A stretch of DNA of 64,000 bases from a virus. The notes under the pieces were generated by a model, which made no database searches, was not told the DNA's origin, and saw only the letters and a program-made list of their open reading frames with translations. The stretch is from positions 1 through 64,000 of the IMG/VR virus record IMGVR_UViG_3300027746_000644; one strand, written 5' to 3'. Below, one piece after another: positions 1 to 64,000 of this stretch. The stretch's first letter is position 1; each line of letters starts with the position of its first letter. Made by a program: the position numbers and the translations under genes.

Positions 1-1
1 A

Positions 2-400
2 CCTCCTATCAGCAACAGTGCTGTTTTTGAAGCAGGCACTAGTGTCAGTGCAGATTGGAGTATGGCTGATCACAAAGCCAAGGCAGACGCCTACGGTAAA
101 ATCTGTATGGCGGCTGGCGGAACTGCAAGTCAGCAAACTAAAATCTATCGCACAGACAGCGAAGCAACCAGCACCGAGTTCAGTGAAATGGCATTGCGTA
201 CATCATGTAAGAGTGTTGACCTGACTGGTGTTGAGGTTAAAGAAATCAAACATATTGCAGAAGGCCCACGTTTCCGTACTTACGTATTGGTAGCATTGCC
301 AACAGGCGATGCAAATATTCTACGTAAAGCTAAGGAAGCCGCCAAGCAACGTGAAATTGCCGCTGGTCGAGCAACTGAAGCATTTAAAGAATTACAATGA
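2..400 (+). CDS. LPP20-like lipoprotein family protein, 5' truncated
   Basis: The reading frame is open from the window edge to a TGA at 398-400, so the true start lies outside the window. The visible 132 residues have a mixed alpha/beta pattern ending in a beta-strand-like RTYVLVALPTG and a charged C-terminal helix (KAKEAAKQREIAAGRATEAFKEL). The arrangement, with a run of small residues, a charged middle and then a YVLV strand, recalls the LPP20 family of bacterial lipoproteins. That family call is weak, because the signal peptide that would test it is not in view. An internal ATG at 62 is unlikely to be the start because coding character continues upstream of it. Confidence 0.5.
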   Translation, partial: PPISNSAVFEAGTSVSADWSMADHKAKADAYGKICMAAGGTASQQTKIYRTDSEATSTEFSEMALRTSCKSVDLTGVEVKEIKHIAEGPRFRTYVLVALPTGDANILRKAKEAAKQREIAAGRATEAFKELQ

Positions 401-459
401 TTAGACTTTGGTTATTAATGGTGTTATAACCCCTACAGTACAAACGAACGGAAAATAAC

Positions 460-708
460 ATGTTTAATTGGTTTAAGACGTCCGACTATAAAAATGTAGT
501 ACCAATGTTCCCGGATAAGGTTCCGTATATTGAAACTCCTGAGCAAGAATCAGAAACTTATTATAGTATTGGTGTAACCAGCGATAGTCGCATCAGTATT
601 AAAATAGGATATACTACACTAACAATGAATCGAAAAGGTATCCAAGATTTGATTCAACAGTTGCAAGTATTTAGAGATCAACTTCCGGAGGAAAACAATG
701 ATACTTGA
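460..708 (+). CDS. conserved small phage protein of unknown function
   Basis: This is an 82-residue acidic protein that I do not recognise. It begins MFNWFK, has a central beta-rich part (SRISIKIGYTTLTM) and ends in an amphipathic helix (IQDLIQQLQVFRDQLPEEN), which suggests a small single-domain cytoplasmic protein. The end overlaps the next small gene by 11 nt, and that gene's Shine-Dalgarno (cggagg, 685-690) lies inside this frame. The two are therefore probably translated together, as part of the run that leads into clpP. Confidence 0.6.
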   Translation: MFNWFKTSDYKNVVPMFPDKVPYIETPEQESETYYSIGVTSDSRISIKIGYTTLTMNRKGIQDLIQQLQVFRDQLPEENNDT

Positions 709-838
709 AGTATTCTTATACGGATTTATTACTGCCTTTGGTTGGTGGAGTGCCAATCATTACGTAATAGATCCTTATTTTCCTCCACCGATTGAAAAAG
801 TAGAATCAAAAAATAAAGAAAAACAAAAGGAAAATTAA
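698..838 (+). CDS. 46-residue small protein with one hydrophobic segment
   Basis: An ATG at 698 follows a strong Shine-Dalgarno (cggagg at 685-690). The frame runs 46 codons to a TAA whose last A is the first base of the clpP ATG at 838. The protein starts [17 protein letters not shown], long enough for one short membrane segment, and ends in a lysine/glutamate-rich tail ([13 protein letters not shown]). The tight overlaps on both sides make it a credible gene. Function unknown; it is probably a small inner-membrane protein. Confidence 0.65.
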
Positions 839-1428
839 TGCCAAATTTAGTACCAATGGTTATTGAGCAAGAAGCTCGCGGTGAACGCAGTTACGACATT
901 TACAGTCGTCTTCTTAAAGATCGTATTGTTATGTTAGATACTGATGTAACCGAGCACTCTGCTAGTTTGCTAGTGGCTCAGCTACTGTTTTTGGAGAGTC
1001 AAGGCAACGAAGACATTACCATGTTCATTAATAGTCCTGGTGGTATGGTTACAGCAGGCATGGCTATTTACGATACTATGCAATTCATTAAGCCTGACAT
1101 TTCCACAGTTGTTATGGGTCAAGCCTGTAGTATGGGAAGTCTGCTGGCCACAGCTGGCGCGGCTGGTAAGCGTAAAATGCTACCTAGTGCAAGGCACATG
1201 ATTCACCAGCCCTCAGGTGGTGCAGGTGGTCAGGCCACGGACATGGAAATCCAAGTTGAAGAAATTCTCAAAATGAAGAAGAATTTGACGCAGGTCTACG
1301 TTAACCATAATTCAAAGGGCAAAACTTACGAACAGTTTAGACACGATATGGAGCGTGATAAATTTATGAGTGCGCAAGAGGCCCTAGAATACGGTTTGAT
1401 TGACGAAATCATAACAAAACGCCCATAA
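838..1428 (+). CDS. clpP: ClpP-type ATP-dependent serine protease subunit
   Basis: At 196 residues this is the normal length for the ClpP core. The catalytic triad is complete: Ser98 in GQACSMGS, His123 in MIHQP, and Asp174 in [11 protein letters not shown]. The oligomer and substrate-groove motif INSPGG is at 64-69. ClpP forms a double heptamer that degrades proteins fed to it by a Clp ATPase. This phage also carries a ClpA-like ATPase (49246-51519) with an IGFG ClpP-docking loop, so it may supply both halves of the protease or compete for host partners. No propeptide is evident. The ATG overlaps the upstream stop by one base. Confidence 0.95.
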
Positions 1429-1440
1429 AGTGCGTATATA

Positions 1441-1488
1441 ATGGTACACCCTGGTATAATATAAATATACTTACTAGGAGTGTACCAT
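1441..1488 (+). promoter_or_regulatory. late promoter inside an inverted repeat that covers the start codon
   Basis: Perfect 9-bp arms atggtacac (1441-1449) and gtgtaccat (1480-1488) flank a 30-nt loop. The loop holds TATAAATA at 1460-1467, which matches the T4 late -10 box, and overlaps a TATAAT at 1455-1460. The 3' arm contains the downstream ATG (1487), and the Shine-Dalgarno taggag (1475-1480) sits at the arm edge. RNA reading through from clpP would fold and hide the start. RNA begun at the internal promoter would lack the 5' arm and be free. This parallels T4 gene e. Confidence 0.7.
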
Positions 1489-2215
1489 GACCCGCAAAGC
1501 GTTTAATTGGTCTGCGTTGGATCGAAACACGTTGTATTCAACACTTTACGAACTCAAATCTGAAATTGTAGATAGACGCTTACCCATTGGTGAAATTACC
1601 CGACTAATGAGTAAGCATATTAAAGCTCACCTGCCACTCAAAGTAACCAGCAACAGACACAAGCCTGTTAAATCAGGCGAGATTTGGATCGGTGGCGCTT
1701 ATCACAGCTATTTTGATGTTGCTGGCCACAAGCGTTTTATTGAAATTGAACTGGCATTTCCTACCACTGCCAACACAATGAAAACTAGCCTATATCGCTG
1801 GGAACGTATTTGCCGACTGTTTGCTGACACAGTGCTACATGAAGTTATACATACACGGCAATATCGTGCTAGAAATTTCAAAGATATTCCTGGATATGAA
1901 AGCACCGCATACTATGCCAGAGATCGCCGTGAACAAGAGTACTATGGGCATCGTGATGAAATGGGCGCACACAGTTTCAACCTTGCACAAGACATGATTG
2001 ACAAATTTGGTTTTGATACTCGAGCTATTAAAACATATTTAGACAGCCCTGTACCAAAAAGAGTACGCCCAAATAGTTGGGGACGTTTTATGAAAGCATT
2101 TGAGTACGATCATGCTCATCCAAAAGTTAACCAAATGAAACATAAGATTATGACTCAATTGGAAAACGCCTACCTTGGCAAACCATTTAAGACCACAAAC
2201 CACTTGACATACTGA
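1487..2215 (+). CDS. HExxH-containing putative metalloprotein of unknown function
   Basis: A 242-residue protein with HEVIH at 118-122, the zinc-binding signature of zincin metallopeptidases. It lies in a helix (FADTVLHEVIHTRQY), as expected for that fold. Further His and Glu residues that could complete a site occur downstream (EYYGHRDEMGAHSF), but the third ligand cannot be assigned. The C-terminal third is basic. No signal peptide is visible, so it would act in the host cytoplasm or the virion. Expression appears to come from its own late promoter inside a hairpin (1441-1488). It could instead be a non-catalytic zincin-fold protein. Confidence 0.75.
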   Translation: MTRKAFNWSALDRNTLYSTLYELKSEIVDRRLPIGEITRLMSKHIKAHLPLKVTSNRHKPVKSGEIWIGGAYHSYFDVAGHKRFIEIELAFPTTANTMKTSLYRWERICRLFADTVLHEVIHTRQYRARNFKDIPGYESTAYYARDRREQEYYGHRDEMGAHSFNLAQDMIDKFGFDTRAIKTYLDSPVPKRVRPNSWGRFMKAFEYDHAHPKVNQMKHKIMTQLENAYLGKPFKTTNHLTY

Positions 2216-2232
2216 TAATTACACTGTATAAT
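2204..2232 (+). promoter_or_regulatory. sigma70-type promoter for DNA ligase
   Basis: TTGACA (2204-2209), a 17-nt spacer and TATAAT (2227-2232) give a full consensus match. It lies 33 nt before the ligase start, which is preceded by a cggag Shine-Dalgarno. This is the expected form of an early promoter read by unmodified host RNA polymerase. Confidence 0.9.
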
Positions 2233-2247
2233 ATAAACTTATACAGT
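2223..2247 (+). repeat. inverted repeat across the -10 box and start point
   Basis: Perfect 9-bp arms actgtataa (2223-2231) and ttatacagt (2239-2247) surround a 7-nt loop. The 5' arm overlaps the -10 box and the 3' arm begins where transcription should start. Only read-through RNA can form the hairpin; as DNA it could also be an operator. Confidence 0.7.
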
Positions 2248-2264
2248 TAATCATCGGAGTCAAA

Positions 2265-3590
2265 ATGAGCGTTTGTGCCAGTCATATTTGGAATTTAGAA
2301 ACCCATAATTCACGTTTAGATAAAGAAGGCATTATCGAAGTCATTGCACAAGAAAAGTGTGATGAGTTTTTCGAAGGTTGCCGCCTTGCTCTTGATCCCA
2401 TGATTACTTTTGGACTCAAACAAATACCGGAGAAAAAAGATGAAGATGGCGCTGGGCTACCTTGGGATAGTTTTACTCTCGCTCTTACTGGTTTTGTTAC
2501 TCGCAACGTCACCGGCAATACAGCACGTGACATGATTCAAGCCATGATGAAGTCAGCTACCAAAAAAGAATGGAATGGCTGGTATCGTCGTATTTTGATC
2601 AAAGACTTGCGCTGTGGGGTGAGCGAAAAAACAATTAACAAAGTAGTGGAGAAAAAATATGCTGATTATGCTATTCCTGTTTTTGGTTGTCAGCTTGCTC
2701 ACGATAGTGCTAACCATGAAAGCAAGGTCGCAGGGAAGAAACTTATCGAAGTTAAACTTGATGGGGTTCGTGTTATCACTATTGTACGCAGTGACGGTCG
2801 CGTGGATATGTTTAGTCGCAATGGTAAAGAGCTTGCAAACTTTCCTCACATTGTAGAACAGCTCAGTAATGTGGTCAAGACACATGGCACTGATAAAAAT
2901 ATAGATGTGGTGCTGGATGGCGAAATTATGTCCAGCAGTTTTCAAGATTTAATGAAACAGGTACACCGTAAAGACAATGTGGAAGCAGGAGATGCTGTTC
3001 TTAATTTGTTTGATGTAATACCATTAGCAGATTTTGAAACGGGCTTTTGGGACAAAGATCAATCTGCTCGCAGTGATATGATATACCACTGGCATAAAAC
3101 ATATAAAGATATGTTGCCCAATGTCACAGTTGTTGGACATGAACTGGTTGATTTGGACACATCAGACGGACAGGTACGTTATAAAGAAATTAACGCACAA
3201 GCAGTGGCTGGTGGGTACGAAGGTATTATGATTAAAGATCCCACAGCACCTTACGAATGCAAACGCAGTGTGGCATGGCTGAAGTTGAAGCCTTTTATTG
3301 AAGTAAGTTTGGAGGTAACAGATGTCGAAGAAGGAACAGGAAGAAACAATGGCAGGCTTGGAGCGATTGTATGCCAAGGAGCCGACGATGGAAAAACTAT
3401 TCAAGTCAACGTTGGCAGTGGTTTTAGCGATAGTGATCGCGATAGTTATTGGACTGCACGTGATTCCATACTTGGTCAGATCGTGGAAGTGCGAGCAGAT
3501 GCCGTTACCCAAAACCAAGACGGCACATACAGTTTGCGGTTTCCAAGGTTCTTACGGTTCAGGGGCTTTGAAATAGGAGAAAAACTATGA
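2265..3590 (+). CDS. 30: ATP-dependent DNA ligase (T4 gp30 type)
   Basis: This 441-residue enzyme seals nicks in DNA during replication and repair. Nucleotidyltransferase motif I is EVKLDGVR with Lys164 as the predicted adenylated residue. Motif III-like LDGEIM, motif IV YEGIMIKD and motif V WLKLKP follow in order. The OB-fold carries LGAIVCQ and the conserved VGSGF. An N-terminal helical region of about 140 residues precedes the catalytic domain, as in T4 gp30. It is driven by a consensus sigma70-type promoter at 2204-2232. The 3' quarter contains a +1-frame ORF with its own strong Shine-Dalgarno (3322-3576). Confidence 0.93.
   Translation: MSVCASHIWNLETHNSRLDKEGIIEVIAQEKCDEFFEGCRLALDPMITFGLKQIPEKKDEDGAGLPWDSFTLALTGFVTRNVTGNTARDMIQAMMKSATKKEWNGWYRRILIKDLRCGVSEKTINKVVEKKYADYAIPVFGCQLAHDSANHESKVAGKKLIEVKLDGVRVITIVRSDGRVDMFSRNGKELANFPHIVEQLSNVVKTHGTDKNIDVVLDGEIMSSSFQDLMKQVHRKDNVEAGDAVLNLFDVIPLADFETGFWDKDQSARSDMIYHWHKTYKDMLPNVTVVGHELVDLDTSDGQVRYKEINAQAVAGGYEGIMIKDPTAPYECKRSVAWLKLKPFIEVSLEVTDVEEGTGRNNGRLGAIVCQGADDGKTIQVNVGSGFSDSDRDSYWTARDSILGQIVEVRADAVTQNQDGTYSLRFPRFLRFRGFEIGEKL
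3322..3576 (+). CDS. possible overprinted small membrane protein inside the ligase gene
   Basis: In the +1 frame of the ligase, ggagg (3311-3315) stands 6 nt before an ATG (3322), and an 84-codon frame follows. The product would have a charged N-terminus (MSKKEQEETMAGLERLYAKE), one strong membrane helix (LAVVLAIVIAIVIGLHVIPYLV, shown here in part) and a basic tail. The Shine-Dalgarno, spacing and protein layout all fit a real gene. Against it, +1 frames of T-rich third positions tend to encode hydrophobic residues by chance. It is listed as plausible only. Confidence 0.4.
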   Translation: MSKKEQEETMAGLERLYAKEPTMEKLFKSTLAVVLAIVIAIVIGLHVIPYLVRSWKCEQMPLPKTKTAHTVCGFQGSYGSGALK

Positions 3591-3787
3591 CAGACGTTAG
3601 TAGAGTCACTGCACAAAATGCAGAGGCGTATCGACAGACTGAGGTTAAAAAGTTGGATAGGCGGCACGAAGAACTTCGTTTAGAAGAACGACGTGTACAA
3701 GCAAATATCAAAGCCAACGAACAAGCAAGAGTTGAAATGAATCGCCGGATGAATCGCCCGGGACAACATGTGGATAGGATGGCATAA
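3587..3787 (+). CDS. small coiled-coil protein, unknown function
   Basis: A 66-residue, highly charged protein. Residues about 15-52 form an uninterrupted helix of Arg/Lys/Glu heptads (LDRRHEELRLEERRVQANIK), so a coiled coil is likely. It overlaps the ligase stop by 4 nt and shares its last base with the ATG of the MazG-like gene, so all three are probably cotranslated. No family recognised. Confidence 0.6.
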   Translation: MTDVSRVTAQNAEAYRQTEVKKLDRRHEELRLEERRVQANIKANEQARVEMNRRMNRPGQHVDRMA

Positions 3788-4149
3788 TGACAAACCCGTT
3801 TAGAGATCAAGAAAAGTTTATGAAGGCTTGCGACCAAACAGTTGACAAGTTTAACGAACTGCAATACAACATGTATATCAAGTTGATCGATGAAGAACAT
3901 CAAGAATTGTTGGAAGCCACACTGTCAGATGATCGGGTAGAACAATTGGATGCATTAATTGATATTTTGGTTGTTACTATTGGAGCAATCCACAGTGCAG
4001 GATTTGATGCAGAGGGTGCATGGAAAGAAGTTATGCGAACTAACTTTGCCAAAGTTGATCACGACACTGGCAAGGTGCGTAAGCGTGAGGATGGTAAAGT
4101 GTTGAAACCCGTGGGTTGGAAGTCGCCTGAGTTGGCGCAATTTATTTAA
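3787..4149 (+). CDS. MazG-like / phosphoribosyl-ATP-pyrophosphohydrolase-fold NTP pyrophosphatase
   Basis: This is 120 residues, the usual size for a single-domain all-alpha NTP pyrophosphatase. The metal-binding pattern is visible: IDEEHQELLEA (helix with the EExxE motif), then EQLDALIDILVVTIG (the partner helix with conserved Asp), then MRTNFAKVD. The closing KREDGKVLKPVGWKSP resembles phage MazG proteins. Such enzymes hydrolyse NTPs or dNTPs to monophosphates and are common in T4-like phages, where roles in nucleotide-pool cleaning or in lowering ppGpp have been proposed. The substrate is not predictable here. Confidence 0.8.
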   Translation: MTNPFRDQEKFMKACDQTVDKFNELQYNMYIKLIDEEHQELLEATLSDDRVEQLDALIDILVVTIGAIHSAGFDAEGAWKEVMRTNFAKVDHDTGKVRKREDGKVLKPVGWKSPELAQFI

Positions 4150-4160
4150 AGGAGAATAAT

Positions 4161-4856
4161 ATGTTTGGTGCAAATTATACAGATGGCGGTATTATAAATT
4201 ATCGTTCAGCAGAAGAAATCAATAGTGCAATGGGCCGTGTTTATGGACACATGAGTCTTGCTGTGATTGTGTCCATGGTGATCAGTTACTTTGTGGGCAC
4301 AAGCCCAGAGTTGCTGGCGTTCTTTTTTACAGGTGTACTAAAGTGGATTGTGATCTTTGCTCCACTTGCGGCAATCTTTGGTATCAGTTATGTGTTAGGC
4401 AACAACCCCAGTAAAGGTGTAGCACAGTTATGCTTACACGGATTTGCGGCACTCATGGGATTGAGCTTTGCCATGATCTTTGCTGTGTTTACCATGGGGT
4501 CGATTGTGTCGGCCTTTATGGGTGCGGCTATTTTATTCGGTGTTATGAGTGGCTATGGCTATTTTACAAAACGGAGTCTAGATAGTCTTGGTAAGTTTAT
4601 GTTTGTTGGTTTGATTGCAATTGTTATTGCCAGCATCGTCAATATCTTTATTGGTAGCACTGTGATGCAGATGGTGATTTCTGCACTAGCCATTATTATC
4701 TTCTTAGGACTTACTGCTTATGATACACAACAAATTCGAGAAGAGCTAAGTGTAGAGACTAGTGACAGCGCAGAAATTCGTGGAGCACTGACTCTGTACA
4801 TGGACTTTATTAACTTGTTTATCAACTTGTTACAGTTGTTTGGAGATAGAAAATGA
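4161..4856 (+). CDS. Bax inhibitor-1 / YccA family membrane protein
   Basis: A 231-residue protein with about seven hydrophobic helices and the family's closing signature GLTAYDTQQIREE followed by ALTLYMDFINLFINLLQLFG. Length and layout match bacterial YccA/YbhL proteins. In E. coli, YccA is a substrate and modulator of the membrane protease FtsH. A phage copy could act on FtsH, or alter calcium or proton leak; both are inference. A good Shine-Dalgarno (ggag) precedes the ATG. Its end overlaps the next gene by 4 nt (ATGA). Confidence 0.85.
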   Translation: MFGANYTDGGIINYRSAEEINSAMGRVYGHMSLAVIVSMVISYFVGTSPELLAFFFTGVLKWIVIFAPLAAIFGISYVLGNNPSKGVAQLCLHGFAALMGLSFAMIFAVFTMGSIVSAFMGAAILFGVMSGYGYFTKRSLDSLGKFMFVGLIAIVIASIVNIFIGSTVMQMVISALAIIIFLGLTAYDTQQIREELSVETSDSAEIRGALTLYMDFINLFINLLQLFGDRK

Positions 4857-5290
4857 TTCGTGAATACATCAATATTGTAGAAGGTCTGCATATCACTGAC
4901 GACTGGTTTAAGGACGGTGGATTCAAAGCCTACAAGCGTCCTGCCAAAGAACGTTATGAGATTGCAGATGAACCTGGTACTATTGACACACTGGAAGGTC
5001 CAGTCAAGTATCCAAAAGGATTCTATATCATGACTGGGCCCAAAGGAGAACAATATCCTATCAGTCCAGAACGTTTTGATGACCTTAAAGACGATTTGGG
5101 CGACGGTGTTTGCACACCAAAGAAGATAGTCAAATGGGCCAAATTGGCAGATCGCTCCGGATCAGTTGACACATCGTGGGGCGAGAAGTTACACTACAAC
5201 ACAGACGAAGATGTTATTGTTCGTCACGGTGAGAACGACTACGGTGTAGTCAAACGAGATATATTTGCACAAACATACGAGAAAGTATAA
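4853..5290 (+). CDS. possible capsid-targeted protein with gp21-like cleavage leader
   Basis: A 145-residue acidic protein that I do not recognise. Its N-terminus MIREYINIVEG has the form of a short amphipathic leader ending in I-V-E before Gly. T4 internal head proteins have such a leader, which the prohead protease gp21 removes after the Glu. The same form recurs in many genes at 43.8-64 kb. The mature part contains a beta-rich segment (KYPKGFYIMTGPKGEQYPIS). It overlaps both neighbours (ATGA before, one base after). Confidence 0.6.
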   Translation: MIREYINIVEGLHITDDWFKDGGFKAYKRPAKERYEIADEPGTIDTLEGPVKYPKGFYIMTGPKGEQYPISPERFDDLKDDLGDGVCTPKKIVKWAKLADRSGSVDTSWGEKLHYNTDEDVIVRHGENDYGVVKRDIFAQTYEKV

Positions 5291-6132
5291 TGGCACAACA
5301 CACACATTACTGGAGTTGTACTCCGTTTGCAGACTGGCTTCGCGGCACTAAAAAACTCAGTGCAGGCACCGCTGAAGAATGGGACGACTGGACAACAGCC
5401 GCACAAATGAAACACAACTTTCGTTACTGGTTAGCCGAAGAAGGCCTAGGCTATATCCAGGATTTTGTCACATGGCCAATTAGAAAGATCTACGATGTTA
5501 AGTATTACATCAATAATCGCTGGGTTAGTCGTACTCACAGTCTCACCGCCCATGCTCGTGATATTAAGCCTGGTGCTTGGTGCGATGTTGGCAATCGGTT
5601 CCTGCCATGCCTATTTAATGAGTTGGTTGATTTCGTCGAAGTCGAATCCGCTTGGTCGCACATCGCCTGGGGAGATAAAGAAGCTCGTGCAAAGTATGAT
5701 CCTCCCTTTTGGGCTAGTGGTTGGTTCCGTTGGCGTACTTGGCGTTGTCCTCAGGCAGGCATCGATCATCTTGTCTGGGCAATGACTCTAACCAACACTG
5801 ACTGGTGTGAACCAGACGATCCAGAGTACGGCAAACCTACTGGCCAAGCAGAACGTGCAAAAGAAATCAAAGAGTTATACACATGGTGGACTGTGACCTA
5901 TCGCAATCGACCTGATCCATATGAAGCCAGCGGCTGGACCGAGTACTGTGAAGCTAGCCGGCTAGCAAACGGTGGCAAACTCAGTTGGTTGGGCAGTGAC
6001 AAGACTCCCGAGCTTAAAGCTATGAGCGATGCCTCACACAAAAAGTTACAAGAAATTGAATCAGCTTACGAAGCAGAAGACGAAGCCATGATGATTCGAC
6101 TGATCAAAGCCCGTGATAGTTTGTGGACATAA
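5290..6132 (+). CDS. tryptophan-rich conserved phage protein, unknown function
   Basis: A 280-residue protein unusually rich in Trp (for example WFRWRTWRCPQ and LYTWWTVTYRNRPD). It has a charged C-terminal helix (KKLQEIESAYEAEDEAMMI). No catalytic motif is clear. Trp and Arg clusters suggest binding to nucleic acid or carbohydrate, but this is a guess. The stop TAA shares a base with the ATG of the first radical SAM gene, so it sits at the boundary of the accessory island. A +1-frame hydrophobic ORF lies inside it (5495-5785). Confidence 0.6.
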   Translation: MAQHTHYWSCTPFADWLRGTKKLSAGTAEEWDDWTTAAQMKHNFRYWLAEEGLGYIQDFVTWPIRKIYDVKYYINNRWVSRTHSLTAHARDIKPGAWCDVGNRFLPCLFNELVDFVEVESAWSHIAWGDKEARAKYDPPFWASGWFRWRTWRCPQAGIDHLVWAMTLTNTDWCEPDDPEYGKPTGQAERAKEIKELYTWWTVTYRNRPDPYEASGWTEYCEASRLANGGKLSWLGSDKTPELKAMSDASHKKLQEIESAYEAEDEAMMIRLIKARDSLWT

Positions 6133-7556
6133 TGCAATATAACAGGAATGTTAAAGGTAACGGTCTTAGGAAAATAAACGGCAGATACGAATCTAGGTAC
6201 TTACACGACTCTGAGTTTGTGTTTAATAAACTTAATGAAGTAAGTCCTAGTTTTTGTCTTGCTAAATGGTTCAATGTTAGCATACATTTACCTACTGGAA
6301 AAACACACAGTTGCTATCATCCAGATGCTCATGCAATTCCATTAGAAGAAATTAAAATTGATGTTAGTGCATTACATAACACTAATTATAAAAAAGAGCA
6401 ACGTAAATTAATGCTTGATGGCACACGCCCTAGCGAGTGCAAATTTTGTTGGCAAATTGAAGACAGCGGTGACAACCTAAGTGATCGAGCATATCGTAGT
6501 AAAGATGTCTACGAAGAAGGACTTATAGAAGAAGCGCAGACATTATCATTTACTGGCAATGCTAAACCTCGATATGTTGAAGTTAATTTTAACCAAGCCT
6601 GTAATTTTAAATGTAGCTATTGCAGTCCGCATTTGAGCACAGCATGGATGGATGAAATACAAAAGCACGGCGCATTTATATTGGAAGATCGATGGCATAA
6701 CGACATGGCATGGATGAAGGCCAATATGCCCGACAATAGCCCAACCAATCCGTATGTTGTTGCATTTTGGGAATGGTTGCCACAAATTTATCCTACACTG
6801 CAAACCTTCCGTATGACCGGTGGTGAGCCATTGATGGACAAAAATACCTTCCGTATGTTTGATTATGTCAAAGAACATCCTAAGGAAGATTTGCATTTAA
6901 GCATTACCAGTAACTGTTGTCCACCAGGAGATCAATGGAACAAGTTTATGGTTAGTTTGAAAGAAATAACAGATAAAAATGCTGTAGATCATTTTATGTT
7001 ATTTTGTAGTTTAGACTCGTGGGGTGCTCAAGCAGAGTATATACGCAACGGTATGGATTTTGATTTGTTATATAGTAATGTTACGGATTATTTAGAAAAT
7101 AGCAGTAAGCACAGCATAACCTTTATTGTTACTTTTAATGCATTAAGTTATACTGGCTGGAATACATACATTAAAAACATTCTAGAATTGAGAAAACGAT
7201 TTAACACCACCCGACAGTTAGTATGGTTTGATGTTCCTCCACTGCATGATCCAGACTATCTTAATCCCAAATTAATTCCAGAACTAGTAGTTGAATTAGA
7301 AAAAAGTTTAGAATTTATGAAAGCCAATCCAGAAACTAGACATAATGAGTTTAAAGGATTTAGCGATTTTGAAGTTAGTAAAATACAACGCTTGATCGAT
7401 TGGATCAGATCTGAAACTGGGTTTAATCGAGCATTGGCCATGAAGAATTTTTATTTGTTTTTTAGCCAACATGATGTTCGACGTGGCACTGATTTTGTAA
7501 ATACGTTTCCTGAACTAGAAAATTTTTGGAAGGAATGTAAGAATAGTGCCATGTAA
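6132..7556 (+). CDS. radical SAM protein with N-terminal twitch-like Cys region (paralogue A)
   Basis: 474 residues from the ATG that overlaps the previous stop. The radical SAM cluster motif CNFKCSYC gives Cys157, Cys161 and Cys164, and GGEP (TGGEPLM) follows, as expected for SAM contact. Before the barrel there is a Cys-containing region with HSCYHP (Cys61) and CKFCW (Cys103/106), which resembles a half-SPASM (twitch) domain binding an auxiliary Fe-S cluster. Radical SAM enzymes cut SAM reductively to start difficult C-H chemistry; the substrate here is unknown. It is clearly paralogous to the protein at 8249-9643, sharing IKIDVSALHNT and KKEQRK. A second possible start is GTG at 6123. Confidence 0.85.
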   Translation: MQYNRNVKGNGLRKINGRYESRYLHDSEFVFNKLNEVSPSFCLAKWFNVSIHLPTGKTHSCYHPDAHAIPLEEIKIDVSALHNTNYKKEQRKLMLDGTRPSECKFCWQIEDSGDNLSDRAYRSKDVYEEGLIEEAQTLSFTGNAKPRYVEVNFNQACNFKCSYCSPHLSTAWMDEIQKHGAFILEDRWHNDMAWMKANMPDNSPTNPYVVAFWEWLPQIYPTLQTFRMTGGEPLMDKNTFRMFDYVKEHPKEDLHLSITSNCCPPGDQWNKFMVSLKEITDKNAVDHFMLFCSLDSWGAQAEYIRNGMDFDLLYSNVTDYLENSSKHSITFIVTFNALSYTGWNTYIKNILELRKRFNTTRQLVWFDVPPLHDPDYLNPKLIPELVVELEKSLEFMKANPETRHNEFKGFSDFEVSKIQRLIDWIRSETGFNRALAMKNFYLFFSQHDVRRGTDFVNTFPELENFWKECKNSAM

Positions 7557-8259
7557 ACTTTATATTTTTGGAGATAGTTTTTCAGTAAATTACGGACAGC
7601 CGTCTTTGATTCAGAGGTTTTTTGAAAAAACTACAATCTATGAACAACAACCGTCTTGGATACAGCAACTTTCTCAAAAATACAAAGTAAGGAATTTTTC
7701 TGAAGGCGGGTACAGTAACTCTCATATTTTTTTAAAATTTGTTGAAAATATAGATAGCATAACCAGCAACGATTTTGTTATTATTGGTTGGTCTGATGTA
7801 ACACGACCTTACGCAGATATAAAAATGACTCAGAAATTAAGAGAATTGTATATGGAATATTTTTACAGTCACAGGTTGCATAGAGAACACAGTAAAATGT
7901 ACATGAGCACGGTCAAAGAAATTCTTATCAAACGCAACATACCTCATTTGATTTTTTGGTCATTTCCTAGCTATTATGATAACGGTCCTTCGTGGACTTG
8001 TCGTGATCTAAATAACTTTGTTTACTGTGATGAGTTTGCAAATGAAATACGTCCTGCATTGATATATTTTTCAAGAATTGAATTAGATAGTAATCTCACT
8101 GTCCAGGAATATATTGAGTATATGGGTAACGATTCACGTCTTAATCATGTAGGCAACGCAACAGTTCATAACGAGTTATTCAAAATAGTAGTAGATGTGA
8201 TAGACGGAAAGTTATCCGGAATGATAGATTTAAAACAAAGGTTAGATAATGTCAAATAG
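7546..8259 (+). CDS. SGNH/GDSL-hydrolase-like protein (first copy)
   Basis: 237 residues from a GTG start at 7546, inside the 3' end of the radical SAM gene. The N-terminal strand and nucleophile motif is IFGDSFS (block I). NFSEGGYSNSH carries a possible block II Gly, and DSRLNHVGNATVH holds a candidate C-terminal catalytic His. SGNH hydrolases cleave acyl or acetyl esters, often on sugars, and phage versions are linked to glycan editing. Overlaps of 11 nt with both radical SAM neighbours indicate translational coupling, so it likely acts in the same pathway. Confidence 0.7.
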   Translation: MPCKLYIFGDSFSVNYGQPSLIQRFFEKTTIYEQQPSWIQQLSQKYKVRNFSEGGYSNSHIFLKFVENIDSITSNDFVIIGWSDVTRPYADIKMTQKLRELYMEYFYSHRLHREHSKMYMSTVKEILIKRNIPHLIFWSFPSYYDNGPSWTCRDLNNFVYCDEFANEIRPALIYFSRIELDSNLTVQEYIEYMGNDSRLNHVGNATVHNELFKIVVDVIDGKLSGMIDLKQRLDNVK

Positions 8260-9643
8260 TTATATGGATCGGGTCAAGTCCACACGAGATACGTTAAATG
8301 AAGTAGGACCGGGCTTCTGTCTAATGAAGTGGCGCAATGAAACCTTATACTTACACATGGGCGATAATCATAGTTGTTATCATCCACGACCACAGAAAAT
8401 TCCTCTAGCAGAAATTAAAATTGACGTTAGTGCATTACACAACACTAAGTGGAAAAAAGAACAACGTAAAACCATGTTAGAAGGTGGAAGACCTGAAGAA
8501 TGCTATTACTGTTGGAACATTGAGGACTTACAAGGTGAAAATTTTAGCGATAGAATGTTTCATAGTGCTAGCGGTTGGTTAGATGCTAAGAAAGAAACTG
8601 AATACATAAAATCTATTCCATGGGATACTAATGTCAATCCTATGTTCTTAGAAGTTAGTTTTGGCAATGGTTGCAATTTTAAATGCGGATATTGCTGTCC
8701 CCAAGCTAGTAGCTTATGGGTTGACGAAATTAAAAAACACGGTAACTACGATATAAGTTATAACCAATATGGCATCGAGTTTCTAGATCAAATGAAAGTG
8801 TATTCAGACGAAGAACCTAATCCGTACATTGATGCATTTTGGGAATGGTGGCCAAGCCTCAAACAAGATTTAAAAGTATTCCGGATAACGGGCGGGGAAC
8901 CATTAATTAATTCAAACACCTGGAAGCTATTAGATAAACTACGTATAGAACCAGTACCTGATCTAGAATTAAATCTTAATAGCAACATGGGTGTTAGCAA
9001 TGAGAAAGTTAAAAGGTTAAGCGAAACTGTTGATAAGTTATTAACAGAAAAACAAATTAAATCTTTTATGTTGTACACATCAATAGATGGCTGGGGCAGG
9101 CAAGCAGAGTACATGCGTCGAGGTTTAGATGTTGATCTTTGGGTAAAGAACTTAGAAACATTTTTAAACACTAATCCTGATTTCAAAGTTTCTTTTATGA
9201 TCACTTATAATATTTTAACTGTTGCTTCTTTTAGACCGTTATTAGAAAAAATATTAGAATTGCGTAAAAAATTTAACATTAACAACAATCGGATTAATTT
9301 TGATACACCATATCTTAAAGAACCTCCACACTGGATGATGAATTTGTTACCTGCAGAATTTGGCGCATACATTGATAAAGATTTAGACTTTATTAGAGAA
9401 AATATTACAAATAATTTTAATGGATTTGACGATCACGAGTATGAGAAATTAAAAAGAGTTAGAGATTATTTTTACGAAGGTGGTTCACGTATTACTCCAG
9501 AATTAGTTACTCAAGGTAGAATTGATTTTTATAAATTCTTTTCTGAATACGATTCTCGTAGCAATTTAAATCTAACAGAAACATTTCCGCTGTATGCAGA
9601 TTTTTATAATTTATGCAAGGACACGTATGAATCTAATCGATAA
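8249..9643 (+). CDS. radical SAM protein with N-terminal twitch-like Cys region (paralogue B)
   Basis: A 464-residue close relative of the protein at 6132. CNFKCGYC gives the cluster ligands Cys142, Cys146 and Cys149. TGGEPLI follows, and the N-terminal Cys region has HSCYHP and CYYCW. Shared segments (IKIDVSALHNT, KKEQRK, PYIDAFWEWWP versus PYVVAFWEWLP) indicate tandem duplication followed by separation by the SGNH gene. No C-terminal SPASM domain is seen. The reaction is unknown. Confidence 0.85.
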   Translation: MSNSYMDRVKSTRDTLNEVGPGFCLMKWRNETLYLHMGDNHSCYHPRPQKIPLAEIKIDVSALHNTKWKKEQRKTMLEGGRPEECYYCWNIEDLQGENFSDRMFHSASGWLDAKKETEYIKSIPWDTNVNPMFLEVSFGNGCNFKCGYCCPQASSLWVDEIKKHGNYDISYNQYGIEFLDQMKVYSDEEPNPYIDAFWEWWPSLKQDLKVFRITGGEPLINSNTWKLLDKLRIEPVPDLELNLNSNMGVSNEKVKRLSETVDKLLTEKQIKSFMLYTSIDGWGRQAEYMRRGLDVDLWVKNLETFLNTNPDFKVSFMITYNILTVASFRPLLEKILELRKKFNINNNRINFDTPYLKEPPHWMMNLLPAEFGAYIDKDLDFIRENITNNFNGFDDHEYEKLKRVRDYFYEGGSRITPELVTQGRIDFYKFFSEYDSRSNLNLTETFPLYADFYNLCKDTYESNR

Positions 9644-10826
9644 ACCTTTCTTCTGCGTGTTACCTTGGATTCATTTATATACAAATCCCGAAGGTAAAAT
9701 GTTGCCCTGTTGTGTTGCAGATAACTCCGCACCGTTTCCCATAATGTCTGAAGGTGAATTTCCAGTATTATTTAATAGTAAACCTATGAGAGAACTGAGA
9801 CAGAACATGTTAAATGATATTCCGTCAAAGACTTGTAATTATTGCTACAAGCTGGAAAAATACGGAACACATTCTCATCGTAAACATTCTAATGGCAAAT
9901 ACTTGTCTCATGATAATGTGCTTAAAATTATTGAAAATACCAATGACGACGGCACCATTGATGATATTAATATATTCTACTGGGATGTAAGATTTAGTAA
10001 TGTGTGTAACTATAAATGCAGAATGTGTGGGTCGCGTTACAGCACTAAATGGTATGAAGATGCTGACTTATTGGGCTGGAAAACAAACCCGAAAGATCCA
10101 ACTGTTAGTATTGCTAATATAAAGGAATTTTGCGATACTAATGCGTCTTATTTAAAAAGTATCAAATACATTTATTTTGCAGGCGGTGAGCCGTTAGTTC
10201 AGCCGGAGCACTACGAATTTTTAGACTGGTGTATTGAAAATAATGTAGATGCAGAATTATACTATCAAAGTAACGGCAGTATTTTAAAATATAGCAAGTA
10301 TGATATTTTTGATCTGTGGAGTAAATTCAAAAGAGTAACTTATAGTGTTTCATTAGATGGTCTAGGTGCCATGGGAGAATACATACGATCAGGATATAAT
10401 GATGCAAAAGTTGATAATAATTTAACTAAGATTTGCGAAGCATTTGGTTCTAACGAAGAAATAACAGTTAATGCAACCTTCATGGCTTACAATGCATTTT
10501 TTGCTATTGAATTTTTTGACCAAATGGAAAGCAAGCCGTGGGTTATGATGTCAAATGTTTATACTCAGTTGTTGATTGGTCCTGAACATTTACAACCTAA
10601 AGTATTACCTGTAGAATTAAAAAAACAAGCAATTGAAAAAATACTCAATTCTAAATGGTACGAAAAATATCCTAATAAATTTGAATCATTATTATCAAAT
10701 TTAAAAGAAGAGTCAACTCAAGAACTATGGAGTAAATTTAAACAATATACATTGGCTCTTGACGAACGTCGAAATGAAAATATACTAAATTATTTTTCAG
10801 AGTTAGGGCCTTACTATAATGACTAG
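9627..10826 (+). CDS. radical SAM protein with N-terminal twitch-like domain (third copy)
   Basis: 399 residues from ATG 9627, which has an aagga Shine-Dalgarno and lies 17 nt inside the preceding gene; an earlier in-frame ATG at 9594 lacks one. The N-terminal FFCVLPWIHLYTNPEGKMLP followed by CC is typical of twitch/SPASM half-domains, and KTCNYC follows. The radical SAM motif is CNYKCRMC (Cys127, Cys131, Cys134), with AGGEPL after it. It is less similar to the first two copies than they are to each other. It probably acts on a product or partner of the same pathway. Confidence 0.85.
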   Translation: MNLIDKPFFCVLPWIHLYTNPEGKMLPCCVADNSAPFPIMSEGEFPVLFNSKPMRELRQNMLNDIPSKTCNYCYKLEKYGTHSHRKHSNGKYLSHDNVLKIIENTNDDGTIDDINIFYWDVRFSNVCNYKCRMCGSRYSTKWYEDADLLGWKTNPKDPTVSIANIKEFCDTNASYLKSIKYIYFAGGEPLVQPEHYEFLDWCIENNVDAELYYQSNGSILKYSKYDIFDLWSKFKRVTYSVSLDGLGAMGEYIRSGYNDAKVDNNLTKICEAFGSNEEITVNATFMAYNAFFAIEFFDQMESKPWVMMSNVYTQLLIGPEHLQPKVLPVELKKQAIEKILNSKWYEKYPNKFESLLSNLKEESTQELWSKFKQYTLALDERRNENILNYFSELGPYYND

Positions 10827-12027
10827 ATGCATTAATGCAGAGCTTGGATTACGCATAAACACCGATGGCACTTGTAAACATTGTTGTATGCAAAAAGAAA
10901 ATTTAAAAAGTTCTGAAACTGGAAAAGAATTTAAAATTAGTTCTGATAAATTTATTGATATTTTATCAAGTAAACATTCAGTGGCGATACAAACCGATTT
11001 GAAAAACGGTATTCAACATCCTGCATGTTCTCTATGCTGGGAAGAAGAATCGTCGGGCAAAGACTCAAAACGAATTAGAGATAACAAGCAATATAATCAC
11101 TTGTTTGATTCTAATATAACTGCTCCTTCATTTTTAGATGTAAGTATGGGGACCACATGTAATATCAAATGTAGAACATGCGGGCCTTTTAATAGTAGTC
11201 AGTGGAATGATGAATGGCAAGCGGCTGGGTACTTTAAAGGCACTACTGACAAATATAAAATAATGTTGCAATCGTTTAATCACAGTTTTGATGACGATAG
11301 CTTATTTTGGAGTGAATTTGAAAACAATATAGGAAACATTACACATATTGACTTTTACGGTGGCGAGCCGTTTCTAGTTAAAAAGCAGTGGGATCTTATG
11401 AAGTCAGCGGTTGCTACCGGAATTGCTAAAAATATCACAGTGCATTACAATACTAATGGAACTGTATGGGATGACGACAAAGTTGATATATTAAAACACT
11501 TTAAAGCAGTTAATATTGATTTTAGTATAGATGGTATCTATGATAAACTTACTTACATACGGTATCCAGCAGATTGGAACACAGTATTTGGTAACTATTT
11601 AAAGTTACAAGAAATAGAAAAGAAATATCCAAACTTTCATTCTTCTGTTTGTTGTACAGTGAGTACATTTAACATATACGATATAGATGAAATAATGGAA
11701 TTCTTTAGTCGATATACAAAAAATTTATATTTAAATTTAGTACATGGTCCGGAACATCATTGCATTAAGAATATTCCAGAGTCGTTAAAACAAAAGATAA
11801 CTGATAAGTTAAAAAATACAGTAAAAAAAGATTGGGCTGGATATTATACCTTTGCTAGTACTATAGAATTTATGAACGGTACTGCATGCCATATGCCTAA
11901 ATGGGATAAATTTCTAAAAACAACGCTCTGGCACGACCAATATCGTCAACAAGATTTTAAAGAAACTTTTCCCAAGTTTTATAAATTAATAAAAGAAGAA
12001 AATTATGAAATATCTATGGAAAGATAG
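10819..12027 (+). CDS. radical SAM protein with N-terminal twitch-like domain (fourth copy)
   Basis: A 402-residue protein with RINTDGTCKHCCMQ and CSLCWEEE in the N-terminal half, giving auxiliary-cluster Cys candidates 4, 19, 22, 23, 70 and 73. The radical SAM motif CNIKCRTC is at Cys114, Cys118 and Cys121, and YGGEPFL follows. The start overlaps the upstream stop by 8 nt. Layout matches the third copy, and the substrate is unknown. A run of four proteins with the same domain order is unusual in a phage. Confidence 0.85.
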   Translation: MTRCINAELGLRINTDGTCKHCCMQKENLKSSETGKEFKISSDKFIDILSSKHSVAIQTDLKNGIQHPACSLCWEEESSGKDSKRIRDNKQYNHLFDSNITAPSFLDVSMGTTCNIKCRTCGPFNSSQWNDEWQAAGYFKGTTDKYKIMLQSFNHSFDDDSLFWSEFENNIGNITHIDFYGGEPFLVKKQWDLMKSAVATGIAKNITVHYNTNGTVWDDDKVDILKHFKAVNIDFSIDGIYDKLTYIRYPADWNTVFGNYLKLQEIEKKYPNFHSSVCCTVSTFNIYDIDEIMEFFSRYTKNLYLNLVHGPEHHCIKNIPESLKQKITDKLKNTVKKDWAGYYTFASTIEFMNGTACHMPKWDKFLKTTLWHDQYRQQDFKETFPKFYKLIKEENYEISMER

Positions 12028-13237
12028 TACAGTTAAATTATTGCATATTGAGCTTACAAACTTTTGCAATGCCGCATGTCCATTTTGTCCTCGATTTGTG
12101 GATGCTACTGATATCTTACGCCCTGATATTAATTTGGATCAAATGACCATTGAGCAGTTTAAAGAGTGGTTTCCAAAAGAAGTACTAATTGATGTTCATC
12201 GAATTTTATTCTGCGGCACACACGGCGATCCTATGATGGCTAGGGATTTGTTAGATATTGTTCGATACATACGAGAAACTGCTCCGCATTTAAATATCAT
12301 GTTTAATACAAATGGTGGCATGCGCAAGCCTGAATTTTGGAGTGAGCTAGGTAATTTATTAAAAGTCCATCCAGCTGGCAATGTTACATTCAGCATTGAC
12401 GGCTTGGAGGACACTAATCACCTATATCGACGAAATGTAAAATGGGACATACTCATTGATAATGTAAAAGCATACACAGATACTGGCGCAAATGCATCGT
12501 GGGATTTTTTAACCTTTAAACACAACGAACATCAACTACAAGAAGCAGAAGCTCTTTCAAAAGAACTAAAAATTAAAAACTTTTTAGTTAAACGTGCATT
12601 GGGATTTGAAGAAGGCGACGGCGGTTTTAAAGCCAGGGGCATATATGACAGAGACGGAAATCTTGATTACATTATAGAGCCGCCATCAGAACAAAGCCTA
12701 GTCAATGTTAATGAATATAAAGATGCTAAAAAATCAGTGTCGCAGACTATAAATCTTAGTTATTTAAAAACTATGAAAGAAACCAAAGTACATGCTGGAG
12801 TAACGGAAAAACTAGCAAATTTTTCTCACGAAAATGTTCCGCATTGGAACACGTATGTGCTGGAATACGATCATCACGAAATTAAATGTAAAAGTGATTG
12901 TTCAAAAAATAGTGAAAAAACATTAACAGAAGTTTATGTCAGTTGTCACGGTATAGTGTATCCATGTTGCTATGTAGGAACTCGTGTGGAAAGTTCGATA
13001 GATCTTTATGAAGATACACAATTACGGTATGCATTAAAAAATGCAGGCCTTGAAAATTTTAGCCTTAAAAAGAAGTCATTAAAAGATATTGTTAATGGCG
13101 GATTTTTAGATTCAGTGTTTACTGCATCTTGGGAGTTGCCGTCAACTAAAGACGGCAAGCTATCATACTGTGCTATGACTTGTGGCGAAAAAAGTCAAAT
13201 TGATAAAATTTATGTAAATCCAAAATGGAAATCTTGA
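12005..13237 (+). CDS. radical SAM/SPASM-type protein (fifth copy)
   Basis: 410 residues with the opposite layout to its neighbours. The radical SAM motif is at the very N-terminus (CNAACPFC: Cys21, Cys25, Cys28), and a Cys-rich C-terminal region follows (KCKSDC, VYVSCHGIVYPCCY, YCAMTC), typical of a SPASM or twitch auxiliary-cluster domain. The GGEP motif is replaced by CGTHGDPM. SPASM proteins often modify peptides or sugars. It overlaps the upstream gene by 23 nt and the downstream SGNH gene by 13 nt, which places it in the same operon. Confidence 0.85.
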   Translation: MKYLWKDSTVKLLHIELTNFCNAACPFCPRFVDATDILRPDINLDQMTIEQFKEWFPKEVLIDVHRILFCGTHGDPMMARDLLDIVRYIRETAPHLNIMFNTNGGMRKPEFWSELGNLLKVHPAGNVTFSIDGLEDTNHLYRRNVKWDILIDNVKAYTDTGANASWDFLTFKHNEHQLQEAEALSKELKIKNFLVKRALGFEEGDGGFKARGIYDRDGNLDYIIEPPSEQSLVNVNEYKDAKKSVSQTINLSYLKTMKETKVHAGVTEKLANFSHENVPHWNTYVLEYDHHEIKCKSDCSKNSEKTLTEVYVSCHGIVYPCCYVGTRVESSIDLYEDTQLRYALKNAGLENFSLKKKSLKDIVNGGFLDSVFTASWELPSTKDGKLSYCAMTCGEKSQIDKIYVNPKWKS

Positions 13238-14025
13238 ATAATATTAACAGAATAGTTGCATATGGGTGCAGTTACACAGCAGGCGATGAACTGCTAGATC
13301 ACGAAATTCTAGGAATGTCTTTTGATAATTGTAACAAGTTTAAAAAAAAATTTGCAACTGTTTTAGATTTCAATAACTATTCATTAAACGGCCAAACAAT
13401 ATTTAAATTAATAAAAAACGATGATCGTAATAGAGGTGTTTCATGGGCAGGTCAGCTGGCTAAATTATCCAGTAAAACATTTGAAAACAGAGCCATTGGA
13501 GGTTCTTCAATAGAGGAGCATTATTATTCAATAGTGCGAGATCTATCAAATAATCAAATTGTCCAAACAGATTTAGTATTAGTTGGTCTAACAATACCTG
13601 ATAGAATTTTTATATACCCCACCGGATCAGATAAACCACATTCCAAACTGTTATCAAATACATGGCAGTGGAGTGACCCTAAATTAAAAGAATACGCTGT
13701 TAATTATTTTTTTACAGATTTTTCGATTATTTTAAATTATTATAAAACATTGAAACTACTAAGCACTCTTAGTACTAAAATTAATATAAGAGTACAGCCC
13801 ATGCGACCTTCTGTGATTCCTGGGCATAACTTTTTTAAATACAAATCAGATATTTTAGAGTTGAACAACTATGTTAATACAGTGTGGCATGATTGCCAAA
13901 GTATTTTTATTGACTCCGATTACAATTCAACATTAACTGAAAATAGCGGCGACCTATGCGGGTTTGGTCATCAAAATGTACAGAGTCACATTAACTTAGC
14001 TGAAAAACTTTTAAAAAATTTATAA
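13225..14025 (+). CDS. SGNH/GDSL-hydrolase-like protein (second copy)
   Basis: 266 residues. Block I is YGCSYTAGDELL, with Ser as the likely nucleophile. NRAIGGSSIEEH fits the block II Gly, and CGFGHQNVQSHINLAEKLL near the C-terminus holds the candidate catalytic His. This order is usual for SGNH proteins in marine T4-like phages. It overlaps the SPASM gene by 13 nt. The codons are strikingly AT-rich, as in the next two genes. A role in deacylating a glycan made by the island is plausible but not shown. Confidence 0.7.
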   Translation: MEILNNINRIVAYGCSYTAGDELLDHEILGMSFDNCNKFKKKFATVLDFNNYSLNGQTIFKLIKNDDRNRGVSWAGQLAKLSSKTFENRAIGGSSIEEHYYSIVRDLSNNQIVQTDLVLVGLTIPDRIFIYPTGSDKPHSKLLSNTWQWSDPKLKEYAVNYFFTDFSIILNYYKTLKLLSTLSTKINIRVQPMRPSVIPGHNFFKYKSDILELNNYVNTVWHDCQSIFIDSDYNSTLTENSGDLCGFGHQNVQSHINLAEKLLKNL

Positions 14026-14026
14026 T

Positions 14027-15205
14027 ATGATTAATTTTATATTTCCAGATTATGATTATAATTTTTCAAAATATAATCTAAATTATAACACATTTACCAA
14101 AGAAAACCCGCACGACCCCTGGACATTAGAGTGGCTATTATATCAAAGTAACATAACATTTACTAAATCAATTACACCAAAAACTGATAATGATTATGTA
14201 TTGTTTAATCTAGCAGGGCCTGGAGATTATAGAGATTTTCAAAATGTGCCAGATAAAATTTGGGATTATATTAATCAACATGACAATGTAAATTTAATTT
14301 TATATCACGGCATTGAAGCAACTTCGCGCTCAGTGTACCAAAAACCTTGGAACAATTTAGAAATTATTCTACAAGAAAAAAATATATTACCTAACAAAGT
14401 ATTTTATATCACCGGTGATATCATTGCTCCGTTAAAATATAAACAAAGCAACAGTGATTATTTTTCAAAAATAAATGTATTAGGGTTGGATGTATTTGAA
14501 ATGATGCATATGCATCGCCATTTTAGAGCCTCGGGGTTTAATTTCTTAGAATCAATTGAGCAGTATTGCAGTCAAAAGAAAGAAAAAAAGTTTTTAAATT
14601 TAAACAACATCATGCGGCCGCATCGTCGTGCATTACTATTTTATCTTAAAAAAAATAATTTATTAGATGAAGGCTTTGTGAGTAGCCTTGAGTGGAGAAG
14701 TAATGGGATGGATAATGTGTGTAAGAATACATTTAACTTTCATTATAATTTTGATGATTCTGACTACGAAGATTTTTTAAAGATTAACGATACTATAATA
14801 ACATTAGATTCTCTTGGAAATCAAGCATCTGACAAAGAATTGTATATCAACAGCTATTACAGCCTTGTCACCGAGACACAAACATCAAAGGATTTGCTTT
14901 TCATAACAGAAAAGACTTACAAACCAATCTTAATGGGGCATCCGTTTATGATATTGGGATGTCCCAATTCACTATCATATCTTAAAAATAACGGATATTA
15001 TACCTTTCCGGAATTGTTTGACGAGTCTTACGATAGCTGTCTAATGGAGAAAGATCGATTAAAAATTATAATTGACAATTTAAAAAGAGATGTGGTCATA
15101 ACTGATGCAATTTATGAAAAACTAAAACATAACCAACGATTGTTTTTAAAGCAACCAACATTGCATACTAACAAACATAGTCTTATGCAGTTTCTTGTAA
15201 AGTGA
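14027..15205 (+). CDS. putative glycosyltransferase (GT10-like C-terminal motif)
   Basis: A 392-residue protein. The C-terminal third has SLVTETQ, FITEKTYKPILMGHPF and then DESYD, resembling the nucleotide-sugar-binding end of fucosyltransferase-type (GT10/GT-B) proteins, where YxTEK is followed by a small-residue loop. The N-terminal half is unlike anything I recognise. It follows the SGNH gene by one base and precedes a sugar-nucleotide pathway, so sugar transfer is a reasonable guess. Its 3' end overlaps a convergent - strand gene by 23 nt. Confidence 0.5.
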   Translation: MINFIFPDYDYNFSKYNLNYNTFTKENPHDPWTLEWLLYQSNITFTKSITPKTDNDYVLFNLAGPGDYRDFQNVPDKIWDYINQHDNVNLILYHGIEATSRSVYQKPWNNLEIILQEKNILPNKVFYITGDIIAPLKYKQSNSDYFSKINVLGLDVFEMMHMHRHFRASGFNFLESIEQYCSQKKEKKFLNLNNIMRPHRRALLFYLKKNNLLDEGFVSSLEWRSNGMDNVCKNTFNFHYNFDDSDYEDFLKINDTIITLDSLGNQASDKELYINSYYSLVTETQTSKDLLFITEKTYKPILMGHPFMILGCPNSLSYLKNNGYYTFPELFDESYDSCLMEKDRLKIIIDNLKRDVVITDAIYEKLKHNQRLFLKQPTLHTNKHSLMQFLVK

Positions 15206-16043
15206 TATTGATATGTGAGTTGGTAAAATCATCGCTAGACACTAGGGTTTTTATTAATTTTTTTTGATCAGTAGACAATGTGCCAATAGGAACAAAACCA
15301 ATTTTACCAGTATAATTGTCTTTTAACAACCATTCTTGAAAACGAGGATCCTTCCAAAAGTTTTTGAGATCGTCGTTATAATCAATGCAAACTCCGCAAT
15401 AACTGACATGGCAATTACTGATATCCCAACTGTTTGATGTATCTTCATTGAAATATGAAAAAAGAAAATCTTTGCCTGTTATATGTTTAATTGCATAAAC
15501 ATCTGCGTTCCAGGTAACTAAATCGCTATAAGGAACACAATCAATAATTGTAGTCTTATCTAAATTACTACACTGTAGTTCCAAGCAATTAATTTTTTGA
15601 TTACCCCATGCCTGTATAGTTGGATTTATGATGTATGGCTCCAGCATATGGCATTGATCGTTGATTTCATTTATTAGACTAAGAATATTATCATTAATTA
15701 AAACACGTTTTCCATAGAACGTTTTATGCTGAAACATATTTGTAAATATTCTATGCAGTATATTTGTATAATAGTTATAGCTTGTAATATCATAGGTTTC
15801 CGGAAGTTGCACAGTGTCAAGTTCATTTATTTCTGACAGTAATTTGTAATAAGCAGACCTTAACGCTTGCCAATGTGTGTCAACTTCTTTTTGATTCCAA
15901 TTATTATCAGCACAAGGCCATGTTTTTGGGATTATATCCCACCCTTTGACATTTGGCATTTTCTTAATGAGTTGATCTGTAAATCCGTTTGATATTATAT
16001 CAACTGATATACTCAAATTATTTAATTCTATAACTGCTTGCAT
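15183..16043 (-). CDS. conserved unknown protein on the opposite strand
   Basis: A 286-residue protein with an AT-rich gene and no motif I can assign. It contains scattered Cys residues (a CHVSYCGVC segment could bind a metal) and many Trp residues. It lies between the glycosyltransferase-like gene and the isochorismatase-like gene, but faces the other way. Its start is 14 nt from the next + strand ATG, with a TATAAATA box between them pointing to the + strand. Being within the island suggests a linked function, but nothing in the protein confirms it. Confidence 0.6.
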   Translation of the reverse strand: MQAVIELNNLSISVDIISNGFTDQLIKKMPNVKGWDIIPKTWPCADNNWNQKEVDTHWQALRSAYYKLLSEINELDTVQLPETYDITSYNYYTNILHRIFTNMFQHKTFYGKRVLINDNILSLINEINDQCHMLEPYIINPTIQAWGNQKINCLELQCSNLDKTTIIDCVPYSDLVTWNADVYAIKHITGKDFLFSYFNEDTSNSWDISNCHVSYCGVCIDYNDDLKNFWKDPRFQEWLLKDNYTGKIGFVPIGTLSTDQKKLIKTLVSSDDFTNSHINITLQETA

Positions 16044-16051
16044 TATAAATA
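16044..16051 (+). promoter_or_regulatory. late promoter TATAAATA
   Basis: An exact T4 late -10 box, 6 nt before the ATG at 16058. Since T4 late transcripts start about 6 nt past the box, the mRNA would be leaderless or nearly so. It separates the divergent genes at 15183-16043 and 16058. Confidence 0.65.
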
Positions 16052-16057
16052 CCCTGT

Positions 16058-16507
16058 ATGAAAAATTACTTAATTGTTGTCATGGATGTTGGAGATCCTG
16101 CATATTTAGATTCCTATAATGAGGATCTAGAAACCAATGATAAATTTATCTCTTATTTAAACGAAAAATTATTTTGGTTGGCAAAGAATGGCTCCACTAT
16201 AGTGTTTTCAAATTTTGTTGGAAAAACACACCCATTATTGACTATAGAGCCCGCCGAGCAAACAACATCGATAGACATTTTGGTAGATTTTATAAAAAAT
16301 AGAAATTTTGAAAAAATTGTCTATGTTGGATTACATTGGCCTGTGTGTAGCCATAACGGTAGATCAACCAGCAGTCATGCATTACAAGCAGTTACGAACA
16401 ATGACAACATATATGTTTGTCCTTTTTTAAGCAGGCCAGTGTACAAGTTGTACGGAGGAATTCCTCCGACTGATAACGATACAAAAATTAAACAAATTAT
16501 GTTATAG
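16058..16507 (+). CDS. possible isochorismatase-like cysteine hydrolase
   Basis: 149 residues. The N-terminal strand VVMDVGD resembles the catalytic-Asp strand of the isochorismatase-like family. KIVYVGLHWPVC (Cys about 108) resembles the strand and turn carrying the nucleophilic Cys. The spacing fits, but the sequences around these sites are far from classical members. It lies directly before a nucleotide-sugar dehydrogenase with 7 nt between, so it probably shares its transcript. The family call is tentative; a small Rossmann-like protein is the alternative. Confidence 0.45.
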   Translation: MKNYLIVVMDVGDPAYLDSYNEDLETNDKFISYLNEKLFWLAKNGSTIVFSNFVGKTHPLLTIEPAEQTTSIDILVDFIKNRNFEKIVYVGLHWPVCSHNGRSTSSHALQAVTNNDNIYVCPFLSRPVYKLYGGIPPTDNDTKIKQIML

Positions 16508-16514
16508 GAAAAAT

Positions 16515-17741
16515 ATGAAAGTAGCAATGATAGGGCTAGGAAAACTAGGATTGCCCTGTGCAGAAGTAATGGCCGAACACTATAGTGTTTGCGGATACGA
16601 TATCAATATTGTTGATCCCACAATTACTGTACAAATTAAAAAATCAATAGCAGAAGCAGTTGATACAGCACATTTTATTTTTGTAGCAGTTCCTACTCCA
16701 CACGACCCAGTCTATGGCGGCGGCACTCCAATTGCAGATTTGCCTCCTAAAGATTTTGATTACAGTATTGTTCAATCAGTACTAAATGAAATTAATCATT
16801 GTGTTAATAAAGAACAATTGGTAGTGCTCATTAGTACAGTGTTACCAGGAACAGTTAGAGAACATTTACAACCTTGTATCACCAATGCTAGGTTTATTTA
16901 CAATCCATACTTGATTGCCATGGGTAGTGTTAAATGGGACATGGTTAATCCTGAATGTTTGATTATTGGCACTGAGGATGGGTCCAGCACCAGCGATGCA
17001 AAATTGCTGGTGGATTTTTACAAGCCTATGATGAAAAATAATCCGCAGATCAATATTGGCACATGGGACGAAGCAGAAGCAATAAAAGTATTTTACAACA
17101 CATTTATTAGTGCTAAAATTGGGTTGGTTAACATGATCCAAGACGTTGCAGAAAAGAACGGCAATATCAATGTTGATGTGGTAACTGATGCACTTAAGAA
17201 TGCAACACAGCGTATTACAGGTCCAAAGTATTTAACAGCAGGCATGGGAGATGCTGGTGCATGTCATCCCCGAGATAATATTGCCTTGCGATATCTTGCT
17301 GAACGATTGGATTTGGGATATGATTTATTTCATACCTTCATGTCAAGTAGAGATCAACAGGCTAAGAATATGGCTCTTAAATTAGTAAGCCTAGCTAAAC
17401 AACATAACTTACCTGTAATAATTCATGGTCGTGCTTATAAGCCGTATGTAGAATATACCATCGGAAGTTACAGTGAACTAGTGGGACACTTTGTAGAGCA
17501 AGAAGGTATCAGTATTGCATATGCTGATCCATTAACTGGAGATGTTGCAAGCGGCCGTGCAGTAATATTGATGGCTCACAATCCAGCGGTGACCTATGCA
17601 GGCACTGGCGTAGAAATTAAACCTGAACAATTTTATTTTTATATTGAACCAGGCAGTGTTATTTTAGACCCGTGGCGCACTATAACAGATATTACAGGTT
17701 GTACAATCGTACACTACGGCAACACAAGGATTAAAAAATGA
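16515..17741 (+). CDS. UDP-glucose/GDP-mannose 6-dehydrogenase family protein
   Basis: 408 residues, the normal length. The NAD-binding loop GLGKLGLP is at 7-14, ISTVLPGT at 106-113, a conserved Lys at 201 (ISAKIG), and the catalytic Cys250 in DAGACHPRDN. In family members this Cys is followed by xxKD; here it is HPRD, a mild change at a substrate-contact site. The enzyme oxidises a nucleotide sugar to the uronic acid with two NAD+. It overlaps the cytidylyltransferase gene by 4 nt, which indicates a shared sugar pathway. Confidence 0.88.
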   Translation: MKVAMIGLGKLGLPCAEVMAEHYSVCGYDINIVDPTITVQIKKSIAEAVDTAHFIFVAVPTPHDPVYGGGTPIADLPPKDFDYSIVQSVLNEINHCVNKEQLVVLISTVLPGTVREHLQPCITNARFIYNPYLIAMGSVKWDMVNPECLIIGTEDGSSTSDAKLLVDFYKPMMKNNPQINIGTWDEAEAIKVFYNTFISAKIGLVNMIQDVAEKNGNINVDVVTDALKNATQRITGPKYLTAGMGDAGACHPRDNIALRYLAERLDLGYDLFHTFMSSRDQQAKNMALKLVSLAKQHNLPVIIHGRAYKPYVEYTIGSYSELVGHFVEQEGISIAYADPLTGDVASGRAVILMAHNPAVTYAGTGVEIKPEQFYFYIEPGSVILDPWRTITDITGCTIVHYGNTRIKK

Positions 17742-18496
17742 GAATAGTATTAGTGACTGGCGGATTTGATCCTTTGCATAGTGGGCATATAGAATATTTT
17801 GAGTCAGCAAAGAAATTAGGCAATATGCTTGTTGTTGGGATCAATACAGATGATTGGTTGGTTCGTAAAAAAGGGCAGGCCTTCTTGGATGAATACGAGC
17901 GTAGCCGAATTATTGAATCTCTTAAAGTTGTAGATAAAGTAGTTTGCTATCCTGACGCTGACGGTAGTAGTAAAAACACTATCACAGGTGTTAGAGCTAT
18001 GTATCCCGATGCTACTATTATTTTTGCCAACGGCGGAGACCGTACAAAAGAAAATATACCTGAGATGGACCTGATAGACAATAAACTAGAGTTTGTATTT
18101 GGTGTTGGTGGAGAAAACAAAGTTAATTCAAGTAGCTGGATATTACAAGAATGGAAAGCACCTAAAACTGAGCGGCCGTGGGGGTACTATCGTGTGCTTC
18201 ATGAAGTAAAAGGTACCAAAGTTAAAGAATTGACTATTGAGCCAGGTCAAAGTCTTAGTATGCAACGACACAAGTCTCGTAGCGAATACTGGCATGTTAC
18301 CAGTGGAACAGCAGTGGTGTGTTCTATGATGCCAAACGGTTATAGTTTACCCGCACTCAAATTAGAGACGCACTCAGATTACAAAGTACCAAAAAACGAT
18401 TGGCATCAGTTAACCAATCCGTTTGATGTTCCATGTAAATTGGTTGAAATTCAATTTGGCAAGTTGTGCAACGAGGAAGATATTGAGCGCAAATGA
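17738..18496 (+). CDS. cytidylyltransferase fused to mannose-6-phosphate-isomerase-type cupin
   Basis: 252 residues in two parts. Residues 1-135 are a nucleotidyltransferase of the cytidylyltransferase type (GGFDPLHSGH, with the HxGH motif at 14-17, as in TagD or RfaE). Residues about 142-245 match the type II phosphomannose isomerase cupin (RPWGYYRVL, EPGQSLSMQRHKSRSEYWHV, then a beta-barrel), with metal-binding His and Glu. Such fusions make an activated sugar or polyol. In E. coli the two activities belong to different pathways, so the fusion is notable. It is the last gene of the island. Confidence 0.85.
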   Translation: MRIVLVTGGFDPLHSGHIEYFESAKKLGNMLVVGINTDDWLVRKKGQAFLDEYERSRIIESLKVVDKVVCYPDADGSSKNTITGVRAMYPDATIIFANGGDRTKENIPEMDLIDNKLEFVFGVGGENKVNSSSWILQEWKAPKTERPWGYYRVLHEVKGTKVKELTIEPGQSLSMQRHKSRSEYWHVTSGTAVVCSMMPNGYSLPALKLETHSDYKVPKNDWHQLTNPFDVPCKLVEIQFGKLCNEEDIERK

Positions 18497-18499
18497 TTG

Positions 18500-18528
18500 T
18501 TGACAAGCACCGTTCAAGGTGCTATAAT
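18500..18528 (+). promoter_or_regulatory. sigma70-type promoter with dyad in the spacer
   Basis: TTGACA (18500-18505), 17 nt and TATAAT (18523-18528) are a full consensus match. The spacer holds an inverted repeat, agcacc (18506-18511) and ggtgct (18518-18523), overlapping the -10 box, which could be an operator or a read-through hairpin. Confidence 0.9.
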
Positions 18529-18558
18529 ATGTATATTGTTTAATAAACAGGAGCAGAA

Positions 18559-19755
18559 ATGGCTACCAAAGCACCAGCAACAAAAACCCGTGTAACCAAA
18601 GCACAAGTTACGGCTCACCGAACCAAAGCTGTTAAAGACCACAGCCCAACTTGGGATGGTTGCGAAACTATGGACGCTGACAAATTTATGCGCCACTGGC
18701 ATGGCGCAATGAGCTACTACCGTTTGGAATTTTCAGGCAAGGACTTGAAGCCTGCTGTGATCAAATGGATGACTACTGTTGGTTGCACCAAAGAAGATGT
18801 TGCGGCTTTTAAAAGAACCAAAGACAATCGTGTAAATGTCACAATGGGTGCCATTGCATCATGTTTGCTTCGCGGCATGCCCGCAGTTCGTGCGGACTTT
18901 AACAAGGGCCGTGACACAGCCGCTTGGTTGCGTAGCGAAATTGTTCAAATTGTGTCACAAGGCAAAGACGACGTGGACGAAGGTGCAGTTGTGGAAATCA
19001 AGCCAGCTGTTTACACTCCATCAATCCAGGACCGTGTTAGAGAAGCCGCTTACAGAATGACTGAAGAAATTGAAGAAGCCATTGAAGGTTTTCAAACTGA
19101 TCCAGAAAACTTTGATCCAAAAGCATTTAAAATGCTGAACTTGCTCAAAGGCAAAGAAGTCAAAGCCGCTCATGCACGTATTATCAAAGGCTTCTACGAA
19201 CGTGATTTAGCAGAACTTGAAGAACTTGCTGGCGGCAATGCAGACGAGCAGTTGAGAGAAGGTTACAGCCATCGCACTAAAAAACAAGTTAAGAATATGA
19301 TTGTGTTTTATCAAGAGATTATGAGTGCGTGTGACATGTTGGCACAAGAAGCCAAAGTTAATCGCAAGCCACGTAAAACTAAGGTTGTTCCCAAAGATAA
19401 AATTGTTGCAAAACTCAAGTTCTTAAAGACCAACGAGCCTCTAAAGCTAGTCAGTATCAATCCCACAGACATCATCGGTGCTAGCGAACTGTGGATTTTC
19501 AATACTAAAACACGTAAATTAGGCAAGTATGTTGCTAACGAATTCAACACATTGAATGTTAAAGGCACTACGATTACCAACTTTAACGAGTTTACTAGCG
19601 TACAAAAGACTATTCGCAAGCCTGAGGAAAAGCTCAAAGAGTTCAAAGCCGCAGGTAAAGTTCAGTTACGCAAGTTCTTAGACGATATTAATGCCACAGA
19701 TACCAAGTTGAACGGGCGTATTAATGAAGAAACCATTTTGCTTAAGGTAGCATAA
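18559..19755 (+). CDS. conserved unknown protein with basic N-terminus, early promoter
   Basis: 398 residues. The N-terminal 30 residues are Lys/Thr/Ala-rich (MATKAPATKTRVTKAQVTAH), as in nucleic-acid-binding tails. A helical middle follows (RVREAAYRMTEEIEEAIEGF), then a beta-rich C-terminal domain (LWIFNTKTRKLGKYVANEF). No enzyme motif is seen. It has its own consensus sigma70-type promoter and a clear ggag Shine-Dalgarno, so early and strong expression is likely. The basic tail suggests DNA or RNA contact. I do not know the family's function. Confidence 0.65.
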   Translation: MATKAPATKTRVTKAQVTAHRTKAVKDHSPTWDGCETMDADKFMRHWHGAMSYYRLEFSGKDLKPAVIKWMTTVGCTKEDVAAFKRTKDNRVNVTMGAIASCLLRGMPAVRADFNKGRDTAAWLRSEIVQIVSQGKDDVDEGAVVEIKPAVYTPSIQDRVREAAYRMTEEIEEAIEGFQTDPENFDPKAFKMLNLLKGKEVKAAHARIIKGFYERDLAELEELAGGNADEQLREGYSHRTKKQVKNMIVFYQEIMSACDMLAQEAKVNRKPRKTKVVPKDKIVAKLKFLKTNEPLKLVSINPTDIIGASELWIFNTKTRKLGKYVANEFNTLNVKGTTITNFNEFTSVQKTIRKPEEKLKEFKAAGKVQLRKFLDDINATDTKLNGRINEETILLKVA

Positions 19756-19770
19756 TTTGGTAGTTTATTG

Positions 19771-19808
19771 ATGGAGTCTCTGATAAATATTAGATAAAGA
19801 GACTCCAT
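19771..19808 (+). promoter_or_regulatory. late promoter in the loop of a perfect 11-bp inverted repeat
   Basis: Arms atggagtctct (19771-19781) and agagactccat (19798-19808) enclose a 16-nt loop that begins exactly with GATAAATA (19782-19789), the late -10 box. The 3' arm ends two bases before the ATG at 19810 and contains the only Shine-Dalgarno-like bases. RNA coming from the upstream early gene would form the hairpin and block translation; RNA begun in the loop would not. Confidence 0.75.
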
Positions 19809-19809
19809 T

Positions 19810-21021
19810 ATGACAACACAACAATTAACCGTACGAAACGATAGATTATGGGCAGATAGCAACCTAGATCTGTCTGCTGATCATGTTTATAAAATTGATA
19901 ACACACCTGTATTATCAGCTAACGAGCTTGGCCTTACTGTTACTAAAAGTAATCTGAGAGAAATTGGTACACTAAAAAGTTTAGAAGTATCGGGCACCAC
20001 AACTCTAGCAGAATTTGCACATTTTAACAGCTCAAACGGAAGACTAGGACTCGGCACTATAGATGCCAATGCCAGCATCAGTATTTTAGACAACGATGTT
20101 GAAATTGCTATCGGTAGTCCAGAGCCTGGCATTGCACATTTTGGAACTTATTCCACTAGCGATGTTGCTATTATCTCCGACAATATTCCACGCATACTTG
20201 TAAAAAGTAATGGTGAAGTAATTATCGGAAGTGAGGCTGGAAAAACTGGTGTGCTACGAGTGCATGGATCATTGCACGTTGATAATTTTGTTTCTGACAC
20301 AAGGGTTGAGCGTACTAGTTCGTTAGAATTTAAAGCCAACAGAGATGCTAGCATATATGGATTAGGTCTGTTATGGACTGCTGAACGCAACAATAAAGAA
20401 TTAATTATGCGGTCCGATCCTGATAGATTGTGGGCTAACACGTCTGTTGATTTAGAAGAACATAATGCATATTACATTAATGGAAGACCTGTACTAAGCG
20501 CGACCAATTTAGGAACAAGTGTTGTTAACAGTAATTTGATCACTGTGGGTCCATTGCAATCGTTAATAGTCACAGGCGACACTGTGTTACAAGGCGAGTT
20601 AGATGCCAGTTCAACCAATGCCAGCTTAAAATCACTTTTAATCAACAACGGCATTGACAGCGTTTCATTGAACGCCAGCGGCACCAACAGTAATAAAAAA
20701 TACAAGATTGCTATTAACGAAGAAGATGTATTCTACGCTAGTAATGACGAAATAATTATTGGTAATCCAAATTTTGGTCGTAGGTCAGTTAAGATATTTG
20801 GTCCAATTGCCACTACTTCAGATTTAACAGTTGATGGCGCCGTTACTTTAAACAACAAAAAGTTTACCAAAGGTGACCATGCACCAACCCAAGGACAATT
20901 CAACAAGGGCGACATTCAGTGGAATGAAAATCCAGTTGAAAGCGGTTATGTTGGTTGGGTATGCGTTGCATCTGGAACACCAGGACAGTGGTTACCATTT
21001 GGTGCTATTGCTCGCCAATAA
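19810..21021 (+). CDS. virion/tail-fibre-like protein with duplicated repeats
   Basis: 403 residues, rich in Ser, Asn, Thr and Gly with short beta strands, as in phage fibres. Two related segments are visible: LTVRNDRLWADSNLDLSADH with IDNTPVLSANELG, and LIMRSDPDRLWANTSVDLEE with INGRPVLSATNLG. These indicate an internal duplication of about 200 residues. The C-terminus (KFTKGDHAPTQGQFNKGDIQ, then YVGWVCVASGTPG) looks like a small adhesion-type tip domain. It is transcribed from a late promoter within a hairpin. A role in host binding or the baseplate appendage is inferred. Confidence 0.7.
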   Translation: MTTQQLTVRNDRLWADSNLDLSADHVYKIDNTPVLSANELGLTVTKSNLREIGTLKSLEVSGTTTLAEFAHFNSSNGRLGLGTIDANASISILDNDVEIAIGSPEPGIAHFGTYSTSDVAIISDNIPRILVKSNGEVIIGSEAGKTGVLRVHGSLHVDNFVSDTRVERTSSLEFKANRDASIYGLGLLWTAERNNKELIMRSDPDRLWANTSVDLEEHNAYYINGRPVLSATNLGTSVVNSNLITVGPLQSLIVTGDTVLQGELDASSTNASLKSLLINNGIDSVSLNASGTNSNKKYKIAINEEDVFYASNDEIIIGNPNFGRRSVKIFGPIATTSDLTVDGAVTLNNKKFTKGDHAPTQGQFNKGDIQWNENPVESGYVGWVCVASGTPGQWLPFGAIARQ

Positions 21022-21023
21022 CA

Positions 21024-21051
21024 TTGACTTTGTTGTATAAAAGTATATAAT
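21024..21051 (+). promoter_or_regulatory. sigma70-type promoter for queD and uvdE
   Basis: TTGACT (21024-21029), a 16-nt spacer and TATAAT (21046-21051). A transcript would have a leader of about 65 nt before the QueD-like start, which has a strong aaggag Shine-Dalgarno. Confidence 0.75.
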
Positions 21052-21089
21052 TATATTATGCGGACTTAGGCATTCATCCCGCAATATAA
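21051..21089 (+). promoter_or_regulatory. leader stem-loop upstream of queD
   Basis: ttatatt plus gcgg (21051-21057, 21060-21063) can pair with ccgc plus aatataa (21079-21089), with a 2-nt bulge and a 15-nt loop. The outer arm overlaps the -10 box, so the promoter's own RNA contains mainly the gcgg/ccgc part. It does not match any preQ1 riboswitch class I know. Confidence 0.5.
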
Positions 21090-21124
21090 ACTCTGCATGT
21101 CATTGCTTATTCAAGGAGAATACA

Positions 21125-21640
21125 ATGGCAAAATTTTACTCAACAAAAACTTACGGTAACGACAGAGGTTTATCCTGCTGTTTTAGACAATGGCGTGCCA
21201 GTCATAGCCACTGTTCAACACTACATGGTTACTCAATTGGTATCAAACTTATATTCGAGTGCGATACGTTAGATGACAAAAACTGGTGCATGGACTTTGG
21301 CGGACTCAAAGAATTCAAAGCATGGTCTGACAGCATGTTTGATCATACTCTAGTAGTTGCTGAAGACGATCCAATGTTGGATTTTTTCAAACACATGAAC
21401 GAGATAGTGGACATAGACAGCAAAGATCATCTGAGTAAACTTCCACATGAGCGCGGTGCCTTGTGTGATCTACGCATCGTACCCGGAGTAGGCTGTGAAA
21501 TGTTTGCCAAAATGGCATATGACAAAATGGCTGAACTATTGGCATCCGGCGATATGCGCTACCCAATTAATCCCACAGTAAGAGTTAAATCAGTTGAAGT
21601 ATTTGAACACGGTGCTAATTCGGCTACGTACGAAGGTTAA
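21125..21640 (+). CDS. 6-pyruvoyl-tetrahydropterin synthase / QueD family protein
   Basis: 171 residues. Zinc-site and core motifs are SHSHCSTLHGY and MDFGGLKEFK, followed by FDHTLVVAEDDP, as in QueD-like 6-carboxytetrahydropterin synthases. The usual HGH is HGY here, so one classical zinc ligand is replaced by Tyr; a preceding SHSH may compensate, and HGY may be normal for this phage subfamily. The enzyme acts early in 7-deazaguanine (queuosine or modified-DNA) synthesis. No other genes of that route are in the window, so it would depend on genes outside it or on the host. Confidence 0.85.
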   Translation: MAKFYSTKTYGNDRGLSCCFRQWRASHSHCSTLHGYSIGIKLIFECDTLDDKNWCMDFGGLKEFKAWSDSMFDHTLVVAEDDPMLDFFKHMNEIVDIDSKDHLSKLPHERGALCDLRIVPGVGCEMFAKMAYDKMAELLASGDMRYPINPTVRVKSVEVFEHGANSATYEG

Positions 21641-21794
21641 GCATTATTGGAGACTTTGGGCAAAAGCCCTAGGTGAAAAATCAGGCAGTTCGGACGTGGA
21701 AGCGGACCGAATTGCTTGCATTAGAACGCTAGTTGTGTTAATATACATTATCACAAACTTTTTTATAATCGCAGGCGTCATAAGGCATTGGTAA
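21594..21794 (+). CDS. small single-span membrane protein
   Basis: Up to 66 residues, with no ATG in frame: TTG at 21594 or GTG at 21612 could be the start, both inside the queD 3' end. The segment KHYWRLWAKALGEKSGSSD is followed by a clear membrane helix (LVVLIYIITNFFIIAGVI), ending RHW. The stop shares a base with the uvdE ATG, so the gene is framed by both neighbours. The N-terminal limit is uncertain and the function unknown. Confidence 0.6.
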   Translation: MKYLNTVLIRLRTKVKHYWRLWAKALGEKSGSSDVEADRIACIRTLVVLIYIITNFFIIAGVIRHW

Positions 21795-22822
21795 TGGGCA
21801 AAATAGGCTTCGCATGTAAATGGATCGATCATGCAGATCAAGTAAACGGCATCAAAAAAGATGACGATGCTAAACAATACAACACCGGTACAACTACCAT
21901 AAGTTGGTTAAATAGACAAAGCAAAGAAGTTGCAGAGCAAAAACTTTGGGACTTAATGGTTCAAAATTTATTAGCTACACAAAAACTAGTAGACCGTGTA
22001 GGAGGACTTAATGAAAATCTTAGGATGGTTCGCCTTAGTAGCGACATTCTTCCTGCTTATACCGAGCCTACTTGGAGTTATTTTTGGCGTCGGCCTGACG
22101 TTGTCAGCTATCTTGAGCGCAATTTTAGCCTTATTGGTCATAGTGCTCGTGCAAGCAATACCCGTCTTAGTATGCATCCTGGTCAGTTTGTTGTTCTTGC
22201 TAGTATTAATCCGGGTATTGTTCAACGAAGTATAGAAGAATTTGAATATCATGCTGACATGGCTCGTTATATGGGCTACGGCAGGAAATTCCAAGATTTT
22301 AAAATTAACGTACACATCAGTGGCCGACTAGGACCCGATGGCATTCGTGATGCTTATAAGAAATTAAGCAACGAAGCACGTAATTGTATTACAATTGAAA
22401 ACGAAGAAAACTCATGGGGGTTGGATGACTGTCTTACTATTAGCGATGTTGTGCCTATTGTTATGGATATTCACCACCATTGGATCAGGGAAGGTGTATA
22501 CATTACACCAGAAGATGATCGAGTACAACGTGTTATTGATAGCTGGCGTGGTGGTCGCCCTACTATGCATTACTCAGTTAGTAGAGAAGATTACCTAGTT
22601 GATCACGACACAACTATTATGCCTGACTATACAACACTGTTAGAGTTGGGACATAAAAAACAAAAACTAAGGGCACACAGTGACTTTTATTGGAATCAAA
22701 AAACAAACGAATGGGCAATAACTTTTCTAAAACAGTTCGACATGATGTGCGAAAGCAAGGGCAAAAACCTCGCCAGCATGGCAATGTACAATCAAGCCAA
22801 AAGCTATCTCGAGAACAACTAA
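21794..22822 (+). CDS. uvdE: UV-damage endonuclease UvdE/UvsE
   Basis: 342 residues from the ATG sharing a base with the previous stop. TIM-barrel motifs of the UVDE family are present: RLSSDILP, SMHPGQFV, INVHISG, CITIENEENSW, PIVMDIHHHW and MHYSVSRE. Together they supply the His, Glu and Asp metal ligands. The enzyme nicks DNA next to UV photoproducts, starting alternative excision repair. It would help phage genomes in sunlit water, as in cyanophages that carry the gene. Two +1-frame hydrophobic ORFs lie within it; the first follows an aggagg. Confidence 0.92.
   Translation: MGKIGFACKWIDHADQVNGIKKDDDAKQYNTGTTTISWLNRQSKEVAEQKLWDLMVQNLLATQKLVDRVGGLNENLRMVRLSSDILPAYTEPTWSYFWRRPDVVSYLERNFSLIGHSARASNTRLSMHPGQFVVLASINPGIVQRSIEEFEYHADMARYMGYGRKFQDFKINVHISGRLGPDGIRDAYKKLSNEARNCITIENEENSWGLDDCLTISDVVPIVMDIHHHWIREGVYITPEDDRVQRVIDSWRGGRPTMHYSVSREDYLVDHDTTIMPDYTTLLELGHKKQKLRAHSDFYWNQKTNEWAITFLKQFDMMCESKGKNLASMAMYNQAKSYLENN
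22011..22235 (+). CDS. possible overprinted membrane protein inside uvdE
   Basis: An aggagg Shine-Dalgarno stands 5-6 nt before this ATG, in the +1 frame of uvdE. The 74-codon product is almost wholly hydrophobic, with about two or three membrane helices (WFALVATFFLLIPSLLGVIF and IVLVQAIPVLVCILVSLLFL as parts), and would resemble a holin-like or antiholin-like peptide. The frame bias of T-rich third positions could produce this by chance, so only the ribosome site argues for a gene. Confidence 0.35.
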   Translation: MKILGWFALVATFFLLIPSLLGVIFGVGLTLSAILSAILALLVIVLVQAIPVLVCILVSLLFLLVLIRVLFNEV

Positions 22823-22944
22823 TACATCGGTTGGAAACTCTTAGGGAAGAGCTAGAAGAAAATCCCAACTTGAATGAACAGCGTAAGGCTAGAATTCAAG
22901 AGGACCTGACTCGTTACTCCGATCAACTAAAACGGTTTGAATAA
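22711..22944 (+). CDS. small basic coiled-coil protein overlapping the uvdE end
   Basis: 77 residues from ATG 22711, overlapping uvdE by 112 nt in another frame and running 122 nt beyond it. The part beyond uvdE is a regular charged helix (LIHRLETLREELEENPNLNE, then QRKARIQEDLTRYSDQLKRF), typical of a coiled coil. The overlapped N-terminus is basic (KTVRHDVRKQGQKPRQHG). The stop is followed at once by a bidirectional terminator. Earlier TTG starts exist. Function unknown. Confidence 0.6.
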   Translation: MGNNFSKTVRHDVRKQGQKPRQHGNVQSSQKLSREQLIHRLETLREELEENPNLNEQRKARIQEDLTRYSDQLKRFE

Positions 22945-22965
22945 AAAGGCCTTGCGCCCTTTTTA
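22943..22965 (+). terminator. bidirectional Rho-independent terminator
   Basis: aaaaagg (22944-22950 region) pairs with cctttttt-like bases about 10 nt later, with a GC-rich centre, and there are T-runs on both strands. It lies between convergent genes ending at 22944 (+) and 22966 (-), so it can serve both. Confidence 0.75.
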
Positions 22966-23184
22966 TTATTTTGTTACTTTAGTAGCACGTGGCTTTTTAG
23001 CTGCCGGCGCTTTCTTAACAGCTGGTGCTTTTTTGGCTGCTGGTTTTTTGGCTGGAACAATAGACTCCACTACTGCTTGTACAGCTTGCTCAGAAACCGC
23101 TGGGGTAACCTCAACTTTATATGGTGCTTCTGCTTGAACTTCAACAGGTTTTCCTGTAAAAAACTCTTTAATTTTTTTGAACAT
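22966..23184 (-). CDS. histone-H1-like Lys/Ala/Pro-rich small basic protein
   Basis: 72 residues on the - strand, with an excellent Shine-Dalgarno (aaggagg) before the ATG. The N-terminus is MFKKIKEFFTGKPVE. The last 30 residues repeat AAKK and PAVKK units (PAKKPAAKKAPAVKKAPAAK), as in the C-terminal tail of histone H1 and bacterial HctB/AlgP-like proteins. Such tails bind DNA without sequence specificity. A late promoter (TATAAATA on this strand, 23206-23213) precedes it, so it may be a late DNA-packaging or virion DNA-binding protein. Confidence 0.75.
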   Translation of the reverse strand: MFKKIKEFFTGKPVEVQAEAPYKVEVTPAVSEQAVQAVVESIVPAKKPAAKKAPAVKKAPAAKKPRATKVTK

Positions 23185-23205
23185 TGTATGTTCCTCCTTG
23201 TGGAT

Positions 23206-23213
23206 TATTTATA
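23206..23213 (-). promoter_or_regulatory. late promoter for the basic protein (- strand)
   Basis: Read on the - strand this is an exact TATAAATA, about 20 nt upstream of the start at 23184, with an aaggagg Shine-Dalgarno between them. It lies two bases from a + strand GATAAATA, so the two late promoters are divergent. Confidence 0.75.
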
Positions 23214-23215
23214 CT

Positions 23216-23223
23216 GATAAATA
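23216..23223 (+). promoter_or_regulatory. late promoter for the SOD gene
   Basis: GATAAATA within tgataaatatca ends 5 nt before the ATG at 23229, so transcription should begin at or next to the start codon. Short arms ttatac and gtataa flank it. No Shine-Dalgarno fits in between, which suggests leaderless translation. Confidence 0.65.
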
Positions 23224-23228
23224 TCATT

Positions 23229-23789
23229 ATGTATAACTTTATTCGTCACATTACCTTAAATGAAGGTAATACACCTAAAACATTAACTCAAGCAGTCTTG
23301 CACTACAAGAAAGACGATTTAGAGCCGGCGATCTCAGAAGAAACCATTAATTACCATTATGGTAAGTTGTATAAAACCTATGTAGAGCGTTTTAACAATG
23401 GCGAAGGCGATGCTGACTTTAATGAAGCGGGTGCGTTTTTACACCATTTGTTGTTTACTCAATATCAATCGCCACAATCCTCAAATGCACCTACAAATAT
23501 TGCTGAAAATTTTATCAACAAATATTTTAAAAGTTTTGATAATTTTAAAGATGCTTTTCAAAAAGAAGCAATGAAGATACAGGGCAGTGGATGGGTGTAC
23601 TTGTCAACTGATGGCAGTATTAAAACTATCAAAAATCATCAAATAAAAATGGATATTGTATTCATAGTTGACTGGTGGGAACATGCATGGGCATTAGATT
23701 ATCAAAGTGACAAAAAAGGATATTTGGCCAATCAGTGGAAAATTATCAACTGGAACATTGTCAGTTCTAGAATTGGTCTAAGGTCTTAA
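23229..23789 (+). CDS. Fe/Mn superoxide dismutase-like protein with possible capsid leader
   Basis: 186 residues. All four metal ligands of the Fe/Mn SOD family are present: His43 in YHYGK, His73 in LHHLLF, and Asp148 and His152 in DWWEHAW. QGSGWVYL and GYLANQW also match. The His-His pair after HYGK is Leu-Tyr here, while the gateway Tyr51 is kept. The first 12 residues, MYNFIRHITLNE before Gly, are an extra leader of the T4 capsid-targeting form. A late promoter lies 5 nt before the ATG. It probably removes superoxide, possibly inside the virion. Confidence 0.85.
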   Translation: MYNFIRHITLNEGNTPKTLTQAVLHYKKDDLEPAISEETINYHYGKLYKTYVERFNNGEGDADFNEAGAFLHHLLFTQYQSPQSSNAPTNIAENFINKYFKSFDNFKDAFQKEAMKIQGSGWVYLSTDGSIKTIKNHQIKMDIVFIVDWWEHAWALDYQSDKKGYLANQWKIINWNIVSSRIGLRS

Positions 23790-24054
23790 GACTGCTTACA
23801 GGCATATCCCATACCTTACGTGCTTCCACACCCTTTAGTTGTGCAAATTTCTTAGGGTCGCAATCTCCGCACACATGATAGAAATTATTGTTTAATCGCT
23901 TGGGATCCATGGATCCTTTTTCTCGATTAAACACTCCTTGACAACAATCACACTTAAACAATACTACTGTGACCTTACGGCTATAAGAATGGGTCTTACC
24001 CTTCTTACTGGTGCGTATGTGCTGGTTTATTCTAAATTCAGTTCCAATATACAT
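23767..24054 (-). CDS. small zinc-ribbon-like protein
   Basis: 95 residues on the - strand from the ATG at 24054. CDCCQGVF and, 25 residues on, CGDCDPKKF give four Cys for a zinc site. The N-terminal part is basic (RTSKKGKTHSYSRKVTV). It resembles the zinc-binding part of HNH-like or ribosomal-type proteins but lacks an HNH motif. It converges on the SOD gene with a 23-nt overlap. The upstream - strand sequence tgtaaata could be a weak late promoter. Longer upstream starts are possible but add a non-coding-like region. Confidence 0.7.
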   Translation of the reverse strand: MYIGTEFRINQHIRTSKKGKTHSYSRKVTVVLFKCDCCQGVFNREKGSMDPKRLNNNFYHVCGDCDPKKFAQLKGVEARKVWDMPVSSLKTLDQF

Positions 24055-24087
24055 AACTGTATTTACATTAAGGTTATAAAATCCTTT

Positions 24088-24095
24088 GATAAATA
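24088..24095 (+). promoter_or_regulatory. late promoter for the IscA-type gene
   Basis: GATAAATA in the same tgataaatatca context as at 23216, 17 nt before the ATG at 24113. A gagga Shine-Dalgarno lies between. It may also drive the long fibre gene downstream. Confidence 0.7.
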
Positions 24096-24112
24096 TCATA
24101 TCGAGGACTATT

Positions 24113-24436
24113 ATGATCACCATTTCTGAATCAGCAAAGACAAAAATCAAGGATTTACTTCTTGAAGAAAACAACCCAAAACTAGCATTACGTACATTTG
24201 TGCAAGGCGGCGGCTGTAGCGGCATGAGTTATGGATTTACGTTTGATGAGGAAATGAACGAAGACGATTTCGAAGTTCCCTTAGACCAATTTCGAGTACT
24301 TGTAGATAGTATGAGTATGCAGTATTTGACTGGCGCAGAGATAGATTATAAAGAAGATTTACAGGGTAGTTCATTCAGCATAAAAAACCCCAACGCACAG
24401 ACTACTTGCGGATGCGGTTCAAGTTTTGGAGTTTAA
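24113..24436 (+). CDS. A-type iron-sulfur cluster carrier (IscA/ErpA/HesB family)
   Basis: 107 residues, the standard length. The three cluster-binding Cys are present: Cys35 in GGGCSGMSY and Cys99/Cys101 in TCGCGSSF at the C-terminus. These proteins accept Fe-S clusters and pass them to apo-enzymes. The ATG at 24113 follows gagga; upstream in-frame ATGs lack a Shine-Dalgarno. Phage copies are known in marine T4-like viruses. Here it may help load the five radical SAM enzymes and the ferredoxin. It lies 6 nt before the giant fibre gene, so both are late. Confidence 0.92.
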
Positions 24437-24442
24437 ACACAA

Positions 24443-27400
24443 ATGACACAACAACTAATTGATATTGGCGTACAAGGTAATGACGGCACTGGCGATAGTA
24501 TTCGCGAATCGTTCCGTAAAGTAAACGAAAACTTTAACGAGATCTACTCTGTCTTTGGACTAGGCGGAACTATTAGATTTACCGACCTAGGTGATACTCC
24601 TAATAGTTACACTGCTAATCAAGTTATCATGAGTGACACCACCGGAACAAGCCTAACTGCTAGAGATTTAATTGCAGGTGCTGGTATTGCAATTAATAAG
24701 ACTAGTAACACCAGCGTAACTATTACATCAACCACTACTGGACTAATTGGTGATTCAGCGCCTAGTTTAGGGCTAAATTTAAATGCAAATAATTTTACCA
24801 TTGCTCGTTTGGCAAATCCTAGCCAAGCATTAGTTGATGCATTTAATGCATCGTATGCCACTTTAGGTGTATCAACCACACTTGCACAACTGGCTATTAA
24901 CAAAGGATATGCAGACAGCAATTACGTTGCTGTTTCAAATGGGTATATTACTAATGCATTAAGATCAAGAAGTGAGCCAGCAACTCCTCAAATTAATGAT
25001 CCAGATTATGATAAAACACTGACAAGTAATTATCTTTCTACTGAAGTTATGCAACGTAAAGATGTAGTTTATCGTGGTGGAGATACTATGACCGGTGCGC
25101 TGACATTGAATGATCATCCAGCGCCTTTAACAGGATTTGGTACTCCAAACGGTGCCAACGATTTGCAAGCCGCTACCAAATATTATGTTGATAACAACAG
25201 TTTTTCTAGCAATGTCAACTTGTATGTGTCAACTGCCAGCGGCGATGACCAACAGACCAAAAGCCCTGCGGGAAAAGAAGGTAGATTTTGGCAGTACGCT
25301 TATAAGACTGTGGGGCAAGCGGCCTTGGCAGCTGAAAACTTAATTAACCTGGCAAGTATTGAACCAGGCCCTTACAAACAAAAAATTTCCTACACGGTAG
25401 GCGTAAATCAAACATTCAGTACTATTCAAAGTGTGACATTGAGTGGCGGCAATGCCGGAGTTAGCGGGTATGAACACGCAAGTGAATTGTTGAGACTTAA
25501 CAAAGGATTCATACTCAGCGAAACCATTGCATACCTTAACAAAAAATATGTAAACTACATTCCAATTGACTCGGGCCGTTACACCGCAATCATAAACAAC
25601 ATTGTTGATGGCATCAGTTACGATTTGGTGTTGAACACAAATTACAACACGGTAACACAAGCTTCTAAATTATTTAATCCGTTGAATATAGATTTAGTCA
25701 CCGAACAATTAACACAACTGTTAGACGGTATTGAATATGCCAAAAACATAATTTTAGCTTATAGTTATAGTACAGTCAACGCACAAAATTACATTGGAGC
25801 AGTTATAGATGCCATATGCTATGACCTAGTATTTCAAGGTTCATTCCAAAGTATTCAAGTAGCATTGGCATTTGATCAATATAATACTGGCCTAGATTTG
25901 AATGAAATCAAAGCCACTTTGTTAAATTTAAAAACCAGTTTAACGGCCATAGCGTCAGTTGCGCTATCCCCAAATGCTGTGGCATCTATCAACAATAATA
26001 TTACCGTCATTGACAATTTATTAACAACTGATGTTATTCCAACTGTGTCATTCCCTGCAATTCAAACCACTGCGGCTGGCCAAGTCAGCGCAAGAGAATT
26101 GTTGTTGAATAACATTCCGTTTATACAAGCTGAAATCACTGCGTACTTGAAAGCGAACTTTCCAACAGTGGTATACAGTTCGACAAAAAGCCAACGTGAT
26201 GTAAAATACATAGTATGGAGCATAACATATGATTTAATGTATGGTGGCAATCAACAAAGCGTGTATGCTGGATTACAATATTGGCAAAGCGGCGTTTATC
26301 AACTGCTAGCTTCTGAGAAAGAAGCCTGCGTTTCGGCCATTGGATATATTAATACATTGGCACAAGCTATTATTCTCAATGCCGCGCCAGCAATTGTTTA
26401 TCAAACTAGCTTTAGACAATACACAAATGAAACCATTACTGGTGGTGGGGCCGCGGCAACTAGCATTTCAACAAACATAGCCTCCATAGTGAGTATTGTT
26501 AATGCTATTAGTTTGCCCGCTCCTACTGTGGTGTATCCAACAATCAGTTCAGTATCTTCTGTGTTGTTAACAGCAAGGACTGACATTTTAGCTCAAAAGT
26601 CCGCATTAAAAACGGCGGCAACTACTTACATTAATTCCAACACAAGTTTTTCTGTTATCAACAACGATGTTATTAATGGTATTATTACCACTAATTTTGC
26701 CACTATAACAAACATATTAACTGTAGGTATTGGTTCAAGATCCGTGCCTACCTATACTAGCCCAACTGGATTAAGTTCAGGGTTCACCTATGCCAGACAG
26801 GCATTGTTGGCCAATATCAATTTCTTAGTAGAAGAAACATATGCTTGGCAACTGGCGCAAACACCTACATTTGTTCCTGCAGAAGGTGTTGTTTCATTCA
26901 AACGTAGACTGGGTTATTTTTTAGAAGCAGTTGCATATGACATAACCTACGGTGGAAATTCAGGTAGTTTACCAAACGGTTATGAATACTGGGTTAACGG
27001 AGTGTCAACGTTGTCCAGCGGTGAACGTGCCATTTATGCACAATCAATTGGACGGTTACAAAATATAGCGGCATTATCAGTTGGTAATAATACCGTGACT
27101 CCAACATTTCAAAGTGGTGTTACCCAAACATTTAATATTGTATGGGCGGGCGGGGCCGTAGCCAACCCGTTAGTAAGTGAAAAACTTGGAAATATTTCAA
27201 CTATTATTGCAAATAATACAACATTGGTGTATGTGTATCCAGATTTGGCAGTGTACGACAGTGTGTACAAAGCCGCAAGAACCACTATTATTGGTACCAG
27301 AGCAGCCATATCAACCAGTGTTGTCAACTATCTAACTATCAAATACATAGGTGGATTCAACTACAACGAATTTACTTGTTACAGAGACCTTGGCTATATC

Positions 27401-30400
27401 ATTGAAGGTATGCGTATTGATTTGTTGACTGGTGGCAATTATCAAACAGTCACTGCTGGTAAGAGTTATTACAAAAGTGCCAGTGCTAGACTAGCTATCA
27501 CAACTCAGTTGACAGAAACTGTTGACGGCATCACGTTTGCTAAGAACTTGGCATTGCAAGTATTGAATCAAACTTCAGCTACTCGCTTTCAAACACTAAT
27601 TGCTCAAGCGTTCAACGGATCACTGACTGCGTCAACTGCCGCAAAGACCACACTTGCCAACAATATGAACACTATCCTTAGCATTATTGCTAACGGGTAT
27701 GGATCAGCCCCTGCGGCCAGCTTTGGTACTGGAATATACACTGTGGTTTTTAGTAACGGTGGAAACGGTTATGTTGACCAAGGGTCTCCAGGCAGTGTTC
27801 ACATTATTCCTGCTAAAATATTATTAGGCAGCACATCTGGAGCAGGCGGATCCATTGTAAAGTATCTTCCAGGCAGTGGCGCCAGCGCAGATTCCATTTG
27901 GGTTAGATTAACTAGACCAAGTTTCTTCCAGGAGGGAGAACAGATGGAGTTTGGAGAAACTGTTAAAGATCTCAACATCACTATTTTTGTGGAAAGTGGC
28001 ATTTATCAAGAAGACTATCCAATACGACTGCCTGCCAACTGTAGTATCAAAGGTGACGAATTCCGTAGAACAATTATTCGACCATTGGATAGAGTTTCGC
28101 AATCACCGTGGAGGAAAATATTCTTCTACAGAGATGCAGTTGTTGACGGCTTGCAGATTGGATTAACAAATACATCTGTAGATTATGCAACTGCTTCGAG
28201 TATCACATTAGGCGGAACTAGTGGAAAAATTGTTATTACACTAGGATCAGGACAAGCTCAGGCTAGTTGGATTGGAAAAATTATTCAAGACAATAATGTT
28301 CCGGCTGGAAAAGCTGTGGTTGAAACTGTGGCAGGCAACACTATGAACTGTGGAGTTATCTATCCATTTGCCACAAAGACCACATATGCATCGGGCAACT
28401 GGCACATTTACGGAACATATAATTACGGACGTCATTACTTGGTTAATCCGTTGGACATAACAAGTACTGCTAAAAATAACCGAGACATTGACGTGGTACT
28501 GTGCGGCGATGCTACTAGGATCAGTAATATCACGTTCCAAGGACACGGCGGCTTTGCCATGGTGCTAGATCCGGAAGGACAAATTAAAACCAAGTCGCCA
28601 TACGGTCAAGTATGTACAAGTTTTAGTCAGTCTGTAAATAAACAAGCGTTCCGAGGTGGCCAGTTTGTTGACGGATTTGCTGGTAGACTATTTGGTAACA
28701 TTACCAATGTGGCTGATTCTGGTATCACTGTTACTGTTACTGGTGGCGTTAACAGTGGATTAGATATTCGTCCGCCGCAAGTTCCATGTGTATTTTATGT
28801 ACAAGGAAATCGTTTCCAAGTTAATGATATTGTCAGCTATGATCCTGCCACATACACTGTGACTATGACATTGGATGTATCAACTCCATTTAACACCGTT
28901 AACATTTATAACACTGCTAATTTCTCATCTGAAGTAGGCTTGCTCATTGACAATCTGACCAATGATTTAGTATTAGGATCAAACTTTCAAAGTATCAAAT
29001 CAGGGTTATACTATCTACAAAATGCAAATGTTGTGGTTGGTATAAAACAAATATTTCGTTTAGCTGGATTGAACAAAGCTCGAAACTTGATGAATGCGGC
29101 TATTTCTAATGGCACTTCTACAAACATCATAACAAGTCAGATGACCACTATCACTGACATGATAACTAATGGGTTTGCGGCAATGCCCACTGCAACGTTT
29201 CCAGAACCTATCGGAGCAACTGCCAATGTTATAAAAGCTAAAAATATATTAATTGCCAATAAACAATTTGTTCAAAATGAACTAGTTGCGTGGGTCGCAC
29301 AGAATTTTGCAACTAGAGGATACCCTGGATATAATGCGTTTGTGTTAAGTCAGCGCATGGGATATCTAGTTGATGCAATGACTTACGATTTGTTGTACGG
29401 CGGTAACAGTGCAACTAGAGACATTGCACAACTTTATTACAGCAATGGTATCAGTCAGATTACAGGTTTAGAATATTTGTATTCAAGCGCAATTTCTAAA
29501 CTGGTGTCTTTGGTAAAATCTATAGTAGAAAATACCACTATAACACCAACTGTAGGAAACATATCTACACAAGTTACTAATTTGCCTGTGGCTACTTCAG
29601 CACAAGGAATAATACTAGCTAACTTGGCCAGTTTGGCAATTGACTATATTATAGAAGGTAACTATAACAATTCAATTATTGGTACTATCACTAGTGGAAG
29701 TTCCAACATAACCAACGTGTCATACAATCCTGCATTGATAAATGGAGCAACTATTGCCAGTGCAGTTAATGCCGGCGTGCCTGTATCAACAACTATTGTA
29801 TCTTATAATGCAACAACTAATGTTATTGTAATGAGTGCGGCAGCAACTCTTAATAGTACTAATTTAAAACTAACAGTGGGAGGAGCCGTACCTAGTAGAA
29901 CAGCTCCTACTATAACTGGACAAAATAGCCAACGTATGAATGATGCTGGCACTGTTGTTTCTGCAAAAACTTCTATACAAAACGGTGTTACCAGTTATCT
30001 AGACGCAGGTGCTGGCACAGCTATCAACATTGAAATGGGCGGCAACCGTAGTATGTTGGCCAATGACTTTGCCATGATTAACGACCTGGGCTATGCTATT
30101 GTGGCAACCAACGGTGGCGTGACAGAACAAGTGTCGACATTTACATACTATTGTCATACTCACTACTGGGCAAACAATGGCGGGCAAATTCGATCAGTGG
30201 CTGGCTCAAATGCACACGGTAATTTTGGTTTAAGATCCAGCGGATACGATGTGACTGAATTGCCAGATGCTGTGAAATTATCCAATGACATGGTACAGAC
30301 CGCACGGGTATACAAACAAGGCCTAGTTGCTGGTCAGATGGTTCCAACTATTTCTGCTCAAGCATTGGGAATTTGGATTGTTGGTTACACATATAACCCG

Positions 30401-33400
30401 CCAAATAATGCAGAGATTGAAATTGACCACTCTGCACAGGGCGGTGCCATTTATCGTTATCTCATCAGTACTGTTGAGCACACTACCATCACAGTTGATG
30501 GACAAAATGTACTTAAATTAAATTTAAGCACTGCTGGTACCAACAGTACTATCACCACAGGGTTGCAGTATGCGTTATACGATGGGCAAATGTTGACCAT
30601 TCGTGTTAATCAAAATATCAAATTTAACGATATCGATAATGTCAAGCCAACAAGGCCAAGTACTGCTGTGCAATACAGTGAGAATCTAGGTGACATTTAT
30701 AGAATTATTGCTTACAACTTGACAGAATCAACAGGCGAACTGTTGCCAGCCAACGTTGCTGTTTTACAAAGCGATGCTTCGTTCAACTATTATAAATTTG
30801 TAACAGATGGTACCAATCTTACTCAGCTAGATCCCGGTAATGCCGCTAAGACACAGGGTAGTAAAGTTGGTGATAATAAAATAGCAGTATTACAAATCAG
30901 TCAACAAAGCCAAATTGACCAGTTGAACAAAGGAATTTTCCTAACTGGTTGGAATGGCCGAGTTCATCGTATTACTGGATACACTCCGCCGTTGTTTATT
31001 GCAACTGGTGCGTTCAACAGCTACAACGCCGGAACTTTCACGTTAGTTGTAACCAACGTGGCTGGAAGTATTGACATTGGTGATGTGATAACTGGTACAG
31101 GATTTGTCAGTGGGCAAACTGTTTCAAATGTTGTGTTGAGCGGAATTGGAACTATAACTGCAACAGTTACGCTGAGTGCTGTGGCGGATACTACGCCAGC
31201 AGGTACTATTACATTTGGTGTTAATAAGAACGGATATTTAAGTATAGATCCTAATTCTGTTCTTAACAACTCAGCTGATGGTACTGGCATTGCTTCAATG
31301 AATTATTTCTCAAGTGCTGTTGGTCCCACTGGTACCACATATACGCAAGTAAATTTTGATGTACCATTCACTACCACATTGCCAGTTGTGGACAGTTATT
31401 TAACAATTGCAAATCAAGCAACCACTGCATACAACGGAACGTACCAAGTGGTGGTTGTTACTAGTAAAACACAAATTTTCATTGCCAGCACCAGTGCGTT
31501 ATCGGTGGGCATGGTTATTAGTAGTTCAGCAACTGGTGCATATATACCTACAACTTGTGTTATTCAAAGTGTTGACAGCTCAACTGCGTTTACGGTCAGT
31601 CCAGCCGCATGGATTCCAGCAGGAGCAAGTATTGTATCAACGCTGGTGGCTTACCTGTCAGGATTAACTATCAGTAACCCAGGAACAAATTACACAGTAG
31701 TTCCGCAAATCACAGTGTCAGGCGGTGGTGCACTGGTACAAGCCATTGCGACTTGTACCATTGCTGGTGGCAGTATACAATCAGTAACCATAGTTAGTCC
31801 AGGATACGGATACAGCAGTGCTCCAAATGTCACTGTCAGCTACGGTGATGCAGTGCTAACTCCAGTTCTTTCTGAGTCACCACAGATTAACTCCACAGTG
31901 ACCTCAGGCAACATAACAACTAGATTGGGTTTAATTTATGCCAGTAATCCTGGAGTGTTTGCTGTAGGCACTGTTAGAACAGTTAGTGCATTTGCCAGCA
32001 TTGCAGGCAGCGGTCCATACACGGTTAATTTAACAATAAACTCTGGCGCAGTTCCAACGGCTGGCTCATGGTATCAAGTTAGCGGTAATACCAATACGTT
32101 ATATAATGGTTTCTATCAAATTGCTGCCACTGGTTCGTCAGCAACCAATATTACCTTAATTTATAATTATAATCCAGGCACGTGGAGCAGTGTTACCCCC
32201 ACCACAGCGACACTGTCGGTAACAAATGCAACCAGTACACAATTGGGCATCAGTAAACCATTTAGTTCAAGTACAGCGGTAACATTGCGTGGGGGTTATC
32301 CTGCAGATTCGGCAGCACAAGTTACCACACGTATCAGTACTTGTCGTGTTACTGGGCATGACTTGCTGGACATTGGTACTGGTAGTTACAACACCACCAA
32401 CTGGCCCACTGTGATTTACGGTAATCCAGCAAAGGCGTATCAACAGTCACAAGAAGTATTAGAAGAAGGTGTGGGACGTGTGTTCTATGTGACCACTGAC
32501 CAAAACGGTATCTTCCGTGTGGGTCGTTTCTTCACAGTTGACCAAGGTACTGGATCAGTTACATTTAGCGCAAGTATTGCTTTGAGTAACTTGGACGGTT
32601 TAGGATTCAAACGTGGTGTTGTTGTGAGTGAATTCTCAACTGATCCAAGCATGACTAACAATGCCAGTGATACTGTTCCTGTGATGAGTGCTATCAGAAG
32701 TTACATTGATAAACGTTTGGGTATTGACCACGGCGGCAGTCCAGTTGCATTGGCAAACTTGATTGGTTCAGGGTACGTGCCGTTAAACGGCACACTGGCC
32801 ATGAAGTCCACTTTCAACATGGGTAACTTTAACATTGTTAACTTGGGTTCACCTGGCTCTAACTACGAAGCTGCCAATAAACTGTATGTCGACACTCAAG
32901 TGGTATCTTACAACGCTCTCAACAAAATGACTGATGTGACAATTACTAGTCCATCAACCAACAACATTTTAATTTACGATCAGATTGACAACAAATGGAA
33001 AAATAAAACTGCGGTGGGTGATGTAAATCTTGTGTACACTGCCGGCACTGGAGTATTGTCCGCTGTTATACAAACCGGTGTGATTGTCAACGCTCAAGTG
33101 TCAACCACTGCTGGTATTTTACAAAGCAAGTTGGCAATGAACATTGCCAACGTGTCAGGATCCGCTCCAACTGGCAATGCGGCCGCAATACAAGCCAGTA
33201 ACGGACTTGTGAGTTTTAACACTAACCAATTTGACTTGTTCAACGGTTGGGCAAGTTTAAAAACTGCAACTAGCGCAAGCAATGGTGTAACATTAGGAAA
33301 GATACAACACATCAGCACTGGAACATTGTTGGGCAACAGAAGTGGCTTGGCAGCAAGTCCAATAGAAGTTACACCAGCACAAGTAGTAAGCGATGCAGGT

Positions 33401-34315
33401 GGCCTCACAAACACATTGTTCAATGCCACCGGTGCGATAACTGTGGCGTTTGATGGTTCTAATGTGGCAAATAATGTGTATGCTGTGACAGGTATCACTA
33501 CCACTAGAGCTGTTAACAGTCTAGTCAAAACAGACAGTCTAGGTGGCATTGATGTTAACTTTGTGAAGGTAGGCGGATACCGAGCATTGGGAATCACATC
33601 CTTAACCAATACGTTTACTACACCTGGTGGATTTGATTACATGACTGTGCTGGGAACGACATCAAGTAATTCCAACATGACTGTGTTTGGCACGCTGGAT
33701 GTCAGCAACGGCACGCTAAAAACCAACTTGTTGACCACTGATAAATCAGGAGCAAGTAGTGGTCCTAATGCGGGTAGTGCAAGTATTAGTGGCTGGTGGG
33801 CCATGCAAGCATCCAGTCAACTTGACTTTAGTCTTGGTACGCTGAAATCGCTAACACTGACCACTGGCGGAGAAGCTGTTGCAGGCACCATGACTGGACG
33901 TTGGACGTTGGCTGGTGCAAGTAGATTGCAAGCCACCTATGCTGACTTGGCAGAATATTACGAAGGCGATCAGGAATATGAAGAAGGAACCGTATTAGTA
34001 TTTGGTGGTGATAAAGAAGTTACCACAACAACACAAATAAACGACACACGAAGTGCTGGCGTGGTCAGTGCCAACCCAGCGTATGTGATGAACGGTGAGC
34101 AAACTGGCATTAAGGTGTGTATTGCACTGGCCGGTCGTGTGCCATGCAAAGTAATTGGTAGAGTCAAGAAGGGTGACATGCTGACCACCAGTGCCACTGC
34201 TGGTTATGCTGTTAAGGCTTTGAATCCTACTTTGGGTGCTGTTATTGGCAAAGCACTGGAAGACAAAGACTACGGAGAAGCTGGCATGATACAAGTTGCT
34301 GTGGGGAGAGTATAA
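24443..34315 (+). CDS. giant tail-fibre/virion protein, 3290 residues
   Basis: The N-terminus (IDIGVQGNDGTGDSIRESFR, then KVNENFNEIY) is a module shared with the proteins at 34315 and 34545, probably for attachment to the virion. Residues of roughly 340-1700 contain at least six divergent repeats of about 200 residues with YDxxxGGN cores (YDLMYGGNQQS, YDITYGGNSGS, YDLLYGGNSAT, IDLLTGGNYQT). A likely beta-helix section follows (GSGYVPLNGTLAM near the C-terminal third). The end (YADLAEYYEGD, GTVLVFGGDKEV, AGVVSANPAYVMN) resembles the autoproteolytic G2-type tip domain of phage appendages. It probably binds the host surface. Confidence 0.85.
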   Translation: MTQQLIDIGVQGNDGTGDSIRESFRKVNENFNEIYSVFGLGGTIRFTDLGDTPNSYTANQVIMSDTTGTSLTARDLIAGAGIAINKTSNTSVTITSTTTGLIGDSAPSLGLNLNANNFTIARLANPSQALVDAFNASYATLGVSTTLAQLAINKGYADSNYVAVSNGYITNALRSRSEPATPQINDPDYDKTLTSNYLSTEVMQRKDVVYRGGDTMTGALTLNDHPAPLTGFGTPNGANDLQAATKYYVDNNSFSSNVNLYVSTASGDDQQTKSPAGKEGRFWQYAYKTVGQAALAAENLINLASIEPGPYKQKISYTVGVNQTFSTIQSVTLSGGNAGVSGYEHASELLRLNKGFILSETIAYLNKKYVNYIPIDSGRYTAIINNIVDGISYDLVLNTNYNTVTQASKLFNPLNIDLVTEQLTQLLDGIEYAKNIILAYSYSTVNAQNYIGAVIDAICYDLVFQGSFQSIQVALAFDQYNTGLDLNEIKATLLNLKTSLTAIASVALSPNAVASINNNITVIDNLLTTDVIPTVSFPAIQTTAAGQVSARELLLNNIPFIQAEITAYLKANFPTVVYSSTKSQRDVKYIVWSITYDLMYGGNQQSVYAGLQYWQSGVYQLLASEKEACVSAIGYINTLAQAIILNAAPAIVYQTSFRQYTNETITGGGAAATSISTNIASIVSIVNAISLPAPTVVYPTISSVSSVLLTARTDILAQKSALKTAATTYINSNTSFSVINNDVINGIITTNFATITNILTVGIGSRSVPTYTSPTGLSSGFTYARQALLANINFLVEETYAWQLAQTPTFVPAEGVVSFKRRLGYFLEAVAYDITYGGNSGSLPNGYEYWVNGVSTLSSGERAIYAQSIGRLQNIAALSVGNNTVTPTFQSGVTQTFNIVWAGGAVANPLVSEKLGNISTIIANNTTLVYVYPDLAVYDSVYKAARTTIIGTRAAISTSVVNYLTIKYIGGFNYNEFTCYRDLGYIIEGMRIDLLTGGNYQTVTAGKSYYKSASARLAITTQLTETVDGITFAKNLALQVLNQTSATRFQTLIAQAFNGSLTASTAAKTTLANNMNTILSIIANGYGSAPAASFGTGIYTVVFSNGGNGYVDQGSPGSVHIIPAKILLGSTSGAGGSIVKYLPGSGASADSIWVRLTRPSFFQEGEQMEFGETVKDLNITIFVESGIYQEDYPIRLPANCSIKGDEFRRTIIRPLDRVSQSPWRKIFFYRDAVVDGLQIGLTNTSVDYATASSITLGGTSGKIVITLGSGQAQASWIGKIIQDNNVPAGKAVVETVAGNTMNCGVIYPFATKTTYASGNWHIYGTYNYGRHYLVNPLDITSTAKNNRDIDVVLCGDATRISNITFQGHGGFAMVLDPEGQIKTKSPYGQVCTSFSQSVNKQAFRGGQFVDGFAGRLFGNITNVADSGITVTVTGGVNSGLDIRPPQVPCVFYVQGNRFQVNDIVSYDPATYTVTMTLDVSTPFNTVNIYNTANFSSEVGLLIDNLTNDLVLGSNFQSIKSGLYYLQNANVVVGIKQIFRLAGLNKARNLMNAAISNGTSTNIITSQMTTITDMITNGFAAMPTATFPEPIGATANVIKAKNILIANKQFVQNELVAWVAQNFATRGYPGYNAFVLSQRMGYLVDAMTYDLLYGGNSATRDIAQLYYSNGISQITGLEYLYSSAISKLVSLVKSIVENTTITPTVGNISTQVTNLPVATSAQGIILANLASLAIDYIIEGNYNNSIIGTITSGSSNITNVSYNPALINGATIASAVNAGVPVSTTIVSYNATTNVIVMSAAATLNSTNLKLTVGGAVPSRTAPTITGQNSQRMNDAGTVVSAKTSIQNGVTSYLDAGAGTAINIEMGGNRSMLANDFAMINDLGYAIVATNGGVTEQVSTFTYYCHTHYWANNGGQIRSVAGSNAHGNFGLRSSGYDVTELPDAVKLSNDMVQTARVYKQGLVAGQMVPTISAQALGIWIVGYTYNPPNNAEIEIDHSAQGGAIYRYLISTVEHTTITVDGQNVLKLNLSTAGTNSTITTGLQYALYDGQMLTIRVNQNIKFNDIDNVKPTRPSTAVQYSENLGDIYRIIAYNLTESTGELLPANVAVLQSDASFNYYKFVTDGTNLTQLDPGNAAKTQGSKVGDNKIAVLQISQQSQIDQLNKGIFLTGWNGRVHRITGYTPPLFIATGAFNSYNAGTFTLVVTNVAGSIDIGDVITGTGFVSGQTVSNVVLSGIGTITATVTLSAVADTTPAGTITFGVNKNGYLSIDPNSVLNNSADGTGIASMNYFSSAVGPTGTTYTQVNFDVPFTTTLPVVDSYLTIANQATTAYNGTYQVVVVTSKTQIFIASTSALSVGMVISSSATGAYIPTTCVIQSVDSSTAFTVSPAAWIPAGASIVSTLVAYLSGLTISNPGTNYTVVPQITVSGGGALVQAIATCTIAGGSIQSVTIVSPGYGYSSAPNVTVSYGDAVLTPVLSESPQINSTVTSGNITTRLGLIYASNPGVFAVGTVRTVSAFASIAGSGPYTVNLTINSGAVPTAGSWYQVSGNTNTLYNGFYQIAATGSSATNITLIYNYNPGTWSSVTPTTATLSVTNATSTQLGISKPFSSSTAVTLRGGYPADSAAQVTTRISTCRVTGHDLLDIGTGSYNTTNWPTVIYGNPAKAYQQSQEVLEEGVGRVFYVTTDQNGIFRVGRFFTVDQGTGSVTFSASIALSNLDGLGFKRGVVVSEFSTDPSMTNNASDTVPVMSAIRSYIDKRLGIDHGGSPVALANLIGSGYVPLNGTLAMKSTFNMGNFNIVNLGSPGSNYEAANKLYVDTQVVSYNALNKMTDVTITSPSTNNILIYDQIDNKWKNKTAVGDVNLVYTAGTGVLSAVIQTGVIVNAQVSTTAGILQSKLAMNIANVSGSAPTGNAAAIQASNGLVSFNTNQFDLFNGWASLKTATSASNGVTLGKIQHISTGTLLGNRSGLAASPIEVTPAQVVSDAGGLTNTLFNATGAITVAFDGSNVANNVYAVTGITTTRAVNSLVKTDSLGGIDVNFVKVGGYRALGITSLTNTFTTPGGFDYMTVLGTTSSNSNMTVFGTLDVSNGTLKTNLLTTDKSGASSGPNAGSASISGWWAMQASSQLDFSLGTLKSLTLTTGGEAVAGTMTGRWTLAGASRLQATYADLAEYYEGDQEYEEGTVLVFGGDKEVTTTTQINDTRSAGVVSANPAYVMNGEQTGIKVCIALAGRVPCKVIGRVKKGDMLTTSATAGYAVKALNPTLGAVIGKALEDKDYGEAGMIQVAVGRV
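25470..29480 (+). repeat. protein-level repeats in the giant fibre gene (approximate limits)
   Basis: About six copies of a degenerate unit are seen in translation. Each starts like ARxxLLxNxxF and closes with a YDxxxGGN motif and a Tyr/Trp-rich turn. DNA identity between copies is low, so the duplication is old. Edges are approximate. Confidence 0.6.
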
Positions 34316-34515
34316 TGACTAAATTAAATGTTAATATTGGACTCAGTGTCAACGACAAAACTGGTGACACACTGCGCACAGCATTTGATAAAATAAATCA
34401 AAACTTCACTGAACTGTATGCCAAGCCAGCTTATATTAGTACAACTAGTCTAAAAGCCATAGTTGCGGCCAGTACTAGTTTTACAGATTTCCAAGCAAGA
34501 ATTGCGGCACTATAA
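34315..34515 (+). CDS. short orphan copy of the fibre N-terminal module
   Basis: 66 residues. NIGLSVNDKTGDTLRTAFDK with INQNFTELY matches the N-terminal module of the giant fibre and of the next protein, but it ends after a short Ser/Thr/Ala stretch. Its ATG overlaps the fibre stop. It could be a small virion adaptor or the remnant of a longer fibre gene. Its conservation of the module argues for use rather than decay. Confidence 0.65.
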   Translation: MTKLNVNIGLSVNDKTGDTLRTAFDKINQNFTELYAKPAYISTTSLKAIVAASTSFTDFQARIAAL

Positions 34516-34518
34516 TAC

Positions 34519-34526
34519 GGTAAATA
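34519..34526 (+). promoter_or_regulatory. possible late promoter GGTAAATA
   Basis: One mismatch from the TATAAATA core, 19 nt before the ATG at 34545, with a cggag Shine-Dalgarno between. It would restart transcription in the short gap after the orphan module. Confidence 0.5.
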
Positions 34527-34544
34527 CACTAAACGGAGCACAAC

Positions 34545-35096
34545 ATGCCAATACAACGAATTGAAATAGGTGGATATGCAAATGACGGTACTGGTGACGA
34601 TTTGCGCACAGCATTTAACAAGGTCAATGCCAACTTCACACTGTTGGACAGCGATGCGCAAATTAACGATGGTGTTAATCTAGGCACAGGCGTTGCTGTA
34701 CTAAAGGGCAAAACCAGCACTATATTGCAGTTCAAAAGTCTTACCAGCACAGACACATCAGTTACACTGACCGCAACTGATAACACAGTAAATTTAAAAG
34801 CCAACACACGTTTAATAGAAGATATTACGCCCGCACTGGGTGGCAATCTAAACTTAAACAACAGAAACATAATTGGCGCTGGAGATGTAAAGGCCAGCGT
34901 TTATGGAGTTGATATTGTAGCTCTTAACGCCATGATGGCATTGTTAATCGAATCCAACAAAAATCTTGTTGTTGACTTTGGAGATTTTGATAATCCGTCT
35001 GGCTACGAAACTAACCCGCAGGGATATTTGTTTGACATGGGCGACTTTGTTGGGCCGCAACCTAGCAATAGATTTAATTTTGGCACGTTTGTTTAA
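34545..35096 (+). CDS. virion protein with fibre N-terminal module
   Basis: 183 residues. EIGGYANDGTGDDLRTAFNK with VNANFTLLD is the shared module. A Ser/Thr beta-rich part follows (STILQFKSLTSTDTSVTLTA), and NLNLNNRNIIGAGDV resembles fibre repeat turns. The C-terminus has paired phrases (FGDFDNPSGYETNPQGYLFD and MGDFVGPQPSNRFNFG), which may be a contact tail. Probably a short appendage or adaptor next to the giant fibre. Confidence 0.7.
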   Translation: MPIQRIEIGGYANDGTGDDLRTAFNKVNANFTLLDSDAQINDGVNLGTGVAVLKGKTSTILQFKSLTSTDTSVTLTATDNTVNLKANTRLIEDITPALGGNLNLNNRNIIGAGDVKASVYGVDIVALNAMMALLIESNKNLVVDFGDFDNPSGYETNPQGYLFDMGDFVGPQPSNRFNFGTFV

Positions 35097-35107
35097 TTGA
35101 GACACAT

Positions 35108-37726
35108 ATGGCATTGAATATTTGGTCACAACCGTCTGGCTACGCATTTGGAACTTTCCAAGAGCAGGCTATTTTTAATAGACCCTTGCCATTAGTAGCC
35201 GGTTATGTCAGCGGTGCAACATTTAAGATAATTTCAGGCAAACTGCCGCCAGGGCTAAACGTTGTTGGCAGCGCAATCACTGGAACACCATATTCTGTAT
35301 CTGACATCACTGTGTTTACATTTTGTGTTAGAGCAACGTTAACTGCCACAGGTGAAATTGCCGATAGAACATATTCCATAACCATTGATGGTGCTGATGC
35401 TCCAGAATTTGTAACACCTACTGGCAGATTAGCAGTCGGTACACATCAACAAATGTATGTTCTGGACAAAACCTATATCAATTATCAAATTGAAGCATTC
35501 GACTTGGATACCAGTGCTGGTCAAAAATTGAATTATTTTATATCTTCGGGAGATGGAAAATTGCCGCCGGGACTGACCATGTCGTCAGATGGAAAGATTA
35601 GTGGATTTATTCTACCGGCTGTAAAAATTAAGCCCGCCGACGGTACCGGCACATACGACGATGCATATTATGATGCGGCGGCATTTGACTTTGGATTAAG
35701 AGCTACCAACGGATTTGACAGTTATATTTACGACAGAGTATTTTATGATTATAACTTACCCAATGTGAGACCGTCAACTTTAAATGTTAACTATCAATTC
35801 AAAGTAACTGTGAGTGACGGCACTAGCATTGCACAACGTATTTTTAAAATATTTGTTGTCGGTGATGACCAGTTTAGAGCGGATACTACTACAACAGATG
35901 GCTTTGCAGACGAGTTGTTCACTGCTGACGTTACCTATCTAAGACAGCCTGCTTGGCTTACCAATACTAATATAGGGCTGTTTAGAGCCAATAACTATCT
36001 AACTGTACCTGTAGCATTATATGATGACTCAAATGTTTTTTATAATTTAGAATTAATTAATCAAGAAGTTAAGGCACAAGCAGTTAATATTTTGCCTTCA
36101 GACAATTTTAAAAACGGAAATAAAATAACCGTAACTAATGTTACTGGAACTATACTGCCTGGATATCTTTGTCACTTTGAAGGCATCATTGCAGGTGCAA
36201 CTGCTCAACTTTACAAAATCAGTGTGGTAGAAAATTTAGGCAGTGGCCGTTATCGTCTCACTATCCTAACACCCTTGCAATTAAGTATTCCAACTGGTAC
36301 TAGTTTTTACATAGGTACAATGAGCGCATTACCAAAAGGCACTAGTTTTGACATACAGACTGCTACTATTTTTGGATTAGTTCCTTATCAACCTGCTATT
36401 ACAAAAACCTATAACTTTACTATTACTGCCACTAGATTTGGAGATAAACAAGACAGCGCAACTGCATCGAGAACATTTACCATTGGTATCATTGGTGAAA
36501 TTGACAGTGTTATTACATGGTTAACTGATGCCAACTTGGGTAATATTAATGCAAATTTTATTTCCAACTTGAGTGTTTCAGCTTCAAGTACCATACCTGA
36601 TGCCATTGTGTCATATACTTTAACCAACGGTGCATTGCCCCCAGGGTTAACTTTAAATTATGATGGAGAAATCATAGGCAAAGTCAATCAGTTTTACAAC
36701 GCTACCACAGGTTCATTAGGGTTAACACGATTTTATGATGGTGTTGTCAGCAGTAGAACATTCATAACATTTGACTTTGACACCACTACAGTGGACAAAA
36801 AATACACGTTTGTTGTTCAAGCTAGGGATCAGTACGATTACAGTGCAACTGAAAGGACATTTACACTATATGTGGATACACCCAACAGCATAGGTTTCAG
36901 CAACATCAAAACCAAACCGTTCTTAAAACAATCTCAAAGAACAACATGGAAGACATTTATTAACGACACTTCTATTTTTACTCCAAACAGCATTTATAGA
37001 ACTAATGACGCTAACTTTGGAGTACAATCCGATTTAAACATGTTGATTTATTCAGGAATAGAAACAAAGGATGCCGCATTGTTTGTGGGTGCCATTGGTC
37101 TCAATCATAAAAGAAAACGGTTTGCCTTTGGTCCAGTCAAATCAGCTGTTGCTATTCAAACTGGAACTAATAATGTAGTATACGAAGTTATATATGTCAG
37201 CATGATTGATCAGCAAGAACCCAATGGAAAATATCTTCCGAGAAAGATACAATTACCTGGTCTAGCTAGCAATGCAATAACTGTGGATAACAGCACAAGT
37301 ATTTGGAGCAGAACGCTGGATTCGTTGGGTAACGACAGTCCAGAACGTGTTAGGCCTGAGCCACTGATCACCGTTGACAGCACTGGGTATGAAGTATCAA
37401 ATCCCAATGTTAACGCATATTTTCCCAACAGTATTACCAATTGGCGCAGTAGAATTAAGGATGCTGGCGCAACTGAAAGAAACTACATGCCCTTATGGAT
37501 GCGAAGTATTCAGCCCGGCGCAAGTCAAGAATTAGGATTTGTATTGGCCATTCCAATTTGTTATTGCGAAGCAGGAAAAAGTGCTGATATATTATTAAAC
37601 ATAAAATACAGCGGATTTGATTTTAAATCCTTAGATTACACAGTGGACAGATACATAATAGATTCTGTCACCGGTTCGATTAACGATAAATATCTTGTAT
37701 TTAGAAACGATAGGATAACAGTATGA
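35108..37726 (+). CDS. virion structural protein with putative Ig-like (He_PIG) domains
   Basis: 872 residues. The He_PIG-type signature of LPPGL followed by a Gly turn occurs three times: GKLPPGLNVVGSAITGTP, GKLPPGLTMSSDGKISG and GALPPGLTLNYDGEIIGK. This indicates repeated beta-sandwich domains used in adhesion or virion decoration. The C-terminal third is less repetitive and includes a Cys-containing segment (IPICYCEAG). It is in the appendage block and overlaps the next gene by 4 nt. A baseplate or tail-surface role is likely, and the exact position unknown. Confidence 0.75.
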   Translation: MALNIWSQPSGYAFGTFQEQAIFNRPLPLVAGYVSGATFKIISGKLPPGLNVVGSAITGTPYSVSDITVFTFCVRATLTATGEIADRTYSITIDGADAPEFVTPTGRLAVGTHQQMYVLDKTYINYQIEAFDLDTSAGQKLNYFISSGDGKLPPGLTMSSDGKISGFILPAVKIKPADGTGTYDDAYYDAAAFDFGLRATNGFDSYIYDRVFYDYNLPNVRPSTLNVNYQFKVTVSDGTSIAQRIFKIFVVGDDQFRADTTTTDGFADELFTADVTYLRQPAWLTNTNIGLFRANNYLTVPVALYDDSNVFYNLELINQEVKAQAVNILPSDNFKNGNKITVTNVTGTILPGYLCHFEGIIAGATAQLYKISVVENLGSGRYRLTILTPLQLSIPTGTSFYIGTMSALPKGTSFDIQTATIFGLVPYQPAITKTYNFTITATRFGDKQDSATASRTFTIGIIGEIDSVITWLTDANLGNINANFISNLSVSASSTIPDAIVSYTLTNGALPPGLTLNYDGEIIGKVNQFYNATTGSLGLTRFYDGVVSSRTFITFDFDTTTVDKKYTFVVQARDQYDYSATERTFTLYVDTPNSIGFSNIKTKPFLKQSQRTTWKTFINDTSIFTPNSIYRTNDANFGVQSDLNMLIYSGIETKDAALFVGAIGLNHKRKRFAFGPVKSAVAIQTGTNNVVYEVIYVSMIDQQEPNGKYLPRKIQLPGLASNAITVDNSTSIWSRTLDSLGNDSPERVRPEPLITVDSTGYEVSNPNVNAYFPNSITNWRSRIKDAGATERNYMPLWMRSIQPGASQELGFVLAIPICYCEAGKSADILLNIKYSGFDFKSLDYTVDRYIIDSVTGSINDKYLVFRNDRITV

Positions 37727-38814
37727 CCAGTCAAATAAATTTCGGAGCAATCAATGCATCTTACCCAGTAGCTGGGCAAGATAACAACAGCCAAGGATTT
37801 CGTGATAATTTCACAGCAATCTCAGCTGGATTAGCCATTGCCAAAACAGAACTCACTGCATTGCAAGACAAAGCTGTGTTAAAAGCAAACCTCACAACCA
37901 ATGCGGTTGTCAACAACGACCTAAACGGCAGTACCATAAGCAACGGATTATACAATAAATTCTACGGGGTATATTTCAGCGGTGGAACTGTTTCAGCTTC
38001 GGCAAATATTGATTTAGTCAACGGTCCTGTACAAAAATTTGTGCTGTCAGGAGATGCCACATTGACCTTTACCAACTGGCCCACTGCCGGTAAAATGGGT
38101 TTGATCCGTGTGTTGATTTCTAGCGATCAAAACGGAGTGCGTACTCCGGGATTTGCAACCAGCGGCGGCGGCACTATCAGATACGACGTAGCATATCCCA
38201 CATTGCCAAACAGTTCAAGTCAAGGATTTAAGGTTGGTGGGGAAAGTGTTCGAAGCATCACAATCATAGAAGCCGGCAGCAAATATCAAACTCCAACCAC
38301 TGTTTCGTTTACCAGCCCAACATTGACTGGCGGAACAGTTGCAACTGCGACTGCTGCCTACAAAGTACTTTCTGCCACAGCTTCGTCAGGTGTACTGGGC
38401 ACTGGTTATGCTAATGGTGATAAACTAGTTGTAAACGAAAATTCAAAAATTGTACTGTCAGTAACCGGAGTAAACGGAACCGGCGGCATCACTAACCTCA
38501 GCGTGGTTGTTAATGGTCCTTTAGAATCTCCCTTGACTGGATCAAAAACTGTTACATCATTATCCAGTTCTGGAACTGGAGCTCAGGTTGATTTAATTTG
38601 TGCTATTGATACAATAACCGTGACAGATAGCGGAGATGGTTGGTCTGGTGTTCCACCAATTGTTACCGTTGGGCCTCCTTCGGTAACAGGTGTTCAAGCA
38701 ACGGCAACTGCTGTATTAACATCTAATACAGGTGATAACGTCAAAGTAATAGAAGCATGGACAGTTGATGCTGGACTCAACGTATATCTAAGATATGTTG
38801 GTGAATACAATTAA
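37723..38814 (+). CDS. virion/tail-appendage protein
   Basis: 363 residues. The N-terminus (NNSQGFRDNFTAISAGLAIA) is a distant form of the module in the fibre proteins upstream, with FRDNF replacing AFxKVNxNF. The rest is Gly/Ser/Thr/Val-rich beta structure, with repeated phrases such as ITIIEAGSKYQTPTTVSF and ITVTDSGDGWSGVPPIVTV, also seen in the giant fibre (LTISNPGTNYTVVPQITV). These shared units suggest gene growth by module exchange. It overlaps both neighbours. Confidence 0.7.
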   Translation: MTSQINFGAINASYPVAGQDNNSQGFRDNFTAISAGLAIAKTELTALQDKAVLKANLTTNAVVNNDLNGSTISNGLYNKFYGVYFSGGTVSASANIDLVNGPVQKFVLSGDATLTFTNWPTAGKMGLIRVLISSDQNGVRTPGFATSGGGTIRYDVAYPTLPNSSSQGFKVGGESVRSITIIEAGSKYQTPTTVSFTSPTLTGGTVATATAAYKVLSATASSGVLGTGYANGDKLVVNENSKIVLSVTGVNGTGGITNLSVVVNGPLESPLTGSKTVTSLSSSGTGAQVDLICAIDTITVTDSGDGWSGVPPIVTVGPPSVTGVQATATAVLTSNTGDNVKVIEAWTVDAGLNVYLRYVGEYN

Positions 38815-39044
38815 TGCATCCGTTAATATCACATTTAGAAGATTTGAAGGACAGTGAGATTGATTCAAAAATTAATGATCTCACTAAAAAATATTTCCAA
38901 TCAATGAATCCACAATTGAAACAACAAGTTGCTATGGCATTGGATTCTTACAAGGAAGAACAAGCTAAAAGGCGTCAAGCTGAATGGCAAAAAATGGTTG
39001 ATAATCGCGATAAAAGCCTTGACAAATTAATCAACATACAGTAA
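38814..39044 (+). CDS. small charged helical protein
   Basis: 76 residues beginning one base before the preceding stop ends. It is predicted mostly helical (DLTKKYFQSMNPQLKQQVAM, then EEQAKRRQAEWQKMVDNRDK) with Lys, Glu and Gln. It resembles small conserved proteins next to tail genes in marine T4-like phages, whose role is unknown. No motif beyond the helix is seen. Confidence 0.6.
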   Translation: MHPLISHLEDLKDSEIDSKINDLTKKYFQSMNPQLKQQVAMALDSYKEEQAKRRQAEWQKMVDNRDKSLDKLINIQ

Positions 39045-39054
39045 AATATAGGCT

Positions 39055-39564
39055 ATGCGCCTAGACAAATATAACAATCCCATATTTTCAGAACAAGATT
39101 TATTTGATGCCATTTATAAAGGACATCAATTTAATGTCAACGATACTATGATTGTTGAACGTACCGATGCTGTAAAAGAATTAGAAAAACAAATTGGTTT
39201 TAGATTTGTTCCTCCGTACGAACCTCATTTTGACGTAGCAGACTACGATCGAGCTTGCCAATCTAATTGGAATATACCCAATGAGTATAAAACACTGGAT
39301 ATTGAATCTTGGATATGGGAGCAATGCCCACCGTGGGATCCTCAGCATACTAGAGTAACTGAGGAACTGGCAGCATTTAGAGAACGCAATATGATAGATT
39401 TATTGCGTTGGCTCAAGTATTTTGTTGATACTTGCAACAAAAATAATGTAGTTTGGGGAATTGGTAGGGGATCTAGCGTGGCCAGTTACGTACTCTATTT
39501 AATAGGAGTACATCACATCGATAGTATTAAATATAATCTCGAGTGGCAGGAATTCCTGAGATAA
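39055..39564 (+). CDS. fragment-sized protein resembling part of DNA polymerase III alpha
   Basis: 169 residues. The C-terminal part WGIGRGSSVASYVLYLIGVH followed by IDSIKYNLEWQEFL matches the region of DnaE that contains the GRGS phosphate-binding motif and leads to the palm. In DnaE this is followed by the catalytic Asp residues (PDFDID); here the protein stops before them, so it cannot polymerise DNA. The N-terminal 90 residues are not DnaE-like. It may bind nucleotides or DNA ends, or decoy the host replisome. Confidence 0.65.
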   Translation: MRLDKYNNPIFSEQDLFDAIYKGHQFNVNDTMIVERTDAVKELEKQIGFRFVPPYEPHFDVADYDRACQSNWNIPNEYKTLDIESWIWEQCPPWDPQHTRVTEELAAFRERNMIDLLRWLKYFVDTCNKNNVVWGIGRGSSVASYVLYLIGVHHIDSIKYNLEWQEFLR

Positions 39565-39592
39565 GTAGTAGTATAATTAAGGAGATTTAAAA

Positions 39593-39895
39593 ATGGAACA
39601 ACAACCAAAACAAGTATATCGCTCAATGCAAGGCAAAGAAGTTGATATGAATAGATTAGTTAACGTTAACGAACTTACTCCAGCAGTTGGTAATATTAAA
39701 GTTAATGCCCGTGGTGACGAACTAGGAGCGGGTGGTCGCATTGTTAGAAAACGCGAAGAAATCCTAAGAGAAGCAGAAGCCAACAGAATTGTCCCAGATC
39801 AAATTAACATCAGGACACCCGAAGAAACTGTTGTTGCAAAACCAGTTGTTGCTAAGAAAAATGTAGCAGACATGGATCCTGAAGGAAACGAATGA
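39593..39895 (+). CDS. conserved phage protein, unknown function
   Basis: 100 residues, with the conserved phrases YRSMQGKEVDMNRLV and VGNIKVNARGDELGAGG that I associate with a protein common beside the gp31-like gene in T4-like marine phages. The C-terminal 30 residues look disordered (Val/Ala/Lys). A good aaggag Shine-Dalgarno precedes it, and a TATAAT (39569-39574) lies 24 nt before the ATG without a clear -35. It overlaps the co-chaperonin by 4 nt. It may act in virion assembly, but this is a guess from position. Confidence 0.65.
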   Translation: MEQQPKQVYRSMQGKEVDMNRLVNVNELTPAVGNIKVNARGDELGAGGRIVRKREEILREAEANRIVPDQINIRTPEETVVAKPVVAKKNVADMDPEGNE

Positions 39896-40302
39896 AAAAA
39901 GTACCAGTATATGCTAGTAAATTAAAACCAATTCGAGATAACATTGTTATCGTTGATATGGATTTTGGCGAGCAAAAAACTAAAGGCGGGCTTGTGCTGT
40001 TAAGCGACGATGGCAAAAGCGAAGGTGTTAAAAGTCGATGGGGCAAGGTTTATTCCATCGGGCCAAGTCAAGTGGATGTAAAGGTTGGTGAGTGGATTTT
40101 GCTTGAGCATGGCCGTTGGAGTCGTGGGTTTACTGTGTTGGATGATGACGGCAACGATATGATTATTCGTCGTGCTGATCCAAAAGGAATTTTAGCAGTC
40201 ACTGACGAAAAACCAAATGAAGTTATTTACGGTGCCCACAGTACTGTATCACACCAAACATTTGATCCAGCTTCGTTTGCAAGACCAAGCTTCGAACAAT
40301 AA
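39892..40302 (+). CDS. GroES-like co-chaperonin (T4 gp31 analogue)
   Basis: 136 residues. LKPIRDNIVIVDMDFGEQKT, then GGLVLL, the mobile-loop region, WGKVYSIGP and VKVGEWILLEHG follow the Cpn10 beta-barrel pattern. It is longer than GroES (about 97 residues), with a 35-residue C-terminal extension. T4 gp31 replaces GroES on GroEL for folding the major capsid protein, and this protein probably does likewise. With DnaJ, ClpA and ClpP it makes a set of phage protein-quality-control factors. Confidence 0.8.
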   Translation: MKKVPVYASKLKPIRDNIVIVDMDFGEQKTKGGLVLLSDDGKSEGVKSRWGKVYSIGPSQVDVKVGEWILLEHGRWSRGFTVLDDDGNDMIIRRADPKGILAVTDEKPNEVIYGAHSTVSHQTFDPASFARPSFEQ

Positions 40303-40863
40303 ATGATTATTGAATCTGTATTCCCAACATGTGTTCTCCAGGATTCTAATGTAGAGTTAGCTAACGCATTGTTGCCGTTGTGTAATAAGTATACATCATT
40401 AACTACAGACAATTTACTTAATATCGATAATTTTCCATCAACACTTGGGTCTAATGATCTCAATCCTGTTGTGATGTCAGAGCCGCTGGTACAGCAAACA
40501 TTGAATACAATAATAACGCATTATGCTGTTAAATTAGCAGATGCGGCGGGCATGAATTATTATCAAATAGATTTTAAACCATATGGGTTTTTTAGTTCTA
40601 TGAATAAAAATGCGTATCTAAGAAGACACATGCATCACCAATGTACATTTTCTGGAATCATTTACTTAGAAGTTGGTGACGATGTTCCGCCGTTGGTATT
40701 GTTTAATCCAAAATCAATATCAGTGTTTAATAACGAAATACAAAACACATATTTTGTTGAGCCAAAAGTTGGAAACATTGTGATATGGAACGCTTGGATG
40801 GAACACGAAGTTCCGCAAAAATTAAACAATAATCCTAGAAAATCATTTTCATTTAATATTTGA
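40303..40863 (+). CDS. 2OG-Fe(II) oxygenase-like protein (first copy)
   Basis: 186 residues in a double-stranded beta-helix pattern. LRRHMHHQCTFSGIIYL holds the first metal His pair (109 and 111), and VIWNAWMEHEV gives the distal His168. Arg179 in NNPRKSFSFNI would bind 2-oxoglutarate. The arrangement matches the phage 2OG-Fe(II) oxygenase group (TIGR02466-like). It would hydroxylate an unknown target, perhaps a nucleic acid or protein. A second member is at 47232. Confidence 0.8.
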   Translation: MIIESVFPTCVLQDSNVELANALLPLCNKYTSLTTDNLLNIDNFPSTLGSNDLNPVVMSEPLVQQTLNTIITHYAVKLADAAGMNYYQIDFKPYGFFSSMNKNAYLRRHMHHQCTFSGIIYLEVGDDVPPLVLFNPKSISVFNNEIQNTYFVEPKVGNIVIWNAWMEHEVPQKLNNNPRKSFSFNI

Positions 40864-40875
40864 GCATCAATCTTA

Positions 40876-40905
40876 TTGACTATTAGGCAACGTTCATTGT
40901 ATAAT
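40876..40905 (+). promoter_or_regulatory. sigma70-type promoter for the clamp-loader operon
   Basis: TTGACT (40876-40881), an 18-nt spacer and TATAAT (40900-40905). It starts an operon of membrane protein, clamp loader, ferredoxin and dCMP deaminase that ends at a strong terminator (42871-42894). Confidence 0.8.
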
Positions 40906-40926
40906 TAGAAGAAGAGTTTCTAATTA
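40902..40926 (+). repeat. inverted repeat spanning the -10 box and leader
   Basis: Perfect 9-bp arms taattagaa (40902-40910) and ttctaatta (40918-40926), with a 7-nt loop. The expected start point is in the loop. The 3' arm directly abuts the aggag Shine-Dalgarno, so read-through RNA would have a helix stacked on the ribosome site. Confidence 0.7.
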
Positions 40927-40936
40927 AGGAGATACA

Positions 40937-41200
40937 ATGAACGCTAAAGACCAAGCAAAGAAAGATTACGAAGAAAATATTCAACTGATGCAAGACCTTA
41001 TGGGTCGTCTAGACGCTGTGGAGAAAAAAACTACCAGCGAGGTAGAGCATCCAGATCCAACCAAACACAAATATATTAGCTTTGTAAAAAGCTTCTTTAG
41101 AATTATTGCTGGCATTGCATTATGCTTTGGCGAATTTACTGTTGCTGGTCTGTTATTGATTGTTGCAGAAGCACTTGGAGTTTACGAGGAAATGGTTTAA
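40937..41200 (+). CDS. small membrane protein with N-terminal coiled coil
   Basis: 87 residues. The N-terminal half is a charged helix (NIQLMQDLMGRLDAVEKKTT). The C-terminal half has two hydrophobic stretches (FVKSFFRIIAGIALCFG and EFTVAGLLLIVAEALGV). The layout suggests two short membrane spans with the helix in the cytoplasm. It is the first gene after the promoter at 40876 and has an aggag site. The function is unknown; small membrane proteins in this position occur in related phages. Confidence 0.7.
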   Translation: MNAKDQAKKDYEENIQLMQDLMGRLDAVEKKTTSEVEHPDPTKHKYISFVKSFFRIIAGIALCFGEFTVAGLLLIVAEALGVYEEMV

Positions 41201-41201
41201 A

Positions 41202-42116
41202 ATGAAAGAATTATGGGTAGAAAAATATCGGCCTAACACCATTGATGGTTATGTGTTTAGAGATAATCATCAAAAAGAACAAGTAGAATCTTGGATCAAA
41301 CAAAAGTCAATTCCGCATTTGCTGTTTAGTGGCAACGCTGGTATTGGCAAAACTACTCTAGCAAGGGTACTGTTTAACGAATTACAAATTAATGATCTAG
41401 ATGTTTTGGAAATCAATGCGTCACGCACAAACTCAGTTGAAGATGTTCGTGACAAGATTGTAAATTTTGTACAAATGATTCCGTTTGGTGATTTTAAAGT
41501 AGTACTATTAGACGAAGCAGACTATCTGTCACCTAACGCACAGGCGGCTTTGCGTGGAGTTATGGAAGAATACCATACTACTGCAAGATTTATCCTTACC
41601 TGTAACTATCCTAATCGTATTATTCCAGCATTGCATAGTCGTTGTCAAGGTTTTCACATTGAAAAAGTTGATATTGCTGAATTCACTGCTCGTGTGGCTA
41701 CCATTCTCATGGAAGAATCTGTAGAGTTTGATTTGGATACCTTAGACACGTTTGTCAAAGCTACCTATCCAGACCTACGCAAATGTATCAACACCACACA
41801 AATGAACAGTATGGATGGAAAATTACATACTCCAGAAAAAGCAGATAGTGGGCAAGCTGATTATAAGTTAGACATGGTTCGATTATTCAAAGCAGGAAAA
41901 ATCACAGAAGGTCGTAAACTTGTTTGTAGTCAAGCACGACCAGAAGAGATGGAAGAAATATTCCGCTGGCTTTATGACAACGTGGAAATTTTTGGTGACG
42001 AAGCAATCCAAGACAAAGCAATTCTTATTATTAAACAGGGATTAGTGGATCACACATTGATTATTGATCCAGAAATTAATCTTTCAGCAACGTTAATTAG
42101 ACTGAGCCACCTATGA
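41202..42116 (+). CDS. 44: sliding-clamp loader ATPase subunit (T4 gp44-like)
   Basis: 304 residues from the ATG that follows the previous stop by one base. Walker [10 protein letters not shown] (44-52) and Walker B VVLLDEAD (100-107), sensor and arginine-finger regions (CNYPNRI, LHSRCQG) and the C-terminal helical collar are all visible. The N-terminal WVEKYRP is the family signature. It forms the ATP-driven part of the complex that opens the phage sliding clamp at primer ends. The partner gp62 and clamp gp45 are not in the window. It overlaps the ferredoxin gene by 4 nt. Confidence 0.92.
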
Positions 42117-42436
42117 CATATTTGGTGTTGGAAAATTGCATTAAATGCAAACATACTGACTGTGTAGAAGTTTGTCCAGTTGATTGCTTCAAAGAAGGCC
42201 CCAACTTTCTAGTTATCGATCCAGACGAATGTATTGACTGTGGAGTATGTGTCCCCGAATGTCCAATTGATGCTATTATTCCAGATACAGATAAAACTGT
42301 GGATGTTGTATTCTGGACTGAACTTAACACAAGGCTTGCTAAAAAATGGCCCGCTATTACCAAGCGTAAAAATGCACTACCTGATGCAGAACTGTGGAAG
42401 GATAAGCCTAATAAATTAGACTTGTTAGAAGAATGA
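42113..42436 (+). CDS. fdxA: 7Fe-type bacterial ferredoxin (FdxA / Azotobacter FdI-like)
   Basis: 107 residues, very like bacterial ferredoxin I in length and layout. Cys9, 12, 17, 21, 25, 40, 43, 46 and 50 match the nine N-terminal Cys of FdI (8, 11, 16, 20, 24, 39, 42, 45, 49), which hold one [3Fe-4S] and one [4Fe-4S] cluster. [20 protein letters not shown] and DECIDCGVC are nearly identical to host-type proteins, so gene capture is likely. It carries single electrons. Given five radical SAM enzymes in this genome, it may be their reductant. Confidence 0.93.
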
Positions 42437-42885
42437 AAGAAAAGTTCGTAGATGCATACATGGATGTTGCTGAACGATTTGCTGAACTGAGTTCAGCACG
42501 TAGACTTCATGTAGGTGCTATTGTTGTAAAAGACGACCGCATTATTAGCATAGGCTACAACGGTATGCCCGGCGGTTGGGACAATGACTGTGAACTTGAA
42601 ATCTACGAAGATAATGGTGACGATGAACCCGTAACCATTTTAAAATCTAAACCGGAGGTACTACATGCAGAAACAAACGCAATCGCCAAGTTGGCTAAAA
42701 GCACTGAATCTGGGGCTAATGCTACTATGTTTATTACTCACAGTCCTTGTTTGGATTGTGCCAAACTTATTTTTCAGTCTGGCATTAGCAGTGTGTTTTA
42801 CCGCGACTCTTATCGTAGCGAAGATGGAATACAATTCCTCACAAAATCGGGAGTAACTGTTACACAAATAAAAAAGGGCCCGTAG
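42433..42885 (+). CDS. cd: dCMP/deoxycytidylate deaminase
   Basis: 150 residues. Zinc ligands and catalytic Glu are His78 and Glu80 in LHAET, and Cys106 and Cys109 in SPCLDC. The N-terminal [20 protein letters not shown] and [11 protein letters not shown] match phage dCMP deaminases, which feed dUMP into dTTP synthesis. Its TAG lies in the loop of a strong terminator. A +1-frame membrane ORF behind ggagg (42665) lies within it. Confidence 0.9.
42665..42856 (+). CDS. possible overprinted membrane protein inside dCMP deaminase
   Basis: A ggagg lies 6 nt before this ATG, in the +1 frame. The product of 63 residues has a polar start ([15 protein letters not shown]), two membrane helices ([17 protein letters not shown] and [18 protein letters not shown]) and a polar end ([11 protein letters not shown]). 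That layout looks like a small membrane protein. The chance explanation (frame bias) remains open. Confidence 0.4.
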   Translation: MQKQTQSPSWLKALNLGLMLLCLLLTVLVWIVPNLFFSLALAVCFTATLIVAKMEYNSSQNRE

Positions 42886-42894
42886 GCCCTTTTT
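42871..42894 (+). terminator. strong bidirectional Rho-independent terminator
   Basis: aaaaagggcc (42871-42880), loop cgta and ggcccttttt (42885-42894) make a perfect 10-bp stem with T-runs on both strands. It ends the clamp-loader operon and the convergent phoH gene. Confidence 0.92.
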
Positions 42895-43628
42895 TATGAA
42901 TCTCCGTACAATGCTAATACTTCTTTCACAGCATTATGACGTTCAATATCTTTGGCATTGAATTGCACAATGTCAACGTGTTTCAATCCCTGCTTTCCTC
43001 CAAGTAAATTACAAAAATTGATTAATCCATTATCATTTAATCTATCTGCTTGAGCTAAATCTCCAGTTACTACCATGCGAGAACCATCTCCGAGTCTAGT
43101 TAACAACATTTTCATTTGGTTTACAGTTGTGTTCTGACACTCGTCAGCGATAATGTAAGCATTTTTAAATGTGCGTCCTCGCATATAAGCGAGCGGGCTT
43201 ATTTCGATAGTTCCATCCTCCAACATTTTTGCAATGTCTTTTTGTTGGTAATACTCTCCTAAGACGTCAAATATGGGTCTGGTCCACGGCGCCATTTTTT
43301 CATTTAGCGTGCCTGGCAAAAATCCCAAATCTTCATCTACACTCACGGCGGGTCTTGTCACAATGATCTTGTCAACTTTACCTTCCTGAAATAATCTAAT
43401 CCCGTTCTGTACGGCCAGCATAGTTTTTCCCGTGCCGGCTGGACCAATGGCTAAAATAATGCTTTTGGCATCATCTTGCAATTTTCTAACGTATAATTCT
43501 TGATTAGTGTTGCGCGGTGATAGTTGTACACGTTGCTTCTTTTGAGGCAAGTATGGTTGAAAATCAATTATGTTAACTTCTGATGTAAAACGTTTTTTCA
43601 CTCGTTGCGTTACTCGTTGTTTACTCAT
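42894..43628 (-). CDS. phoH: PhoH-like P-loop ATPase
   Basis: 244 residues on the - strand. Walker A GPAGTGKT (62-69), IIVTRPAV, the long insert with LPGTLNEKMAPWTRP, and Walker B IIADECQN, then TGDLAQAD, identify a PhoH family protein of the type common in marine phages. Its role in infection is not settled; RNA or phosphate-stress functions have been proposed. A gtaggagc Shine-Dalgarno precedes the ATG. A long inverted repeat lies upstream in its leader region. Confidence 0.92.
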   Translation of the reverse strand: MSKQRVTQRVKKRFTSEVNIIDFQPYLPQKKQRVQLSPRNTNQELYVRKLQDDAKSIILAIGPAGTGKTMLAVQNGIRLFQEGKVDKIIVTRPAVSVDEDLGFLPGTLNEKMAPWTRPIFDVLGEYYQQKDIAKMLEDGTIEISPLAYMRGRTFKNAYIIADECQNTTVNQMKMLLTRLGDGSRMVVTGDLAQADRLNDNGLINFCNLLGGKQGLKHVDIVQFNAKDIERHNAVKEVLALYGDS

Positions 43629-43656
43629 CTAAGTTGCTCCTACTTTACTTGGTTAA

Positions 43657-43700
43657 GTAGGACTTGTAGCGACCGCCCTTGATAACTACAGAGGTCCTAC
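43657..43700 (-). promoter_or_regulatory. inverted repeat in the phoH upstream region
   Basis: gtaggac (43657-43663) plus gtag (43666-43669) pair with ctac (43686-43689) plus gtcctac (43694-43700). The stem lies 29-72 nt before the phoH start. A weak late-like gtaaata (- strand) lies beyond it, so the hairpin may be in the phoH leader. The rest of the gap 43629-43792 holds only the + strand promoter at 43757. Confidence 0.5.
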
Positions 43701-43756
43701 ATTTTTATTTACTCTATTCAAAAAATAATAAACTGTTATGTTATCGTTTAAAACCA

Positions 43757-43764
43757 GCTAAATA
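43757..43764 (+). promoter_or_regulatory. late promoter (GCTAAATA)
   Basis: One mismatch to the TATAAATA core, 28 nt before the ATG at 43793, at the head of the virion/lysis gene block. No sigma70 site is seen here. Confidence 0.55.
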
Positions 43765-43792
43765 AGTATAGAAACTTCTGGGACTTACCATA

Positions 43793-44386
43793 ATGCATGA
43801 TATAATAGACGTCATTAACAACATACAAACATTGTATGAAAACAACTCTAATCTAGCTGTTTTAAAGGATTTTGAGCGTGTTTTAGATGAGATGGATACT
43901 TATGTATTCGAAAACTGGGTCGATGGCGAACTAGCATACGGACCACGTGTTGATCGTCATTGGATCACTGCCTCATTTATGTGGCCGCAAGATAAAATGC
44001 CTGATCCAGATGCAGGTAAAAGACTAGTAGATTTAGGTTGCAAAGTTCGATACCAAAAAAGCCATTTGCTGGAACCTCGTAAAATTCGCACACATGAAGA
44101 CATACGCCCAGGAAGCAAAAAAGGAAAATTAGATCGTAAACCTATTTGGCTTGTCGAAATTCAGATGCCTAAGAAAGTAGCGTTTGATGTGTACAAAGGC
44201 TACATGGATAAGATGAAAAATGAAAATCAAGCTGGTAGTGCTCCCAGTGAGGCAACTTCTCCAGCTGTTGCAGGGCCAACTGCTCCGCCAATGCCAGGCG
44301 GTGCTCCTGGTGGCGGAATGCCTGGTGGTGCTCCGGCTGCTCCGGCTGCTCCTGGTGGAATGCCTGGAGGTGCGCCTGCGGCGTAA
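43793..44386 (+). CDS. virion protein with possible capsid leader and Gly/Pro/Ala-rich tail
   Basis: 197 residues. The leader MHDIIDVINNIQTLYE before Asn has the form cut by T4 gp21. The body (VFENWVDGELAYGP, FMWPQDKMPDPDAG, then LVDLGCKVRYQKS) is a conserved phage-protein pattern that I recognise from marine T4-like phages without a known role. The last 45 residues are a low-complexity tail of GGAPGG, GMPGG and APAAP units. It heads the late block at 43.8 kb and is followed closely by another leader-bearing gene. Confidence 0.7.
   Translation: MHDIIDVINNIQTLYENNSNLAVLKDFERVLDEMDTYVFENWVDGELAYGPRVDRHWITASFMWPQDKMPDPDAGKRLVDLGCKVRYQKSHLLEPRKIRTHEDIRPGSKKGKLDRKPIWLVEIQMPKKVAFDVYKGYMDKMKNENQAGSAPSEATSPAVAGPTAPPMPGGAPGGGMPGGAPAAPAAPGGMPGGAPAA
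44290..44385 (+). repeat. Gly/Pro/Ala-coding low-complexity repeat
   Basis: Short units such as cctggtggtgctcc and gctccggctgct recur imperfectly, making the GC-rich 3' end of the preceding virion gene. It is far richer in GC than its surroundings. Confidence 0.7.
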
Positions 44387-44394
44387 GGATCATT

Positions 44395-45126
44395 ATGAAA
44401 ATTAATGAAAGTTTGCGAGCTCAAGACTTGCGCCATATGATTAAAAAAGTCTTTGGCATTGACAGCTACAAAAGTAAAGTTGGCAATGACGAAGAAGTTG
44501 TTGTCCTAAGTTTTGTAGTATCTGAAGAAGATCCTGCAAAAGATCTTGAAAATTTTATTGAGATGGGTTATGATTTTGTATTAGATGCAGATGTTACCCC
44601 AGGCGAAACCGATGACGGTGAATTTTTGGTATTTGTAGAATTAGAACGTGGAAGACATGTTGCGGAACAAATTATGCAAATTGTCAGCGGTGTTACTAAG
44701 CTAACAGAATTTGATTATATGAGATTCCGTTACTTTAAAAATTTTAAAAGTCAAGAAGCAACAGAAGAGAATTTAGCGGCAATAGTTCCAGCAGATAAAA
44801 ATTCTTATAAAATTTCTACAGAACGATCTAGTTTAAATAATTTTAGCGAATTCTTTTCTAGGAGTTATGCGGATAAAGTAACAGTGTTAGACGAATCAAT
44901 TACATTTAAACGATCTGCTAATCAACCAATATCATTTAATATCGTTGCAAGTGGTAAAAAACAAGATGTATATAATAATATGCAGGGCCCAATTATGTTA
45001 GAAGGAAAAGATATTTCAGAAGTATTGTTCTTGACTAAAACAATTGGTAACTACAATATTACTAAGATTAGTAATAAATTTATATTTGAAAACAACGGAT
45101 GGGCCGTTGCACTTGAAAGGAATTAA
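44395..45126 (+). CDS. virion-associated protein with very short leader-like start
   Basis: 243 residues that I do not recognise. MKINE before Ser could be a minimal gp21-type leader. The N-terminal half is alpha/beta (EEVVVLSFVVSEEDPAKDLE), with a conserved-looking EFDYMRFRYFKNFK, and the C-terminal half is beta-rich. It sits between a virion protein and the endolysin in the late block. Structural or internal-head function is inferred from position only. Confidence 0.6.
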   Translation: MKINESLRAQDLRHMIKKVFGIDSYKSKVGNDEEVVVLSFVVSEEDPAKDLENFIEMGYDFVLDADVTPGETDDGEFLVFVELERGRHVAEQIMQIVSGVTKLTEFDYMRFRYFKNFKSQEATEENLAAIVPADKNSYKISTERSSLNNFSEFFSRSYADKVTVLDESITFKRSANQPISFNIVASGKKQDVYNNMQGPIMLEGKDISEVLFLTKTIGNYNITKISNKFIFENNGWAVALERN

Positions 45127-45128
45127 TA

Positions 45129-45758
45129 ATGTCAAATTTTGATTTTGAATTTACAGAAAATAAATTATCACAAATAATTACAAACAATCAATATGTTAAT
45201 GATTGGTTTGAAGCATTATCTAAATTATTACCAGATTATGATATCAACACAGTGCCACGTGTTGCGGCATTTTTAGCACAAACAGCACACGAATCCGGCG
45301 GATACAAGGCTCTTAAAGAAAATTTAAACTATCGTGCAGAAACACTTATGAAAGTGTGGCCACGTTATTTTCCTAATATGGAAATTGCAAATCAATACGC
45401 TCATAAGCAAGAAGCCATTGCTAACCGTGCATACGGCGGACGCATGGGTAATGGTCCGGAAGCATCAGGCGATGGTTTTAAATATTGCGGACGTGGACTA
45501 ATCCAATTGACTGGCAAAGATAATTATACCAGCTTTGCCGAAAGCATTGAAACACCTGTGGAAGAAATTCCAGAATTCCTTGGAACATTTGAAGGTGCTG
45601 TACAAAGTGCCTGTTGGTTCTGGGAAAACAATAATTTAAATCAGTTTGCAGATAGTGGAGATATGCTGACATTAACTAAACGTATTAATGGCGGCACATT
45701 GGGATTAGATGAACGTGTAGCACATTATAACCATGCCATGCATATTTTAGGAAGCTGA
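45129..45758 (+). CDS. endolysin, glycoside hydrolase family 19
   Basis: 209 residues. The GH19 catalytic start AHESGG gives Glu55 as the general acid, and EN at 64-65 provides a second candidate. FKYCGRGLIQLTGKDNY is the strongly conserved substrate-cleft segment, and LTKRINGG is also typical. The enzyme cuts the peptidoglycan glycan at the end of infection. No signal peptide is seen, so it needs a holin. It is followed by the spanin and holin-like genes at 45760-46941, making a compact lysis cassette. Confidence 0.92.
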   Translation: MSNFDFEFTENKLSQIITNNQYVNDWFEALSKLLPDYDINTVPRVAAFLAQTAHESGGYKALKENLNYRAETLMKVWPRYFPNMEIANQYAHKQEAIANRAYGGRMGNGPEASGDGFKYCGRGLIQLTGKDNYTSFAESIETPVEEIPEFLGTFEGAVQSACWFWENNNLNQFADSGDMLTLTKRINGGTLGLDERVAHYNHAMHILGS

Positions 45759-45759
45759 C

Positions 45760-46380
45760 ATGGGACAGTTAGGGTGGCTGTTTAGTTTTATCCCAGATGG
45801 TCTTTTTGTTTGGCTTGCTTATATTCTGTTTGGAATAGGTGTTGTGTTGTACTCGGCCAGCAAATTAGTTATATGGATTCCCATGATGGGACAGTACAAA
45901 CTACCAGCAGAAATAGTTGGTATTGTGTTTCTAGTGATGGGTTCTTATATGTTTGGTAGCTACGGTACTGAAATGGTGTGGCGTGAACGTGTGGCAGAAC
46001 TAGAAGCCAAAGTTAAAGTTGCCGAAGAAAAGAGTCAACAGGTCAATACTGTGATAGAGACTAAAATAGTTGAAAAAATTAAAGTAGTCAAGGAAAATGT
46101 ATATGTTAATAGAGAAATTATCAAAGAAGTTGCAGGCAAACAGTTGGATGCTCAGTGTACTTTGCCTCGGTCTACTGTCAGCTTGCACGACAGCGCCAGT
46201 CGTAATGAAGTTCCCGAGCGTGCCGCCGCAACTGATGGAACCCCCAGTGGAGTTGAAGCCAGTAGGCTCCTCGACAGAGTTGTTGAAAACTACGGCGCCT
46301 GTCACGAAAACGCAGAAAAACTAAAAATGTGGCAAGAATGGTATAGGGAGCAGAAGAAAATTTTCGAATCAGTTAAATAG
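45760..46380 (+). CDS. i-spanin (Rz-like) with two membrane segments
   Basis: 206 residues. Two hydrophobic segments (GLFVWLAYILFGIGVVLYSA and AEIVGIVFLVMGSYMFGSYG) are followed by a long coiled coil (RVAELEAKVKVAEEKSQQVN) and a periplasmic C-terminus. An o-spanin lipoprotein is encoded entirely inside it in the +1 frame (46097-46324), as in lambda Rz/Rz1. Classical Rz has one membrane span; the extra one here is unusual. It links inner and outer membranes for the last step of lysis. Confidence 0.8.
   Translation: MGQLGWLFSFIPDGLFVWLAYILFGIGVVLYSASKLVIWIPMMGQYKLPAEIVGIVFLVMGSYMFGSYGTEMVWRERVAELEAKVKVAEEKSQQVNTVIETKIVEKIKVVKENVYVNREIIKEVAGKQLDAQCTLPRSTVSLHDSASRNEVPERAAATDGTPSGVEASRLLDRVVENYGACHENAEKLKMWQEWYREQKKIFESVK
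46097..46324 (+). CDS. o-spanin (Rz1-like) lipoprotein embedded in the i-spanin gene
   Basis: 75 residues in the +1 frame of the i-spanin gene, with an aagga site before the ATG. It has a basic start, a hydrophobic signal (SWMLSVLCLGL) and the lipobox LLSAC, giving lipidated Cys at about 30. The mature part is Pro-rich (FPSVPPQLMEPPVELKPVGS), as in Rz1 proteins. It would be anchored in the outer membrane and bind the i-spanin. This is the one clearly functional nested gene in the window. Confidence 0.85.
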   Translation: MYMLIEKLSKKLQANSWMLSVLCLGLLSACTTAPVVMKFPSVPPQLMEPPVELKPVGSSTELLKTTAPVTKTQKN

Positions 46381-46404
46381 TAATATAATTTAGGAGCGAA
46401 CTAA

Positions 46405-46941
46405 ATGTCAGAAGAAGTAAAAAGCGCAAGCGAGACAAAGAAAGAAGATTGGATGAACAGCAAATGGCGTCCAATGATGGGCTGGATGTACATGCTGGTC
46501 TGTGTTATGGACATGGTTATATTTCCAATCTTATGGAGTCTATTACAGTCTTTAAATCACGGTCAAGTTTCAAGCCAATGGAATCCTTTAACCCTACAAG
46601 GTGCTGGCTTATTCCATATTGCCATGGGTGCAGTGTTAGGTCTGGCAGCATGGGGGCGAACACAGGAAAAACTGGGAGGAGCCAATAATGGCGGTATGCA
46701 ACCAGTGGCGCAAAGCGTCACAACAACATTTGGTTCTCCGCAGTCCCAAGGCTTTGGCAACTCCGGTGGTTTCAATTCGCCAGCACCAAGTAACTATAGT
46801 GGTGGATTTGGTAGCACACCACCAACAAGTTTTGCGCCAGCGCCAAGCTGGGGTACAACACCAACAAACAATTTTGGCGGCCCAGCTGTAACTGCCAGCG
46901 GTAAAAAAATTGTACCGCAAGATCAAGATCCAGTTCTATAA
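46405..46941 (+). CDS. holin-like membrane protein (3TM holin family) with low-complexity tail
   Basis: 178 residues. KWRPMMGWMYMLVCVMDMVI and the following FPILWSLLQ form the first hydrophobic hairpin, and GAGLFHIAMGAVLGLAAWGR the last, matching holins of the 3TM superfamily. An unusual 80-residue tail rich in Gly, Ser, Pro, Gln and Asn follows (SQGFGNSGGFNSPAPSNYSG), ending in a polar segment. Its position right after endolysin and spanins supports a holin role. Confidence 0.75.
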   Translation: MSEEVKSASETKKEDWMNSKWRPMMGWMYMLVCVMDMVIFPILWSLLQSLNHGQVSSQWNPLTLQGAGLFHIAMGAVLGLAAWGRTQEKLGGANNGGMQPVAQSVTTTFGSPQSQGFGNSGGFNSPAPSNYSGGFGSTPPTSFAPAPSWGTTPTNNFGGPAVTASGKKIVPQDQDPVL

Positions 46942-46952
46942 AGGAAAATAAA

Positions 46953-47165
46953 ATGAAATCGATTCTAGTATTATTAGCAAGTTTAGCATTGGTTGGAACA
47001 GCATACGCAGGCGGCGAAACCAAAGAAGTTTGTAAAAACAAACTGGACAAAGCCGGCAAAGTTGTAACTGGCAAGGATGGAAAGCCTACGCAAGTGTGCA
47101 AGAAAATCAAAGTACACGAAAAGGCCGAAGGACATAAGGTTCCGGACGCAACTAAAAAGAAATAA
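46953..47165 (+). CDS. small secreted (periplasmic) basic protein
   Basis: 70 residues. A clear Sec signal peptide (MKSILVLLASLALVGTAYA, cut before GG) precedes a 51-residue mature chain rich in Lys, with two Cys (EVCKNKLDKAGKV and TQVCKKIKVH) that could form a disulfide. Secreted small proteins are rare in phages. Its place just after the holin suggests a role in lysis or in the envelope late in infection. It has an aagga Shine-Dalgarno. Confidence 0.7.
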   Translation: MKSILVLLASLALVGTAYAGGETKEVCKNKLDKAGKVVTGKDGKPTQVCKKIKVHEKAEGHKVPDATKKK

Positions 47166-47177
47166 TTAGCTCAGACT

Positions 47178-47225
47178 CTTGACGGGTCAAGTCTAATATA
47201 GTATAATTACTGTATTACTTGACCC
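47178..47225 (+). promoter_or_regulatory. sigma70-type promoter surrounded by three dyad-related repeats
   Basis: TTGACG (47179-47184), 17 nt and TATAAT (47202-47207). cttgac and gtcaag (47178-47191) form a dyad over the -35 box, and gggtcaag (47184-47191) pairs with cttgaccc (47218-47225) around the -10 box. This suggests an operator, or a hairpin made only by read-through RNA. Confidence 0.75.
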
Positions 47226-47231
47226 ATTATT

Positions 47232-47930
47232 ATGACTATGAACGAACAACAACCAATTATGATTAGCCCGTTTGGGCCTGTATTTTTAAAATTTCAGCTC
47301 CCTAACGATATGCTTACAGCATTGCTTGAAGAAAGCGAAATAATGAAGTCAAAAACTCAAGACGACGCATATATTAAAGAATATGATTGGTCCGAGTATC
47401 TTGTTGGAAAAAATACAAACCAACTATTATTGACTTATGATTTTTTTGTCCAATCAAATTTACAATCTTTTTTAGTAGCACTTGGGGAATTCTATTTACA
47501 AAGTCACCATTCAACAGACGATGATGTTAAAAATACAAAATTAGCAATTGCGGCGGCTTGGTTAAATGTTACTAAAAAACATGATTACAATTGTATTCAC
47601 GATCATAACAAAAGTCCGTTATCTGGCATCATATATCTAAAAGAAGATGCTAGTATAGGAGAAGAAATTGATAGATTGGAAGAAAATTCTAAAATCAAAG
47701 GCGGAAGTTATTTGCCAGGCGTGACTCATTTTATATACAGTGCCAACAAAAACTTTTTAGATTCTACCAGTTTTTCATTTAGAGGAAAACCCGGAGATGT
47801 ATTAATTTTCCCCGGATGGGTTTCACATCTAGTCAATCCGTTTACAGCAGATGGAGAAAGGATGACTGTGGCTTTTAACTATCATAATGATGAAAATGTA
47901 ATTCATAAATATCCTAAGGAAATGCAGTAA
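47232..47930 (+). CDS. 2OG-Fe(II) oxygenase-like protein (second copy)
   Basis: 232 residues. CIHDHNKSPLSGIIYLKED gives the first metal ligands (His123, with Asp124 or His125). GDVLIFPGWVSHLVNPF gives distal His199, and GERMTVAFNYH supplies Arg210 for 2-oxoglutarate. Layout matches the 40303 protein, with a 45-residue insert between the two metal motifs. It is first in an early operon with DnaJ, deformylase and ClpA, so it may modify a protein or nucleic acid of the host early. The substrate is unknown. Confidence 0.82.
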   Translation: MTMNEQQPIMISPFGPVFLKFQLPNDMLTALLEESEIMKSKTQDDAYIKEYDWSEYLVGKNTNQLLLTYDFFVQSNLQSFLVALGEFYLQSHHSTDDDVKNTKLAIAAAWLNVTKKHDYNCIHDHNKSPLSGIIYLKEDASIGEEIDRLEENSKIKGGSYLPGVTHFIYSANKNFLDSTSFSFRGKPGDVLIFPGWVSHLVNPFTADGERMTVAFNYHNDENVIHKYPKEMQ

Positions 47931-48781
47931 TGACTAATCACTACCAAACACTGGGAGTTAACGAACAAGCAACTCCAGACGAAATTAAAAAAGCCTATAG
48001 AAGTCTAGCCAATAAACATCATCCAGACAAGGGTGGAGACCAAGCTATGTTTAAAAACATTAGCGTTGCTTACGAAAATCTAAGCGACCCTCAAAAGAAA
48101 GCTGAATACGATCAACAGAGGATGGGTGGGCCGCAAGTTCGTTTCCATACAGGTGGATGGGATCCGTTTGAGCAGGCATTTGGACAACACAATCCGTTTG
48201 CAGGACATCCGTTTGGAGATATTTTTGGACGTCAAGCGGGTCGTGGCCGAAACAGAGATTTAAATATCCAATGCCAAATTACATTAATGGATTCGTTAGT
48301 AGGTAAACAATTAGAAGCAAATTACAGATTACCCAGCGGTCGAACACAAACAGTTGTTATTAATGTTCCTCCTGGTATTGGACATGCCGAAACTATTAGA
48401 TATCAAGGATTAGGCGATGACAGTATTCCAAATGCGCCCCGTGGCAACTTAAATGTAACTATTGTGATATTACCCGATCCTAATTTTACACGCCAAGACG
48501 ATGATATCTATGCAAAGGTCTACATTAGTCCAATCGATGCTATGATCGGCTGTAGAAAACAAGTGAAAACATTATCAGGTCAAACATTAGATCTTGATCT
48601 TCGGGCTGGTATAGAGGATGGATCTGAATTTGCCAGTCAGGGCAATGGATTTCCCAATGTAAATACTGGACATAAAGGTCGATTTGTATCCATTGTTAAA
48701 ATACGCACACCCGGAGTGACTGATCCGTCATTAGTAGAACGCCTTAAAGCAATTAACAATGAAATTAATAAAACATCCTGA
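47930..48781 (+). CDS. DnaJ/CbpA-type Hsp40 co-chaperone
   Basis: 283 residues. The J domain has YQTLGV and the HPD triad (31-33) that stimulates DnaK. A Gly/Phe-rich linker follows (GGWDPFEQAFGQHNPFAGHP), then two C-terminal peptide-binding domains, with no zinc finger, so it is CbpA-type (class B). It would redirect host DnaK to phage or target proteins. It starts in the overlap with the preceding stop and overlaps the deformylase by 23 nt. Confidence 0.92.
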   Translation: MTNHYQTLGVNEQATPDEIKKAYRSLANKHHPDKGGDQAMFKNISVAYENLSDPQKKAEYDQQRMGGPQVRFHTGGWDPFEQAFGQHNPFAGHPFGDIFGRQAGRGRNRDLNIQCQITLMDSLVGKQLEANYRLPSGRTQTVVINVPPGIGHAETIRYQGLGDDSIPNAPRGNLNVTIVILPDPNFTRQDDDIYAKVYISPIDAMIGCRKQVKTLSGQTLDLDLRAGIEDGSEFASQGNGFPNVNTGHKGRFVSIVKIRTPGVTDPSLVERLKAINNEINKTS

Positions 48782-49262
48782 TCCAGTATTGAAACAATCA
48801 GCAGTGCCTTGGCAATTTCAAGTTGCAGATGACTTTGAGCAAGCTAGAAAGATTGAGCAGGAAATGATCAGCTTGATGAAGTCGGCAAATGGTATTGGTT
48901 TGGCTGCACAACAAGTTGGTTTATTAAAACGTGTGTTTGTCATGCGTACACAAGACGGTAGAGAATTTGGTGTGTTTAATCCTGTTATAATAGAAGTAAA
49001 TAATGAAAAGGAACTAGGCGAAGAAGGATGTCTAAGTTTTCCAGATCTATGGTTAAAAGTTGAACGCAGTAAAAGTTTGATTGCAAAATACCTTGACAAT
49101 ACGGGAGAAGAGCGTATAATACAATTAGAGGGTCTAGATGCTAGGTGTTTTTTACACGAATTAGATCATTTAGACGGAGTATGTTTCATAGATGGACTGA
49201 GTCCTCTGAAACTATCGATGGCAATTAAAAAACAGAGGAAATTAAATGGTAGAACCAAGTGA
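48759..49262 (+). CDS. def: peptide deformylase
   Basis: 167 residues with the three PDF motifs: GIGLAAQQVG (45-54), EEGCLSFP (88-95, metal Cys91) and HELDH (133-137). It removes the formyl group from nascent proteins. Phage PDFs are known in marine viruses, generally shorter at the C-terminus than bacterial ones, as here. Its placement between DnaJ and ClpA ties it to protein maturation and turnover. The start codon lies within the dnaJ 3' end. Confidence 0.93.
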   Translation: MKLIKHPDPVLKQSAVPWQFQVADDFEQARKIEQEMISLMKSANGIGLAAQQVGLLKRVFVMRTQDGREFGVFNPVIIEVNNEKELGEEGCLSFPDLWLKVERSKSLIAKYLDNTGEERIIQLEGLDARCFLHELDHLDGVCFIDGLSPLKLSMAIKKQRKLNGRTK

Positions 49263-51519
49263 TAACTTGCAGGCAGTATTTGAAAAGGCTTTAGAAACTG
49301 CTAAAAAACTGCATCATGAATATTTGACAATTGAACATATTTTTCTATCCATGCTAATGGAAGAATCCTTTGTTAGTTGTTTACAAAGTTTTGGTTCAAA
49401 TCCTGAAACTATGAAGTCAGAATTGACCGATTATTTAAAAAATAAATGCAGTGAAATTACTGTACAAGATGTAGTTGTTAAGCCTAAGAAAACTCAAAGT
49501 GTTGAACGTGTACTTAATCGTGCATTTACTCAAGTGCTGTTCAACGGCAGGCAACGCATCGAACCCACTGATGTTTTTGTAGCCATGATGGGTGAAAAAC
49601 GCAGTTGGGCATACTTTTATATTTCAAAAGCTGGCATTGATAGAGATAAGTTTGCTGACTTCTTAAACAATAGTTCCGATGAACCCGAAGAAGACCAACA
49701 AGAAAGTAGTGGACAGCCAAGTAAAGCACTACAGGCATTTACTACAAATTTAAACGTTCAAGTAGAAAAAAATAAAATTGATCCAGTTATTGGTCGCGTT
49801 GACGAATTAGAAAACATTGCTCTTGCAATGGGTCGTCGTAACAAAAATAATGTCATCCTAGTTGGTGATCCGGGTGTAGGTAAGACTGCTATAGCAGAAG
49901 GACTAGCCTATAATATTGTTAAAGGTGCAGTTCCGGACTTTCTAAAAGATTATACTGTTTATAATTTGGATATTTCAGCTATGTTGGCTGGATCCAAGTA
50001 TCGCGGCGATTTTGAAGAAAGATTCAAAGCAGTTATCAAAGCTCTTCAAAAGAAAGGCAAGACTGTGCTGTTCATCGACGAGGCACACATGATCTCTGGC
50101 GCAGGATCTGCTGGTAACTCAGCTAACGATCTCGCTAACATGATGAAACCGGCTCTAAGCAAAGGCAACATTAAAGTTGTGGCCAGTACTACTTGGGAAG
50201 AATATCGCAAACACTTTGAAAAGGATCGTGCGTTGATGCGACGATTCCAACGTATCACTGTTGACGAACCTACTTTAGAAGTAACATTACAAATCCTCAA
50301 AGGTATTAAAAAGTATTACGAAGGTTTTCACAATGTTAAGATCAAAGACGATGCATTACATTCAGCAATCAAACTAAGTGTAAAATATCAAACAGATAAG
50401 AAACTTCCAGATAAGGCAATTGATTTGATTGACTTGGCTTGTAGTCGTTTCAATCTTAAACTTGCAGATGAGCGTGTTATTACTGAACGTGAAATTCAAT
50501 ACGAACTTGCCAAGATGGTTCAAATACCCGAAGAGCAAGTTTCAGAAACTGAAAGTGCAAATATTTCCAAGTTACAAGATAATGTCAGTGCAGATGTGTT
50601 TGGACAAGAGTCAGCTGTTGGAGAAATAGTGGATAAAATTATTGTTGCTCAAGCTGGACTCAAGAGTGAAAACAAACCCGTTGGTTCTTTTGTGTTCATG
50701 GGGCCAACTGGTTGCGGTAAGACTGAAACTGCCAAGAGTTTGGCCAAGCACTTGGGTGTTAAACTATTGCGCTTTGACATGTCAGAGTACCAAGAGAAGC
50801 ACAGCATTTCCAAACTAATTGGATCACCTCCGGGTTATGTGGGCTTTGAAGAAAATGCTGGCTTGTTGATTACTCAGATTCAAGAAAATCCCAATGCTGT
50901 GCTGTTGTTTGACGAAGTTGAAAAGTCACATCCAGATGTGTCAACTGTGTTGTTGCAAATTATGGACAATGGATTTATTACTGGTTCAAATGGTAAAAAA
51001 GCCGACTGCCGCAACATTGTGTTAATTCTTACTACAAACGCAGGTGCTCAGGATGCTGATAAGAACACAATTGGATTTGGCGCACAGGAAAAAGACTACA
51101 GTGATAAAGATTTGAAGAAGTTTTTTACTCCTGAATTCCGTAATCGTTTAGATGCAGTTATTACCTTTAACAAACTTAATAAAGAAACAATGGTCAAAGT
51201 TGTTACCAAGTTCATAGACGAGTTGCGTGAGCAAGTTAAAGACAAGGGCATCCGCATTAAAATTAACAACGAAGCTACTAACTGGCTGATCGCCAAAGGC
51301 TTTGACAGCAAGATGGGTGCTCGTCCACTGCAACGTGTTATTGACAAGGAAATCAAACGTGACCTTGCTCGCATGATGTTGTTTGGCGATTTGAAGAACG
51401 GTGGTTGGTTAACTATCTCTATTGATGATGATAAAATATCATTAGTGGCCAAAAGTAAAGCTTCTAAAGTTCCAATGCTGGCTATTGAAAATAACGAAAA
51501 TGCAGTTCAAGCAAACTAA
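49246..51519 (+). CDS. clpA: ClpA-type AAA+ unfoldase
   Basis: 757 residues, close to bacterial ClpA. An N-terminal Clp domain (residues 1-145) is followed by D1 with Walker A GDPGVGKT (207-214) and Walker B VLFIDEAH, and D2 with GPTGCGKT (486-493). The ClpB-type middle coiled coil is absent. IGFG at 609-612 matches the ClpP-docking loop of ClpA/ClpX. With the phage ClpP at 838-1428 it could make a full ClpAP protease. It belongs to the operon from the promoter at 47178. Confidence 0.93.
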   Translation: MVEPSDNLQAVFEKALETAKKLHHEYLTIEHIFLSMLMEESFVSCLQSFGSNPETMKSELTDYLKNKCSEITVQDVVVKPKKTQSVERVLNRAFTQVLFNGRQRIEPTDVFVAMMGEKRSWAYFYISKAGIDRDKFADFLNNSSDEPEEDQQESSGQPSKALQAFTTNLNVQVEKNKIDPVIGRVDELENIALAMGRRNKNNVILVGDPGVGKTAIAEGLAYNIVKGAVPDFLKDYTVYNLDISAMLAGSKYRGDFEERFKAVIKALQKKGKTVLFIDEAHMISGAGSAGNSANDLANMMKPALSKGNIKVVASTTWEEYRKHFEKDRALMRRFQRITVDEPTLEVTLQILKGIKKYYEGFHNVKIKDDALHSAIKLSVKYQTDKKLPDKAIDLIDLACSRFNLKLADERVITEREIQYELAKMVQIPEEQVSETESANISKLQDNVSADVFGQESAVGEIVDKIIVAQAGLKSENKPVGSFVFMGPTGCGKTETAKSLAKHLGVKLLRFDMSEYQEKHSISKLIGSPPGYVGFEENAGLLITQIQENPNAVLLFDEVEKSHPDVSTVLLQIMDNGFITGSNGKKADCRNIVLILTTNAGAQDADKNTIGFGAQEKDYSDKDLKKFFTPEFRNRLDAVITFNKLNKETMVKVVTKFIDELREQVKDKGIRIKINNEATNWLIAKGFDSKMGARPLQRVIDKEIKRDLARMMLFGDLKNGGWLTISIDDDKISLVAKSKASKVPMLAIENNENAVQAN

Positions 51520-52132
51520 AAAGTTATTTTACGGAAAATATCAATACAAAATTGTGTTGGTATTTTCTGGTGCCCATTTATTTAGAGGCGCACCAAGTGA
51601 TGTTATCGCTGACCGTATAAAACATGTAAAATTAGAAACTGATATATATGCTAGAAAACGCTGGACTATAAAAACCGAAGAAGAATTAAAATATGCAGTT
51701 AAATTAGAACATGCGCTTTCCAATTTAGAAAACTTTGAGTTGCGTGTTGAAACGCCATGGGTTACCATATACACCAACAATAAAAAAGATGTTGACAAGT
51801 TATCAAACTTGGATAAATCCCGTGTAAAGTACATCTGCGAACCCTTAAAAGGCACAACTTTAGAAGAAAACACAGTTATCTTACCTAAAATAAAGTACGA
51901 TTACAGAGTAACACTGGGCAAGACTTCACAAGAATACAGCACCTTTATCACGTGGGCCAACACTAATTCCAAAATAAAACTGACTAAATCCTGCAAAACT
52001 GAACTGTTAAGAAATACCAGTTGGGGCGGCAGTTACTTTTATATAACGGGTGATAATAACCTACTTATGGCCAAGATGCATCTCTGCGGTGCAATTTCCA
52101 AAGTTGAGCGGGTCGTTAACGAGAAAGCCTAA
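51500..52132 (+). CDS. conserved unknown protein after clpA
   Basis: 210 residues from an ATG 20 nt inside the clpA end; a TTG lies 15 nt earlier. It is mixed alpha/beta and basic, with KIVLVFSGAHLFRGAP near the N-terminus, a beta-rich middle (NFELRVETPWVTIYTNNKKD) and a C-terminal SWGGSYFYITGDNNLLMAKM. No catalytic motif is recognised. Coupling to clpA suggests a Clp adaptor or an unrelated early protein; neither is supported by sequence alone. Confidence 0.6.
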   Translation: MQFKQTKKLFYGKYQYKIVLVFSGAHLFRGAPSDVIADRIKHVKLETDIYARKRWTIKTEEELKYAVKLEHALSNLENFELRVETPWVTIYTNNKKDVDKLSNLDKSRVKYICEPLKGTTLEENTVILPKIKYDYRVTLGKTSQEYSTFITWANTNSKIKLTKSCKTELLRNTSWGGSYFYITGDNNLLMAKMHLCGAISKVERVVNEKA

Positions 52133-52150
52133 ACACTAATTGCGTTTTAC

Positions 52151-52158
52151 GATAAATA
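52151..52158 (+). promoter_or_regulatory. late promoter GATAAATA
   Basis: It lies 59 nt before the ATG at 52217. Two overlapping small hairpins (gcga/tcgc, 52167-52181, and catgt/acatg, 52172-52189) followed by aattttt lie in the leader and may stabilise or pause the RNA. Confidence 0.65.
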
Positions 52159-52216
52159 CTCTAAAGGCGAGCATGTGTCGCTATACATGTAATTTTTGTT
52201 AAAACCGGGCTTTATA

Positions 52217-52588
52217 ATGCGTATACGTGAACTATTAGAAAATAAATTCTTTAAAGATTTAGATTTTGTTAAATCTACCGAAAATGGGCGAGAACTTGAC
52301 TATGACTTAGTAGAAGACTTGACCCATTTCATGAATCATGACGATGATGTGTATCGCCGCCATGTTTACCCAAGTATTGCCAACTGTTTGGATCGTGCCA
52401 ACAACAAGCGTTCAATAAATCCTGACATTTTTAAACCAGCTGTTGTGAGTAGCTATAAACTGTACGTTAAAAAATTCCCAATACGCGAGCTACCTGAGTC
52501 GTTAGACGAAAAAACTGTTACCAGTGTTTGCAAAAAGATGCAGGAAGACTTTAAGCAACACCTGGCTGATGGCAAGTACAAGGACTAA
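52217..52588 (+). CDS. probable internal virion protein with leader
   Basis: 123 residues from ATG 52217. MRIRELLE before Asn is a compact leader of the capsid-targeting type (the similar MKLREMFE and MLLRELFLRE starts follow within 1.6 kb). The rest is helical with conserved-looking DLTHFMNHDDDVYRRHVYPS and VSSYKLYVKKFPIRELPES. I know the pattern from T4-like marine phages but not its function. First gene of the cargo block after a late promoter. Confidence 0.65.
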   Translation: MRIRELLENKFFKDLDFVKSTENGRELDYDLVEDLTHFMNHDDDVYRRHVYPSIANCLDRANNKRSINPDIFKPAVVSSYKLYVKKFPIRELPESLDEKTVTSVCKKMQEDFKQHLADGKYKD

Positions 52589-52590
52589 TT

Positions 52591-53805
52591 GTGCTATTAA
52601 GAGAATTGTTTTTACGTGAAGCTGTTGAACCTGTCAAAGCTAAAGTTGGCAGAGCATTCAACCACGTGGAAGATTTAACGTTCTTGCATGGCACTGCTGG
52701 TGTAATCAAGGCACTTGAACATATACGCAAAGCAGGAACAGTGAGTTCAGAAAATACTAGATTTAAATGGGACGGTGCTCCTCAAATCTATTGGGGCTAT
52801 ACCAAAGACGGCCAGTTTATCCTATGCGGGCACAACGGATGGAGTCGTGGCGGAACAGGTACCAGTGATGTGAGTGACTTTACCAGTGTGCGTGGCATTT
52901 ACAATTTTATTTTAAACAAAAGTGGAGATGCAGGCAGCGATCCTGCAAAACAAGCAGAGCGCCAACAATTTGCTACAGAATTTAGTCACTTGTATGAAAT
53001 TTTCAAAGCCGCTACTAAAGTTCCAAGAAAAGGCAAAGAAATTTATTTTTATGCAGATGGATTGTTTACAACTCCTCCTGAAGAAGTAAATGGTGTATAC
53101 GAGCTAAATCCCAATTTAAAAAGTCAAACACAATATCATATAGCTACTAATACAGCATTGGGCACAAGAATTGCAGAAGGTGCCCAGGCTATGGTTGCGG
53201 CGCATGGTAGTTTTGATAATTTTGGTGCTGGCGACAGTGCGCAAAAGCCAGTTAAAGATTTCACAACGTACATGATGCCAACCACAGAGTTGATTGTGCT
53301 GAGTCCTTATTATGCCAAAGTACAACCAAAATTAGATACCAAAGCTATTGATAAAATTGAAATGGATCTTGGCAAAGATAAAGCAACCATTGATGCGTTC
53401 TTATCGCCTATTCCAAAAGTATCAAATTTCAAAGGCATTATATATCGTTACATGAACGAAAAATCTAAAGCAGGACAGTTGGCTAATGTAGGTGACGATT
53501 TTATGACTTGGGTTGATTTAGGTGCAAGTGGCATGGTTAAATCAGACAGCATGAAATTAAATATTAGATCTCGTATAGATGCAGTACCGGCTGGCGTTAC
53601 TACTATTTTCAATTATGTTAAACGAATTATGAATTTAAAAAATCAACTGCTATCACAGTTAGAAATGAGTCCTCCAGAAATCAAAGTTATCAACTCCGAA
53701 GGTTGGGTACAGTATGACGCCGCAGGAGATATGCATACCAAATTTGTTCCAAGAGACAATGTTCAACATAATAGCGGAGAAATATTGCCAAGGTGGGTAC
53801 CATGA
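52591..53805 (+). CDS. DUF6267-like protein with ligase-type KxDG motif and leader
   Basis: 404 residues from a GTG start. The leader MLLRELFLRE before Ala fits gp21-type cleavage. TRFKWDGAPQIYWGY has Lys59 in a KxDG motif, like motif I of the ATP-dependent ligase/capping superfamily, and EIYFYADGLF and KFVPRD could be motifs III and V. If so it is a covalent nucleotidyltransferase. It is similar to DUF6267 proteins of marine phages. Packaging into the virion is inferred from the leader. Confidence 0.65.
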   Translation: MLLRELFLREAVEPVKAKVGRAFNHVEDLTFLHGTAGVIKALEHIRKAGTVSSENTRFKWDGAPQIYWGYTKDGQFILCGHNGWSRGGTGTSDVSDFTSVRGIYNFILNKSGDAGSDPAKQAERQQFATEFSHLYEIFKAATKVPRKGKEIYFYADGLFTTPPEEVNGVYELNPNLKSQTQYHIATNTALGTRIAEGAQAMVAAHGSFDNFGAGDSAQKPVKDFTTYMMPTTELIVLSPYYAKVQPKLDTKAIDKIEMDLGKDKATIDAFLSPIPKVSNFKGIIYRYMNEKSKAGQLANVGDDFMTWVDLGASGMVKSDSMKLNIRSRIDAVPAGVTTIFNYVKRIMNLKNQLLSQLEMSPPEIKVINSEGWVQYDAAGDMHTKFVPRDNVQHNSGEILPRWVP

Positions 53806-54137
53806 AGTTAAGAGAGATGTTTGAAGGTGAGCAACCAGCCAATAGTGTAAAAACTATTGGAATTTCTTTTGGACGATTTAATCCTCCGCACAAAGGCCAT
53901 GCGGGTGTATGGAAAGCCGCTAGTAAAAATCCTATTTGGTATGTTGGTACTAATGACAGCACATCCGGTCCAAAAGATCCCTTGCCATATGACGTTAAAT
54001 TACAATGCATGGCCGCAGTGTTTCCAGCAGTTGCAGGGCATGTGGTTCCTGAACAAGGTCTATTAACATTGGCAACCAGTGTTTACAACAAGTACGGTGA
54101 GAATGTGCATTTGAAAGTGTACACTGACGAGTCATGA
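53802..54137 (+). CDS. nucleotidyltransferase-like N-terminal part, ended by an in-frame UGA
   Basis: 111 residues. The leader is MKLREMFE before Gly, then ISFGRFNPPHKGH with the HxGH motif (His30, His33) of the cytidylyl/NMN-adenylyltransferase fold. After codon 111 (Ser) a TGA (54135-54137) interrupts, and the same frame then stays open for 252 codons (LADVLVKYNGAESEHGMYKF follows directly). The usual nucleotidyltransferase domain needs that part. It is therefore a nonsense mutation, a sequence error, or UGA read-through. The context is tga cta g. Confidence 0.75.
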   Translation: MKLREMFEGEQPANSVKTIGISFGRFNPPHKGHAGVWKAASKNPIWYVGTNDSTSGPKDPLPYDVKLQCMAAVFPAVAGHVVPEQGLLTLATSVYNKYGENVHLKVYTDES

Positions 54138-54896
54138 CTAGCTGATGTACTGGTCAAATACAACGGTGCTGAAAGCGAACACGGCATGTACAAATTTAAA
54201 CATATCGAACATGTGGCAACAGAACGATTGGCAAGTGCAACTGATTTACGATCAGCTGTTAGATCAGGTAATCGTAAAGAATTTTATCGTGACATGGGAG
54301 TTAATCCCAGTGTAACTGTTGAAGTTGATGGAGAAGACAAGCCTATATTTGATGTAGTTGCTCATTATCTAAATCAATATCCAGAGAAAGCAAAACGTGC
54401 AGTTAAAGCAAAAGAAGATGCCGCTGGTGTTGGCATTATTACAACACAAAATACTACAGTTGATGTGAATAAAAATACTCCTAATAAAAATCTTCGTGCT
54501 TTTCGATTAGAAGAACAAATTAAAGAAATGACTGCAATGATTGAATCGTCTCAAGCCAAGATGACAAAACGTCAACAGCAACCAACTCGAGGTGTTAACA
54601 CTTATGGTGATAGCGAGCATATGAGCGGTGATTATACTGCATATCGTTTAGGTATGGCAGTTGCTGGTGCTAATGGTAAAGATCCAATTGAAATGAAGGC
54701 TAAGAGTTGGATTGGTAAAAGTAAATCTACTCATCCTTATACTCAAGAAGAACAAGACATGTTAAAACAAGCATACAAAGTTGTCGGTGCTGAATATCAA
54801 GACACAAATAAAGGTGACATGAAGAGCCGAGAATTAGATTCTACACATAAAGTTAGTCCTGTGGCCAAGCCTAAACGAAACAAATACGGAGTATAA
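54138..54896 (+). CDS. C-terminal part of the nucleotidyltransferase-like gene, same frame after the UGA
   Basis: This frame continues without a gap from the gene above. The first ATG in it is at 54186, which could start a separate protein but lacks a good Shine-Dalgarno. ATERLASATDLRSAVRSGNR matches the ISSTxIR-like region of nucleotidyltransferases, needed for activity. A C-terminal domain follows with a helix (LEEQIKEMTAMIESSQAKMT) and THPYTQEEQDMLKQAYKVVG. If the UGA is read through, the full product is 364 residues. If not, neither half is likely to be active. Confidence 0.7.
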   Translation, partial: LADVLVKYNGAESEHGMYKFKHIEHVATERLASATDLRSAVRSGNRKEFYRDMGVNPSVTVEVDGEDKPIFDVVAHYLNQYPEKAKRAVKAKEDAAGVGIITTQNTTVDVNKNTPNKNLRAFRLEEQIKEMTAMIESSQAKMTKRQQQPTRGVNTYGDSEHMSGDYTAYRLGMAVAGANGKDPIEMKAKSWIGKSKSTHPYTQEEQDMLKQAYKVVGAEYQDTNKGDMKSRELDSTHKVSPVAKPKRNKYGV

Positions 54897-54897
54897 C

Positions 54898-55335
54898 GTG
54901 GACGAAAAATATCACTTAGCATTAAAAACAACATTTGCCAGCGAATATGCATTTGCTATCAAAGCGCAGAATTTTCATTGGAACGTAGAAGGTCCATTGT
55001 TTGTGCAACTACACGATTTGTTTGAACGCATTTATACAGAAGTATACGGAAGCATTGACACGTTTGCAGAAGAACTACGTGCTTTACAAATATACACTCC
55101 TGCTAGTTTATCCAAGTTCAGTATGCTGACTAAGGTTGAAGATGAAAATTCAGTTCCTGAATTTCAAGACATGTTACGTGAACTGTTAGCTGATAGTGAT
55201 AAAATGGCCAATATGTTTAAGATAGTGTTTGCCATGTCTGAAGAAGCCGGCGATCACGGACTAAGCGACTTCTTAGCAGGTCGTCAAGATGCACATAAGA
55301 AGCATAGCTGGATGTTAAGGGCAAGTTTAAAATGA
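54898..55335 (+). CDS. Dps-like ferritin-fold protein
   Basis: 145 residues from a GTG start. The ferroxidase signature of Dps is complete: His27 (NFHWNV), His39, Glu43, Asp54 and Glu58, with the spacing of E. coli Dps His51, His63, Asp67, Asp78 and Glu82. Dps forms a 12-mer that oxidises iron with peroxide and protects DNA. It lacks the Lys-rich N-terminal tail used by E. coli Dps for DNA binding. Late cargo genes surround it, so it may protect DNA in the virion or new genomes. Confidence 0.85.
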   Translation: MDEKYHLALKTTFASEYAFAIKAQNFHWNVEGPLFVQLHDLFERIYTEVYGSIDTFAEELRALQIYTPASLSKFSMLTKVEDENSVPEFQDMLRELLADSDKMANMFKIVFAMSEEAGDHGLSDFLAGRQDAHKKHSWMLRASLK

Positions 55336-55619
55336 AACAATATAGGATCACTACACAGGATTTGAATCAAAGTGCAGACGACGATTGTTATCTTGATCCT
55401 GATGATCCTATACACGAATTAAAAGCATTAGCTGGGTTAGGCGGGTTAGGCGGTGAAGCAAGATTGCATGAATATCGTGCTGGCTTAGGCAGTAACATCA
55501 GCGTGACTGGTGATAACAACGGCGAGATACAGCGTAAGAATAATATTAAACCAGGAACTCCTGAATGGTTCAAGTTATGGTTTAGTTTACCATACATGAC
55601 TGGGGAGAAGAAATTATGA
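55332..55619 (+). CDS. conserved small virion-block protein
   Basis: 95 residues. The conserved end KPGTPEWFKLWFSLPYMTGE recurs in T4-like marine phages, function unknown. PIHELKALAGLGGLGG resembles a short motif (L-x-x-LAGL) common near the ends of virion proteins in such phages. It overlaps its neighbours by 4 nt on both sides, so it is cotranslated with the Dps-like gene. Confidence 0.65.
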   Translation: MKQYRITTQDLNQSADDDCYLDPDDPIHELKALAGLGGLGGEARLHEYRAGLGSNISVTGDNNGEIQRKNNIKPGTPEWFKLWFSLPYMTGEKKL

Positions 55620-56227
55620 AAATGACGGATTTAGATGCAAGTGTTAAACAAGATATAGTAGAAAGTGAAAAGAAAGGACTATACTACTATGTGAACAAAC
55701 GTAAAAAAGCAGGCACTAGCAGAGATGCTGATAGTCCCAAAGCACCCACCGCACAGGCTTGGAAAGATGCGGCCACGACTGCCAAGAAGGAAGGTGTATC
55801 AGAAATGCGTGATCGCAGAGATTCAGTTCAACGAGATTATGACTCCAGCATTGCTGGAATGGACGGCAGTGACAAGCGTGAATTCAAACGTCGTGAAATG
55901 GAGCACGAGTTGGGGCACGAAACCAACAACTATGCTGTCAGCATCAATGGTAAAACATGGAAAGTGTTTGGTTCACGTCAAGAAGCCAACCGCGTGTCAA
56001 ATGCCATGGAACGTAAATATCCAGACAAAAAGATTGGTGTACACGCAACAGGCGCTGAAATTAGTGAATCAGCCACGCTGGGTGCTACAAGTGCGGCCAA
56101 TGTGGGAGTAGGTGCAATATACAAGAACAAACCAGTGAATCAGCCCAAAAACAAAAACGGCACTGCTAAAAATGCCCTTGATATGAAGGGTGCCAACCTA
56201 TTGGGCGGCGGCAGCATCAAAAGATAA
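55616..56227 (+). CDS. virion-block protein with DUF5872-like N-terminus
   Basis: 203 residues. GLYYYVNKRKKAGTSRDADS followed by PKAPTAQAWKDAA resembles the DUF5872 motif. A second compact domain, NNYAVSINGKTWKVFGSRQE, looks like a small beta-alpha unit seen in other phage virion proteins. The C-terminus is Gly/Asn/Lys-rich. The start DASVKQDIVESEKKG contains a V-E before Ser, which could be a leader end. Basic overall, so it may lie near DNA. Confidence 0.6.
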   Translation: MKMTDLDASVKQDIVESEKKGLYYYVNKRKKAGTSRDADSPKAPTAQAWKDAATTAKKEGVSEMRDRRDSVQRDYDSSIAGMDGSDKREFKRREMEHELGHETNNYAVSINGKTWKVFGSRQEANRVSNAMERKYPDKKIGVHATGAEISESATLGATSAANVGVGAIYKNKPVNQPKNKNGTAKNALDMKGANLLGGGSIKR

Positions 56228-56230
56228 ATA
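56223..56230 (+). promoter_or_regulatory. late promoter GATAAATA
   Basis: It overlaps the stop of the previous gene and lies 24 nt before the ATG at 56255, with a cggag Shine-Dalgarno between. Confidence 0.65.
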
Positions 56231-56254
56231 TTACAAGTTAACGGAGTTACAAAC

Positions 56255-57748
56255 ATGTCAGATCAAATGAACCCAATGGGACCAGCAGAGCCAGAAATCA
56301 TGTCGCAAGACGCGGAAAATGTAATTGGATTACAACCCGGACAGTCCGATCGCGAAGGTGCAATGGCCAAAGCTGATTTATACAAAATTGCAAACTATTC
56401 ACACAAGCTGTTTAAACAGATTGATGATCAAGATCAGATGGAAGCCTGGGTACAAGCTAAAATTACCAAAGCCGCTGACTATATTGCATCCGTTTATCAC
56501 TATCTTGAATACGAAATGAAGTTTAGTCAGTATGGCCAAGCTCTAGAAGACAGCGAAGTTTACAGTGAAAGCCAAAAGCGTATTATTAATAATCGCTTGA
56601 TGGAAGCTAAATCCAAAGTTAAAGAACTTAAAAAAGCTCATGCTGGCAAAATTAAGGCTGATGCCGACGACAAAATTGCCGAAGGCATATTGAGTGGCGG
56701 ACATCGTGAATGTACAGAATGTGGCGGCAGTGGCATGGTGTACGAAGAGCCAAAAGCAATTCCGGATCACGTTAAAGGCAAAGTTGAAAAGTACAATCGT
56801 CAAGCCAAAGCATTTCATGCTGCCAGTAAACGTATAGACGCTAACAAGAATGGCATTCCAGACGACGAAGAAATGGAAGAAGGATTTGAAGCAGATGCCA
56901 AAGTTGGTTCTACAAAGAAAACCCCCACTGGCGAATTAACTAAAACTGATACCGGTGTCAAGCATACCAATACCAGCTACAAAGATGACGGCGACGAATT
57001 GGATTCTATTGCCAAATCAGGCAAAGGTGTTAAGAGTCATGCTAAAGCACAAAGTGCCGCTGAGAAGAAAGATCGTGCTCCAGCACAAAAGCAAAGTCCA
57101 AAAAGTGCCAAGACATGGGGCATGAAAGACAGCGAGAAGTTTGACAATAGAGATGGTGCTCCTGCCAAGCCAAAGAAAGAAAAAGAAGCTGAACTAGATG
57201 AATCATTAAAAGGCGGCCAGAAAAAATTAGATGCTAACAAAAATGGCAAGTTAGAAAAAGACGATTTTGCCAAGTTACGTGCTGGCAAAGTTAAAGAGTC
57301 GGCAACAGACAAAAAATGTAATCATACAGACAAGGGTGAGAAGTGTCCAGTACACGGTCTAAAAGAGTGCGGTATGTACGAAGCCGCCAAACCAAGTGCA
57401 GGACTAAGCAAGGCTAAGAAATCAGCAGTTGTTAAAGATGCCAAAGCAGGTAAAGATCTTGGTAAGCCTGGAAAAGGGTTTGACAAGCTAGCCAAGAGTG
57501 CAGGTGGTGGTGAGAAAGGCGAGAAGATTGCCGCTGCCGCTATGTGGAAAAACATCAAAGAAACTACTGCATACATTGCTGAAAAGAAAGCCAAAACAGA
57601 CTGGGATAAAGACGGCAAAAAGGAATCTGAACAAGAAGAACATGCCGGTGTTGTAGACAAAGCTATCAAAGCTAATAAAAAAGAAGTAGTAAAAGAATCA
57701 GCTGACTTGGCTCGTATGAAACAATTCTTAACACGTTTAAACGGTTAG
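56255..57748 (+). CDS. large Lys/Glu-rich virion-block protein with EF-hand-like loops
   Basis: 497 residues. A helical N-terminal half (res. 35-140) is followed by CTECGGSGMVYEEP (a CxxCGGxG turn as in DnaJ zinc modules). Two EF-hand-like loops come next, DANKNGIPDDEEMEE and DANKNGKLEKDDFAK, each with Asp/Asn at calcium positions and Glu/Asp at the end. A possible zinc site, CNHTDKGEKCPVHGLKEC, follows. Long low-complexity Lys/Ala stretches separate these. It ends ADLARMKQFLTRLNG, like a motif in its neighbours. Calcium binding is plausible, and the role unknown. Confidence 0.65.
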   Translation: MSDQMNPMGPAEPEIMSQDAENVIGLQPGQSDREGAMAKADLYKIANYSHKLFKQIDDQDQMEAWVQAKITKAADYIASVYHYLEYEMKFSQYGQALEDSEVYSESQKRIINNRLMEAKSKVKELKKAHAGKIKADADDKIAEGILSGGHRECTECGGSGMVYEEPKAIPDHVKGKVEKYNRQAKAFHAASKRIDANKNGIPDDEEMEEGFEADAKVGSTKKTPTGELTKTDTGVKHTNTSYKDDGDELDSIAKSGKGVKSHAKAQSAAEKKDRAPAQKQSPKSAKTWGMKDSEKFDNRDGAPAKPKKEKEAELDESLKGGQKKLDANKNGKLEKDDFAKLRAGKVKESATDKKCNHTDKGEKCPVHGLKECGMYEAAKPSAGLSKAKKSAVVKDAKAGKDLGKPGKGFDKLAKSAGGGEKGEKIAAAAMWKNIKETTAYIAEKKAKTDWDKDGKKESEQEEHAGVVDKAIKANKKEVVKESADLARMKQFLTRLNG

Positions 57749-57752
57749 TAGT

Positions 57753-58685
57753 ATGCGTATAACTGATGTTGAACCAGGATTTATTTTTGAAGGTGAAAAT
57801 CCTCAATACGCTCAACTAACACAGTTGTTACAGACTGCTCGCGAGCCTTGGGAAAGAAATCAAATCAAATGGCGTATTGAAAATCTACGTAGTTCTGAAG
57901 CCTTGGCGGGCGAGCCTGGTGGAGGTAACGGGGCGCCGTTGGATTCGCAAGGAAACTATATTCCAGTATTGCCTACTAAAGAATGGATGGCTAAAAATCC
58001 AAGTATTGTTAAAACATTGCCTAACGATTGCTTACCTCCAAATATGCAGAAACCTGGAGTATTAGATAAGATTAGCAATGCTATTGGTAAAGGTGCTGAT
58101 GCTGTTTTTAACTGGGCTGATAAACAGCCTAACAGCAGAACAAATCTTGAAAGAGACAAACAACAAAATCGCGACGATGCAAATGGTGTAATGAGAGAAG
58201 GTGCTGATCAAGATTTAGGAAATGGATTTACTTTAACAACTACTGAATTTGAAGGAAAGACAGTGCCAGCTGTACTTGATACACAAGACAAAATATATTG
58301 GATTGAAAATAACACAGGTAGTAGAAACTACGGTATGTCTTCATATATAAAAATTCAAAATGGAAAAGCGGACGGCGGAAGGCCAGGAAATCAAACCTTA
58401 GCCGCAATAAAAGCCGCAGGATGGAACGTACCCGAAACTCGCCAACGCGAACCTCGACCAGAACCTGCTCCATCTGCGCCATTTGTTCCTAAAGATTATC
58501 AAACTGGAGAACCACTGACAAAAGGTCAAGATGGTAAGTGGTACAACAAAGCAGGACAAGAACGCGACAACTTGCATGGCGGGCCAATAATGCCCGGCGG
58601 TACTGCACAGTTTAGAAGTTTAAAAGAAAATTCAGAATTAACTCGCATTAAAGATATAACCAGCAGAGTATTAAAAGGTCAATAA
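57753..58685 (+). CDS. probable internal virion protein with leader
   Basis: 310 residues. MRITDVEPGFIFE before Gly is a possible gp21-type leader. The body has a helical section (LTQLLQTAREPWERNQIKWR) and a beta domain (FTLTTTEFEGKTVPAVLDTQ), with a Pro-rich linker (REPRPEPAPSAPFVPKDYQT). The end, ENSELTRIKDITSRVLKGQ, matches the short helical motif at the ends of neighbouring proteins. No enzyme motif is seen. Confidence 0.65.
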   Translation: MRITDVEPGFIFEGENPQYAQLTQLLQTAREPWERNQIKWRIENLRSSEALAGEPGGGNGAPLDSQGNYIPVLPTKEWMAKNPSIVKTLPNDCLPPNMQKPGVLDKISNAIGKGADAVFNWADKQPNSRTNLERDKQQNRDDANGVMREGADQDLGNGFTLTTTEFEGKTVPAVLDTQDKIYWIENNTGSRNYGMSSYIKIQNGKADGGRPGNQTLAAIKAAGWNVPETRQREPRPEPAPSAPFVPKDYQTGEPLTKGQDGKWYNKAGQERDNLHGGPIMPGGTAQFRSLKENSELTRIKDITSRVLKGQ

Positions 58686-58686
58686 C

Positions 58687-60618
58687 ATGGACATGAGGAA
58701 AATTTTACAAGCAATGGATGGCATTTCCGCCCGGCCTGTAGAAGGTGCTGACAGCATGGCACGTTTTCTTCGTGTGGTTCGAGAATCTGAAATTAATCAG
58801 GCAGAAGCAGTGGGAGATTTTAGTGCTGATCCAAAAAGTCAAGCACAAATGTACCTACAGTTTCATACTGGTATGATGGATCCATCAACGTTGCCTGCGT
58901 TTATGGCCATTACACCAAGGGTATCATTGGCTGTGCAACCGCCTATTGGTACAACAGGGTCGCACGAAGAAGTATTAGCAAGTTTATCAGCCGCTAACAA
59001 GCGGTTACCCAAAGATCTACAAGTCAGCTGGGACGAATTAAAAGATATTGGCGGTGTCAGTGACACTATTAAATTAACCGGTGAGCCACACCCTGACACA
59101 TATAACCCTACAACTGATCCAGTTAAAGAAGGATTAGTTGATAGCAATGGCAATCCTGTTTTGTCAGGCAGTGGACAACCCATACAAACTGGTCAGCCTG
59201 CGACAGCGCCTGCTCCAGCACAACCGCAAATTGATCCAGCAAACTACAAAGTACCCAGCATTGAATTCTTAAAAAAGAACTATGAGCATCCGGCTGATAT
59301 TATTGACGGCGGCACACGTTCGGAAACTGAACCTGATAGACTTGGGGCTTGGAACGGCATAAGTGACTTTGCAGATTTGATGATGGCGCTAGATGCTTCT
59401 TATTATCGAGCTCGTAAGGCCGATCCTAATTACAAACAGCCTGCTTTTGTTAAAGATGACTGGGAACTAATTCAGCGTATGTTAGGAACCCCAGAAGGTA
59501 AAGAATATGCAATTGATACAAAGATTGGTCTAAGTAGTATTCATGACAAGTCCCCAGACGCAGAATTTAATCGTGCTCAACATACAGAATTTGAAAAACA
59601 AGCTAACGCTAGATTCATGCAACAACCTGACGGGGTAGTGACTCCTGGTTGGAAATTTGATCAAAAACTAGGAATGACTCCAGTGCAAGCAGAATTACAA
59701 AAACAAAAAGCACAACAGCCTGCTCCAGTACAAGAAAACAGTCTAAGTAAATTTTTATCTATTGTGAGAAAGAACGATGTCAGCATGTTGAGCGAAGGTA
59801 CCAATCCACACCGAGTAGCATTGCCAGTGCAACTGGCCATGCAACATTATCAACAGCCTGTAACTAAACCGCAACCACGTGAACGTTTGATTGACAAGTA
59901 TTTTGTGGAAGCTGAAACTGACCTTACTCAACGCAAAGAAGAAAAACGTGCTGTATATAATCAGTATGCCAAGACTATTGCTAACCGTGTGCTGATGAAA
60001 GAGTCCGCACAAGATGTGTCAGAAGACAATGTACCAACTGATCCAAATAAATTAACAGCATCTATGTTAATGGGCGGTGAGTATAAAGAACTTGATCTAA
60101 CACCACTCATAGCAAAAAACAATTGGGTAGGCACGCCAAAACAAGTTATCAATCAGGCCGACAAATGGTTAAGTGATTTTTTAAGACAACGTGGTAACAT
60201 GTATTCTAATCTAAAAATCAAATACAAAGGCCTAACAATGACCTCTAGTAAAATAGGTGATATAGACGCATCGGATCCAGAATTTGAATCAATAGCAGAA
60301 GCGCCGATTGCCATGGATCCCGCTGAACCAAACAATCCCACTATACACAATCACCAAAAAGCCAACACAATGACATTGAAAGGTCGTATCATGAGTGCTC
60401 GTGCGCAATTACAAGAATTAGCTGAATTATCTGAAAGTGATAGTTTATTGGTGTGGGAACAAATTTGTAAAAAAGCCAAAGGCGGCATGTTCATGGGACT
60501 TGAACAGAACTTGGAACAAATCCGTCATGGTATTGAACAACTAGCGGCCAAGCGCAAGCAAGGTGGACGCGGCAGCAGAGGAATTACTCCAGGCATTGGC
60601 GAAGGAAAAAGAAAATGA
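58687..60618 (+). CDS. probable internal virion protein with two copies of a FLxxVR motif
   Basis: 643 residues. MDMRKILQAMDGISARPVE before Gly is a possible leader. DSMARFLRVVRESE (about 22-35) and NSLSKFLSIVRKND (about 350-363) are two copies of one helical motif, each followed by an acidic stretch with a possible cleavage site (MLSEG). Pro/Gln-rich linkers separate alpha-helical domains, and the C-terminus is basic (KRKQGGRGSRGITPGIGEGK). Proteolysis at the internal sites could release segments in the head. Confidence 0.65.
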   Translation: MDMRKILQAMDGISARPVEGADSMARFLRVVRESEINQAEAVGDFSADPKSQAQMYLQFHTGMMDPSTLPAFMAITPRVSLAVQPPIGTTGSHEEVLASLSAANKRLPKDLQVSWDELKDIGGVSDTIKLTGEPHPDTYNPTTDPVKEGLVDSNGNPVLSGSGQPIQTGQPATAPAPAQPQIDPANYKVPSIEFLKKNYEHPADIIDGGTRSETEPDRLGAWNGISDFADLMMALDASYYRARKADPNYKQPAFVKDDWELIQRMLGTPEGKEYAIDTKIGLSSIHDKSPDAEFNRAQHTEFEKQANARFMQQPDGVVTPGWKFDQKLGMTPVQAELQKQKAQQPAPVQENSLSKFLSIVRKNDVSMLSEGTNPHRVALPVQLAMQHYQQPVTKPQPRERLIDKYFVEAETDLTQRKEEKRAVYNQYAKTIANRVLMKESAQDVSEDNVPTDPNKLTASMLMGGEYKELDLTPLIAKNNWVGTPKQVINQADKWLSDFLRQRGNMYSNLKIKYKGLTMTSSKIGDIDASDPEFESIAEAPIAMDPAEPNNPTIHNHQKANTMTLKGRIMSARAQLQELAELSESDSLLVWEQICKKAKGGMFMGLEQNLEQIRHGIEQLAAKRKQGGRGSRGITPGIGEGKRK

Positions 60619-62399
60619 ATTTTAGAGAACTTATCAACAAGTTAGATCACATCAACGAAGCCGAAGGTCTCACACTGCAAAGCATTGCCGCTATTGAAAA
60701 AGCCGCAATGGAAAAAGCTGGCACTGAAAAAGCCAAAGGTGGTTGGACTGGTTTTACCACATGGGATCCTCGTGTGGCTGGTAACATTGCGTTGGCTAAA
60801 CTGGCGCAACAAAACAACTTTGAAGGCCTATTCAACAGCGAAGGTGATTTTGTTGTGGCCTACGGAAATAGAACATGGAGTTCAAACAGTGAACTGCATC
60901 CAGGTGAGAATCCTCGTGTTGTGCCGCCAAGTCCAGATGACTGGAAACCATTGGCCGCAAAAGGCCTAGTTCCACAAAATGCCAAAGGCCCAGCTGGTTT
61001 ATTAAATTGGTTGTCAAACGGTGGAGCACAAAAAGAATTTGATGCTGTTAAAAAACAATCAGCTGATGCGGCGGCCGCTTCAGCAGATGCGGTCAATGGC
61101 GCGGCGGCTCCACAAGCCGCCAGCGTTTCTACAGCAGACGAAGAAACAATGATGACTCAACTGGAAGAGTTAGTTGATCAGTATCTTGCATTAAAAACAA
61201 CCAGTAAGAAAGTTGTGGTACCTGCCAAAACTGCCAATGGCAAAACTACTAAAGCAAACAGCAACACAACTGATACTGTAGACAGTGACTCTAAAAAATC
61301 TGCTCCAGGCGAAACAGCATTGAAAACTGCCGGTGGAGCAACTGCTGGCTATTTACTAGGTAATAAACCAAAAGCTGGCCCTAAAGGCAAACTCCGTCCA
61401 AGTCTTGGCGGCATTATTGGAGGCTTGGCCGGTGGCTATGCAGGAAGCCAGTTGGACGAAAACATTGCCAAGAGTCTAGTTGAAAGTTTTGGCTATCAAA
61501 AAAAACCCAGCATTGAAGAAATAGTTGAAAGTCTTGGCTTGAGAAAAGACTATCCTTACGGACATCAATTTTTAAAAGAAGCGATTATTACATCCAAAAA
61601 AGATGAATTAGAAATTGATGATGACGAAGAAGACGAAATTATCGATCCAGTAAAAAACAACAAGGTTTTTGGTGCTGGAGGTACAGGTTCAAAAGCAATT
61701 CAAGGCATAGGCAAAGCACTGTCCGGCAATAATAAATCAGTCAGCAAAGATCCGCAAAGTTTATTTGATATGGCGTTTCACAACAAGTATTGGAACAACT
61801 GGACTGAAGATTCATTGTCATGGGATGATGTGATTGTTCCAGGTTTTGACTGGATGGATGGCGAGCCACTATATACCTTTAGAGAACTTGGATTAGATTT
61901 GGGAATTGCGGCTGGTTTTGTTATGGTGGGCACTATCATGGCGCCGTTTACTGCGGGCGCATCTGTGCCAGTGGCCGCGGCAGCTGGCGTTACGGCCGGT
62001 GTAGTCAGGGCCACTGGCTCAATATTAATTAAGTTGTTGATTAAGATAGGAATAGCCATTGCCAAGGCAGTAAAACTGTACGGAAGGCCATTTTGGGAGT
62101 TTGCGAAAAAGAACCCAAGCAAGGCCGCAAAAGCAGTGGGACAAATTGCAAAGACTCATTTGGAAGCATTTTATAATGGCATAGCAAAAAACTTTGGTGC
62201 TAGCAACATGGGGTGGATGGTGCTTGGGACCATGGGCTTTCAAGCTCTGCTCACGGCATGGGAGAAATACAGTGGAAAAATTCTACCTGATTATATAAAG
62301 AATCCCATAGATAAAGGAGCTGGGTGGTTGGCAGACAAAGCAAGACAGGGATTTGATGGCGCAAGAAAAATAACAGGACTAGAGGAAGGCATGGCATGA
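60615..62399 (+). CDS. probable internal/ejection virion protein with membrane-type segment
   Basis: 594 residues. MNFRELINKLDHINEAE before Gly is a leader form. The middle has a Gly-rich stretch (TAGGATAGYLLGNKPKAGPK and GGIIGGLAGGYAGSQ), as in glycine-zipper proteins. A later hydrophobic region (DLGIAAGFVMVGTIMAPFTA and ILIKLLIKIGIAIAKAV) could cross a membrane. Such mixes occur in phage proteins ejected into the host envelope with DNA. It overlaps both neighbours (ATGA type). Confidence 0.65.
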   Translation: MNFRELINKLDHINEAEGLTLQSIAAIEKAAMEKAGTEKAKGGWTGFTTWDPRVAGNIALAKLAQQNNFEGLFNSEGDFVVAYGNRTWSSNSELHPGENPRVVPPSPDDWKPLAAKGLVPQNAKGPAGLLNWLSNGGAQKEFDAVKKQSADAAAASADAVNGAAAPQAASVSTADEETMMTQLEELVDQYLALKTTSKKVVVPAKTANGKTTKANSNTTDTVDSDSKKSAPGETALKTAGGATAGYLLGNKPKAGPKGKLRPSLGGIIGGLAGGYAGSQLDENIAKSLVESFGYQKKPSIEEIVESLGLRKDYPYGHQFLKEAIITSKKDELEIDDDEEDEIIDPVKNNKVFGAGGTGSKAIQGIGKALSGNNKSVSKDPQSLFDMAFHNKYWNNWTEDSLSWDDVIVPGFDWMDGEPLYTFRELGLDLGIAAGFVMVGTIMAPFTAGASVPVAAAAGVTAGVVRATGSILIKLLIKIGIAIAKAVKLYGRPFWEFAKKNPSKAAKAVGQIAKTHLEAFYNGIAKNFGASNMGWMVLGTMGFQALLTAWEKYSGKILPDYIKNPIDKGAGWLADKARQGFDGARKITGLEEGMA

Positions 62400-64000
62400 A
62401 TAATTTAACCACCCACATGGCAGAGCTTAGAAAAATCCTTGCCGAAATAGAAAACAAAACCATTACTGAAGCTTTGGTATCTAGGATTCTTGGAGGCGGG
62501 GCAGCGGAGCAGATACTCAAAGACGGTGTTACAGGACTGGCTAAACAAGGTGCTAAAACAATTATAAAACAGTTAGGCGAGGAAGTTACAGTTAATGTAA
62601 TTCGTCGAGTAGGTAAAAAGAAAATAGAACAAGAAGTTGAATTAGTATTAAAAAAAGTTGCCGACCAAGATTCGTATCTAATAGTTTTACGAAACGGCAA
62701 ACAACCACAGAAGACTACTATATTATCAGCAGAGCAAGTAGCAGATGATGTTGAAAAAGCAGTTGTTGCTGGCAGATCAGTAAAACTTAGTGGGGAATTA
62801 CAAGTTAGGGCATCGTCAGAACTAGCACAGCAAGCCGTCAAAGATGCCAACAACATGACCGATGCACAGCTTGAAGCGGCAATTAAAGATACAGATAGAT
62901 CACCTGCCATAAGAAGAGAATTCAAAGCAATATTAGACCAAAGAAAGGCCAGCAAGACAGGCGACTCCGAATCTTTAAAACGCGAAGCGGAGAGAGGTGC
63001 AAAGGACATAGCCGGCAAAACCGATGCTGATTTGCAAGCACTGTATAATAATCCAAATGTGACTGCGGCACAACGCAAGGCAGCTAAAGAAGAATTAGAA
63101 CGTCGTGGAATAAAACCAGAAGCACCTAAAACAGATGCACCTAAACCAGCTGAAGCACCTAGAACAGAACCAGAAGCACCTAAAGCAGGCAGTCAAGAGG
63201 CAGCTAATCTTGAAAGAGCTCGAGTTGATTACAAAAAATTATCTGATAGTGAATTACAAACAATATATAACGGTCGAGATGAAATGTATAATTCTTGGCA
63301 AAAACAAGCCGCTAAAGAAACATTAGAAAGCCGTGGTATTAAGCCTGGTGTAACTAAAGTAGAACCAGCGCCTGAACCTAAAGTAAATGCACCCAAAACA
63401 GCCGACGATGTATTACAAGCAAAGAAAACTGCGGCCGCTGAAGCCGAGGCCAAAGCCGCTATTGATGCAGGTGAAGTAAAAATTAAAGAAGCTGATTTGT
63501 TGCCGGCAAAACCCGGAGAAACTGCAAGTGAGAGATTAAAACGCACACTTGAAGAAAAACCTGAAATAGTAGACAAGTGGAACAGCCTCAAAGGCACTAA
63601 GGGCGAAGAAGGATTTTGGCAGTATGTTAAACGACGCAAAGTAGCCACGCTAGTAACAGCACTCACAGTAGCGGCCATAGCGGCTGGTGTGTACAACAGT
63701 GGGGCAGAACCAGAAGAGGTTGACAATGCCGCAGAACCAGCAGAAATTGGTGATGATGAGCCTGAGGAATTAGATGATGAGGCCGTCGCGGCAGCAGCCG
63801 CCAAGAAGAAAGCTGAAGCAGATGCTGCCAAGAAGAAAGCAGATGCCGCTAATTCGGAAGCAGGACAAAGTGCTAGTACAACAACAGAAAAAGACGGAAA
63901 AGAAACTGACGGAAAAGAAACTGACGGAAAAGAGACAGACGGAGTTGCTGATAATTCTGCAGAACAACAAGAATTATTAACGCAGATAAATGCACTAATT
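62396..64000 (+). CDS. virion-block protein with leader, truncated by the window end
   Basis: An ATG at 62396 overlaps the previous stop (ATGA), and the frame is open for 535 codons to the window edge. MNNLTTHMAELRKILAEIE before Asn, then TITE before Ala, offer two leader-type sites. A repeated small unit occurs twice (LQALYNNPNVTAAQRKAAKE and LQTIYNGRDEMYNSWQKQAA, each ending in ELERRGIK or TLESRGIK). A single hydrophobic segment (VATLVTALTVAAIAAGVY) follows, then Ala/Lys repeats and a KETDG repeat. Confidence 0.7.
   Translation, partial: MNNLTTHMAELRKILAEIENKTITEALVSRILGGGAAEQILKDGVTGLAKQGAKTIIKQLGEEVTVNVIRRVGKKKIEQEVELVLKKVADQDSYLIVLRNGKQPQKTTILSAEQVADDVEKAVVAGRSVKLSGELQVRASSELAQQAVKDANNMTDAQLEAAIKDTDRSPAIRREFKAILDQRKASKTGDSESLKREAERGAKDIAGKTDADLQALYNNPNVTAAQRKAAKEELERRGIKPEAPKTDAPKPAEAPRTEPEAPKAGSQEAANLERARVDYKKLSDSELQTIYNGRDEMYNSWQKQAAKETLESRGIKPGVTKVEPAPEPKVNAPKTADDVLQAKKTAAAEAEAKAAIDAGEVKIKEADLLPAKPGETASERLKRTLEEKPEIVDKWNSLKGTKGEEGFWQYVKRRKVATLVTALTVAAIAAGVYNSGAEPEEVDNAAEPAEIGDDEPEELDDEAVAAAAAKKKAEADAAKKKADAANSEAGQSASTTTEKDGKETDGKETDGKETDGVADNSAEQQELLTQINALI
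63893..63943 (+). repeat. 15-bp tandem repeat (about 3.4 copies)
   Basis: Units of gacggaaaagaaact at 63893, 63908 and (with changes) 63923, then a partial unit. They encode DGKET repeated in frame, so length variation would keep the frame. Confidence 0.85.

Follow-up and report, generated by a model that had tools for sequence, protein, structure and literature searches.

A conserved phage island of N-terminal-twitch radical SAM genes with a probable role in surface glycan tailoring

An uncultured aquatic phage carries an island in which five radical SAM genes are co-inherited with sugar-nucleotide, glycosyltransferase and SGNH-like genes (A-K, with L adjacent). Sequence comparison indicates that this island is the product of neither chance nor decay, and that it is conserved and actively maintained. 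Taken together, the data suggest that A-K probably encode a pathway of the phage in which a surface glycan is made or tailored by means of twitch-type radical SAM enzymes.

Gene content of the island

The window analysed comprises 64,000 nucleotides (positions 1 to 64,000 of IMG/VR record IMGVR_UViG_3300027746_000644). An earlier note had placed five radical SAM genes within 6132-18496, and the island was confirmed there with corrections of starts (Table 1); for D, the ORF list gave 9594, while ATG 9627 agrees with relatives. Consecutive genes from A to H overlap or abut (ORF layout, 6132-15205), as had been described for the radical SAM row, and A, C, D, E and F all keep the CX3CX2C motif together with a SAM-binding GGE-type motif. 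GC content is 0.30-0.37 in the island versus ~0.41 in the flanks. The earlier note had mentioned neither J and gene I, which is on the minus strand, nor a module of tail-fibre-type and glycosyltransferase-like genes near the opposite contig end. No tRNAs were found in the region searched, nor any RNA families in the region, and there was no nucleotide-level match to cultured phages. The T4-type late promoter TATAAATA occurred 3 times in the window versus 5.7 expected, which is uninformative.

Table 1 Genes of the island and tail-fibre-type genes in its downstream neighbourhood.
Gene	Position	Strand	Details
A, N-terminal-twitch radical SAM	6132..7556	+	474 aa from ATG 6132; GTG 6123 possible; NF033640 310 bits
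B, SGNH/GDSL-like, optional insert between A and C	7546..8259	+	PF13472 E=0.09, below cut-off
C, N-terminal-twitch radical SAM	8249..9643	+	464 aa; NF033640 300 bits
D, N-terminal-twitch radical SAM	9627..10826	+	399 aa; NF033640 352 bits
E, N-terminal-twitch radical SAM	10819..12027	+	402 aa; NF033640 293 bits
F, radical SAM with C-terminal incomplete SPASM-like Cys region	12005..13237	+	410 aa; PF04055 47 bits
G, SGNH-like	13225..14025	+	266 aa; conserved blocks
H, probable GT-B glycosyltransferase	14027..15205	+	392 aa; AF2 and Foldseek
I, conserved protein	15183..16043	-	286 aa; 35-41% identity, same place and strand in L001, L010 and L078
J, conserved small protein	16058..16507	+	149 aa; 37-46% identity, same place in relatives
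K, UDP-glucose/GDP-mannose dehydrogenase family	16515..17741	+	408 aa; PF03721 and PF00984 over cut-off
L, cytidylyltransferase-like and mannose-6-phosphate-isomerase-type cupin fusion	17738..18496	+	PF01467 and PF01050 over cut-off
Tail-fibre-type gene	19810..21021	+	PHROGs virion structural, tail fiber, short tail fiber
Tail fibre protein, 3290 aa	24443..34315	+	phrog_9851 tail fiber E=2.5e-41

A, C, D and E each score above the curated cut-off of NCBIfam NF033640 (N_Twi_rSAM; 170 bits) over the full profile length. In all four, the twitch motif CX9-15GX4C...CX2C sits N-terminal to CX3CX2C, bearing out the N-terminal Cys region previously attributed to them. The cysteines of A are C42-X13-G-X4-C61 and C103/C106, then CNFKCSYC, and A forms its own viral clade in the tree. 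C is the most conserved member of the island (81% identity in L001), with four twitch Cys and a CxxxCxxC that are invariant across 45 diverse sequences and an AF2 model of pLDDT 94. For D, a PF13186 (SPASM) match lies at residues 9-72, and is thus N-terminal. Foldseek comparison with the PDB gave best core matches that include BlsE and AprD4, as well as the peptide enzymes SuiB and EpeE, and viperin, all limited to the radical SAM core (TM 0.3-0.5). PDB profile searches with A/C and D/E returned just generic radical SAM matches or chance.

F lies outside the N_Twi_rSAM family (NF033640 56.5 bits; Cys motif C-terminal) and scores above the PF04055 cut-off. The SPASM-like region ascribed to it is indeed C-terminal and twitch-similar; as a SPASM domain, however, it is incomplete, with a sub-threshold PF13186 match (18.1 versus 21.5 bits) and Cys limited to positions 295, 299, 314, 321, 322, 389 and 393, lacking the CX2CX5CX3C of the seven-Cys motif used here (CX9-15GX4C-CX2CX5CX3C-C; PMC6231123). 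A PDB profile search with F gave generic radical SAM matches or chance alone.

Among the accompanying genes, K has the N-terminal and central domains of a sugar dehydrogenase, as proposed earlier (TIGR03026 E=1e-42; phrog_9148), and the catalytic Cys of its GxCHPRDN motif is kept in 7/7 distinct relatives. H is a probable GT-B glycosyltransferase according to its AF2 model (pLDDT 75, medium confidence), for which the top Foldseek matches in the PDB are nearly all GT-B enzymes, with WaaG first (E=1.3e-4, TM ~0.44) and trehalose-6-phosphate synthase also present; its SEKTYKP...HPF motif is conserved. The narrower 'GT10-like' label is not proved, as an alpha-1,3-fucosyltransferase ranks just fifth and H has no Pfam or family match, GT10 profile included, while its PDB profile search was chance-level or generic. 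The reading of B and G as SGNH proteins is plausible but weak: suggestive blocks (GCSxTxGxE, GGT and GFGHxxxxxH) are conserved in 7 relatives of G, but neither protein scores above the Pfam GDSL cut-off, B reaching 13.7 versus 32.9 bits and G having no Pfam match and chance-level or generic PDB profile matches. A copy of B that is 72% identical occupies the same place in L078/L085, and copies with 32-39% identity lie between A and C elsewhere. J was considered as an isochorismatase-like hydrolase and this was rejected, since neither Pfam nor a PDB profile search gave a relative for it beyond chance or generic matches. In L, the CTP_transf_like and ManC-type cupin domains of the fusion described earlier were confirmed, but the gene is adjacent to the conserved block rather than part of it, with a single homologue (51%, in L070) among the viral loci compared.

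Conservation in viral and bacterial relatives

Gene content and gene order, including the opposite orientation of I, are shared with divergent viral contigs at radical SAM identities of 62-81%; in L078/L085 the order is exactly A B C D E F G H -I J K. That a multi-gene order is shared by divergent contigs takes the arrangement beyond chance. The gene order singled out in the earlier note was found elsewhere, with B optional and the cytidylyltransferase-cupin gene peripheral. C is at most two genes away from A in 60/63 loci, and relatives of A/C are encoded on at least 598 viral contig stretches. Between closer relatives, dN/dS of the radical SAM genes is 0.02-0.05. CX3CX2C and the twitch residues are intact in full-length viral copies of A/C (167/170), D (29/29) and E (59/59), the three altered A/C copies being one contig counted three times, and CX3CX2C of F is intact in all 63 full-length relatives. 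Neither unlinked genes nor decayed key residues, the two outcomes that the earlier note had named as speaking against its idea, were therefore seen in related phages, and this linkage and integrity give good support to an encoded pathway over stray genes. Carbamoyltransferases and B12-type radical SAM proteins are further components of variant viral cassettes.

In relatives, tail-fibre-type and glycosyltransferase-like genes form a module directly ahead of the island. In 68/75 loci, the gene just upstream of A belongs to a DxD glycosyltransferase-like family (c1), and families c7-c6-c4 are contiguous in 47/47, with tail-fibre-type genes immediately upstream in at least 38 of these. The source phage has its own copy of the module at 89-94 kb, ~25-30 kb outside the window; since the module is remote from A-K here and adjacent in relatives, A-K moved as a unit. 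No Pfam match was obtained for c1, c4 or c6, and c1, c4 and c7 were not found in cultured phages. The 3290-aa tail fibre protein contains a c8-family match at 33848-34312, resembling the fibre-type gene beside the island in relatives.

A single-sequence scan of bacterial genomes found no relatives, an alignment query being needed. Bacterial A/C-type relatives are mostly in Bdellovibrionota, and all 90 bacterial A/C-like copies have the arrangement of N-terminal twitch and CX3CX2C. Some lie in polysaccharide-type loci, and loci of some homologues hold ABC-2 exporters, GT2, a DegT aminotransferase and an NDP-sugar epimerase; several other copies adjoin unrelated housekeeping or chemotaxis genes. 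Directly after an A/C-type gene of Halobacteriovorax marinus come genes for PqqD and an S74-domain protein; in two further Bacteriovoracaceae genomes, both are encoded no more than 8 kb from A/C-type genes, and in one other genome a PqqD gene is 0.3 kb from an N_Twi rSAM gene. An amidinotransferase suggested by eye in one bacterial island had no Pfam match and was dropped. In cultured phages, A/C relatives were found at ~24% identity only; the N_Twi rSAM family is represented in Vibrio phages K566 and KVP40, and in K566 its genes are clustered with two GT8 genes.

A probable glycan pathway and its alternatives

The earlier suggestion of an unusual sugar, or of a glycan on the virion or host surface, is still the best reading, for which gene company and fold-level hints are the evidence: the radical SAM genes are inherited together with genes for an NDP-sugar dehydrogenase, a probable GT-B-type glycosyltransferase and SGNH-like proteins. 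In such a pathway, K would oxidise an NDP-hexose, possibly to the uronate. A, C, D and E would use a 5'-deoxyadenosyl radical and a four-Cys auxiliary cluster, with BtrN-like ligands placed N-terminally, to oxidise, epimerise, dehydrate or decarboxylate sugar or glycan positions. F may carry out a further radical step, G and B could add or remove acyl groups, and H, with the remote glycosyltransferase-like genes, would attach the product. The finished glycan might be displayed on the host surface, where altered receptors would act against superinfection, or on virion fibres. Points against a glycan are the weak SGNH assignments, the lack of Pfam matches for c1, c4 and c6, the core-only fold matches with peptide enzymes and viperin among them, the PqqD and S74-domain genes near some bacterial A/C-type copies, and the unrelated neighbours of several others.

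A possible, though less probable, interpretation is that the radical SAM module acts on the adhesive fibres of the virion itself, giving a modified adhesin through an unusual sugar or a radical change of the fibre polypeptide; on this view, surface structures of predatory Bdellovibrionota would be served by a related family of radical SAM proteins. If true, this would be virus-encoded radical chemistry on a part of the virion. It appears unlikely that the enzymes modify a polypeptide in the style of SPASM/twitch RiPP maturases, be it a small substrate or the tail fibre of the phage itself, with glycosyltransferases then decorating it. PqqD is a recognition element of RiPP systems, and its genes and those for S74 proteins near some bacterial A/C-type copies, as in the Bacteriovoracaceae, point to a polypeptide substrate there. 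Moreover, the module adjoins tail-fibre-type genes, and peptides are the substrates of most SPASM radical SAM enzymes known (PMC9012708). Against this, 12 island-carrying phage records held no RRE/PqqD and no S74 domain, the overlapping or abutting genes A-H leave no room for a precursor-peptide gene, and the association with sugar enzymes is strong.

Twitch/SPASM enzymes also make cofactors (MoaA, PqqE; PMC9012708), and the phage has QueD and a QueE-like gene, implying 7-deazaguanine chemistry. Yet a metabolite, cofactor or DNA modification apart from surface glycans is quite unlikely to be the product, given that the linked genes are of the tail-fibre type or for glycosyltransferases, rather than replication or nucleotide genes. 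Anti-defence or viperin-like nucleotide chemistry is very improbable: viperin is among the Foldseek core matches, but the weak viperin-profile matches (25-30 bits) fall far under the NF038283 cut-off of 180 bits, and four paralogues with an N-terminal twitch are linked to sugar genes. Finally, phage hypervariable regions gather foreign genes (PMC7029224) and the island has a lower GC content than its flanks, as might be expected of a chance pile-up of host-derived genes without joint function; this is refuted by the conserved order and, with synteny across divergent contigs, joint relocation and strong purifying selection, deserves hardly any credence.

Relation to known systems

Phage radical SAM cassettes have been noted since 2010 without a mechanism. 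Although dense cassettes were thus known before, the linkage and breadth of this one look new, and a search of one literature collection found no report of the exact cassette or of Bdellovibrio radical SAM islands. One such family is now defined by its N-terminal twitch architecture, gene order and partners, and is intact, under strong purifying selection and widespread. If the glycan reading is true, phages of aquatic habitats possess radical sugar chemistry of several steps, which would be a source of new enzymes and possibly a new layer of phage-host recognition or superinfection exclusion. Members in Bdellovibrionota chromosomes and in Vibrio phages K566 and KVP40 make function testable.

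BtrN, AprD4 and BlsE are radical SAM enzymes of aminoglycoside and nucleoside sugars; a reaction shared with them cannot be claimed from the modelled structures, the TM-scores being low. The four-Cys twitch ligand pattern of A, C, D and E is also that of BtrN (PMC6231123, PMC9012708), whereas known twitch domains are C-terminal extensions (PMC9012708) and those of the island are N-terminal.

The virulent, T4-related Campylobacter phages CP220 and CPt10 have interchangeable clusters of five radical SAM genes, whose number the authors called 'highly unusual' and which were read as host-fitness genes (PMC2853527). The likeness lies in five clustered radical SAM genes, F alone being similar (24% over 46% of its length); unlike the island, those clusters carry a putative glycine amidinotransferase (PMC2853527). 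The variable host recognition cluster of pelagimyophages, proposed to alter the host O-chain, holds tail fibres, glycosyltransferases, rfaE, UDP-glucose 6-dehydrogenase and radical SAM cassettes (PMC7029224); the latter are mentioned with no account of their family, order, conservation or mechanism, and were absent from the freshwater members studied (PMC7029224). TARA_ERS488813_N000010, a T4-like environmental marine genome with 12 radical SAM genes (PMC5332604), is similar by description in radical SAM density, but there the genes were read as Fe-S metabolism and not as a glycan pathway. In mycobacteriophages, phage-encoded glycosyltransferases decorate virion proteins (Freeman 2023, cited in PMC12619734); that citing account, as far as it covers the work, reports no radical SAM step, unlike what is proposed here. 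A, C, D and E belong to NF033640 (N_Twi_rSAM), which has no assigned function in the database; compared with that family at large, the island unites four paralogues and F in one conserved operon with sugar genes.

Conservation and probable movement of the gene block

The viral record is 94,399 bp long, the window being its first 64 kb. The clamp loader it encodes shares up to 56.5% identity with counterparts in jumbo Pseudomonas phages and has matches in T4-like phages as well. Eleven genes, A to K, form the block, in which neighbours from A to H abut or overlap by 8–23 bases. A, C, D and E passed the N_Twi_rSAM profile cut-off (NF033640, 170 bits) by a wide margin, while F, likewise a radical SAM protein, carries an incomplete SPASM-like region in its C-terminal part. 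For D, the ATG at 9627 was preferred over 9594 as the start.

The order A-C-D-E-F-G-H-...-I(minus)-J-K was kept in five loci found with D as query (identity 62–81% for the radical SAM proteins and 39–59% for G–K where the contig reaches that far), and contig 3300032322_001460 (L078/L085) matches the full series A B C D E F G H -I J K exactly. Related viral stretches numbered 134 in a first wider search and at least 598 in a later one. In an annotated set of 79 loci, with some contigs present twice, C was no more than two genes away from A in 60/63 loci, and the gene directly upstream of A was a c1 in 68/75. Pairwise comparisons of the related locus L001 with L003, L085 and L002 gave dN/dS of ~0.02–0.05 for the radical SAM genes where divergence allows an estimate, reaching 0.09–0.13 for D and F against L085; the SGNH-like G and the probable glycosyltransferase H were under looser constraint (0.17–0.37). 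One C gene (L005) encodes Phe in place of the Cys that is the first ligand of the radical SAM cluster and is otherwise intact; no other decay was apparent among the genes compared. In a FastTree phylogeny (local support only), the viral A sequences mostly group in one clade and the viral C sequences mostly in another, both placed among bacterial sequences that are largely from Bdellovibrionota; this argues that A and C are old, distinct enzymes and not recent duplicates.

Directly before the block, relatives carry tail-fibre-type c8/c3, then c7, c6 and c4, c9 and two c1 genes. Nothing separates c7, c6 and c4 in 47/47 loci, and c3/c8 directly precedes them in 38/47. These module genes had no Pfam match, so their glycosyltransferase nature is read from DxD motifs judged by eye: c6 and c4 appear glycosyltransferase-8-like, and c1 is a putative glycosyltransferase. 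The present record has the same module on the minus strand, adjoining c12/c11/c13–c17, genes that flank K in relatives. Taking the majority arrangement as ancestral, the simplest account would be that A–K relocated together, as a unit, in this lineage. In the window, a tail-fibre-type gene is found at 1.3 kb from the block and the 3290-aa tail fibre gene at 7 kb.

Features and their coordinates
Feature	Location	Remark
Genes A–K	window 6132–17741	
QueD family match	window 21125–21640	
3290-aa tail fibre, single gene	window 24443–34315	~1/10 of known genome
Second UDP-glucose-dehydrogenase-family gene; Gfo/Idh/MocA-type oxidoreductase	record 67854–68627; 71377–72261	beyond window
QueE-like protein (by sequence)	record 80608–81465	
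c-gene module	record 89,045–94,397	minus strand
C with Cys-to-Phe	L005 751–2151	contig 3300032050_008598
Radical SAM and glycosyltransferase cluster, cultured Vibrio phage K566 (OZ196521.1)	L268 7974–15713	two N_Twi rSAMs over cut-off
Large N_Twi_rSAM islands mixed with glycan-type genes, Bdellovibrionota chromosomes	L269/L270 (G002 C1 740–780 kb); L271/L272 (G005 C9); L273/L274 (G004 C6)	
PqqD beside ~150-aa S74 (endosialidase chaperone) protein	L173:11364–12210; L164:2070–2845; L166:2123–2882	EVLNxSxYLDVFAGSD; near A/C-type rSAM

Twitch position and the company of sugar genes

The SPASM signature is CX9-15GX4C-gap-CX2CX5CX3C-gap-C, its shortened form being the twitch (PMC6231123), and both are reported to extend the protein at its C-terminal end (PMC9012708). 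By contrast, A, C, D and E have C-X12/13-G-X4-C...CX2C ahead of the radical SAM CX3CX2C, as do 167/170 A/C, 29/29 D, 59/59 E and 90/90 bacterial A/C-like copies. Four twitch Cys, three radical SAM Cys and GGE were invariant in 45 diverse A/C proteins. Since four cysteines also ligate the BtrN auxiliary cluster (PMC9012708), the Cys count makes a fully ligated, redox-type auxiliary cluster likely. Against the PDB, the AlphaFold model of C (mean pLDDT 94) aligned only in the radical SAM core (BlsE, viperin, SuiB, AprD4 and EpeE; TM 0.3–0.5); full-length matches came only from uncultured tailed phages and Vibrio phages phi-pp2 and KVP40.

The enzyme encoded by K is of the UDP-sugar dehydrogenase family and retains its Cys; H models as GT-B. 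Additional genes in variant islands encode a NodU/CmcH-type carbamoyltransferase, a B12-type radical SAM protein closest to the KedN5 family, and further N_Twi rSAMs. Adjacent gene L is a genuine cytidylyltransferase-cupin fusion, with a homologue in only one fetched viral locus. Elsewhere in the record, the QueD match and QueE-like protein suggest 7-deazaguanine chemistry.

Bacterial relatives

Most titles of 67 genome-collection loci name Bdellovibrionota; several of the others have their genes arranged as in the phages and are probably phage contigs that ended up in MAGs through binning. Five Bdellovibrionota-type genomes each hold 6–33 NF033640 matches, ~15 of them within 30 kb in one. Among the nearby genes are those for ABC-2 exporters, GT2, DegT aminotransferase and NDP-sugar epimerase; one genome also has a c1 homologue close to A/C. 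Other copies adjoin housekeeping or chemotaxis genes. Halobacteriovorax marinus has PqqD and then a small S74-domain protein after an A/C gene; in two further genomes both lie no more than 8 kb from A/C genes. The bacterial family is therefore not solely concerned with sugars. The PqqD–S74 pair may represent an unrecognised peptide-modification system; a check of 12 phage records with the island found neither of the two domains.

Proposed chemistry and known systems

For the island, intact enzymes, co-inheritance, constraint and sugar-gene company are established, and co-movement is probable. The enzymes could carry out radical oxidation, epimerisation or decarboxylation of a sugar or glycan, which H and c1/c4/c6 would then transfer to either the host surface or the virion; for pelagimyophage glycosyltransferases, the host surface is taken as the target (PMC7029224).

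Phages rich in radical SAM genes are already known, with five-gene modules in Campylobacter phages CP220/CPt10 (PMC2853527), 12 such genes in a T4-like TARA genome (PMC5332604) and cassettes in pelagimyophages (PMC7029224). Our literature search found no paper on the present cassette. Cultured phages have relatives of A, D and F at only ~24% identity, and none of H was found among them. Besides its two N_Twi rSAMs over the cut-off, the K566 cluster contains a third just under it, another radical SAM gene and a pair of GT8 genes; this phage, from a cultured collection, offers an experimental handle.
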